Below are positions 1-25,959 of a stretch of 25,959 nucleotides of DNA, piece after piece. Origin of the DNA: a virus; IMG/VR virus record IMGVR_UViG_3300028548_006009, positions 1 through 25,959 of that record. One strand, written 5' to 3'. The notes under the pieces are model-generated. The model did not search any database. It was not told where the DNA came from and was given only the letters and a program-made list of their open reading frames with translations. The position numbers and the translations under genes are program-made. Position 1 is the stretch's first letter. Each line of letters opens with the position of its first letter.

Positions 1-773
1 GCAAAAAACATAACACCTTTTCTGTCTTTTGATTGCTCTATAACATCAGCCACAATTAAGCTGGTTTTTCTTCCTTTACCTTTATAGGCTCTATCAACAT
101 CATCTTTATTAAACTTGCCCATCTTGTTGACAGTCATTTTAATAGTGTCATAGTGAACACTGTTAATTGCACCTATTAATGGTGGTGCTAAATATTTTTG
201 GTCAATTAAATCTGGCGCACCTATTGTATAAACCTTTTTAACAAAATAAGCATTTTCACCTATTGCTTTATCTTCTTCATTCATCTGGTAAATGTACCCT
301 GTTCCCATCCTATAAGGTGTCGCAGTTGTACCAATGACTCTTAATTTTGGATTGCCTTCTTTTATCTTTTCAATAATAGCTTTTACTGTTGGCGTAATTA
401 AATCACATTCATCAATAATAACCGCACAGAATTTGCCACTAAATTGGTCGATAGAATTTAAAACCGTTAATGGTGTGCCGAAAACTACTGGATATTTTAA
501 GCATCTACCACCAGCAGAAGCACTAAAGACACTGGCGTCTTCTCCAGTTTGCAGGTATTTGCTGCGGTTTTGTTTTACAAGCTCTGCGCTAGGCGCTAGG
601 CATAAAACGTTTTTTCCTTTGCTTAATTCGTGCAGTATCTTTGCAACTTCTGCAATAATCATGCTTTTGCCCGCGCCAGTTGCAGCCTCCAAAATACAAC
701 TATCAGTTGATGCTTTTACATGGTCAATAATTTTGTCAACCGCTGTTTGTTGGTAAGCTCTTAGCTTGTACAT
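1..773 (-). CDS. SF2 (DEAD/DEAH-type, RadD/RecQ-like) DNA helicase, C-terminus outside window
   Basis: The first 257 residues are visible; the gene runs off the left edge. The start is the ATG at 773-771, three bases after the stop of the exonuclease gene. Motif Q-like LRAYQQ is near residue 4, Walker A ATGAGKS at about 31-37, motif Ia around LAPSAEL at 59-65, and a Walker B/motif II of the DECD form at 121-124, followed by a motif III-like GTTATP. This order is that of superfamily II helicases such as RadD/YejH, which translocate on DNA using ATP. It is the last visible gene of a minus-strand recombination operon, so a role in unwinding or branch processing during replication or recombination is inferred. 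The conserved C-terminal helicase motifs cannot be checked here. Confidence 0.88.
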   Translation of the reverse strand, partial: MYKLRAYQQTAVDKIIDHVKASTDSCILEAATGAGKSMIIAEVAKILHELSKGKNVLCLAPSAELVKQNRSKYLQTGEDASVFSASAGGRCLKYPVVFGTPLTVLNSIDQFSGKFCAVIIDECDLITPTVKAIIEKIKEGNPKLRVIGTTATPYRMGTGYIYQMNEEDKAIGENAYFVKKVYTIGAPDLIDQKYLAPPLIGAINSVHYDTIKMTVNKMGKFNKDDVDRAYKGKGRKTSLIVADVIEQSKDRKGVMFF

Positions 774-776
774 TTG

Positions 777-1367
777 TTAATCTAAATGTTTTGAATTATC
801 AAGCTCAGATAAATACAGCTTATAAAATGTTTTTAGTTTGGGCAGGGTTTCTTTGATAAAATCGTGATTAAGTGGTATTTCTTCTAATAACTCTGCGCCA
901 GAAGGTGTCCATTGATAAAAGTATGCTTTAATCCTGCCACTGCATAACATTTCATATTGCACCTGCGCATAATAATGTTGCTGCTGGCTTAAAAGTTTAA
1001 AGTTTTGTACGCTTTTGTCATTTCTTAATCTGTATGGACATTTTATTTCCACGATCCATTCATCGTCCACCAGTCCATCAGGTGAAGCGCCTAACCAATC
1101 TTCAAATTCGTGAAAACCTGTATGTTTTATATCCTTGCCAATTCTGAGCTTTAAATCTGCGGTTGCCATTGCTTCATAAAAGTTGCCATGCTCAGTCGCC
1201 ACGTTACCTTGAAAATCAGCTTTTAGCCCATGATAATCTCTGACCATGTCTCTTAAAACATCTTGCGGTGACGACCAATGATTCATATTTAAGATAGCCC
1301 CTATTCTGCTGCCAGTTATGCGGCCTTTTCTTTGGCTAAACCATGCTTTTGTTCCTTGCTTGTTCAT
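777..1367 (-). CDS. YqaJ-type (lambda-exonuclease-like) viral recombinase nuclease
   Basis: This 196-residue protein has the YqaJ pattern: RKGRITGSRIGAIL near residues 13-26, an E-H-G..(Y/F)E segment at about 59-65, ASPDGLV at 94-100 and VEIKC at 106-110. Catalytic residues of the PD-(D/E)XK fold are D97, E107 and K109. The family resects dsDNA ends 5'-3' to make ssDNA for single-strand annealing. A longer reading from an ATG at 1394 is possible, but the ATG at 1367 has a GGAG site eight bases upstream and lies beyond a terminator hairpin, so it is preferred. It follows the DUF669 and RecA-like ATPase genes, the usual partners in phage recombination modules. Confidence 0.92.
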   Translation of the reverse strand: MNKQGTKAWFSQRKGRITGSRIGAILNMNHWSSPQDVLRDMVRDYHGLKADFQGNVATEHGNFYEAMATADLKLRIGKDIKHTGFHEFEDWLGASPDGLVDDEWIVEIKCPYRLRNDKSVQNFKLLSQQQHYYAQVQYEMLCSGRIKAYFYQWTPSGAELLEEIPLNHDFIKETLPKLKTFYKLYLSELDNSKHLD

Positions 1368-1381
1368 AGTGTTCTCCGTAC

Positions 1382-1409
1382 AAAAAAGCCCCACCGGATG
1401 GCAGGGCTA
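1382..1409 (-). terminator. Rho-independent terminator/attenuator inside the recombination operon
   Basis: Read on the minus strand, a nine-pair stem (AGCCCTGCC with GGTGGGGCT, two G-T wobbles) closes on the loop ATCC and is followed by six T. It sits between the stop of the DUF669 gene (1424) and the start of the exonuclease gene (1367). It should cut transcription partly before the nuclease and helicase, giving more ssDNA-binding protein than nuclease. Confidence 0.8.
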
Positions 1410-1423
1410 TTTATTAAAGTGTA

Positions 1424-1921
1424 TTAAAAGTCGATGTCTTCATCTTGTTTTTTAGTCAACTTTACATCTTTTTTGCCTGATACCGCGCAGACCCAATTTC
1501 CTGAGCGTGTTTGCCCATCGTCGCCAGCCATCTCCCAAACTTGCAATTTAAGTATCATTTGCTTACCAGTTAATGACTTGGTAAGCATTGCATCATCTGG
1601 TTGCTCACCTGATTTTAGCATTTTACCACCGGCGTTATAGTCTATAGTCGCCAGCATCTTTTTGGCTTTATCAGCGGTCTTTTCATTGTCGTGCATAACC
1701 TTGATATTTTGAAATATTTTTCGGTTCGCGTACTCCTCAGGGACTAAAACTTGCCATTCAATTGCAATATAGTCTCCGTTGTACTGATTGTTAGCCCATG
1801 CTGCGTTCTCAACAACACAAAGAACATCAGTGTTATCAGGTATAGGCTGGAAATTGTTGCTTGCATCAAATGTGCTTTTAGATTCGATGGCCTCAGATGT
1901 ACTTGTTTCCCAGAAATTCAT
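1424..1921 (-). CDS. DUF669-family protein, probable ssDNA-binding protein
   Basis: The 165-residue protein matches the phage DUF669 pattern: an N-terminal F..IPDNTD segment, then a beta-rich core with WQVLVPEEYANRKIF and a mid-domain lysine-rich helix. The C-terminus is acidic and ends DEDIDF, like the protein-interaction tips of SSBs. DUF669 members usually lie beside RecA-like ATPases and YqaJ or Erf/RecT recombinases and are thought to bind ssDNA; biochemical function here is inferred. The ATG overlaps the stop of the ATPase gene by one base (TAATG), so translation is probably coupled. Confidence 0.85.
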   Translation of the reverse strand: MNFWETSTSEAIESKSTFDASNNFQPIPDNTDVLCVVENAAWANNQYNGDYIAIEWQVLVPEEYANRKIFQNIKVMHDNEKTADKAKKMLATIDYNAGGKMLKSGEQPDDAMLTKSLTGKQMILKLQVWEMAGDDGQTRSGNWVCAVSGKKDVKLTKKQDEDIDF

Positions 1922-2697
1922 TATTTTGTTCCTTTTTTATTAATATTTAAAGATGGTATGTATTGTTTCAACGGGTTAATACCTGTGGTCACTTCGATAT
2001 CTTCCGTTATTCCGTACCTGTTTTTGCTTACATTTGCAGCGGTCGCATAGGTTACTAATAGCCTAGTACCGTCGCTGCGCGCTTTTTTTCTGTCGCCGTC
2101 GCCCGTTGTAAAAGTTTGCAGCTTCATAAATCCTACTAAATCGCAATCATCCACATACGGCGCAACACTTCTCTTGTTCAAGCGCAAAGTGTATCTAGTG
2201 TAGGCATCTTGGTCTGGCAGTTCGATTGTTTCTGTGTCTGCATGACCTATAAAAACAATATGCATATTTTTATTTTCATTAAGCCAACCGCAAAACTTGC
2301 GGGTTCTGTGGTGCATTGCAGAAATTGCAAGAAATCCTGCACCGTATCCGCCGAGTGCTTGCGCAATAGAGGCTGGTTTTTTCGGGTCTGACTCCATGAC
2401 CGTTGTTGTAAACAGCCTGTCTAGCGCTGTTACACTGTCTATAATTAAAGTTTGGTAGTCATGGTCTTGTTGTATTAACGCCGTTAATTGAGCCCATAAG
2501 TCTTCACTGCTTTTTAAAACTGGCAAAGCATCTGGTCGTGACTCTAAAGGGATTGATTGAAGTCCGTCTTCTGCACGAATTACAATCGGTTTAGGAAAAG
2601 ATGCGGCTAGGCTTGTCTTGCCCAGACCCGCATCACCTAAAATAGTCGCCAGAACTGGCCTATCCTTAGGTTTTTCTATCTCATTTAATATACTCAT
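1921..2697 (-). CDS. RecA-like AAA ATPase (Sak4/AAA_24-type)
   Basis: This 258-residue single-domain P-loop NTPase has Walker A GDAGLGKTS at residues 21-29 and Walker B LIIDS at 84-88. Its size and layout fit phage Sak4/PF13479 ATPases, short RecA/Rad51-like proteins that work with an SSB in single-strand annealing or replication. The start chosen is the ATG at 2697, preceded by AAGGAA; an upstream extension to 2793 would run through the promoter region and has no good ribosome site. It is the first gene of the minus-strand recombination operon, with the minus promoter at 2742-2770 immediately upstream. Confidence 0.88.
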   Translation of the reverse strand: MSILNEIEKPKDRPVLATILGDAGLGKTSLAASFPKPIVIRAEDGLQSIPLESRPDALPVLKSSEDLWAQLTALIQQDHDYQTLIIDSVTALDRLFTTTVMESDPKKPASIAQALGGYGAGFLAISAMHHRTRKFCGWLNENKNMHIVFIGHADTETIELPDQDAYTRYTLRLNKRSVAPYVDDCDLVGFMKLQTFTTGDGDRKKARSDGTRLLVTYATAANVSKNRYGITEDIEVTTGINPLKQYIPSLNINKKGTK

Positions 2698-2736
2698 ATA
2701 ATTTCCTTCTTCATGGCGCTTTATTGCTAACCATGC

Positions 2737-2765
2737 TTTACAGTGTACGTGCATTGCGTTAATAT
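2737..2765 (+). promoter_or_regulatory. Rightward sigma70-type promoter for regulator and primase
   Basis: A -35 box TTTACA (2737-2742), a 17-base spacer and a -10 box TAATAT (2760-2765) point at the XRE regulator gene starting at 2800. The -35 is followed by GTGTA, making the short motif TACAGTGTA, which recurs near 5619. The element overlaps an opposing promoter almost completely. Confidence 0.7.
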
Positions 2766-2770
2766 GTAAA
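2742..2770 (-). promoter_or_regulatory. Leftward sigma70-type promoter for recombination operon
   Basis: On the minus strand a -35 box TTTACA (complement of 2765-2770), a 17-base spacer and a -10 box TACACT (complement of 2742-2747) precede the RecA-like ATPase gene. Its -35 abuts the -10 of the rightward promoter and its -10 abuts the other -35, so RNA polymerase could not occupy both at once. Confidence 0.6.
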
Positions 2771-2799
2771 CAGTTATTTATAAACGGGAGCAATATAAC

Positions 2800-2973
2800 A
2801 TGATGACAAGATTGGAAATGGTTAAAGAATTAAAGACACGCAACCTTAGCCAAGTTGCTAGGGATATATCTGTAACAAGGGTTTATCTTTCGCATTTAGC
2901 TAACGGCAAGAGGCCGCAAGTATCTTGGGAAATGGTAAAGAGAATCAGTGATTATTTAGAGGTGGACAAGTAA
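2800..2973 (+). CDS. Small XRE/Cro-like helix-turn-helix regulator (57 residues)
   Basis: The protein is almost entirely a Cro/C1-type HTH: a first helix from about residue 4, the LSQVARDISV turn region near 16-25, the recognition helix VTRVYLSHLANG at about 25-36, and a closing helix WEMVKRISDYL. A GGGAG site lies nine bases before the ATG. Its stop overlaps the primase start by one base (TAATG), so the regulator and primase are co-translated. It lies directly downstream of overlapping opposed promoters, where a Cro-like protein is expected to bind. The target site is inferred, not shown. Confidence 0.85.
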   Translation: MMTRLEMVKELKTRNLSQVARDISVTRVYLSHLANGKRPQVSWEMVKRISDYLEVDK

Positions 2974-5231
2974 TGCACAGGGATTTAATGTCTGCTGGTT
3001 ATCGGATATTTGGACTACATCCCATTGTCGACGGCAAGTGCGGTTGCAGAAATAAAGACTGTAAAGCAGTAGGTAAGCATCCTTTTGCAGCATCTTGGCA
3101 GCATACGCCCTTATGGAGTAACGATCAGATTCTAAAAATGGAAGAAGCAGGTCAGTTTACAACTGGCTATGGTGTGTTAGTAGATGGCTTGTTGGTTATT
3201 GATGTTGATGCTAGAAATGGTGGGGTTGATTCTTTTCAAAGACTACTGGAAGACATTCCATCTATTAAAGATGCAGGGCTAGTAGTAAACACTGGTAGTG
3301 GTGGTGGTTCACAGCACCTATATTACAAGGTCAGTAATGATTTAGCCTTGCAGGGCAAGCATGATAATTACAAAGGAATAGATTTTAAATCATCAGGCTT
3401 TGTTGTCGGTATCGGTTCGCAACATAAATCAGGTGGCAGCTATGAAATAGACAGTGGATCTATTGACAGCATTGGCGCAGCACCGCAAGAACTAATAGAA
3501 CTGCTCAAGAAGCAAGATAGGCGCAGGGTGTTATTAAATGATAAGCCTGTTGATATATCTAGTTCAGAGGTTGCCGATATGTTGAGCTACATTAACCCAG
3601 ATGTAGAATATGACGTCTGGGTTCGCATTGGTATGGCTATACACCACGTTATGAATGGCGATGGTTTTGCAACTTGGGATAAATGGAGTAGCGATGGAGA
3701 AAAATACAGCGCATCGGAAATGGATAGCAAATGGTTTTCCTTTGGAAAAACTTCAAACCCAGTTGGAATGGGAACACTATTGTATTACGCGGAACTGGCA
3801 GGTTATGAAGCACCTGTAGATTTTAGCTCTACAGATGAGGTTAGCCCAGAAGTTTTTATTGGTGATTTACCTTGCGATATTAGCGATGTAGACCTACTGA
3901 GACCGCCGGGGTTTGTTGGCTCATTAACTGCATGGGTTAATAATCAGTGTAGATACCCACGGGAAAATTTAGCCGTTGGCGCAGCGATATCAGCAATGGG
4001 TAATGTCATTGGTTTAAAATACACAGATGGCTATAGCGGTGCATCTAGCAATATGTTTACTTTTTGCGTAGCAGCATCAAGCACAGGGAAAGAAGCTGTT
4101 TTACAAGCTACATCGGATATTCATAGATTTGCAGGTATAGCTGGTGCTTGTCATGGAACTATTAAATCCGAGCAAGAAATAACACGCAATTTAATTCAGC
4201 ATCAGGCAGCCATCTATGTGCTAGATGAAGTTGGTATCTTGTTGCAAAAGATAAACAACGCATCAGTTAGGGGCGGCGCAAGTTACTTGGAAGGTGTGAT
4301 CGGTTTGCTAATGTCGGCATATAGTAAAAGCGACAGTTTTATGCCTTTATCCGGTGACGTTAGAAGGGATGCAGAGTCCTTACTTCTCAAAGAATTATCT
4401 AGCTGCACCGTTAAAATAGAAGAAAATGCGGACAAGAATGGCAAGTACAGTAAACGCAAGGAACAAGTAGAACACGCGCTGGAAAATCTATCAAGCGGTT
4501 TAGAACGACCGTTTTTATCATTGATTGGATACACTACGCCGACTACATTTGAAGATTTAGTTACAAAGTCAAGTATCAGCAACGGGTTCATTGGTAGGTC
4601 TATATTAATAAACGAGAGGGAAACAAATCCTCGCGCAAAAAGACGGTTCAAAAAAACGCCAATGGCCGACACCATGAAGAACACTTTATCCAATTTATAC
4701 AACGCCGGCAACTACGACAGTACAGCATCCCGCATAGAGTTTATTGGCGATAAAATAGTTATCCCCTCTGAAGAGGATGCGATGGACTTACTGGACAGTT
4801 GCTTAGATTGGATTGAAGAGTACGCCGAGCAGCACAAAGAGATGTCAGGCCTAGAGGCTGCTATACGTCGCGGGTTTGAGCAGATAGTAAAGATATCATT
4901 TATCCTAGCAACAGCTTCTGGTGTTAGAACTGTTCAGCATGTCAGGTGGGCACTAGCATTTGCTCATCGTGATATTAATGAGAAAACCATGCTTGCTTAT
5001 GCAAACGAGCATAAAGACAGTAAAAAAGATGGCGCAAAGGTCTTAACCGCTAGGATTTTGGCAAATATAGACCGCAAAACAGGCGTTACGGTGGCAACAT
5101 TAGCGAATAGGCTAAGAAAGTCCAGTTCTGACATAGAAAAAACACTAGGACTAATGGGGGATCAAGTTGTTTCAGTTGAAACAATTCATTCCCGCAATAA
5201 AACAACGTCAATTAAATACTTTACAAGGTAA
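2973..5231 (+). CDS. Prim-Pol primase fused to DUF3987-like helicase domain (first of two primases)
   Basis: This 752-residue protein begins with a cysteine cluster (C23, C25, C30, then GKHP at 34-37) and an archaeo-eukaryotic primase-polymerase core: DVD at 77-79, the S-x-H motif at H115, and the GIDFKSSG segment near 135-142. A PriCT-2-like linker follows at about 200-278. The C-terminal half resembles the DUF3987 ATPase domain, with a P-loop-like ASSTGKE at about 368-374 and Walker B VLDE at 416-419. The P-loop is unusual because Glu follows the lysine where Ser/Thr is expected. The family synthesises primers and unwinds DNA at phage origins. It is the terminal gene of the XRE-primase unit and is followed by a strong terminator. 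Confidence 0.85.
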   Translation: MHRDLMSAGYRIFGLHPIVDGKCGCRNKDCKAVGKHPFAASWQHTPLWSNDQILKMEEAGQFTTGYGVLVDGLLVIDVDARNGGVDSFQRLLEDIPSIKDAGLVVNTGSGGGSQHLYYKVSNDLALQGKHDNYKGIDFKSSGFVVGIGSQHKSGGSYEIDSGSIDSIGAAPQELIELLKKQDRRRVLLNDKPVDISSSEVADMLSYINPDVEYDVWVRIGMAIHHVMNGDGFATWDKWSSDGEKYSASEMDSKWFSFGKTSNPVGMGTLLYYAELAGYEAPVDFSSTDEVSPEVFIGDLPCDISDVDLLRPPGFVGSLTAWVNNQCRYPRENLAVGAAISAMGNVIGLKYTDGYSGASSNMFTFCVAASSTGKEAVLQATSDIHRFAGIAGACHGTIKSEQEITRNLIQHQAAIYVLDEVGILLQKINNASVRGGASYLEGVIGLLMSAYSKSDSFMPLSGDVRRDAESLLLKELSSCTVKIEENADKNGKYSKRKEQVEHALENLSSGLERPFLSLIGYTTPTTFEDLVTKSSISNGFIGRSILINERETNPRAKRRFKKTPMADTMKNTLSNLYNAGNYDSTASRIEFIGDKIVIPSEEDAMDLLDSCLDWIEEYAEQHKEMSGLEAAIRRGFEQIVKISFILATASGVRTVQHVRWALAFAHRDINEKTMLAYANEHKDSKKDGAKVLTARILANIDRKTGVTVATLANRLRKSSSDIEKTLGLMGDQVVSVETIHSRNKTTSIKYFTR

Positions 5232-5253
5232 TAGGATTTTGTTATTTATAAAG

Positions 5254-5283
5254 CGTGCCCTTTATGTAAGGGCGCGTTTTTTT
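5254..5283 (+). terminator. Rho-independent terminator after first primase
   Basis: A nine-pair stem (CGTGCCCTT with AAGGGCGCG, one wobble) closes on TATGT and is followed by seven T. It lies 22 bases after the primase stop and ends the regulator-primase transcript. Confidence 0.85.
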
Positions 5284-5744
5284 ATTAAATAGCTTAAAAT
5301 ATACGATCACAATAAACACTGTGTACTTTAAGCAAACACGTTATATATCAACGGTCAACAGTAGTTTTAAGGCAGAATAAAATACACACTGGTTGTATAC
5401 GCTTAAAGCTATACGCGCAAACGCTTACAAGCGACAAACGCTCAGAATATACATTTCACTTAAACTATTTTTTTAATTAAAAAATTAATAAGCCCTTACG
5501 GGCTTTTTTTATGACTAGTCAAAAATAGTATAGTATTTATAGTGTATTGTTTATTCTATTATATATATACTATATATATCAGTAACTTACCCCCAGGTGA
5601 TGATAACACACTTTAACTTTACAGTGTATATCCTTAGATTTATTTTCCCTGTCAATCGTTGACCTACCTAGTCATTTTAACGATATACAAGCGTGTATTG
5701 TTAGATAATTAAAATAAAGTTGTACACTTTGTTTTCTAATGTGT
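5284..5744. other. Non-coding region; candidate RNA gene and/or origin
   Basis: No convincing open frame exists on either strand for about 460 bases. The part before 5490 has no plus-strand ATG at all but ends in its own terminator (5490-5510). It carries short repeats: TATACGC twice (5396-5402, 5410-5416), a CGCTT-AC-AAGCG dyad near 5422-5433, and several AACGCT copies. Further right are a T6-AATT-A6 palindrome (5469-5484), an alternating TA tract (about 5560-5578) that would melt easily, a GTCAA-TCG-TTGAC dyad near 5656, and a TTTACAGTGTA copy near 5618 shared with the promoter at 2737. An unannotated transcript or a replication origin are both possible. Confidence 0.45.
5490..5510 (+). terminator. 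Second rho-independent terminator in the non-coding region
   Basis: The stem AAGCCC with GGGCTT closes on TTAC and runs into a further five T. There is no open reading frame between this and the terminator at 5254-5283, so it either terminates a non-coding RNA or acts as a back-up. The reverse strand also has a T-rich stretch after the stem, so it may work in both directions. Confidence 0.75.
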
Positions 5745-5755
5745 TACACTTTGTA
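5720..5755 (+). promoter_or_regulatory. Putative promoter with two TACACTTTGT direct repeats
   Basis: The 10-mer TACACTTTGT occurs at 5723-5732 and again at 5745-5754, 22 bases apart, about two helical turns. The second copy extends to TACACTTTGTA, a TACA-N3-TGTA inverted repeat like those in the four promoters further right. A -10 of TACACT (5745-5750) with a TTGTAC-like -35 near 5720 would keep the usual distance to the leader dyad at 5760, but the spacing is long and the boxes are poor. The small gene at 5798 is the target. Confidence 0.5.
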
Positions 5756-5759
5756 TCAA

Positions 5760-5777
5760 GTTAGCAATTTAGCTAAC
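5760..5777 (+). repeat. Leader inverted repeat, copy 1
   Basis: GTTAGC and GCTAAC arms flank AATTTA. It lies about 20 bases before the ribosome site of the 64-residue gene at 5798. The same 18 bases recur at 6042 and a covarying version at 6627. Confidence 0.75.
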
Positions 5778-5797
5778 TTAATAAAGGAATATTGATA

Positions 5798-5992
5798 ATG
5801 ATAAACGGTTGGTTAGTATCAGATATCACAATGACTACAGATAGTGAAGGCTTTATCAGCGCAGAACACAAATATCAAGGAGATTTAATAATTGATGGAT
5901 ATTATGACACTCAAGCAGATTGCAAACGAGATGCTGTTAATGTTTTAAAAGAAAAAAAAGAAGAACATGAAAGAGGGGAGTACTTATATTGA
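5798..5992 (+). CDS. Small unknown protein (64 residues)
   Basis: The family is not recognised. The protein is acidic overall with a Lys/Glu-rich C-terminal helix (KEKKEEHERG) and a W-L-V...H-K-Y-Q-G-D-L-I beta-like core; no membrane segment is visible. AAGGAA lies eight bases before the ATG at 5798; an upstream TTG at 5792 is in frame but too close to that site. It is the first of three small transcription units with related promoters and leaders, likely early phage genes. Confidence 0.65.
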   Translation: MINGWLVSDITMTTDSEGFISAEHKYQGDLIIDGYYDTQADCKRDAVNVLKEKKEEHERGEYLY

Positions 5993-6004
5993 ATCAAAAT
6001 AAAG

Positions 6005-6032
6005 TTGACACTAATACTACATAGTGTATAAT
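6005..6032 (+). promoter_or_regulatory. Consensus promoter with embedded TACA-N3-TGTA operator
   Basis: The -35 is TTGACA (6005-6010) and the -10 is TATAAT (6027-6032), both perfect, with a 16-base spacer. The spacer ends in TACATAGTGTA (6018-6028), whose last two bases are the start of the -10. The spacer is nearly identical to those of the promoters at 6590 and, more loosely, 17147 and 17679. Confidence 0.85.
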
Positions 6033-6041
6033 GTTTATTAA

Positions 6042-6059
6042 GTTAGCAATTTAGCTAAC
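6042..6059 (+). repeat. Leader inverted repeat, copy 2
   Basis: Identical to copy 1 (GTTAGC-AATTTA-GCTAAC). It starts ten bases after the -10 box, so the mRNA would begin within a few bases of this stem-loop. Confidence 0.8.
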
Positions 6060-6078
6060 GATTAAAAAGGTAAATAAA

Positions 6079-6546
6079 ATGAGAAACTTTGAAGAAGAAC
6101 TTTATCGTAAAATCAACGCTCTTGAAGTTAAGGTCGATGAATCGAATTTAAAATATACAGCCGTGGAAATTAATACTCACTGTGACCACATGGAAAAGCT
6201 ATCCACCGAGATGTTTGATACGACTCTAGATATTGTTGATCGCAAGGCATCGGCTAAACTTTGGAGAGCTTCTGGCGAAACAACTATAGGCGAAGATTTA
6301 GCTGGCTATAGAAATCAGTTGCTTCAAATTGAAATGCTGGAAGAATCATTGAAGCTCAACTTATTCGAGGTTACAACAAGATACTTGATCACTGACTCTA
6401 AAGATCTAATCAGTCCAGCGGGCTATCACTCTTCAGATCATGTATTTGTTCAGCCTACTAATATCGCTATTCAATCAGATAGCCTCAAAAATTTACCAAG
6501 CTGTAATGTCGACCTTCGAGCTTTCGATATGAACAATCTAGAATAG
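6079..6546 (+). CDS. Unknown phage protein (155 residues), N-terminal coiled coil likely
   Basis: The family is not recognised. The first about 110 residues are predicted mostly helical with heptad-like Leu/Ile spacing (EEELYRKINALEVKV and later LLQIEMLEESLKLNLFEV). The last 45 residues are Ser/Asp/Asn rich and less ordered. No signal peptide, membrane segment or catalytic motif is visible. AAAAAGG lies before the ATG. It is a single-gene unit between the promoter at 6005 and the hairpin at 6558. Confidence 0.75.
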   Translation: MRNFEEELYRKINALEVKVDESNLKYTAVEINTHCDHMEKLSTEMFDTTLDIVDRKASAKLWRASGETTIGEDLAGYRNQLLQIEMLEESLKLNLFEVTTRYLITDSKDLISPAGYHSSDHVFVQPTNIAIQSDSLKNLPSCNVDLRAFDMNNLE

Positions 6547-6557
6547 TAACTTCGTCT

Positions 6558-6575
6558 AGCCCCTTCGGGGGCTTT
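6558..6575 (+). terminator. Hairpin terminator with UUCG loop
   Basis: AGCCCC and GGGGCT pair across a TTCG loop. Only three T follow, so termination may be partial. It lies 12 bases after the preceding stop codon and just before the next promoter. Confidence 0.65.
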
Positions 6576-6589
6576 ACCTAAAAATAAAG

Positions 6590-6617
6590 TTGACATTAGT
6601 ACTACATACTGTATAAT
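6590..6617 (+). promoter_or_regulatory. Consensus promoter with embedded TACA-N3-TGTA operator
   Basis: TTGACA (6590-6595), 16-base spacer, TATAAT (6612-6617). TACATACTGTA (6603-6613) abuts the -10. It differs from the 6005 promoter at only a few spacer positions. Confidence 0.85.
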
Positions 6618-6626
6618 GTTTATTAA

Positions 6627-6644
6627 GTTAGTAATTTAACTAAC
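6627..6644 (+). repeat. Leader inverted repeat, copy 3, with compensatory change
   Basis: GTTAGT and ACTAAC arms flank the same AATTTA loop. Relative to copies 1 and 2 both arms change together (C-G to T-A at the innermost pair), which keeps the dyad. It again begins ten bases after the -10. Confidence 0.8.
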
Positions 6645-6671
6645 TTAATAACGAACACAAGGATAATTAAA

Positions 6672-7001
6672 ATGGAAAAATTATATTCAATAGAAGAATC
6701 TTACTCAATCGAGACAGAAGGTCACGTAGACGGATTAGGCTGGATATTAATTCAGTTTAATTTGGTAGTAGAACCCGCTGAAGATGGTGGTTGTGTATGG
6801 CACGAAAATGCACATCCATCATGCGCTGAACATCACGAGTACAATGATGTCTTTGTTAAACTAGAACGCTCTCACAATTGGTTCACTGTATCTGAAAAGA
6901 ATCAAAAAAGAATGCAAGAGTTACTTACAATTGCTGCCGATGAGCACTTGGAAGATGTAAGGAGTTCTAGTTATGAGCCAGAGGGAGCTTATGAATATTA
7001 A
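6672..7001 (+). CDS. Unknown acidic phage protein (109 residues)
   Basis: The family is not recognised. It is rich in Glu/Asp and His, with a cluster of C-x-W-H-E-N-A-H-P-S-C-A-E-H-H near residues 41-55 that could bind a metal; that is inference only. There is no membrane segment. AAGGATAATTAAA precedes the ATG. It leads a three-gene unit with the next two overlapping genes. Confidence 0.7.
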   Translation: MEKLYSIEESYSIETEGHVDGLGWILIQFNLVVEPAEDGGCVWHENAHPSCAEHHEYNDVFVKLERSHNWFTVSEKNQKRMQELLTIAADEHLEDVRSSSYEPEGAYEY

Positions 7002-7155
7002 TGAAGAACGAATCGTTAAGCTACAAAAGTTAATGACACAGTTAGAGGTATTAGATGTTTGGGATAGTTACGACCACCAAATATATGACTTCTACAAGTA
7101 TGAACTAAAAACATTACTTTATAAACAAGGTGGAGCTAAAGATGAAAATATCTAG
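6973..7155 (+). CDS. Unknown small protein (60 residues)
   Basis: The family is not recognised; helical and charged throughout. An AAGGAG site eight bases before the ATG at 6973 supports this start even though it overlaps the upstream gene by 29 bases. An internal ATG at 6991 also has a GGGAG, but with a very short gap. It overlaps the next gene by 14 bases. Confidence 0.6.
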   Translation: MSQRELMNINEERIVKLQKLMTQLEVLDVWDSYDHQIYDFYKYELKTLLYKQGGAKDENI

Positions 7156-7516
7156 TCAAAATAGACAGAGAATGATAAAGCACTTTACTTCGACAATAAT
7201 ACGTCTTCATGATGACCCACTTCGTGCTGACTTATTTGACGGACTTAGCATAGAAGCAGAGCGTGAAGTTGCTAGAACAATAGACATATTTTTAGCTGGT
7301 GTTTATTTAGTCAATGGTGCGATAGACGTGATAAATAAAGCTGGACCAGCTGTAACAGCCGCTGACTTGGCCCTTCATTTTGTGGAAAAGCCAGATTTCT
7401 ATTACTTAGAGGGAGACATACATAAAATCATAGACACATTAATAAACGCTGGTGCCATAAAAATTTACAGCTTTTGTTTGGACGATGGTGGTTGGTTATC
7501 GCTTGATTTTGATTGA
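7142..7516 (+). CDS. Unknown phage protein (124 residues)
   Basis: The family is not recognised. The N-terminal half is helical and amphipathic; the segment around AGPAVTAADLALHFVEKPDFY followed by a helix and LINAGAIKIYSF has a winged-helix-like feel, but this is weak. The ATG at 7142 is chosen because GGTGGAG lies six bases upstream; an in-frame GTG at 7130 is inside that site. The 3' end overlaps the converging microprotein gene at 7465-7602 by 52 bases. Confidence 0.65.
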   Translation: MKISSQNRQRMIKHFTSTIIRLHDDPLRADLFDGLSIEAEREVARTIDIFLAGVYLVNGAIDVINKAGPAVTAADLALHFVEKPDFYYLEGDIHKIIDTLINAGAIKIYSFCLDDGGWLSLDFD

Positions 7517-7602
7517 TTAGATTTTTTAGTCCAATCAATTTTATCGTAGTTGTCTTCCACCTTCTTCCTGTTTTCAATTCTACGTTTTGAACCTTTACTC
7601 AT
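7465..7602 (-). CDS. Basic microprotein of the phage 'GSK(R/Q)R' type (45 residues)
   Basis: The protein starts MSKGSKRR, is strongly basic, has a central NYDKIDW segment and a Ser/Gln/Lys-rich tail. Small proteins with this opening and a following aromatic-D-x-I-x-W/F motif occur in many tailed phages; their function is unknown. The assignment is from remembered pattern, not a search. Its ATG overlaps the stop of the upstream gene (ATGAGTAA, eight bases), so it is read by coupled translation. It is the last gene of the minus-strand unit and overlaps the plus-strand gene ending at 7516. Confidence 0.65.
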   Translation of the reverse strand: MSKGSKRRIENRKKVEDNYDKIDWTKKSNQSKSSDNQPPSSKQKL

Positions 7603-7915
7603 TATCGTAAACTAATCCATCGTTACCATTTTGACCAATTGCTGCCAATCGTGTTTGGTCCACATCTGGCCAATCAACATCATGTGAATCTAACTCATTG
7701 AGAAAGGCATCGCAATCTGCTAACACTTCTGCTGTTGTTATCCAGCTAGTGTAAGCCCCTATCAAATTATCCTCATCAATGTCATCCCAATCTCCATCAG
7801 CTCTTACATTAAAATTCTCGTCTTCTAAAGACCAGTAAACAATAATGTTTTCATTTTGAGCCAGCTCAGAGTTAATTTTAATAGACATATTATATTTAGA
7901 ATATGACGTGTTCAT
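7595..7915 (-). CDS. Unknown very acidic protein (106 residues)
   Basis: The family is not recognised. It is rich in Asp/Asn (DGDWDDIDEDN near the middle, DSHDVDWPDVDQ later) with no basic patches, which could suit a DNA mimic or a small inhibitor, but nothing shows this. The ATG overlaps the DUF3310 stop (ATGA). It is preceded by AAGGA placed very near the start, so coupling from the upstream gene probably matters. Confidence 0.65.
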   Translation of the reverse strand: MNTSYSKYNMSIKINSELAQNENIIVYWSLEDENFNVRADGDWDDIDEDNLIGAYTSWITTAEVLADCDAFLNELDSHDVDWPDVDQTRLAAIGQNGNDGLVYDNE

Positions 7916-8130
7916 TCCTTGTTCTCCAAATCATTAACCATCTTTTCTAGGTAGTGAATTGCTTTTAGCAAATCTTCCTTCCTATTACTTTTATCTCTCA
8001 AGATATACTTGATTGCATTTCCACTATAAAAGCATAATTGATAGCTGTCAATAATATCCCAAGGTTGAATAGTGTTTTTTAAGTAGTGGTCACCACCTAC
8101 TTGTTGTTTCATTGGTGATTTGATATCCAT
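7912..8130 (-). CDS. DUF3310 family protein (SaV-like)
   Basis: The 72-residue protein has the full DUF3310 signature: QVGGDHY at residues 10-16, IQPWDII, a GNAIKYILR helix, and K-E-D-L-L-K-A-I-H-Y-L. DUF3310 is common in phages, sometimes labelled nucleotide kinase, with function not firmly known. Its ATG overlaps the phosphoesterase stop (TAATG), and GAGGAGAG lies just upstream. Confidence 0.93.
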   Translation of the reverse strand: MDIKSPMKQQVGGDHYLKNTIQPWDIIDSYQLCFYSGNAIKYILRDKSNRKEDLLKAIHYLEKMVNDLENKE

Positions 8131-9323
8131 TAATCTCTCCTCATGTCGGGTTCATTCTTAGGTTTCTCAATCTCATAAATCAACGTCGAATGTCTACCCC
8201 CTGACTTTCTAAAGGTAATCATTTCCATGACAGCACTTGACCCATATCCATGCTCAGCATGGTAGGAATCTGAAGGAGCTAATGTTCCAAACTTTTGAAC
8301 GATGCAACCATCCAATTCTAAAGTGTTCTGGTGATGCCAATGTCCCAAACACCACATTCTGTAAGTGCATCTACCCCAAGCCGTTGGCATATCTCTTGCC
8401 ATTACTGAAACAAGTTTTTGTGGCTTAATTTTATTGCCATGATTGATACCCAATAAGTTCTTTCCAAATTCTAAATAATGGAAAAACCCTTCTGTTGGAA
8501 GAACGCTCACTCTTGGCTCATTTTTATAATAAAATTCCAGTAACAGGCTCACTGCTTGTGCACTATCTAAATTATGATTCCCACGAGCCACGACCACTAT
8601 GACCTTGCTGAACTTCTCAAGCATACGGTCTATACTGTAAGACATAATTGATGCGCTTGTTCTTAGCGTCGTTCCGTACTTTGTGTCAACATCTAATTGT
8701 GTCCCTGAAAAAGTCTGTCCCTTAGAATTGTCAGCGTGCATAAAATCACCCACATCCACCAGCAATCCAATCTCTGAATTGGGTGCTCTTGAAACTAAAT
8801 TATCAACAGCCCCTCTCAACATTCCAGCCGATAGCTCTGTTGAATTTTCGCTTCCCCTCGTGTCACTACTAAAAGAACGAGCACCGACATGAGCATCACC
8901 AATAAAGATACTGCTCATCAATTCATCGTCGGTATCTTTGCTGTGTATAGGTTTAGGGTTGGCTGGGTCAAAGTTACAAAGACTTTCAGCGTACTCTTGC
9001 AGCAGCTGACTCTCTTGTTCTTTCTCCATGCTGGTCTTGACCCATTGGATCTTAATGTTTCCAGCCTCATCATAAAGAATTGACTTGCCTTTGATAAGAT
9101 AGCTATTGTCAACAGACTCAGTCGAACCGTCACCATGAGTGATTGTCTTTTGAGCAGCTCTGTCTCTTAATATTTTGAGAACCCTTCTTCCATAAGCACC
9201 ATCTATTGCTGAGTCCCTCCACGCTTTATTCTTTTTTCCTCCAGACTTTTTTAAAGCATCCAGCACATCACCTTGTCTTGCCGTAGTGCAGAACTCCCTG
9301 AGATACTCATAATCATCACTCAT
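8130..9323 (-). CDS. Calcineurin-like metallophosphoesterase
   Basis: This 397-residue protein has the metal-binding motifs in order: GDAHVG (D143, H145), VGDFMHADN (D193), ARGNHN (N249, H250), INHG (H295) and GHWHH (H328, H330). The first about 130 residues are an added N-terminal region with a helix-turn-helix-like start (IDGAYGRRVLKILRD). The family hydrolyses phosphomono- or diesters, including SbcD/Mre11 nucleases, but no SbcC partner is visible. Its position in a small regulatory operon leaves the substrate open: DNA, RNA or a nucleotide signal. AAGGATTAATA precedes the ATG. Confidence 0.9.
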   Translation of the reverse strand: MSDDYEYLREFCTTARQGDVLDALKKSGGKKNKAWRDSAIDGAYGRRVLKILRDRAAQKTITHGDGSTESVDNSYLIKGKSILYDEAGNIKIQWVKTSMEKEQESQLLQEYAESLCNFDPANPKPIHSKDTDDELMSSIFIGDAHVGARSFSSDTRGSENSTELSAGMLRGAVDNLVSRAPNSEIGLLVDVGDFMHADNSKGQTFSGTQLDVDTKYGTTLRTSASIMSYSIDRMLEKFSKVIVVVARGNHNLDSAQAVSLLLEFYYKNEPRVSVLPTEGFFHYLEFGKNLLGINHGNKIKPQKLVSVMARDMPTAWGRCTYRMWCLGHWHHQNTLELDGCIVQKFGTLAPSDSYHAEHGYGSSAVMEMITFRKSGGRHSTLIYEIEKPKNEPDMRRD

Positions 9324-9325
9324 TA

Positions 9326-9544
9326 TTAATCCTTTTTAAAAACATCACTTCTTACTTCATGTAAAGGCAAGCCTAACAAATCTGCGGCTTTCTCTGCAAG
9401 CGATGGATTGCCGACAACACCAAGCTGTCGAACTCCAATACAAACAGAATCAATAAGGGCTTTGGAACACCCCATGTCTTTAACAAACTTAGCACGTTTA
9501 TACTCTGCGATAGCAGCAATCAACTTATCATTTTTCATTTTCAT
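9326..9544 (-). CDS. Cro/YdaS-like small helix-turn-helix regulator
   Basis: The 72-residue protein begins with a charged helix, then KFVKDMGCSKALIDSVCIG, which can be read as an HTH, and ends with LGLPLHEVRSDVFKKD, similar to the tail of YdaS/Cro-type phage regulators. Family assignment is moderate. A second ATG at 9538 is in frame; the GAGAG upstream suits either. The gene heads the minus operon and starts just beside the GGTTACAAC repeats, so it may read or regulate that region. Confidence 0.55.
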   Translation of the reverse strand: MKMKNDKLIAAIAEYKRAKFVKDMGCSKALIDSVCIGVRQLGVVGNPSLAEKAADLLGLPLHEVRSDVFKKD

Positions 9545-9561
9545 TCTCTCTCTTTTTTAAA

Positions 9562-9773
9562 GGTTACAACAAAAGGTTACAACAACCTTATTTTTATCTG
9601 TCATCAAATCAAATTAAAATATTATTTTATTTTACCAACAAAATAAAATAACCACTATATTGTTGTAACTTGTAACCTTTTATATATAAGTAGTTAATAA
9701 ATATAATAAAAAGTAGGTTACAACAAAGGTTACAACAAAGGTTACAATAAGCCTAAATTAGCTTGTTGTAACC
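9562..9773. repeat. Iteron-like array of GGTTACAAC; candidate replication origin
   Basis: Plus-orientation copies of GGTTACAAC are at 9562-9570, 9575-9583, 9716-9724, 9728-9736 and 9740-9748 (last base T). The last three are exactly 12 bases apart. Inverted copies are at 9662-9670 and 9669-9677 (one mismatch each) and a perfect one at 9765-9773 inside the 3' end of the primase gene. Between the groups is an A+T-only hairpin and other AT-rich DNA. Repeats at fixed spacing beside a primase-helicase gene and easily melted DNA are the hallmark of an iteron origin; binding by the nearby primase or HTH protein is inference. Confidence 0.75.
9622..9651. repeat. Perfect 12-bp A+T inverted repeat within the iteron region
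   Basis: TTATTTTATTTT and AAAATAAAATAA flank ACCAAC. Neither strand has a T-run after the stem, so it is not a standard terminator. It is a good candidate for the unwinding element or cruciform of an origin. Confidence 0.7.
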
Positions 9774-12059
9774 AAATTCACTCCTTATTTCGTCATTAGT
9801 TAAAAAAGTTTTAGTCCAAACTCGACGAGCAGTACCATCAATCTTGACTACACCTTGTTGGCTGTAACCCATCTTTTTGAATAAATAATTAGCATCTCGA
9901 TTACTAAGTGGACCAACATCAAGCTCAATTGCTTCTCTAAATTCAGAGCTTGAAAAGACTTTAACGGTCCACCATTTACCTCCATCAACTAACATTTGTT
10001 CGGCCTCATGCTGACCATCAGTCATCGCTTTTTCTGTCTCAATTACTGAGCGCTTAGAGTTATTCATTGGAGCGACGCCGTCAAATCCAGCGGGAATATC
10101 TATACTTTCAAGCCAAGCTCTCATAGCCCCACCGTCTCGAATTGCTTCAAATAGTTTAGTAAAATAACCATGACCCATCTTATGAGCTGTTGCAAATGAC
10201 ACCCACCATCTTCTGTCGTGATGATTTTGAATAGGAACAGAGTCTCTAAAATTACTAAATACTAAATAGTTAGTCACATTGCGAACAACGTATGGCTTCA
10301 AGCCTTTATTGTTTATCTCAATGTCAGGGTCGGTAAACAATGGCTTAAGCGCATTGGCCACATCGAATCGGTTGTGACCTGTCAGCTTTAATTCCTGTAG
10401 AACGTTAACGGCTACACCTTCTGCCCAGCCGTTAAAGCTAGACTTAATAGTGTTGGGTGAAACTAGGCCAACATTCATGGCACCCATAGCTGACTTTAAT
10501 AGCTCTCCAAAGAAAGACTTACCGATGCCTTCATCACCTACAAGCAAGGGGGACCATCTAACAAGTTCACCGCATCGCTGAACTTGCCACGCTAACCATT
10601 GCAGGAAGACAACAGAATCTGCCTTACCAATAAGCCCTATTAAATGGTCAGTTATTATTTGTTCTGCTACAGGGTCTCTTTTACCAGCAGCTGGAACTAA
10701 GTCAGCACGGTAGGTATTTAAACAGTCACCTACTATCCTATCGGCTTCTGTAGGTATGTACTCAAGCCTATTTAATATAGAAATAAATCCGCCATCAGCA
10801 ACAGCTTGAGAGGCTGATTGTTTGGACCCGTTATCGCTGGCGGGTATTTGTATGCCACATTTAAGATTGAATGATGCAGCGCTGTAGCCCGTCATTGTGT
10901 TCAGATTTATGTACTGATTATGCGATAAGACGAACACCCAATGATTGCACCACTCAGGTCTAGCAGTAGCAGTCGTTAATGCGGAGGATGTAATCAACCG
11001 TCTAACATCAGCAATAGGGACTGGAACGCCGGTGAAACCTTTTAGCATGTTCTTCATGAGCGCGGCTAGTGTGTTCCTTTCTAGCGCATCAATGTTTGTT
11101 TCTTTTATCTCACCAGCCAATACCATCACGGCTTGTTCGCTGTCACATTCGTCAAGCCGATCTCTAAAAGACGGAGCTTTCCAACCCGCTTCTTTGGCTA
11201 GGTATATAATGGTACCGACAGATACACGAACGCCATCCTTTTCAAATGAACGCCAACGTTTTCTTGTCTCACCTTTCTTATAACTGACACCACCTTTACT
11301 CCATGCTTCCCAAATTTCTAACCCTTCATCTGCGTCCCAATCGTAAAGACACATACCTATTTTTGCCCAATAGTCGTTGTCGGAGTTGTTATCGAGAACG
11401 CTCAGGTAAGACTCAAGTTGAAGACGAGTAACCGCGTCGTATTGATTATCTATTAAACCGTCAAAATCTCCCAAGTCATCGTCGGTAACTACAGCCGCCG
11501 AGCTTCCGACCTCTACCCAAGTCGAAGGAACTTCTATTGCAGCCATCCATGCTTTAACTTTGTCAAAGTTTAGACTCTTTAACTCATGAGTCTCTAAGTC
11601 TTCCAATGACTCACCAGTCCAAATGTAATCCTTGCCAGTGTCTGGATGCTTACCAAATGCGGCGAACTGTTGGCCCTTGCCTAGCAATTCAAAACCATGC
11701 ACGACACCATCGGCATCACGCCACGAACGTTTTAGTTTAGTCTGACCTTCAACGCCTCTGTATACGAGTAGCTGCTTTGGAGCCTGACCGATGCGAACAG
11801 GAGCGCCGCCGAACTGTTCTATAAAAGATTTGACAACAACAGCCGAAACATCGGCGTCATAAAAGTCAAAGTCAGCGGCGTAAACAGAACCACAACGAAC
11901 GCCAATGTTCATAGCACCTTTACCGTTCAAGGACCACTTGCTTATTAAGTCTTCGGTTATCTCAATGTCTTGCCAATTAGAAACTACTGGTCGCTTACCA
12001 TCTATAGGTATGACCTCAAATCCGTTATTAAATAAAGTAGAAGCTAATTGTTTGTACAT
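9753..12059 (-). CDS. Second Prim-Pol primase fused to SF3-like helicase (DUF5906/VirE-type)
   Basis: This 768-residue protein has a Prim-Pol core with DFD at 63-65, a KQLLVYR strand near 95-101 and GKGQQFAAFGKHP near 127-139, then a PriCT-2-like domain at about 213-293. The helicase half contains QWLAWQVQR, Walker A GDEGIGKS (508-515) and later YLVFSN..D..P and DRRWW motifs, as in NrS-1-like phage primase-helicases. Such proteins prime and unwind DNA at a phage origin. It starts at the ATG at 12059 with AAAAGG upstream. Its 3' end contains one of the GGTTACAAC repeats and abuts the array, consistent with origin recognition. Confidence 0.88.
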   Translation of the reverse strand: MYKQLASTLFNNGFEVIPIDGKRPVVSNWQDIEITEDLISKWSLNGKGAMNIGVRCGSVYAADFDFYDADVSAVVVKSFIEQFGGAPVRIGQAPKQLLVYRGVEGQTKLKRSWRDADGVVHGFELLGKGQQFAAFGKHPDTGKDYIWTGESLEDLETHELKSLNFDKVKAWMAAIEVPSTWVEVGSSAAVVTDDDLGDFDGLIDNQYDAVTRLQLESYLSVLDNNSDNDYWAKIGMCLYDWDADEGLEIWEAWSKGGVSYKKGETRKRWRSFEKDGVRVSVGTIIYLAKEAGWKAPSFRDRLDECDSEQAVMVLAGEIKETNIDALERNTLAALMKNMLKGFTGVPVPIADVRRLITSSALTTATARPEWCNHWVFVLSHNQYINLNTMTGYSAASFNLKCGIQIPASDNGSKQSASQAVADGGFISILNRLEYIPTEADRIVGDCLNTYRADLVPAAGKRDPVAEQIITDHLIGLIGKADSVVFLQWLAWQVQRCGELVRWSPLLVGDEGIGKSFFGELLKSAMGAMNVGLVSPNTIKSSFNGWAEGVAVNVLQELKLTGHNRFDVANALKPLFTDPDIEINNKGLKPYVVRNVTNYLVFSNFRDSVPIQNHHDRRWWVSFATAHKMGHGYFTKLFEAIRDGGAMRAWLESIDIPAGFDGVAPMNNSKRSVIETEKAMTDGQHEAEQMLVDGGKWWTVKVFSSSEFREAIELDVGPLSNRDANYLFKKMGYSQQGVVKIDGTARRVWTKTFLTNDEIRSEFGYNKLI

Positions 12060-12084
12060 TGTTTTTTCCTTTTAGTTAAATTTT

Positions 12085-12114
12085 ATAATAACACACGTTG
12101 TGTTATTGTGTGAA
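12085..12114 (-). promoter_or_regulatory. Promoter for second primase
   Basis: On the minus strand a -35 TTCACA (complement of 12109-12114), 18-base spacer and -10 TATTAT (complement of 12085-12090), each five of six to consensus, precede the primase gene. The inverted repeat at 12087-12107 fills the spacer. Confidence 0.55.
12087..12107. promoter_or_regulatory. Perfect 9-bp inverted repeat, probable operator
   Basis: AATAACACA and TGTGTTATT flank CGT. The ACA-N3-TGT core is the same layout as the TACA-N3-TGTA motifs in the other promoters. It lies between two divergent genes and overlaps candidate promoters in both directions, so one bound protein could control both replication units. Confidence 0.7.
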
Positions 12115-12126
12115 ATACTTTATCAT
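12098..12126 (+). promoter_or_regulatory. Putative promoter for DUF2800-polymerase unit
   Basis: A -35 TTGTGT (12098-12103, three of six), 17-base spacer and -10 TATCAT (12121-12126, five of six) precede the gene at 12158. The -35 is part of the right arm of the operator dyad. The weak -35 makes this a tentative call. Confidence 0.4.
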
Positions 12127-12157
12127 TAAAACTCAAAACTAATAAAAGGTATTTAAA

Positions 12158-13252
12158 ATGAAGCACGCAAAGTTATCGGCCAGTGGTTCGGCCAAATGGT
12201 TGCGATGTCCGGGATCTTTAAAAGCAGAGGAAGGATATCCTAACACGTCATCTCCTTTTGCACTGGAGGGATCTTGTGCCCACGAAGTAGCAAGTGAATC
12301 GTTAATTACTAAATCACATCCTACCTTTTATATAGGCCAACTATTTCATAAAACAGTAGTCACTCATGAAATGGCTGACTTTGTTCTTGAATACACAGAG
12401 TATGTTGATGCGTTAATTACCGAAGATTCATCAGTTTTTATTGAAACAAAGGTAGACTTCTCAAATTACGTACCTCACGGATTTGGAACAGCCGATGCTA
12501 TTGTGGTCACCGATAGACATGCTCATGTTATAGATTTAAAGTATGGCAAAGGTGTGCCAGTCTATGCTGACAATAACAGCCAAGGCATGTTATATGCTAT
12601 TGGCGTTCTTAACGATTTGGGCCACATACATGACATAGAAGAAGTCACCGTGCATATTGTTCAGCCTAGAATAAGAAATTTTTCAGAGTGGACCATCAGT
12701 GTTAAAGATTTAATCACGTGGGCCACGAGAACATTAGCGCCAGCGGCAGCTCTTTGTTTAACAGATGATGCGCCGAGACATGCATCAACGGTAGCTTGTC
12801 GATGGTGCAAAGCTAAAGGAAATTGTGCAGAACTTTATGCGCTGACCAACAAAACCATAACAGGAATGTTTGATAGTTTGGACCAAGACATGAGCGACGA
12901 ACAAACTAAAATGATATTAGACAATCGTTTGCTAATTGAAGCATTTATGAAAGCTGTCGAGACTAACGCCAAAAATAAATTAAGCGACGGTCAATCAGTA
13001 GCAGGTTATAAGTTGGTGGCAGGAAGAAGTACAAGAAGATGGTCAGAAGATGCTTACAAAGACTTGGAGGTTAAGCTAGGATATCAAGCATACTCACGCA
13101 AATTGATTGGATTAGGCGAGGCCACAAAATTAATATCAAAAGAGTTTGTAGCCGAGCACACTGTAAAACCAGACGCCAAGCCAGTCTTAGTGCAAGAGTC
13201 AGATAAACGCGAGTCAATTAGTAATATAGGCTTTGAAAACTTAGACGCCTAG
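12158..13252 (+). CDS. DUF2800 PD-(D/E)XK nuclease, Cas4/RecB-like
   Basis: The 364-residue protein opens LSASGSAKWLRCPGS, the DUF2800 hallmark, with H41 in the CAHEVASE helix, D112 in GTAD, and IDLK (D125, K127) as the nuclease core. Four cysteines, C17, C213, C216 and C222, are placed as in AddB/Cas4 nucleases that hold an iron-sulfur cluster. The family is thought to process DNA ends in phage recombination. AAAGG lies before the ATG. It leads the plus-strand replisome unit, ahead of its usual partner DUF2815. Confidence 0.9.
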   Translation: MKHAKLSASGSAKWLRCPGSLKAEEGYPNTSSPFALEGSCAHEVASESLITKSHPTFYIGQLFHKTVVTHEMADFVLEYTEYVDALITEDSSVFIETKVDFSNYVPHGFGTADAIVVTDRHAHVIDLKYGKGVPVYADNNSQGMLYAIGVLNDLGHIHDIEEVTVHIVQPRIRNFSEWTISVKDLITWATRTLAPAAALCLTDDAPRHASTVACRWCKAKGNCAELYALTNKTITGMFDSLDQDMSDEQTKMILDNRLLIEAFMKAVETNAKNKLSDGQSVAGYKLVAGRSTRRWSEDAYKDLEVKLGYQAYSRKLIGLGEATKLISKEFVAEHTVKPDAKPVLVQESDKRESISNIGFENLDA

Positions 13253-13304
13253 TGTTACTATTTAAACGTGCACTTGATGCACATAACTAAAAGGATAAAA
13301 TACA

Positions 13305-13802
13305 ATGTCTAAAATTCACTTAAAAAATGTAAGGTTATCATTCGCTTCAATCTTTCACCGGGCTGTATTTAACGGCGACGAGGGTAAATATGAAGCAACG
13401 TTCTTAATACCAAAGACCGACGAAGCAACCAAGGAAGCTCTCGATGAAGCTATCGCAGATGCTCTCAAAGATGCGAAAGTTAAAGTGCCATCAGATAAGT
13501 CATGCTTAAAAGACGGTGACGATTCCGAGTACGATGGTTATGCAGACCATTGGTCATTTAAGGCAGCAAACAATAAACGTCCAACGATTATTGACCGAGA
13601 TAAAACACCATTAGTAGAAGAAGATGGCAAGCCTTATTCTGGCTGCTATGTAAACGCTGTTGTTGACATTTGGGTCCAAAACAACAGTTATGGTAAGCGA
13701 GTGAATGCCAACCTCCACGGCGTTCAGTTTGTCAAAGATGCTCAATCATTCGGCTCAGGTGGAACACCCGATGCAACAGATGAGTTCGATGACTTAGACT
13801 AA
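13305..13802 (+). CDS. DUF2815 single-stranded DNA-binding protein
   Basis: The 165-residue protein has the DUF2815 start (KNVRLSFASIF), an F-L-I-P-K strand, and the YSGCYVNAVVDIWVQNN core of an OB-fold. It ends in an acidic tail, DEFDDLD, expected to recruit partners. Related phage proteins bind ssDNA. AAGGATAAAATACA precedes the ATG. A GTGCA-CTTGA-TGCAC dyad lies in the short gap after the DUF2800 gene. It is followed by a strong terminator. Confidence 0.9.
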   Translation: MSKIHLKNVRLSFASIFHRAVFNGDEGKYEATFLIPKTDEATKEALDEAIADALKDAKVKVPSDKSCLKDGDDSEYDGYADHWSFKAANNKRPTIIDRDKTPLVEEDGKPYSGCYVNAVVDIWVQNNSYGKRVNANLHGVQFVKDAQSFGSGGTPDATDEFDDLD

Positions 13803-13819
13803 TAACCATAAACAAGATT

Positions 13820-13846
13820 GGGGCGGCTTCGGCTGCCCCTTTTTTT
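13820..13846 (+). terminator. Strong rho-independent terminator between SSB and polymerase
   Basis: An eight-pair stem GGGGCGGC with GCTGCCCC (one wobble) and a TTCG loop is followed by seven T. Because no clear promoter was seen between it and the polymerase start at 13866, polymerase expression probably depends on partial read-through, keeping it below SSB. Confidence 0.88.
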
Positions 13847-13865
13847 ATTATAAGGAGCAAAGCTA

Positions 13866-15602
13866 ATGCCTCTTGCCTTAGACACAGAATGTTACCCAAA
13901 CTTCCATTTAATTTGCATCGCAGATAAAGAATGGCATACATCAAACAAGTACACCAAGCAGCAGCGCACAGAAATACGTGACACAATGCGAAGTGCTACG
14001 ACGTATGGCTTTAACTCTTTAAATTATGACATGCCAATCATTCATGCTGCATTAAAAGGCAGCAGTGTGAAAGCGCTTTATAAAATGTCTAAAGATATCA
14101 TTGATAATCAGCAGCCGCATTGGATCACCTATCGTGAGCATAATATCGAACAGTTCAGCGGTTTCGATCACTTTGACATTAAAGAACCTGCACCCGCCGT
14201 TATGATTTCTTTGAAAATGTATGGCGCAAGAATGCACATGCCAAACCTTCAAGACTTGCCCTACGACCCTCATTTAGAATTAAGCGATGTTCAAAAAGAA
14301 GAAATAATTAAATATTGTTTCAATGATATCGCAACAACTAAAGCCTTGTACTCAGCCATCAAGGGTCGCTCTAAACTTCGTAATCAATTAACAGATAAAT
14401 ACGGCCAAGATTTGAGGTCCAAGTCTGATGCTCAGATAGCAGAAGCTATTATAAAAAGTGAAGTTGGTAATGTTAAAAAAACAAAAGCGCCAGAGTTTGT
14501 TAAATATACATTCCCTAAATTTATACGCAGAACTAAACTTACCGCCGAAGTATATGACTTCATAAGCGAGAGAAAGTTTGAGCTAAAGAAAGGCAAGATA
14601 ACATTGCCAGATGACATGCCAACAGTGACTATAGGAACGATGGTCTATAAGTTTGGTGTTGGAGGAATACACTCGACAGAAAGTAATCAAGAAGTTAAGC
14701 CAACAAAAAATCAAATATTAGCTGACCGAGATGTCGGGTCCTACTACCCTGCAATAATTTTAGAACTTGGCTTGTACCCAGAGGGTGTTGGCAAGAAGTT
14801 TTTAAAGACATATAAAAGTATTTTTGACCAGCGACTAGAAGCAAAAGAGAAAGCAAAAACTGGCGACAAACAAGCAGCGTTAATACGTGATGGTTATAAA
14901 ATTGCGTTAAACGGCAGTTACGGTAAGTTTGGTAGCGAGTATAGTTTCTTGTACTCTCCACAACTTTTATTGCAGACAACAATCACTGGCCAGTTGGCTT
15001 TGCTGCAATTAATAGAAGCCCTTCATAAAGAAAACATTATCACTGTCTCAGCAAACACGGACGGTATCGTAAGTTTATTCGATAAAGATTTATATGAAAG
15101 TTACGATGGTATCTGCAAAAAGTGGGAAAAATTTACAGGGTTTACTTTAGAAGAAACTCAGTACAGAAGTTTACATTCAGCAAATGTTAATAATTATGTG
15201 GCCATAACACCCAATGGCGAAGTCAAAGGAAAAGGCGATTATGCACAACCTTCTTTGATGAAATCACCACGGTGTTCGATACTAGCTGAATCAGTAAAAG
15301 CATTTCTTTTGAACGGAACAAAGATAAGCGAGACCATTAAAAACTGCACGGACCTCACAAAGTTTATAGCAGTTAGACAAGTAAAAGGTGGAGCAGTATG
15401 GAAAGGGCAAGCGCTGGGCAAAGTGGTGAGATGGTATTATTCAACCAATGGTGAAGCCATAAATTATTTATCGAACGGAAACAAAGTTGCTACGAGCGAT
15501 GGAGCAACTCCGATAATGACATTGCCGAAAACATTACCGTCAGACATTGACTATGACTTGTATATTGCAAAGGCCAACAAAATGTTGGGTGAATTATGTT
15601 AG
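13866..15602 (+). CDS. Family B DNA polymerase with 3'-5' exonuclease
   Basis: The 578-residue replicative polymerase has Exo I LDTE (D6, E8), Exo II FNSLNYD (N50, D55) and Exo III YCFND (Y150, D154). Polymerase motif A is DVGSYYP (D289), motif B KIALNGSYG (K345, N349, Y352), and motif C NTDG (D399) in place of the more usual D-T-D. It is short for a B-type enzyme, like compact phage polymerases. AAGGAG lies ten bases before the ATG. The stop overlaps the VRR-NUC gene. Confidence 0.92.
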   Translation: MPLALDTECYPNFHLICIADKEWHTSNKYTKQQRTEIRDTMRSATTYGFNSLNYDMPIIHAALKGSSVKALYKMSKDIIDNQQPHWITYREHNIEQFSGFDHFDIKEPAPAVMISLKMYGARMHMPNLQDLPYDPHLELSDVQKEEIIKYCFNDIATTKALYSAIKGRSKLRNQLTDKYGQDLRSKSDAQIAEAIIKSEVGNVKKTKAPEFVKYTFPKFIRRTKLTAEVYDFISERKFELKKGKITLPDDMPTVTIGTMVYKFGVGGIHSTESNQEVKPTKNQILADRDVGSYYPAIILELGLYPEGVGKKFLKTYKSIFDQRLEAKEKAKTGDKQAALIRDGYKIALNGSYGKFGSEYSFLYSPQLLLQTTITGQLALLQLIEALHKENIITVSANTDGIVSLFDKDLYESYDGICKKWEKFTGFTLEETQYRSLHSANVNNYVAITPNGEVKGKGDYAQPSLMKSPRCSILAESVKAFLLNGTKISETIKNCTDLTKFIAVRQVKGGAVWKGQALGKVVRWYYSTNGEAINYLSNGNKVATSDGATPIMTLPKTLPSDIDYDLYIAKANKMLGELC

Positions 15603-15874
15603 AAAGTGCAATTGAGAAGTCGTCAATGGCAGCGGCTAAAAAAGCAGGGTGGTGGGCCATAAAATTGGTCCCATCGTTTATAGCTGGATTACCTGACAGA
15701 ATGTTCATCGGTCACGGCAAGGTTGTTTTCATTGAATATAAAACAGAGAAAGGTAAGCTCACAAAACTCCAAGTTGCTGTGCATAAAAGATTTGAAAAGC
15801 ATGGGATAGCTGTTTATGTGTGTCGAAGTAAAGAGGAAACCATGTTGGTTTTAAATAAATATGAAACTTCATAA
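15596..15874 (+). CDS. VRR-NUC domain nuclease
   Basis: The 92-residue protein is a minimal VRR-NUC: GLPDR with catalytic Asp, a VVFIEYKTEKG strand (E and K), then an alpha helix QVAVHKRFEKHG and YVCRS. The family includes Holliday-junction and flap nucleases. It overlaps the polymerase end by 7 bases and the helicase start by 14 bases, so the three are made together. A pairing of VRR-NUC with SNF2-type helicase after a polymerase is usual in phage replication cassettes. Confidence 0.93.
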   Translation: MLESAIEKSSMAAAKKAGWWAIKLVPSFIAGLPDRMFIGHGKVVFIEYKTEKGKLTKLQVAVHKRFEKHGIAVYVCRSKEETMLVLNKYETS

Positions 15875-17150
15875 ATATCAACTAAAAGCTGTTGAGTTTA
15901 TTAAAAAGAAAAAGCGAGTAGCGCTACTTCTTTCGATGGGCTTGGGTAAAACAGTTTCAACATTAACGGCTATATCTGATTTAAATGTTCGAGTTTTAAT
16001 TGTAGCTCCATTGCGAGTTGCCAACACTGTTTGGAAACAAGAAGCAGAAAAGTGGGAACATTTAAATCATTTAGATATCGGCATTGCAACAGGAACTGCT
16101 GCACAGAGACGAGAAGCATTTAGTCATGACATTGTAGTTATCAATCGAGAAAACATCGCATGGATGATGGCCAATATAGCTCCTAAATTTGACATGCTAG
16201 TTGTTGACGAAAGTAGCTCGTTTAAATCAGCAAAGTCTGCTCGTTTTAAAGCGCTGAAAAAATTAGAAGTTGAGTACTGTGTGCTATTAACTGGCACTGT
16301 CTCGCCATCAGGTTTAATGGACCTTTGGTCTCAATATTTTCTTTTGGACCGAGGTCACAGATTAGGCAGAACCATTACTGCATTTAGAAATAGATTTTTT
16401 AGGCAGGGTGGCTTCGGCGGTTATCAGTATGAGATACGAAAAGGTAGCGCCGACATTATTCACAATCTTGTAAAAGATATCTCTTTATCAATGGCAGCTG
16501 AAGATTATTTAGATATGCCCGACAAAATAAATTTAACGCAAGCAATAGAGCTGCCAGAAGATGTTCAGGAAAAATACACGACCATTCAAAATGAATTTGT
16601 TTTAGCCATCAATGACGATGAGATATCTATCTTATCAGCAGCGAGTTTAAGCAATAAACTACTGCAAATGGGCAACGGATTTATTTACACCGAAGAAGGT
16701 GAACCTATTTATCTACACGATGCAAAAATAGATGCTCTGTCAGAAATAATAAACGACAACACTGGCGATAATATATTAGTCTTTTATAATTTCAAAGCTG
16801 ACCTTGAGCGTTTACAATCTAAGTTTAAGCAAGGTGTTGTTTTAGATAAAAAGAATAAAGCAATAGACGAATGGAATAAGGGCAATATACCATTGTTATT
16901 TGCGCAACCAGCAAGCGCTTCAATGGGCATTAATCTGCAAAAAGGAGGTAACATTATTGTGTGGTATGGCCTCACTTGGAATTTAGAACATTATCAGCAA
17001 GGAAACGCCAGACTACATCGCCAAGGGCAAGATAGCTCAGTTACTGTGATGCATCTTGTTGTTAAAGGCGGCATTGATGAAAAAATAATGCTGGCACTAA
17101 CTGGCAAAGCTAAAACACAACAAGACCTGCTCGACTTTTTAAGGGCTTGA
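15861..17150 (+). CDS. SNF2-family DNA helicase/translocase
   Basis: The 429-residue protein has Walker A SMGLGKT at 25-31, motif II DESS at 116-119, motif III LLTGTVSPSG, and in the C-lobe ASASMGINLQKG and QGNARLHRQGQ (motifs V and VI). This is the phage SNF2 type. It is paired with VRR-NUC and the polymerase; a role in fork or branch remodelling is inferred. Its stop codon lies within the -35 box of the next promoter. Confidence 0.93.
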   Translation: MKLHKYQLKAVEFIKKKKRVALLLSMGLGKTVSTLTAISDLNVRVLIVAPLRVANTVWKQEAEKWEHLNHLDIGIATGTAAQRREAFSHDIVVINRENIAWMMANIAPKFDMLVVDESSSFKSAKSARFKALKKLEVEYCVLLTGTVSPSGLMDLWSQYFLLDRGHRLGRTITAFRNRFFRQGGFGGYQYEIRKGSADIIHNLVKDISLSMAAEDYLDMPDKINLTQAIELPEDVQEKYTTIQNEFVLAINDDEISILSAASLSNKLLQMGNGFIYTEEGEPIYLHDAKIDALSEIINDNTGDNILVFYNFKADLERLQSKFKQGVVLDKKNKAIDEWNKGNIPLLFAQPASASMGINLQKGGNIIVWYGLTWNLEHYQQGNARLHRQGQDSSVTVMHLVVKGGIDEKIMLALTGKAKTQQDLLDFLRA

Positions 17151-17174
17151 CATTAATAGTACAACCTGTAATAT
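17147..17174 (+). promoter_or_regulatory. Promoter with embedded TACA-N3-TGTA operator
   Basis: TTGACA (17147-17152), 16-base spacer, TAATAT (17169-17174). TACAACCTGTA (17160-17170) abuts the -10. The layout matches the promoters at 6005 and 6590, more than 10 kb away. Confidence 0.8.
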
Positions 17175-17208
17175 ACATAAATGTACTTACTTACTTTAGG
17201 AGAATTAA

Positions 17209-17466
17209 ATGACAAAGCGACAACCTCACAATTCTGTAATTATGACTTTACCAAGATCACATATCGTTGGTGACATGGAGGATTCAGCGAAGTTACTGAC
17301 TAAACTTTTACAAAAATTAGGAATGGAAGAGTGCCGAGTTTTTGTTAATCATAGCGGTAGGTACACTATTCAATATAGCAAAAACACAAGATTCTTTTTA
17401 TTTGAAGAATCAAAGGCCGATAATTCAGAATCTATTTTATTAAACTTAGTAGAATTAAGTGATTGA
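17209..17466 (+). CDS. Unknown protein (85 residues)
   Basis: The family is not recognised. It is a compact, mixed charge protein with a possible beta-beta unit (ECRVFVNHSGRYTIQYS). AGGAGAATTAA precedes the ATG. It is transcribed from the promoter at 17147 together with the next gene. Confidence 0.7.
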   Translation: MTKRQPHNSVIMTLPRSHIVGDMEDSAKLLTKLLQKLGMEECRVFVNHSGRYTIQYSKNTRFFLFEESKADNSESILLNLVELSD

Positions 17467-17674
17467 ACATTTGAGCCTTCAATATGTGAATGAGCCAATC
17501 CACACTTTTAACGGTGAAGACGCTGTTATAAGGTGTGATGAGGACTGGACCATTGGCTTACTAGGAGAGTGGTTAGTTGGTTTTGACATTGAAGCCTTGG
17601 AAATGATTCAAATGTGGGCAATAGATGCCGATTCTATTCAAGAAAACTTTCAATTAAAAATACTTGTCGATTAA
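17459..17674 (+). CDS. Unknown acidic protein (71 residues)
   Basis: The family is not recognised. It is acidic with many aromatic residues (W-T-I-G-L-L-G-E-W-L-V-G-F and later IQMWAIDAD). The start is taken as GTG at 17459, overlapping the preceding stop by eight bases; a TTG at 17471 is a less likely choice. No good ribosome site is seen, so coupling is assumed. Confidence 0.55.
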   Translation: MIEHLSLQYVNEPIHTFNGEDAVIRCDEDWTIGLLGEWLVGFDIEALEMIQMWAIDADSIQENFQLKILVD

Positions 17675-17678
17675 AAAG

Positions 17679-17706
17679 TTGCTATTAACTATACACTGTG
17701 TATAAT
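17679..17706 (+). promoter_or_regulatory. Promoter with embedded TACA-N3-TGTA operator
   Basis: TTGCTA (17679-17684), 16-base spacer, TATAAT (17701-17706). TACACTGTGTA (17692-17702) is a fully symmetric form of the motif abutting the -10. Confidence 0.8.
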
Positions 17707-17732
17707 AGATTGTGAACTTACGGGAGACTACA

Positions 17733-17909
17733 ATGACTGAACTTGAATTAGCGGTACTTAAAGAAGCACGTAAAATTATTTTAGAACGTAAGCAAGGCAT
17801 GGCCGATTATTTAAACGGTTGTGATTTTTCCACAAAAGGTAAATCAGCTGATTGGCGAGAAGGTTGGAATGCTCAAGCTGAAATAGTTTATTACGGAGAT
17901 ATAAGATGA
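17733..17909 (+). CDS. Unknown small helical protein (58 residues)
   Basis: The family is not recognised. Its C-terminal WREGWNAQAEIVYY segment is typical of small phage proteins containing a W-x-x-G-W/R-A motif. The ATG at 17733 has GGGAG seven bases upstream; a GTG at 17712 is in frame but precedes that site. It ends by overlapping the next start (ATGA). Confidence 0.65.
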   Translation: MTELELAVLKEARKIILERKQGMADYLNGCDFSTKGKSADWREGWNAQAEIVYYGDIR

Positions 17910-18160
17910 ACAGAAAAGCAATACGCACAGCATTAATAAGTAGGGTAGATATATCAGATAATTTTAGCAATGCGCACACGTTTGACGTGGACGTATTAGA
18001 GCAGTCTCCAAATTTAGCTGACCACCTTAATGATTTAATTAACTCAGCAGATAAAGAAAAAACTTTGGCAATAGCCCGAAGGATACAAGAATCAATACTT
18101 AAAGGTGTTGATAATGTATCGGAAGATATTTTAGACACATTCGACGAGCCTAGTTTCTAA
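17906..18160 (+). CDS. Unknown acidic protein (84 residues)
   Basis: The family is not recognised. Mostly helical, acidic C-terminus (NVSEDILDTFDEPSF). A GGAG lies seven bases before the ATG. It overlaps the upstream gene by four bases and the downstream membrane-protein gene by one base (TAATG). Confidence 0.65.
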   Translation: MNRKAIRTALISRVDISDNFSNAHTFDVDVLEQSPNLADHLNDLINSADKEKTLAIARRIQESILKGVDNVSEDILDTFDEPSF

Positions 18161-18372
18161 TGAAAAATTATTACTCAACTATGTTTATTGCCGTTGCCAT
18201 TATCATTAGTTTGTCATTGTCGTTGTTGACATGGTCCGACCTACCGACGGTTGGTGTGACAGAAAGTGGCCAATGTGTCTATATCGAAACTGGTCCAGAT
18301 TTTAAAAGAAAAAGTTGCCCAAAAATACTACCAACAAAGTATCACATGATATACGTGTCAGATTTACGGTGA
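18160..18372 (+). CDS. Small membrane-anchored or secreted phage protein (70 residues)
   Basis: Residues about 7-24 form one hydrophobic segment (FIAVAIIISLSLSLL), a signal anchor or secretion signal, followed by a short domain with two cysteines (GQCVYIETG and KSCPK) and PTKYHMIYV. The two Cys could form a disulfide outside the inner membrane. The layout resembles small membrane proteins of marine phages with E-C-V..L-P-x-K-Y pattern; this is from memory and weak. Its stop codon is inside the first hairpin of the RNA-like element. Confidence 0.65.
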   Translation: MKNYYSTMFIAVAIIISLSLSLLTWSDLPTVGVTESGQCVYIETGPDFKRKSCPKILPTKYHMIYVSDLR

Positions 18373-18511
18373 AGGACTCCTGAATAGGCCAATCGTAGGG
18401 TCTTCACACAAGGTGGTATCGGTGTTCTTCACTGATATTCAATTGCCGGAATACCACTTACTGCGATGATGGACGGAGTGTGGCCGGTTGGCGAATTGGG
18501 GCCAATCGGTC
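18369..18511 (+). ncRNA. Multi-hairpin non-coding element, possible structured RNA
   Basis: Three hairpins follow one another. P1 pairs GTGAAGG (18369-18375) with TCTTCAC (18401-18407). P2 pairs AGGTGGTAT (18411-18419) with ATACCACTT (18451-18459), with an inner or alternative stem ATCGGTG-TTCTT-CACTGAT (18418-18436). P3 pairs GGCCGGTTGGC (18482-18492) with GCCAATCGGTC (18501-18511), 11 pairs with two wobbles. GCCAATCG also occurs at 18388-18395 and can pair with the P3 left arm, and ACTCC (18376-18380) can pair with GGAGT (18475-18479). The segment is richer in G+C than its surroundings, has no credible gene, and sits just before the gene at 18540. No known RNA family is recognised. Confidence 0.55.
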
Positions 18512-18539
18512 ATATGACTTAAATTAAAAGGAAAAAAAA

Positions 18540-18767
18540 ATGAGTTTAAAATTAGAGCATGAAATAAGTAAATTAAAAAAAGAGTTAGCTAGTGAAAGTC
18601 TTAGAATTGATTGGATTATCAGTCAGATGAAAAATGGCATGACGGAGCTTGCAACGATAACAGTCACTAAAATATTAGAGCAAGGATTAGAGGCTGACAT
18701 CGTAGAAAAAACAACAGATGAACAATTAAGAGATTTAAATTTAGGGTCGATGAACAATGAGTCTTAA
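18540..18767 (+). CDS. Unknown coiled-coil-like protein (75 residues)
   Basis: The protein begins MSLKLEHEISKLKKEL and is helical with heptad-like hydrophobic spacing in its first half. AAAAGGA lies eight bases upstream, next to the end of the structured RNA element. The next gene also begins MSLK and may be a distant paralogue. Confidence 0.65.
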   Translation: MSLKLEHEISKLKKELASESLRIDWIISQMKNGMTELATITVTKILEQGLEADIVEKTTDEQLRDLNLGSMNNES

Positions 18768-18960
18768 AGTTCAAGGGCAAATCGCTTTATTGACTGAGAA
18801 ACTCTATAAAAACGAACAAGCCCTTGATAGCGCAATAGCTCAAATCCATGTTTTGAGCGTAAAAATAGACCATATGAATGATGACATTAGTGGCAAAAGA
18901 TACGCTGAGTTAAAGACAATGCACGAGTTGGAAGCTGAGTTGAAGAATCATGGATGTTAA
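18757..18960 (+). CDS. Unknown coiled-coil-like protein (67 residues)
   Basis: The protein begins MSLKVQGQIALLTEKLYKNE and is helical throughout. It overlaps the upstream gene by 11 bases and the downstream cysteine-rich gene by 11 bases. The family is not recognised. Confidence 0.6.
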   Translation: MSLKVQGQIALLTEKLYKNEQALDSAIAQIHVLSVKIDHMNDDISGKRYAELKTMHELEAELKNHGC

Positions 18961-19081
18961 ATTATCACCATGCTGCAACGATGTACTCGTCAGGTTTATT
19001 AGTCTGAATAAAAAGATGTGCAATAAATGTCATAAGTATTACGAATGGAATTTAAAGAAAGACCAGAAATCTTTATTTTAG
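18950..19081 (+). CDS. Cysteine-rich microprotein, possible zinc ribbon (43 residues)
   Basis: The short protein has CC at residues 8-9 and CNKCH at 24-28, then a YYEWNLKKDQKSLF tail. A CC...CxxC(H) layout with a following W-x-L-K-x-x-Q-K-x-L-F is seen in small phage zinc-binding proteins; this is pattern recall. It starts inside the end of the upstream gene and stops ten bases before the hydrolase start. Confidence 0.65.
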   Translation: MDVKLSPCCNDVLVRFISLNKKMCNKCHKYYEWNLKKDQKSLF

Positions 19082-19091
19082 GAGAAATAAA

Positions 19092-19505
19092 ATGATTACT
19101 ACAGCAGCGTTATGTTTAGCAATGAATATCTACCACGAAGCTCGTGGAGAGCCTTTAGCTGGCCAGCTTGCAGTTGGGTACAGTGTCATGAATAGAGTGG
19201 CAGATGAGAGATATCCCAACACCGTATGTGGAGTTGTTCATCAGGCTCGATACAACGCATGGGACATGGACAACCCAATCAAACACAAGTGTCAATATTC
19301 TTGGTTTTGCGACGGCTTGTCAGATAAACCTACTGACAGCAGAGCGATGCTAGAATCAATTGTTTTATCTAAAAAAATAATAAATGGTACAGCAACAGAC
19401 ATTAGCGAAGGCGCAACACATTATCACGCTCATTATGTAAATCCTTACTGGTCCGTGCACATGGAACCTGTTTTAGAAGTTGGCGACCATCTTTTTTATC
19501 GCTAA
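19092..19505 (+). CDS. SleB-type cell-wall hydrolase (Hydrolase_2)
   Basis: The 137-residue protein has the family core MNIYHEARGEP with the predicted catalytic E16, then GYSVMNRV, CGVVHQ, QYSWFCDGLSD and ATHYHA. SleB/CwlJ-type enzymes cleave the glycan part of peptidoglycan. No classical signal peptide is clear, although the first 12 residues are hydrophobic. TTTTAGGAGAAATAAA precedes the ATG. It ends the plus-strand small-gene run, and its stop overlaps the end of the converging gene. Confidence 0.9.
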   Translation: MITTAALCLAMNIYHEARGEPLAGQLAVGYSVMNRVADERYPNTVCGVVHQARYNAWDMDNPIKHKCQYSWFCDGLSDKPTDSRAMLESIVLSKKIINGTATDISEGATHYHAHYVNPYWSVHMEPVLEVGDHLFYR

Positions 19506-19741
19506 CGCATCATTGGTTTTAATTGGACTTTGTAAATATAAGCATAACCGTGACCTAAAAATTCAACTTTAAAGAATGAGATAATTATTTTTTCAGTCGG
19601 CAGCATAACATCGTCGTACTCTATCAATGATTTAAAACCAATGTCAGGTAGCCAAAATCCTTTGACGGGATGACCAAATAGTAACCATGAACCTTCATCG
19701 TCTGTTCTAAAAAGAACACTTTCCCACACTCGTCTACTCAT
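19502..19741 (-). CDS. Unknown protein (79 residues)
   Basis: The family is not recognised. It is beta-rich with several aromatic residues (WESVLFRTDDEGSWLLFGHP, KGFWLPDIGF). GGAG lies six bases before the ATG. It follows the M15 peptidase gene in the lysis unit, so a lysis-associated role is only suggested by position. Confidence 0.6.
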   Translation of the reverse strand: MSRRVWESVLFRTDDEGSWLLFGHPVKGFWLPDIGFKSLIEYDDVMLPTEKIIISFFKVEFLGHGYAYIYKVQLKPMMR

Positions 19742-19752
19742 CGCAAGCTCCG

Positions 19753-20139
19753 TTAGTCTTTTAATTCAAAATGCGGAAAGTCCTGCCAAGACTTCCATAA
19801 CCCACCCCATTTTAATTTATAACCAAGTTCTGCTGCGGCTTGTAACATTGCACACGCAACAATGGCGAGGTCTTGTTTGGACCAAGATGCTTTGCCGTCA
19901 ACATAAGCATAAACGTCTAATGCTTTGCCACTTTGATGGTATGATTTATTAAAGACTCCATCAGCTTTAGATTTATTTGAAGCGAATAATCCTGCTTGAT
20001 GTTCGGCTGTTCTTAAACCGCCAAGTTTGGGTATTCCAAAATCAATATTAGTAATTTGAATAGCTAAATTACTAATATCAATTAGTCGCTGGTCAACTCC
20101 TTCCCGATTTAATAAAGAGTTCTTACTAAATTTAAACAT
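19753..20139 (-). CDS. M15-family peptidoglycan endopeptidase (endolysin)
   Basis: The 128-residue protein has the zinc motif SYHQSGKALD (H68, D75) and the closing DFPHFE (D120, H123), with GGLRT near 40-44 as in L-alanyl-D-glutamate/VanY-like phage endolysins. It cleaves the peptide part of peptidoglycan. The ATG overlaps the stop of the holin-like gene (TAATG), the typical holin-endolysin order. Confidence 0.92.
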   Translation of the reverse strand: MFKFSKNSLLNREGVDQRLIDISNLAIQITNIDFGIPKLGGLRTAEHQAGLFASNKSKADGVFNKSYHQSGKALDVYAYVDGKASWSKQDLAIVACAMLQAAAELGYKLKWGGLWKSWQDFPHFELKD

Positions 20140-20414
20140 TACTGAGTCGGTAAAATGTAGGCCATAAAAGTAATTCCTGAAGTTAATATAATAAAGAAAA
20201 TACGTTCAGCAATCCTACTTGATTCAGTATTTTTAATCACCAAGTCATTAAGTTTATTAAGCCTAACAGTAATTGCATCCATTCGTTTATCTTGGTCTAT
20301 ATTGTTCTGACTAAAATGGTCCAGTCGCGTGTCAAGCTCAACAAGTTTAGTTAGAGATTCACTCATTTTATCTAGTTTAATTTCTAGCTTGTCGAACCTT
20401 GCATCAACTTCCAT
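20139..20414 (-). CDS. Holin-like/XhlA-like membrane protein
   Basis: The 91-residue protein is a charged amphipathic coiled coil for about 65 residues and ends with one hydrophobic segment (IFFIILTSGITFMAYIL). This layout is that of hemolysin XhlA/spanin-like phage proteins acting next to the endolysin. The ATG at 20414 has GAGGG upstream; an ATG at 20426 overlapping the upstream stop lacks one. Confidence 0.75.
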   Translation of the reverse strand: MEVDARFDKLEIKLDKMSESLTKLVELDTRLDHFSQNNIDQDKRMDAITVRLNKLNDLVIKNTESSRIAERIFFIILTSGITFMAYILPTQ

Positions 20415-20425
20415 AATATCCCTCA

Positions 20426-22498
20426 TTATTGTTGTTCTGATGGCAACGCCATCATAAGTTTCGTGTTACCATCGCCTCCATATGATTGCTGATTAGCCCA
20501 TCTTCTATCTATTTCGTCTAGTTTTTCTTTTATTGGGTCAACTGAAGTGTCGCCTCGGTTATCAACCGATGGCAGCAAAGCCGCAGCGTCTCCTCCAAAT
20601 CGTTTTACTACCATTGATTGATCAGCAAGTTGTTTCGCCACAGTTGGCGCTCTTTGTTGCAACAAATTTACAACAGTAGCGATACCCTCTGGACCTTCGG
20701 TTAATTTCTTCGCCATCTTTTCTTGCACAATTGTGTTGAGTTTATTTGGTCCCGTGATTGAGTTCATAATAAGACGAACAATTGAGGAATAATTACCACT
20801 CTGAAGAAAACTAAGCGTATCTTCACTCGCTTGTGCCAGTTTACTTACCCCAATAGCATTCTCAACAGTATCAGAGCCTCTAAGTAGTCTACTAGTATAA
20901 GCAAAGACTTGGCTTTCAAGCTCTAAAGCACGAGTAAGAAGGTTAGATGTTGCTTTTTCAGGAAAAAGTGTTTCTAAGTTCTTTTTCGTTGTTCCGCTAC
21001 CAATAAATTTTTGAGCAACATTTGAATTAGAAGAGGGATTACGAATTTTTTCCAGCATATTTTGCACAGCGCCAGTCCTATAACCATCTTGAGCGGCAAA
21101 GCTTAAAGTTTCAAGGTAGGCTTTAAGTTCCTGTGGTTGAACATTATTAAACGTTTTACGACCTTTGTCTAGAGCACTAGCAATTTCTGCATCATCTCCA
21201 AAAAACTGCCGCGCGTTTGCATATACAGATTTTCCAGTATTTGGATCTATTGTCGCATTATCTGCAAGTTTTACCATCTCCCTAGATAAATCTCCTATTA
21301 CCCTTTTTTCATTCGCTATTAAAGAACCATCCAACCGTGTCTCCTTTGACATAGCGTTTAAGGCTTTCTTCACCTCGTCTATAACTTCTATGCTGATTGG
21401 ATCGGAAGGGTTATTTAAATTTGGAATCAGTGACGCAGTATCGCCCGCACCGCTAATTCGGGCAATATCTGCTTCTGCCCTTATAACTTTAGTACCTTTC
21501 ATGAATGCTTCATTCATATAAGGGTTATCTTTTAAAGAATTCATTAGTGCAGGATTTATAATCGCAGGAAAATCCTTAGCCTGTTTATAAAGGGGTCCTG
21601 CAAGTTTCTTGCTTGCGTTAATAGCATCTTCAGCTTCAAAAAAGTCAGCATCTCCCAAATATTTTGTAATTTGATTTGCAACCCTCTCAGCTGGTGCACT
21701 ATTTGCGTTTCTAGCTACGGCTTCTCCCATTATGGTGGGTACATCTCCTTGAGCTAACCTAGTGATAACTTTTGCTTGATTGGCAAGACCTACATTAGTA
21801 TCTAGAAGTTTAAGAGGAACATCTAACTCTTTGGCTTCATTAGCAACTTTTTTAATATCATCAAACGCCTCTTTCGTTAGACCGGGAGGTAACGCGGATA
21901 AAAGTTGATCATCTGCCATTGCGTCAGTAATAGTTTCATCAAGAAGCTCTCCTGTTACCTCATCAATCGCCGACCCCCTTCTATTTCTAAAATAATCTTT
22001 AGCTACATTGAAACCTTTACCAATGGCGACACCTGCGCCACCACCTACTATTCCGGGAAGAACACCTTCTTTAGCACCAGTCATTCTTTCACCTATGTCG
22101 GCACGCCCAGCCCCAGCCAAAGCACCTTCCCCAGCAAAATAACCCAGCGCTGATTTTTTTGGGTTATTTATAATGTAGTTTTTAGCTTTGTTTAAAAGAC
22201 TCGCGTTTCTTTGCGCAGAGGCCAATGCAAGGGGGCCTGACGCTCCACCTGTAAATAGTGTACTCGCGGCTAGTCCCAATGTGGGTAAAAAACTACCTAT
22301 AATTTCGCCACTTAATGCTGCCCCTTTGTTTGCATTATAAAACCGATTGTACTCTTTATTAATAGTTGAGAGTTCTTCCTCATATGTTTCAGGCCCACTC
22401 AATGTTCTGATACGAGCTTCAATTTCATCTCCCCAGCCCCTAGCAAGACCTTGCCCAAGAGTAGCTCTAGCTAGATTACCATAGTAATTATCAGCCAT
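20426..22498 (-). CDS. Large virion protein, probable internal/DNA-ejection protein
   Basis: The 690-residue protein starts with a NLARATLGQGLARGWGDEIE segment seen at the N-terminus of phage internal or ejection proteins, followed by Gly/Ala-rich hydrophobic stretches (about 60-85 and 145-165) that could cross a membrane. The rest is helical and charged. Its place next to two further large repetitive proteins and before holin-lysin supports a virion role. Family name is not certain. Confidence 0.65.
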   Translation of the reverse strand: MADNYYGNLARATLGQGLARGWGDEIEARIRTLSGPETYEEELSTINKEYNRFYNANKGAALSGEIIGSFLPTLGLAASTLFTGGASGPLALASAQRNASLLNKAKNYIINNPKKSALGYFAGEGALAGAGRADIGERMTGAKEGVLPGIVGGGAGVAIGKGFNVAKDYFRNRRGSAIDEVTGELLDETITDAMADDQLLSALPPGLTKEAFDDIKKVANEAKELDVPLKLLDTNVGLANQAKVITRLAQGDVPTIMGEAVARNANSAPAERVANQITKYLGDADFFEAEDAINASKKLAGPLYKQAKDFPAIINPALMNSLKDNPYMNEAFMKGTKVIRAEADIARISGAGDTASLIPNLNNPSDPISIEVIDEVKKALNAMSKETRLDGSLIANEKRVIGDLSREMVKLADNATIDPNTGKSVYANARQFFGDDAEIASALDKGRKTFNNVQPQELKAYLETLSFAAQDGYRTGAVQNMLEKIRNPSSNSNVAQKFIGSGTTKKNLETLFPEKATSNLLTRALELESQVFAYTSRLLRGSDTVENAIGVSKLAQASEDTLSFLQSGNYSSIVRLIMNSITGPNKLNTIVQEKMAKKLTEGPEGIATVVNLLQQRAPTVAKQLADQSMVVKRFGGDAAALLPSVDNRGDTSVDPIKEKLDEIDRRWANQQSYGGDGNTKLMMALPSEQQ

Positions 22499-24408
22499 TA
22501 TTTATCTCCTTTAGGTCTTCTTTCGTAGTAAGTACCATCTTGAACTTTTTTCATAATTGTATTTTGCGCTTTAACGCTGTAGTTAAGATCGTTTATTATT
22601 TGATTTATCATGTCATCCCTAGCCGTACCACTTAAGGCGTATAAACCTGTCAATTTCTCCAAGGCGTTCCTTTCTCCATCTGATATCTGACCTCCGAAGG
22701 TTGCTTTAAGTTTTTCAATAGCACCTTGACTTAATATGTTATTTAGCCTTTCGGTAGCTACAACTTGAGGGTCATTTGGAGAAAGAAAAGCCAGACCCGC
22801 CATATTTATTCTGCCGCTAGGGGAAAAATTAAATGCTATTTTAGAAAGATCAAGCGCTTCTCGTAAGTTATCAATAGCTCTCAGTCCACGAGTACGCTTT
22901 TCATCAGCTACGTTAAATACTTTTTGCTCCGAAGTAGTTAAAGTGTTTGTTTTTCGTTCTAACGCATCAAGCTCAGCTTGCTGTTGTCTTAGCTCTAATT
23001 CTTGTAGATTCTGAATATAAGCATCATACTCAGGGCTACCCGGCACAAGCCCAGCCTCTCGCGCAGCTACTGCTTTAACTGTTTGTCCTTCTTGATATTC
23101 TCTCTCTGCCTGAATGTTATTGATATCGGTCAGGTTTTCTGATAAGTACCTAATTTCATCCTGCAAAGCCTTTCTTCTTTCTTTTTCCTGACCTGAAAAC
23201 ATATTAATATTTTGGTTTTTAATAGATAACGCAAATTTACTCGCTGCGAGACCAAGCGCTCTAGATTCACTACCAGCCTCTCTTTCCTCTTTACTTACGT
23301 CAGCCATCGCTGCATTAGCGTTGCCTAAACTTTCAAAGAAGTTTCCGGTTTTAGTTGGTGCTCCCAAAGCCGCTGCAATTCTAAACCATTTTTCTGACTC
23401 AGAAGGGCCACCGCTTATAGCGTTTGCCTCAGCTCTCATTTGTGCTTCTATATCGTCGGAAGCAGCATTAGATTCTTGCCTTAACGCTTGCAGTTGTGCT
23501 GAGTCTTGAAATGACTGTGTATCCCTCAGTTCTTGCAGTTGTGCTTCTATATTATTGTATTGTCTACTTTGAGAAGAAAGAGGTCTTCTTACATTAGCTT
23601 GAGGTTGAGCTTGAGCTTGAGCTTGAGCTTGAGCTTGAGCTTCAGCTTCAGCTTCAATCTGTCTATTAGCAAGTGGGTCTGCCATCACACCCATGCCGGG
23701 TGTATTTGGCTCAGGATAAACACCCGCAAGCGCCTCTTCACTTAAAAAATCCAAATCTAAAACATTTCTTAAATTATACGGACCACCTTCGGCGTAACCA
23801 CCCTTTTTAAGAAACATTGGATGAACGCCCGGTCTTTCCGCAACAAACGGCTCAGGTGATGTCATATACTCTGGAGTTTGTAAAATTGTAGTGTTTGCAT
23901 TATAAAGAGGAGTTTCACCAAGTTCTCTAGCAGAATTTCTAAAGTTAGTTAGTAAGTCTGCGTCCGAGACACCACTATCTCTTTGTCCTTGCCAATACGC
24001 CATCCCTTCAACATCGCCATCTCTACCCAAATTATTTTGATATAAGTCGGGTATAGAAAAAGAAGTATTATATTGAGGATCATTTAGTGATGTTTCATAC
24101 CCAAATCCATTACCTCGTAAACGCCTATCATACTCGTCTGAGTATTTTTGATAAGCCGCTTGGTCTATAGGGACAGTTCTCATGTCCTCATTATACCTAT
24201 CAAACAGAGCCGTTTCTTCGGCAATACCTTTGTCGTAAGTAGCCTTGGCAGAATCGTAATATTTAGCCCCAACATTTGGAGCAACTAATTGAGACTCAGC
24301 AGGGTTAGTTGGTGCAGGACCAGTTGGCAGCTCGCCCCCAGCATATGCCACCTTTGAAGACGAATTTAATCCGAACCGTTCTTTTAATCTGTTTAATTCG
24401 TAACCCAT
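22498..24408 (-). CDS. Virion-associated protein with DUF4214-like segment
   Basis: The 636-residue protein has a DUF4214-like stretch (LYQNNLGRDGDVEG then YWQ) near residues 120-150, a GGYAEGG motif near 200 that recurs in podovirus virion proteins, a low-complexity Ala/Gln/Glu repeat near 250-270, and a long helical C-terminal half. It overlaps the ejection-type protein by one base (TAATG) with GGAG upstream of that start. A role in the internal head or tail is inferred from context. Confidence 0.6.
   Translation of the reverse strand: MGYELNRLKERFGLNSSSKVAYAGGELPTGPAPTNPAESQLVAPNVGAKYYDSAKATYDKGIAEETALFDRYNEDMRTVPIDQAAYQKYSDEYDRRLRGNGFGYETSLNDPQYNTSFSIPDLYQNNLGRDGDVEGMAYWQGQRDSGVSDADLLTNFRNSARELGETPLYNANTTILQTPEYMTSPEPFVAERPGVHPMFLKKGGYAEGGPYNLRNVLDLDFLSEEALAGVYPEPNTPGMGVMADPLANRQIEAEAEAQAQAQAQAQAQPQANVRRPLSSQSRQYNNIEAQLQELRDTQSFQDSAQLQALRQESNAASDDIEAQMRAEANAISGGPSESEKWFRIAAALGAPTKTGNFFESLGNANAAMADVSKEEREAGSESRALGLAASKFALSIKNQNINMFSGQEKERRKALQDEIRYLSENLTDINNIQAEREYQEGQTVKAVAAREAGLVPGSPEYDAYIQNLQELELRQQQAELDALERKTNTLTTSEQKVFNVADEKRTRGLRAIDNLREALDLSKIAFNFSPSGRINMAGLAFLSPNDPQVVATERLNNILSQGAIEKLKATFGGQISDGERNALEKLTGLYALSGTARDDMINQIINDLNYSVKAQNTIMKKVQDGTYYERRPKGDK
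23597..23656. repeat. Ten-unit hexanucleotide repeat in a virion gene
   Basis: The plus strand reads GCTTGA-type hexamers ten times in a row (one GGTTGA, three GCTTCA). In the protein this is a run of Glu-Ala, Gln-Ala and one Gln-Pro pairs. Units are in frame, so slippage would lengthen or shorten the linker without frameshift. Confidence 0.9.
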
Positions 24409-24409
24409 T

Positions 24410-25855
24410 TTAACCCTCTCTAGGCTTTAAAGCATTATAAGTAGCTAAACCAGTAGCTGCTTGTGTTAAAGGAGATGCGTTATAAGTAGCTCCAGTTGTT
24501 GCACCAGAATTTGTCGTTCTTACAGGAGTTATCGGAGCCATTCCGCGAATTTGTGTTCCTAAGAAGTCTAACTGACGTTGTGGGTATAATCTTCTGTCCA
24601 AATCTTGTTTTTCCGCAGCGGATAACTCCATCTGTCTTTGTTGTTGCTGCTGTCTACCAGCAGCTTCAAGAGCAGTTAAGTCTCTATACTCTGCCCCTTG
24701 AGCTGCCATAGCCATATCTGCGCTAGTTTGCATAGCACCAATTTGACGCTGTAAATCTTGAGCTTCTGCATTTTGAAAAGCCTGAGCTGCACCAGCTTGC
24801 ATTTGCTGCTGTTGAGCACCAGCTGAAGTTCGCATATTTCCAAGATTGCCTAACTGCGACATTTGTTGACCAGTAAGTTGTCCGAGGTTTTGACCAACAG
24901 ACGCTAATCTACTTGCATCTTGACCCATTAACTGGCCAGCGGTAGAACCTAAATTTGCATACTGAGAACCGCCCTGTAAAACACGAGACAAATCAGCGCC
25001 AGAAATACTGCCAACAGTTCCAGCTAAACTTGCTTGTCTTTGCTTGTCTGCCGCTGAACTTTGAAGCGCTTGTGCATAACCTTGTTGTTGTGCATTAGCT
25101 TGTTGTTGTAATACGGCTTCTTGAGTGTCTCTTAAAGCACGAGACCCAAATTCACCCATATTACGACTTCCAAATTGACCAGCTTTAATAAATGAATCAG
25201 ATACTGCTGGAAGCAAGTTTTCAGATAAATTCCTAGCTCCTTGTTGAGCTAAAACATCCATGACATTCGTTTGATATGGGTTCATGTACGAACTTACATC
25301 AGATGCCGAACTTTGAGAGGCTTGATTTAAGTAAGGATTGGCCGCTGTAAGCGCCCTATCAGAAAGAGCTTGAGCAGTCGTTGCATTAGCTTGGTTAAGA
25401 TAAGGATTAGCAGCGTTAGTGGAACTCATACCCGCTGCTTGATTTAAATAACCTTGACCAGCTCCTACAATGTCTAGGCCGCCAGCTTGATTAAATAAAT
25501 TTTGACCAGCATCTAAATTTTGATTCACTAAATCTTGTCGTAAGTATTGCTGCTGCGCTTCGCCTAAAGTACCAGCTGTTCCAGCACTTTGCATTGCTTC
25601 CATACCAGCTTGAGCTGTACCCATGTCTTGCTTCCAAGCACCTTGAGCGTTAGCAACACCTTCCAATGCTTGATTTTGATACGGTTGCATCTTTGCAACT
25701 GTTGGTAAATCATAGGATTCGTATGGTTTGTTTGCTATATTTTGAGACCAATTTACTTGGTTAAAAATAGCATCCTGCATCCATTTTGGAGTCTCTGAAG
25801 TAGACTCACTGTAAGATGTCGCAGATTGCGGAGTTCCTTGGAATAAACTGGCCAC
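24410..25855 (-). CDS. Gln/Ala-rich virion protein (ejection/tail-associated)
   Basis: The 481-residue protein contains SYMNPYQTNVMDVLAQQG near 190-207 and AGQFGSRNMGEFGSR a little later, a signature of a widespread phage protein found among tail or internal virion genes. Long Gln/Ala coiled-coil-like repeats fill much of the remainder. The start is GTG at 25855, with AAGGAG seven bases upstream and one-base overlap with the preceding stop (TAGTG). Confidence 0.7.
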   Translation of the reverse strand: MASLFQGTPQSATSYSESTSETPKWMQDAIFNQVNWSQNIANKPYESYDLPTVAKMQPYQNQALEGVANAQGAWKQDMGTAQAGMEAMQSAGTAGTLGEAQQQYLRQDLVNQNLDAGQNLFNQAGGLDIVGAGQGYLNQAAGMSSTNAANPYLNQANATTAQALSDRALTAANPYLNQASQSSASDVSSYMNPYQTNVMDVLAQQGARNLSENLLPAVSDSFIKAGQFGSRNMGEFGSRALRDTQEAVLQQQANAQQQGYAQALQSSAADKQRQASLAGTVGSISGADLSRVLQGGSQYANLGSTAGQLMGQDASRLASVGQNLGQLTGQQMSQLGNLGNMRTSAGAQQQQMQAGAAQAFQNAEAQDLQRQIGAMQTSADMAMAAQGAEYRDLTALEAAGRQQQQQRQMELSAAEKQDLDRRLYPQRQLDFLGTQIRGMAPITPVRTTNSGATTGATYNASPLTQAATGLATYNALKPREG

Positions 25856-25959
25856 TATGCAGCTCCTTGTTTAAGGTATGCCAATGGAGATTTAGCATCA
25901 GCGCTAAATTTACCCTTAGCTAAATTTTTGCCTTTGTGAGCGCGAATTTGTTTTCTCAT
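25855..25959 (-). CDS. C-terminal end of an unknown basic protein, cut by the window edge
   Basis: The last 34 residues are visible, Lys-rich, ending in SPLAYLKQGAA. An ATG happens to be the first codon at the edge, so it could be complete, but a longer protein continuing to the right is as likely. It precedes the virion genes in the same unit. Confidence 0.5.
   Translation of the reverse strand: MRKQIRAHKGKNLAKGKFSADAKSPLAYLKQGAA

Follow-up and report, generated by a model that had tools for sequence, protein, structure and literature searches.

How should a short inverted repeat be read when it recurs directly behind several phage promoters? The stretch of DNA analyzed here, a 25,959-base viral record (the window), contains three perfect dyads of the form GTTAGY-AATTTA-RCTAAC, all on the + strand and each ahead of a small ORF. 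A preliminary description had placed them at 5760, 6042, and 6627 and offered three options: a stabilizing hairpin at the 5' end of the mRNA, a translation-control element, or a second operator at +1. From comparison of the sequence with relatives and with unrelated phages, we put the probability that the dyad encodes an RNA hairpin at the 5' terminus of the transcript at roughly 0.8.

Three dyads within a repeated cassette

The exact dyads lie at 5760-5777, 6042-6059, and 6627-6644, as first described, and their number is far beyond chance. With up to three mismatches allowed, the window holds five dyad matches where 0.22 would be expected, a count not attained in any of 100 shuffles. An inverted repeat with 6-nt arms, a 6-nt loop, and an outer 5-mer recurring three times was likewise found in none of 200 dinucleotide shuffles (shuffle maximum, two). 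A chance origin was therefore ruled out by both tests. The innermost pair is C-G in copies 1 and 2 and T-A in copy 3, which confirms the earlier reading that both arms had changed. The description of the arms needs extending, since copies 1 and 3 are longer than stated: the arms are 8 bp in copy 1, only 6 bp in copy 2, and 8 bp in copy 3 counted from its predicted +1 (as DNA, copy 3 is a 13-bp dyad, 6620-6651). The elements are as follows, where R1 is a covariance model described below.

5742..5750, + strand: putative copy 1 promoter, extended -10 TGtTACACT with a poor -35, degenerate relative to copies 2 and 3 (read from sequence)
5758..5779, + strand: copy 1 predicted hairpin AAGTTAGC-AATTTA-GCTAACTT; predicted +1 at 5758; MFE -9.2 kcal/mol; R1 E 1.1e-5
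5798..5992, + strand: small gene 1, 64 aa from ATG, Shine-Dalgarno AAAGGAA; no Pfam or PHROG match
6005..6032, + strand: putative copy 2 promoter, TTGACA-16-TATAAT, 12/12 consensus match
6042..6059, + strand: copy 2 predicted hairpin GTTAGC-AATTTA-GCTAAC, 6 bp only; predicted +1 at 6040; MFE -7.4 kcal/mol; weak R1 match, E 0.036
6079..6546, + strand: small gene 2, 155 aa; no known family found
6558..6575, + strand: terminator-like hairpin AGCCCC-TTCG-GGGGCT, 3' of gene 2 (read from sequence)
6590..6617, + strand: putative copy 3 promoter, TTGACA-16-TATAAT, 12/12 consensus match
6625..6646, + strand: copy 3 predicted hairpin AAGTTAGT-AATTTA-ACTAACTT; predicted +1 at 6625; MFE -7.0 kcal/mol; R1 E 2.5e-4
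6672..7001, + strand: small gene 3, 109 aa; no known family found

The arrangement is a repeated cassette of putative promoter, predicted hairpin, and gene, carried by three neighboring small genes.

Promoter spacing and predicted leaders

AAGTTAG begins 8 nt past the -10 hexamer in all three window copies, a 7-nt spacing that holds for copy 1 when measured from its extended -10 (5742-5750), and the distance from -10 to hairpin is constant in 10 of 10 leaders of the window's family. In copies 2 and 3, the first G of GTTAG is the 10th base past the -10, in agreement with the preliminary description. At the place of the degenerate copy 1 promoter, the relative L141 has a consensus TTGACA/TATAAT promoter ahead of the same gene. 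Based on the usual discriminator length and the preference for a purine, the RNA is predicted to start at the A of AAGTTAG, that is, at 5758, 6040, and 6625. The spacer between -35 and -10 at 6005-6032 (CTAATACTACATAGTG) is nearly invariant across the family, and copy 2 also carries ACACTA-N8-TAGTGT, possibly a separate operator.

Leaders taken from the predicted +1 are predicted to form, at 37 °C, stems of 8, 6, and 8 bp capped by 6-nt loops (-9.2, -7.4, and -7.0 kcal/mol for copies 1-3; z -2.8 to -3.4), leaving the Shine-Dalgarno sequence and the AUG unpaired; at 15 °C the predicted energies are about -12 to -15 kcal/mol. Copy 2 has two unpaired bases at its predicted 5' end. No fold (0 kcal/mol) is predicted for the leaders behind the promoters at 17147 and 17679, where the dyad is indeed missing, as had been noted.

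Several other identities were considered. An intrinsic terminator was rejected because no U-tract follows the hairpin, and neither a tRNA nor an Rfam family was found; an Rfam search of 5500-7100 gave no family above its gathering score and one chance-level match of 13.7 bits, away from the hairpins. Searching the leaders against phage and plasmid records by blastn returned only short, weak matches to AT-rich sequence. A bacterial origin was rejected as well, in that AAGTTAGYAATNNNRCTAACTT matched 16 times in 84,980 genomes and never behind an obvious -10. The promoters of the N4 virion RNA polymerase are DNA hairpins upstream of +1, with a 5-7 bp stem and a 3-nt loop, used by a phage RNA polymerase. 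The window resembles N4 in having a hairpin associated with phage promoters; however, the promoters here are of sigma-70 type and the loop is 6 nt and downstream of a consensus -10, and this identity was rejected too.

Conservation among relatives of the window

DNA scans located the promoter-hairpin cassette in four relatives, L108 (two copies), L112, L139, and L141 (three copies, ahead of the same three genes as in the window), and in contigs near-identical to parts of the window. Two further scans, with the cassette tail and with the promoter core, added no members to these. The loop AATTTA is invariant in 10 of 10 family leaders, and the inner 6 bp are unbroken throughout. The window has C-G as its innermost pair at gene positions 1 and 2, where L141 has U-A; at position 3 both have U-A. 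Between these orthologous sites, therefore, both arms changed together. Outer pairs are not conserved: copy 2 ends GCTAACGA, copy 2 of L141 ends ACTAACTA, and L108 has C.C. Change in one arm alone, which the preliminary description had named as evidence against a conserved dyad, was thus seen in these leaders but outside the core only. In-family covariation was not significant by most measures (six distinct sequences), a weakness that follows from a single core pair varying within the family.

Homology between the window and its relatives starts or ends at cassette edges (window 5707 and 6579), so the cassette behaves like a module boundary. L123 and L124 are ∼99% identical to window 1-6579 and then pass into another genome where the window's cassette 3 begins, and the homology of L141 begins at cassette 1 (5707). 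These breaks at cassette starts, together with the L108 cassette that precedes a different second gene, could indicate that promoter and leader were merely spread by recombination between modules, with a functionless hairpin as by-product. We consider this improbable, because the two arms vary in concert at matching gene positions, because copy 1 keeps its hairpin and spacing despite a diverged promoter, and because covariation is present in unrelated phages.

The same layout in unrelated large phages

All viral contigs were searched for AAGTTAG-N8-CTAACTTA. Most sites were chance occurrences, and yet TATANT lay exactly 6 nt upstream in 8 of 81 distinct non-family sites, compared with 0-1 at other distances. 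Six of the eight belong to one large-phage group (records of 98, 176, and 372 kb), and L214 and L225 are separate; in L222, the distance is 8 nt. A broad scan with TATAMT-N6-7-AAGTTARYAAT gave mostly chance matches, of which L312 and L318 alone looked real. About 25 promoters with a hairpin at the same place were found in unrelated phage contigs (up to 372 kb), some of them chosen for hairpin-forming ability, which inflates pairing but not the fixed spacing, unselected in the 8/81 count.

The large phages have many small genes, each with its own promoter, and a subset of these has the hairpin directly behind the -10. Hairpin starts near promoter-like sites concentrate 4-9 nt past the -10 (26, 20, and 14 starts). 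No such excess was present in ∼240 viral loci taken essentially at random, which hold 212 promoter-like sites, nor was a +1 hairpin found in Pseudoalteromonas phages AL and PHS21, Vibrio phage LP.1, or 50 kb of T4; AL, PHS21, and LP.1 are the nearest named phages and have a replication module in common with the window. The element is thus limited to particular phages, and a general feature of phage promoters was rejected.

Across 18 distinct hairpins, two-sided changes occur at 8 of 9 pairs, a result seen in none of 500 shuffles and lost when the pairing was slid by one position. The inner six pairs contain no unpaired cells, and the four one-sided changes among them are all G.U wobbles. Among the large-phage variants, AGTTAAGC-AATAAC-GCTTAACT has one base pair inserted on both arms; others are GTGTTAAGC-AATAAC-GTTTAACAC, TGTAGC-AATATT-GCTACG, and forms with one-sided G.U changes. 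The covariation check suggested for homologous leaders thus gave a weak answer within the family, where one core pair varies, and a strong one in unrelated phages.

The covariance model R1 was built from unrelated phages only. It recovers all three window copies (E 1.1e-5 for copy 1, 2.5e-4 for copy 3, and 0.036 for copy 2), and the five best matches in the window all fall on the three dyad sites, two of which match in either orientation; the highest scores come from the sense (+) strand. Within the large records, the higher-scoring R1 matches group in one gene cluster and on one strand (G001, 11.7-18.4 kb; G002, 172.0-175.7 kb; G004, 364.3-369.2 kb), nearly all with TATANT 3-7 nt upstream.

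The covariation in unrelated phages and the recovery of the window copies by R1 favor an RNA hairpin over a DNA operator at +1. An operator would be bound by a dimeric regulator controlling the three promoters, for example the phage's 57-aa Cro/C1-type protein (2800-2973), whose HTH gene lies 3 kb upstream of the dyads. The 13-bp arms of copy 3 as DNA would suit such a regulator, and the change from C-G to T-A preserves DNA symmetry as well. In the unrelated phages, however, the changes are not uniformly symmetric and a strand preference is evident: one-sided G.U wobble changes break DNA symmetry, and the hairpins lie in sense orientation immediately behind -10 elements, with an asymmetric loop read in that direction. 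Moreover, no dyad occurs near the HTH gene; HTH homologs are present in L125, L126, and L129, fetched loci without a dyad, and the L108 contig has the dyad without the HTH gene (these being partial contigs). We regard an operator as quite unlikely.

An effect on transcription start or promoter escape, through the initial sequence or DNA melting and not through the fate of the RNA, appears very improbable. In the large phages, AAGTTA begins some hairpin-free leaders too, so that selection for initiation may act on these opening bases, but such an effect needs neither a complementary 3' arm 14 bases on nor compensatory changes.

Some side observations concern other leaders. In the large phages (L247, L248, and L249) there are two adjacent promoter types, a AAAGTTCTTTACAAACC-type without a hairpin and a TTGC/TTTAC-type with a +1 hairpin, and some of their hairpin-free leaders nonetheless begin AAGTTAAAC. 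At L252 3960-4020 (G006 ∼8960-9020), leader hairpins occur in tandem, with stems GTAAGTTGAT/ATCGACTTAC and ACATAAGC/GCTTATGT, the second having the same AATGAC loop as another hairpin of that phage. L133 2117-2170 has a similar -35 and spacer (TTGACAGTAGTACTACATA) with a different hairpin, CTTGC-ATGAC-GCAAG, right behind the -10. The idea that hairpin leaders of the large phages lack a Shine-Dalgarno sequence, counted by eye, was unconvincing.

Loop conservation and possible translation control

The loops begin with AA in all cases, mostly AAU, and their 3' half differs between phages. Since no unpaired part varies less than the AAU at the loop's 5' side, it is possible, though unlikely, that a phage or host factor recognizes it and co-regulates these mRNAs, or that the element controls translation. 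The large-phage group retains AAUAAC while its stems change, L252 places AAUGAC on two different stems, and the RNA operator recognized by T4 gp43 has a -UAAC- loop (PMC3014915). Against this, loops differ from phage to phage and, within a single phage, from gene to gene (AAUGUU, AAGCAA, AAAACA, and AAUAGU), the hairpin and the ribosome site do not overlap, and no candidate loop-binding protein was found. The T4 gene 43 operator is likewise a hairpin before a start codon, and the AAUAAC loops of the large phages resemble its loop; the T4 element, however, covers the ribosome site and is bound by the gene's own product, whereas the hairpins here lie at the predicted +1, off the ribosome site (PMC3014915). 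Among the three options first offered, then, the RNA hairpin is favored by the relatives and the unrelated phages, the operator is disfavored, and translation control is possible.

A proposed role in mRNA protection

For the RNA 5'-terminal hairpin, protection of the mRNA is the likeliest role, which, by analogy with known leaders, we hold at slightly better than even odds. Each cassette would run from a sigma-70-type promoter through a hairpin that starts at about +1 to a Shine-Dalgarno sequence and an ORF, and the transcript would begin pppAAGUUAGY-AAUUUA-RCUAAC with at most about two unpaired 5' bases. With the hairpin at the transcript start, the 5' end would be paired once out of RNA polymerase, denying access to an RppH-type pyrophosphohydrolase and to the RNase E 5' sensor; the ribosome site farther along would stay open. 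We infer that transcripts start at the A of AAGTTAG, fold in vivo, and have a longer lifetime. RppH and RNase E require single-stranded 5' ends and are hindered by a stem at the 5' terminus (PMC3997798). The predicted hairpins of the window have an anatomy suited to such a role, being placed at the predicted +1 and off the ribosome site, with gene 2 followed by the terminator-like hairpin.

Two known systems are close in design. As summarized in PMC3997798, which cites Emory 1992 and Bricker 1999, the E. coli ompA and papA mRNAs carry 5'-terminal stem-loops; the likeness lies in a stem-loop placed at the 5' end or close to it, with few unpaired bases before it, a free ribosome site, and an effect on lifetime (here predicted). 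The window element differs in its phage origin and in that one sequence is repeated before several genes as a promoter cassette. T4 gene 32 mRNA, according to Gorski 1985 and Loayza 1991 as cited in PMC8948821, is stabilized by a 5' leader hairpin and is likewise a phage mRNA. The T4 hairpin has a CUUCGG loop and serves one gene, whereas here AAUUUA loops precede three genes at a predicted +1. A limited open-access literature search turned up no description of a repeated phage cassette of this type, which is weak evidence of novelty.

If the reading is true, some phages give every gene in a block of small genes a standard cassette of promoter and protective hairpin, and unrelated phages bear nearly the same hairpin at the same place. 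The element would then give a sequence-searchable handle on message protection and co-regulation in phages, as well as a compact natural 5' element. Descent, transfer, or convergence may each account for a hairpin common to the window and the large phages. More speculatively, and rather doubtfully, AAGUUAGY-AAUNNN-RCUAACUU may be a recurrent 5' hairpin tag that unrelated phages carry at the +1 of an entire set of small genes, gained by each on its own or through exchange among them. A conserved factor of host or phage origin (a decay enzyme or a loop-binding protein) would read the tag, which would in this way mark and co-regulate one class of phage mRNA.

Other features of the window

This one phage encodes two Prim-Pol/PriCT-2 primases that differ from each other, both in the window. 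One (2973-5231, + strand) adjoins genes for a YqaJ nuclease and AAA_24, and the other (9753-12059, - strand) adjoins those for DUF2800, an Enc34 ssDNA-binding protein, a DNA polymerase, and an SNF2 helicase. The region 5290-5700 is AT-rich and intergenic, with many short GTATA/ACACT repeats and inverted repeats, and is possibly a replication origin.

Follow-up and report, generated by a model that had tools for sequence, protein, structure and literature searches.

The 212-bp segment at positions 9562-9773 of the window, by which we mean the whole 25,959-nucleotide stretch of viral DNA analysed here (IMGVR_UViG_3300028548_006009), is most probably a phage replication origin, a reading to which we give a probability of about 0.82. 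The adjoining primase-helicase (9753-12059, minus strand) would bind the GGTTACAA iterons of this segment through its C-terminal winged-helix domain, SF3 hexamers would assemble on iteron blocks of opposite orientation, the AT-rich spacers of 38 and 80 bp that separate the blocks would be melted, and the Prim-Pol domain would prime DNA synthesis. We infer binding, melting, priming and the origin function of the array, and the best reading of the compared sequences is that of a P4/SaPI-like rep-ori in its working, paired here with a Prim-Pol/PriCT_2/SF3 initiator. In the open-licence literature, searched at the level of titles and abstracts, we found no iteron origin described for this group of Prim-Pol primases, for BcepNazgul or for the Casjensviridae.

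The iteron array in the window

Eight GGTTACAA-type sites lie within 9562-9773; the earlier note on this DNA, made from the letters alone, had reported eight copies in both orientations, which is correct for the number and the strands, but five are exact copies of GGTTACAAC and three carry one mismatch. Read along the primase strand, the order is one forward site, three reverse sites, 38 bp, two forward sites, 80 bp and two reverse sites. The first site (9765-9773, minus strand) is exact, runs in the sense of the primase gene and lies inside its 3' end, as had been noticed. Reverse block I consists of three plus-strand sites with an exact 12-bp period (9740-9748, GGTTACAAT, one mismatch; 9728-9736 and 9716-9724, both exact GGTTACAAC); these had been taken for the last copies of the array, which is true of the plus strand only, since the minus-strand site at 9765 follows them. 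The 38-bp spacer behind this block (9678-9715, 8% GC) is the proposed unwinding element and is followed by forward block II, two overlapping minus-strand sites with one mismatch each (9669-9677, GGTTACAAG; 9662-9670, AGTTACAAC). A spacer of about 80 bp (9584-9661, 17-19% GC) then leads to reverse block III, two exact plus-strand copies of GGTTACAAC (9575-9583 and 9562-9570). The AT-rich DNA described between the groups of repeats is thus found in both spacers, against 39% GC in the whole window. The segment therefore has what defines an iteron-type rep-ori: several short iterons near an initiator gene and an AT-rich region between blocks.

The array is far above chance. Six exact copies of one 9-mer lie within 212 bp in the window; local shuffles (n = 2000) reached a maximum of four copies of a 9-mer, and in whole-window Markov shuffles (n = 100) no 9-mer exceeded three copies per 212 bp. 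No second cluster was found in the 26-kb window, and the same array accompanies the same primase on a second contig, IMGVR_UViG_3300028548_004680 (L002). Outside the segment there is a weaker site with one mismatch, at 9861, and a lone exact GGTTACAAC is found about 3.2 kb from the array, at 6369-6377, within the small ORF 6079-6546. Of the perfect hairpins, the most compact is a 12-bp inverted repeat with a 6-nt loop (9622-9633/9640-9651) in the spacer of about 80 bp. Elsewhere on the contig, a tandem 6-bp repeat (TCAAGC-type, 23605-23635) codes for an Ala-Gln run in a 636-aa protein.

Replication/recombination genes come in two sets on the contig, one at 1-5231 (helicase, YqaJ exonuclease, SSB, Sak4-like protein and DUF3987 primase) and one at 8130-17150 (SF3 primase, DUF2800 exonuclease, Enc34-type SSB, polymerase and SNF2 helicase), and two full primase-helicases in one phage are unusual. 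Behind the gene of the other primase (2973-5231) there is no iteron array. GC skew, put forward in the earlier note as a check, is uninformative on the position of the origin because it follows the gene strand: in the window the skew tracks the strand of the genes, and in phage AH2, a relative discussed below, its minimum lies at a divergent promoter about 3 kb away from the array.

Arrays behind homologous primases

Homologues of the primase were gathered by protein similarity alone, together with a few phage records, and 48 non-redundant loci with an SF3 domain and enough downstream DNA were kept; taking out the window and two loci found through the motif (L018 and L095) left 45. An array was called where at least four copies of one 8-mer lay in the region from 100 bp before to 500 bp after the gene end. 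Such an array lies behind the primase gene in 25 of these 45 motif-blind homologues, including phage AH2, with a GGTCCGAA array, and L220, as against 2/43 upstream regions, 0/45 regions inside the gene and 2/27 regions at 1.5-2.1 kb downstream; the shuffled expectation is 0.2%, and the difference between downstream (25/45) and upstream (2/43) has a Fisher p of 1e-7. In the other 20 homologues there was no array at the threshold of at least four copies of one 8-mer. One supported clade (L246, L247, L251, L258 and L268) has no array found behind the primase gene, and its origins may be of another type.

The array words vary among homologues (GGTTACAA, GGTAACA, GGTGACAA, GGTCCGAA, GGGCGCAA and others); they belong to one family whose members resemble each other at the edges, as in AGGTTACAA, AGGTAACAA, GGTGACAAG, AGGTCCGAAT, AGGGCGCAAT and TGGGCGCGA. 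The geometry recurs as well: 14 of the 25 motif-blind arrays have a reverse block, a short AT-rich spacer, a forward block, a long AT-rich spacer and a reverse block, the short spacer measuring 37-63 bp (mostly 37-47) and the long one 72-100 bp, ranges that were picked after looking at the data, so that the binomial p-values calculated for them are descriptive. The spacers of the window, at 38 and 80 bp, fall within these ranges. Some homologues (L197, L205 and L211) have extra iteron blocks. Equivalent arrays of the same geometry directly behind homologous primase genes support the idea, raised in the earlier note, that the repeats form an iteron origin.

The iteron word also follows the protein. 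Between word distances and primase distances, the Mantel correlation was highest with the SF3 part (0.68), followed by the C-terminal part (0.57; values for these two parts range over 0.55-0.68), PriCT_2 (0.45) and Prim-Pol (0.15), with 0/2000 permutations reaching the observed value for the SF3, C-terminal and PriCT_2 parts. Partial correlations were 0.21 for the C-terminus and 0.46 for the helicase core, two parts that are not separable by this measure. As far as these sequence comparisons reach, the iteron word tracks the relatedness of the primases, which ties the array to the primase without singling out the C-terminal domain.

The primase-helicase and its predicted winged helix

The proposed initiator is a protein of 768 aa (9753-12059, minus strand) with Pfam matches to Prim-Pol (PF09250), PriCT_2 (PF08707) and the DUF5906 SF3 helicase (PF19263); Foldseek and HMM searches match it to pRN1 ORF904 and, in its helicase half, to the C-terminal region of NrS-1 polymerase. 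Its residues 655-768 (9753-10097, minus strand), the proposed iteron-binding module, are predicted to form a winged helix: the AlphaFold2 model has the order E47-49, H50-61, H66-75, E79-86 and E89-95, with a pLDDT of about 90 in the core. Compared with the PDB, the C-terminal model hits mostly winged-helix domains (PadR-family regulators, RFX5, MCM4 and a subunit of the origin recognition complex), with Z below 8, and a Foldseek search with this model alone gave no match below E 0.001. The model thus indicates the winged-helix fold class but no particular relative. The protein would accordingly join an SF3 helicase (DUF5906) to a putative C-terminal DNA-binding domain, as befits an initiator of this type.

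The best named-phage relatives of the primase belong to the Casjensviridae and similar phages, e.g. FoX4, JS26 and AH2, with 27-30% identity to Casjensviridae primases over 97% of the length, spanning Prim-Pol, PriCT_2 and SF3; the match to phrog_1156 has an E value of 1.9e-61, with its best stretch at residues 4-308. In phages of the FoX4/JS26/AH2 type, the primase gene follows a gene for Cro or for a small hypothetical protein and points away from the genes for the DUF2800 exonuclease, the ssDNA-binding protein and the polymerase, and in the window the primase is likewise divergent from the DUF2800, SSB and polymerase genes. The divergent promoter region between primase and DUF2800 genes holds a perfect 9+9-bp palindrome that is unique in the window (12087-12107, AATAACACA-CGT-TGTGTTATT), likely a repressor operator.

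GGTTACAA arrays in other viruses

A scan of IMG/VR for three copies of GGTTACAA at short spacing gave at least 120 matches. Such raw counts were dropped as evidence, because the control word TGATGACA gave equally many listed matches (again a lower bound), mostly coding repeats, and only both-strand, non-coding arrays discriminate: these make up 52 of the 120 listed GGTTACAA matches, versus 3/120 and 2/50 for two control words. Among the matches listed, the GGTTACAA arrays alone recover three homologues of the window primase (L018, L095 and L119), in two of which (L018 and L095) the array lies directly behind the primase gene. Known Pfam domains were found in 18 of 20 large ORFs picked beside listed both-strand non-coding arrays, and most of these 18 are primase-helicases (DUF5906 SF3, D5, VapE, DnaG, AAA_25 and DUF927). 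Of 39 ORFs close to an array in a wider set, again among the matches listed, 11 have DUF5906, which does not figure in the list of families for 39 far ORFs. Where a listed array has a primase-helicase neighbour, it lies mostly at the 3' end of that gene. That arrays found through the motif alone adjoin primase-helicases speaks for the Prim-Pol/SF3 protein as initiator, one of the two candidates of the earlier note. A search with L037 returned near-identical copies only.

Two further kinds of GGTTACAA occurrence were seen. Six records (L056, L062, L063, L108, L111 and L113) have about 30-90 dispersed copies over several kilobases, many of them as GGTTACAAAAA, which seems to be something other than the compact arrays. 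In two others (L022, 4173-4344; L114, 10450-10717), the 3' end of a Prim-Pol/AAA_25 gene contains a GGTTACAA-type array in frame, and the iterons there also encode Val-Thr-rich protein repeats. A tentative idea, which we hold to be rather improbable, is that GGTTACAA serves as an origin "address" common to unrelated phages with different initiators (SF3 Prim-Pol, D5, VapE, RecA-like AAA_25, DnaG/TOPRIM and DUF927). The simplest guess for one word across such different families would be a winged helix that is shared or exchanged.

Alternative explanations

The repeats could instead be operators of a transcription regulator acting over the HTH-exonuclease operon (start at 9544), for example of the possible Cro/HTH-like protein of 72 aa encoded next to them (9326-9544, minus strand; no Pfam match). 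The array does lie upstream of this gene in the window, with a possible Cro-like protein encoded adjacent, and GTTACAAC is a near palindrome. We nevertheless consider this unlikely: none of the other loci with an array encodes a relative of the HTH protein, so the regulator is not conserved with the array; in 17 exonuclease relatives that lack this primase in their neighbourhood there is no GGTTACAA array; and a look for promoter-like sites on the relevant strand gave none. In AH2, moreover, the equivalent array has the primase gene on one side and a gene of the opposite strand on the other, a convergent arrangement confirmed by the contiguous relative L218, and it is not a promoter operator in these two because convergent genes flank it. 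For the absence of the HTH protein from other array loci and of arrays from the exonuclease relatives, we rejected this protein as the binder in the main explanation; the earlier note had named it as the other possible initiator, and it is probably a neighbour of the array and not its partner.

An origin elsewhere, with the array bound by the same primase as a replication enhancer, incompatibility or copy-control locus in the manner of P4 crr, is about as improbable, perhaps slightly more so. P4 has two iteron loci, the contig is a fragment of 26 kb beyond which other origins may lie and, as mentioned, three homologues have further iteron blocks; against it stand the single cluster in the window and the AT-rich spacers between oppositely oriented iterons, which suit a melting site. 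Least probable, and very much so in our view, is that the Prim-Pol domain recognises the repeats, or primes at them, as single strands, and that they are not duplex binding sites of a winged helix. NrS-1 polymerase requires a specific 8-nt template sequence (PMC7102993) and CCPol-MP primes at origin iterons (PMC7581432), but the correlation of the iteron word is poor for Prim-Pol (r 0.15), the helicase and C-terminal parts giving better values. The recognition sequence of NrS-1 was also considered as the source of GGTTACAA and rejected, the published sequence being different (PMC7102993).

Implications and comparison with known systems

Origins of uncultured phages are rarely known. Should the rep-ori reading be true, the origins of a large Prim-Pol phage group, among them Casjensviridae of culturable hosts, could be read from sequence by a rule that looks behind the primase gene for reverse-forward-reverse iterons with AT-rich spacers of about 38 bp and 72-100 bp, and the pairs of iteron word and primase, both of which vary, would form a natural data set on DNA recognition by initiators. 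Should GGTTACAA be an address as well, winged-helix specificity modules or ori cassettes would be swapped between initiators, creating cross-recognition groups among co-infecting viruses; with an array common to different helicase families, the question would be whether co-infecting elements engage in cross-talk.

Among the known systems closest to the module are those of staphylococcal elements. SaPI Rep and SCCmec Cch2 bind, through their C-terminal domain, iterons that immediately follow the helicase gene (PMC7581432), and the window shares with them an initiator helicase whose gene is followed at once by short iterons, the binding being conjectural in the window. The iteron words differ, the present arrays belong to phages, and SaPI and Cch2 rely on a separate primase protein, whereas Prim-Pol, PriCT_2 and SF3 are fused in the window. 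P4 alpha, like the window protein with its predicted domain, unites a primase, an SF3 helicase and a C-terminal origin-binding domain in one polypeptide and works with iterons (in part from PMC4234260), but its primase is of the TOPRIM type and that of the window an archaeo-eukaryotic Prim-Pol (PF09250) with PriCT_2, so that membership of the P4 alpha family was rejected. pRN1 ORF904 resembles the window protein in its Prim-Pol, SF3 helicase and winged helix, with a putative origin just downstream (PMC4234260); there, the essential origin region downstream of ORF904 is described as an iteron-free stem-loop, and the authors suggested that phage relatives have stem-loops too (PMC4234260). An origin of this type, a stem-loop of about 100 bp without iterons, does not describe the window, which has an iteron array and a hairpin of only 12 bp. 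NrS-1 polymerase shares the Prim-Pol and SF3 architecture and is the closest solved structure for the helicase half, but its 8-nt recognition sequence occurs twice in the genome and forms no array (PMC7102993). In Casjensviridae such as AH2, finally, the homologous primase is divergent from the DUF2800, SSB and polymerase genes as in the window, and in AH2 an array lies behind it; the iteron word is another one, and a Cro gene stands upstream of the primase where the window has a small gene downstream.

Follow-up and report, generated by a model that had tools for sequence, protein, structure and literature searches.

Structured RNAs of phages include manA, wcaG, and PhotoRC-II of marine cyanophages, which accompany genes for metabolism or photosynthesis in T4-like cyanophages (PMC2864571). 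In Lactobacillales and Listeria, the L17 downstream element is a structured RNA located directly after ribosomal protein L17 genes (PMC2864571). The cyanophage RNAs are nearest in setting to the element described here, which is a structured RNA of a phage as well; however, the element has another gene neighborhood and gives no match to the Rfam models of those RNAs. The L17 downstream element likewise lies 3′ of a gene rather than 5′, and again the phage element has no Rfam match. Autoregulation of gene 32 in phage T4 involves an H-type pseudoknot in the leader of a phage mRNA. Both are pseudoknots in phage mRNA beside a coding region, but that of T4 is in the leader and much smaller, and, unlike in T4, no single-strand-binding-protein gene follows the phage element. 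Pistol and HDV-like ribozymes are also compact pseudoknotted folds; they differ in helix order, since here the loop of P3 contains the 3′ strand of helix P1, and P4 stands outside the knot. With the families of Rfam 15, the likeness is that of structured RNA modules of similar size. None of the 4,227 covariance models of that release matched at gathering score anywhere in the window, that is, the whole 25,959-nucleotide stretch of viral DNA analyzed here. Sub-threshold matches of the element and its homologues, searched to an E value of 10, had E values of 2.8 to 8.2, belonged to unrelated families, and differed between homologues.

From the comparison of diverged phage sequences, we infer that positions 18368 to 18525 of the window are a new family of conserved pseudoknotted RNA within phage plus-strand mRNA (Table 1). 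The original prediction of an undescribed structured RNA at this site is thereby strongly supported, given covariation in four helices across three phages and the absence of both an Rfam match and a coding pattern. Most of the window is near-identical to IMG/VR contig 3300028548_004680 (12 differences in 11,287 bases, none of them in the element). The comparison set consisted of three diverged sequences, two of them from one metagenome: the window; contig 3300009441_000106 (L082), reached via the 75-amino-acid (aa) open reading frame (ORF) downstream of the element; and contig 3300028548_004585 (L241), reached via alignment of the upstream membrane protein, which is 55% identical. L082 carries an ungapped, 82%-identical copy in the same location (L082:1048-1205), and the element of L241 (L241:5201-5360) is 59% identical to that of the window over the element. 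In the element numbering used below, window position 18369 is 1, so that position k corresponds to window position 18368 + k.

Table 1. Coordinates of the conserved RNA, its parts, and its flanking genes in the window
Feature	Position	Strand	Partner or support
Upstream gene, 70-aa membrane protein, phrog_8293-like	18160..18372	+	precedes RNA in 3/3 phages
Whole conserved pseudoknotted RNA element, ~158 nt	18368..18525	+	homologues L082, L241; covariation
P1 5′ strand (pseudoknot), overlaps upstream stop codon TGA 18370-18372	18368..18377	+	partner 18424-18433
Invariant CUCCU, first C paired in P1	18377..18381	+	weak candidate partner of downstream Shine-Dalgarno
Possible P2.1 hairpin (18386-18390 / 18399-18403), loop = P2 5′ strand	18386..18403	+	
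P2 5′ strand	18392..18398	+	partner 18461-18467
P3 5′ strand, P1 3′ strand directly after	18412..18423	+	partners 18445-18448, 18451-18458
P1 3′ strand, within P3 apical loop	18424..18433	+	partner 18368-18377
P3 3′ strand, bulged bases 18449-18450	18445..18458	+	covariation
P2 3′ strand	18461..18467	+	partner 18392-18398
P4 terminal hairpin, 14 pairs (18479-18492 / 18501-18514), 8-base loop	18479..18514	+	covariation
Downstream gene, 75-aa ORF	18540..18767	+	present in L082, absent in L241

Pairing was evaluated by counting compensatory changes. Between the window and L082, P2 (24-30/93-99) changes from AUCGUAG/CUGCGAU to GUCAUGA/UCAUGAC, with four double changes and one single change, and P1 (1-9/56-64) changes from GUGAAGGAC/GUUCUUCAC to GUGAAAGAC/GUCUUUCAC. 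The search for helices common to both sequences also returned an invariant P3 core and the 14-bp P4. In two-sequence column shuffles, three double changes occurred once in 500 and four never; likewise, none of 600 simulations in which the window sequence changed without constraint reached three. As the original prediction had proposed, a covariance model (R1) was built from homologues, using the window and L082 with P2, P3, and P4 only, leaving out P1 and L241. As an independent test, R1 found the element at the end of the membrane-protein gene in L241 with 88 bits (E value of 2.9e-23). Moreover, P1 is kept there as AUCGGUGAUC/GAUCAUCGAU, with ten pairs and no mismatches, although it was absent from the model.

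Across the three sequences, 127 of the 129 pair cells are standard, and 21 pairs carry compensatory double changes. All 30 cells of the 10-bp P1 (6 double changes) and all 21 of P2 (5 double changes) are paired, as are 35 of 36 in P3 (6 double changes) and 41 of 42 in P4 (4 double changes); for the P1 count, the one extra base of L241 was put in the 12-base joint after P1. Together, P2 to P4 show 15 doubly changed pairs versus 5.7 ± 1.8 in shuffles, with none of 500 reaching 15, and only about a third of the cells pair when the partners are slid by one column. With the P1 region aligned gap-free, its six double changes were reached in 3 of 500 shuffles. Where the other two rows were replaced by unconstrained evolution of the window sequence, 500 runs gave at most four doubles against the six observed. 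An unbiased scan of all helices ranked P1, P2, P4, and P3 at the top, and 300 column shuffles yielded no helix with at least five double changes. The cells include 18 G-U and no A-C combinations, indicating that selection acts on the RNA and that the plus strand is transcribed. Based on this covariation, we regard the predicted secondary structure P1 to P4 as secure, and the element is almost certainly conserved as an RNA fold.

The strands follow in the order P1 5′, P2 5′, P3 5′, P1 3′, P3 3′, P2 3′, and then hairpin P4, so that P1 crosses P2 and P3. An H-type pseudoknot is made up of P3 and P1: the P3 5′ strand directly abuts the P1 3′ strand (18423/18424), and a joint of 11 to 12 bases leads from P1 3′ to P3 3′; judged from known H-type geometry, these joint lengths are compatible with a coaxial stack of P1 and P3. 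The base of P3 is closed by P2, and P4 lies outside, 3′ of the knot. Invariant columns make up 61% of the unpaired versus 41% of the paired positions in the three sequences, and the conserved unpaired bases include CUCCU (9-13), UCUUCA (33-38), and ACGG (105-108). The hairpin P2.1 (18-22/31-35) is possible but not proven, with 14 of 15 cells paired and two double changes, which is the chance level for three sequences. A contact of the P4 loop (18438-18444/18494-18500) was rejected, having seven pairs in two phages, four of seven in L241, and no compensation.

The predicted 11-pair terminal hairpin is present and extends to the 14 pairs of P4, and the element does start on the stop codon of the membrane-protein gene and end about 30 bases before the ATG at 18540. 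Conversely, the three stems in series that had been proposed were not confirmed: over the three homologues, the local stem at 18373-18378/18399-18404, the first of the series, pairs in 13 of 18 cells, and in L241 it is almost entirely lost. The 5′ strand of this stem is engaged instead in the long-range pseudoknot with 18424-18433; this helix, P1, had been overlooked and is among the two best supported. A suggested ACTCC/GGAGT contact retains four of five pairs in L082 and three of five in L241, with no compensation on direct reading of the alignment.

Within the element, the changes are distributed as 9/10/10 over codon positions, whereas the neighboring genes show a third-position excess (19/12/36, 6/4/27, and 6/3/20). 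The even distribution indicates that the element is not coding, and the protein-like substitution that would have spoken against an RNA was not observed. In L082, the frame after the upstream TGA is open through the whole element (L082:1053-1247), where three stops interrupt it in the window. Given these further stops and the even substitution pattern, TGA read-through in L082 was rejected, and the open frame was judged coincidental.

When folded as a single sequence, the plus strand of the segment reaches −51 kcal/mol (z score of −2.7, matched by 3 of 200 shuffles), and the reverse strand is unremarkable (z score of −1.2). The G+C content of the segment ranks among the highest 0.3% within the window. 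In a plus-strand scan of the window, the element has the lowest folding energy with a z score of about −2.3, and other segments of the scan reach −6. Since this z score is ordinary within the window, single-sequence folding alone would not settle the matter. Elsewhere on the plus strand, strong fold z scores begin at the end of an 85-aa ORF (17394-17625; −6.2 and −3.8, 20 shuffles each), and two segments with low fold z scores (−5.4 and −4.0) lie between two minus-strand genes at 9519-9825.

The plus-strand gene string comprises an 84-aa ORF, the 70-aa membrane protein (match to phrog_8293, E value of 1.7e-6), the element, the 75-aa ORF, a 67-aa coiled coil, a 43-aa cysteine-rich ORF, and a cell-wall hydrolase (Pfam Hydrolase_2, E value of 1.1e-21). 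In all three phages, the 5′ strands of the element overlap the 3′ end of the same gene within one gene string; the upstream stop codon lies in P1 in the window and L082 and in P2 in L241. The gene directly after the element is the 75-aa ORF in two phages and possibly a 25-aa ORF in L241; farther on, all three have the 67-aa and 43-aa ORFs. The cell-wall hydrolase gene lies downstream on the plus strand in two of the three phages, the window and L082. At that place after the cassette, L241 has a minus-strand phage lysozyme gene (L241:6014-6406). The 43-aa ORF (18950-19078), with a zinc-ribbon-like CC...C..C pattern, is shared by L082 and L241, with weak conservation in Cobetia phage Carin1.

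Given this context and the overlap with the upstream gene, a cis-acting, translation-linked element was placed at the head of the ranking, closely followed by a processed, trans-acting RNA. A conserved pseudoknotted RNA together with a cis-acting, translation-linked role between genes is our preferred, though tentative, explanation as a whole, and the cis mechanism is its uncertain and weakly supported part. The element would act in cis, from its place between the membrane-protein gene and those that follow. Because the last bases of the upstream gene form part of the P1 5′ strand, P1 would have to be opened by any ribosome that completes translation of this gene; when such translation is weak or over, the compact fold would form and might alter access to, or survival of, the downstream mRNA. 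A possible link would be base pairing between the downstream Shine-Dalgarno sequence and the invariant CUCCU located where the P1 5′ strand ends. This pairing is possible but weak: its energy is −4.7 to −7.7 kcal/mol, and 4 to 19% of the random 9-mers of the element bind as well. The position overlapping the end of the same gene in three of three phages was counted for a cis role, as was the finding of no terminator-like site near the element. The different next gene in L241 weakens the case for control of one particular downstream gene, and the position of the ribosome-binding site, which the conserved fold leaves unburied, also counts against the cis mechanism. It is unlikely that the element would represent a new functional class, either a new ribozyme or a translation-gated switch sited at the end of the membrane-protein gene, controlling the downstream lysis-proximal genes.

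The difference in the directly downstream gene also fits an RNA that is cut from the operon mRNA, or accumulates owing to a nuclease-resistant fold, and acts in trans by binding a host or phage protein or RNA. We consider this a credible but less probable explanation; the compact, self-contained fold, the conserved unpaired bases, and the lack of an expression platform would suit it. Nevertheless, the RNA keeps a constant place, always overlapping the end of the same gene, the phage contigs showed no copy at any other place and none as a stand-alone gene, and no promoter of its own is evident, promoter-like sites near the element being at chance number. The same compactness and unpaired bases could suggest a self-cleaving ribozyme of a new class, with a nested pseudoknot, but we hold this to be very improbable because no Rfam ribozyme model matches and the helix order is unlike that of HDV-like and pistol ribozymes. 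A role at the DNA level, as a replication origin, packaging site, or cruciform, would account for G+C-rich inverted repeats in intergenic space, but the G-U cells without A-C cells, together with the crossing helices, point to an RNA of one strand. An unrecognized coding region would conflict with the missing codon-position bias, so that these last two readings are largely refuted and the least probable of all.

The original prediction had also proposed a switch between two folds, in which copies of a duplicated GCCAATCG compete for the same strand of the terminal hairpin. The duplication is present in the window, but it reads GCTAGTCA/GTCAATCG in L082 and is lost in L241. A helix between the first copy and the P4 5′ strand (18388-18394/18486-18492) keeps 20 of 21 cells in the three sequences, and two of the three phages offer a local alternative for the P1 strand; both would suit a ligand-responsive riboswitch. 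However, that alternative helix is largely G-U, and its two double changes are at chance level, with 213 of 300 column shuffles containing a helix with at least two. It would also need to displace the 14-bp P4, which appears too stable for easy displacement. Moreover, no expression platform was recognized, with no terminator-like sites and a ribosome-binding site that lies outside the conserved fold and is not sequestered. Such a riboswitch is therefore improbable, and the proposed route via GCCAATCG is unsupported. Competition between two folds is possible in general, with no specific support, as the local stem fails in L241, the duplication is specific to the window, and the alternative helix is at chance.

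By the searches made, the element is rare: a set of 2.9 million viral contigs yielded three diverged copies. Phage and plasmid sequences gave no relevant BLASTN match to the element. Among 78 loci with helicase relatives, many of them fragments, only contig 3300028548_004680 carries the RNA and the other 77 are without it. The closest isolate relatives of the window, Pseudoalteromonas and Vibrio phages, are distant, with helicases at most about 51% identical; none of the four scanned (Pseudoalteromonas phages AL and PHS21 and Vibrio phages LP.1 and 1.017.O) has the RNA. No match was found in 394 plus 369 gammaproteobacterial genomes, a search run without a positive control. Pseudomonas phage Epa43 contains a homologue of the membrane protein with no such RNA after its gene, indicating that the RNA is not an obligatory companion of the protein, and Cobetia phage Carin1, with its relative of the 43-aa ORF, has no such RNA either. 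Pattern matches in L083 and L084 (inside coding sequence), in other contigs, and at 80 genome-contig loci were judged to be chance, as was a weak R1 match in L095 (E value of 0.083), which covers the 3′ end of one gene and is situated shortly past that of a second, convergent gene.

The locus provides a phage RNA outside any Rfam family, whose secondary structure, pseudoknot included, is established from compensatory changes that arose in nature. Its constant site beside a small membrane-protein gene and its rarity make it a clean case for a lineage-specific phage RNA function, and the natural variants are ready-made mutants for testing the role of the RNA.

Regarding the source of the window, positions 1 to 6579 match contig 3300028548_004585 at 99%, and positions 6124 to 25959 match contig 3300028548_004680. 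A stretch of about 450 bases (6124-6579) is common to both contigs, and past it 3300028548_004585 diverges. The window may come from a recombinant phage or from chimeric assembly; the RNA element lies well within the part that resembles 3300028548_004680.
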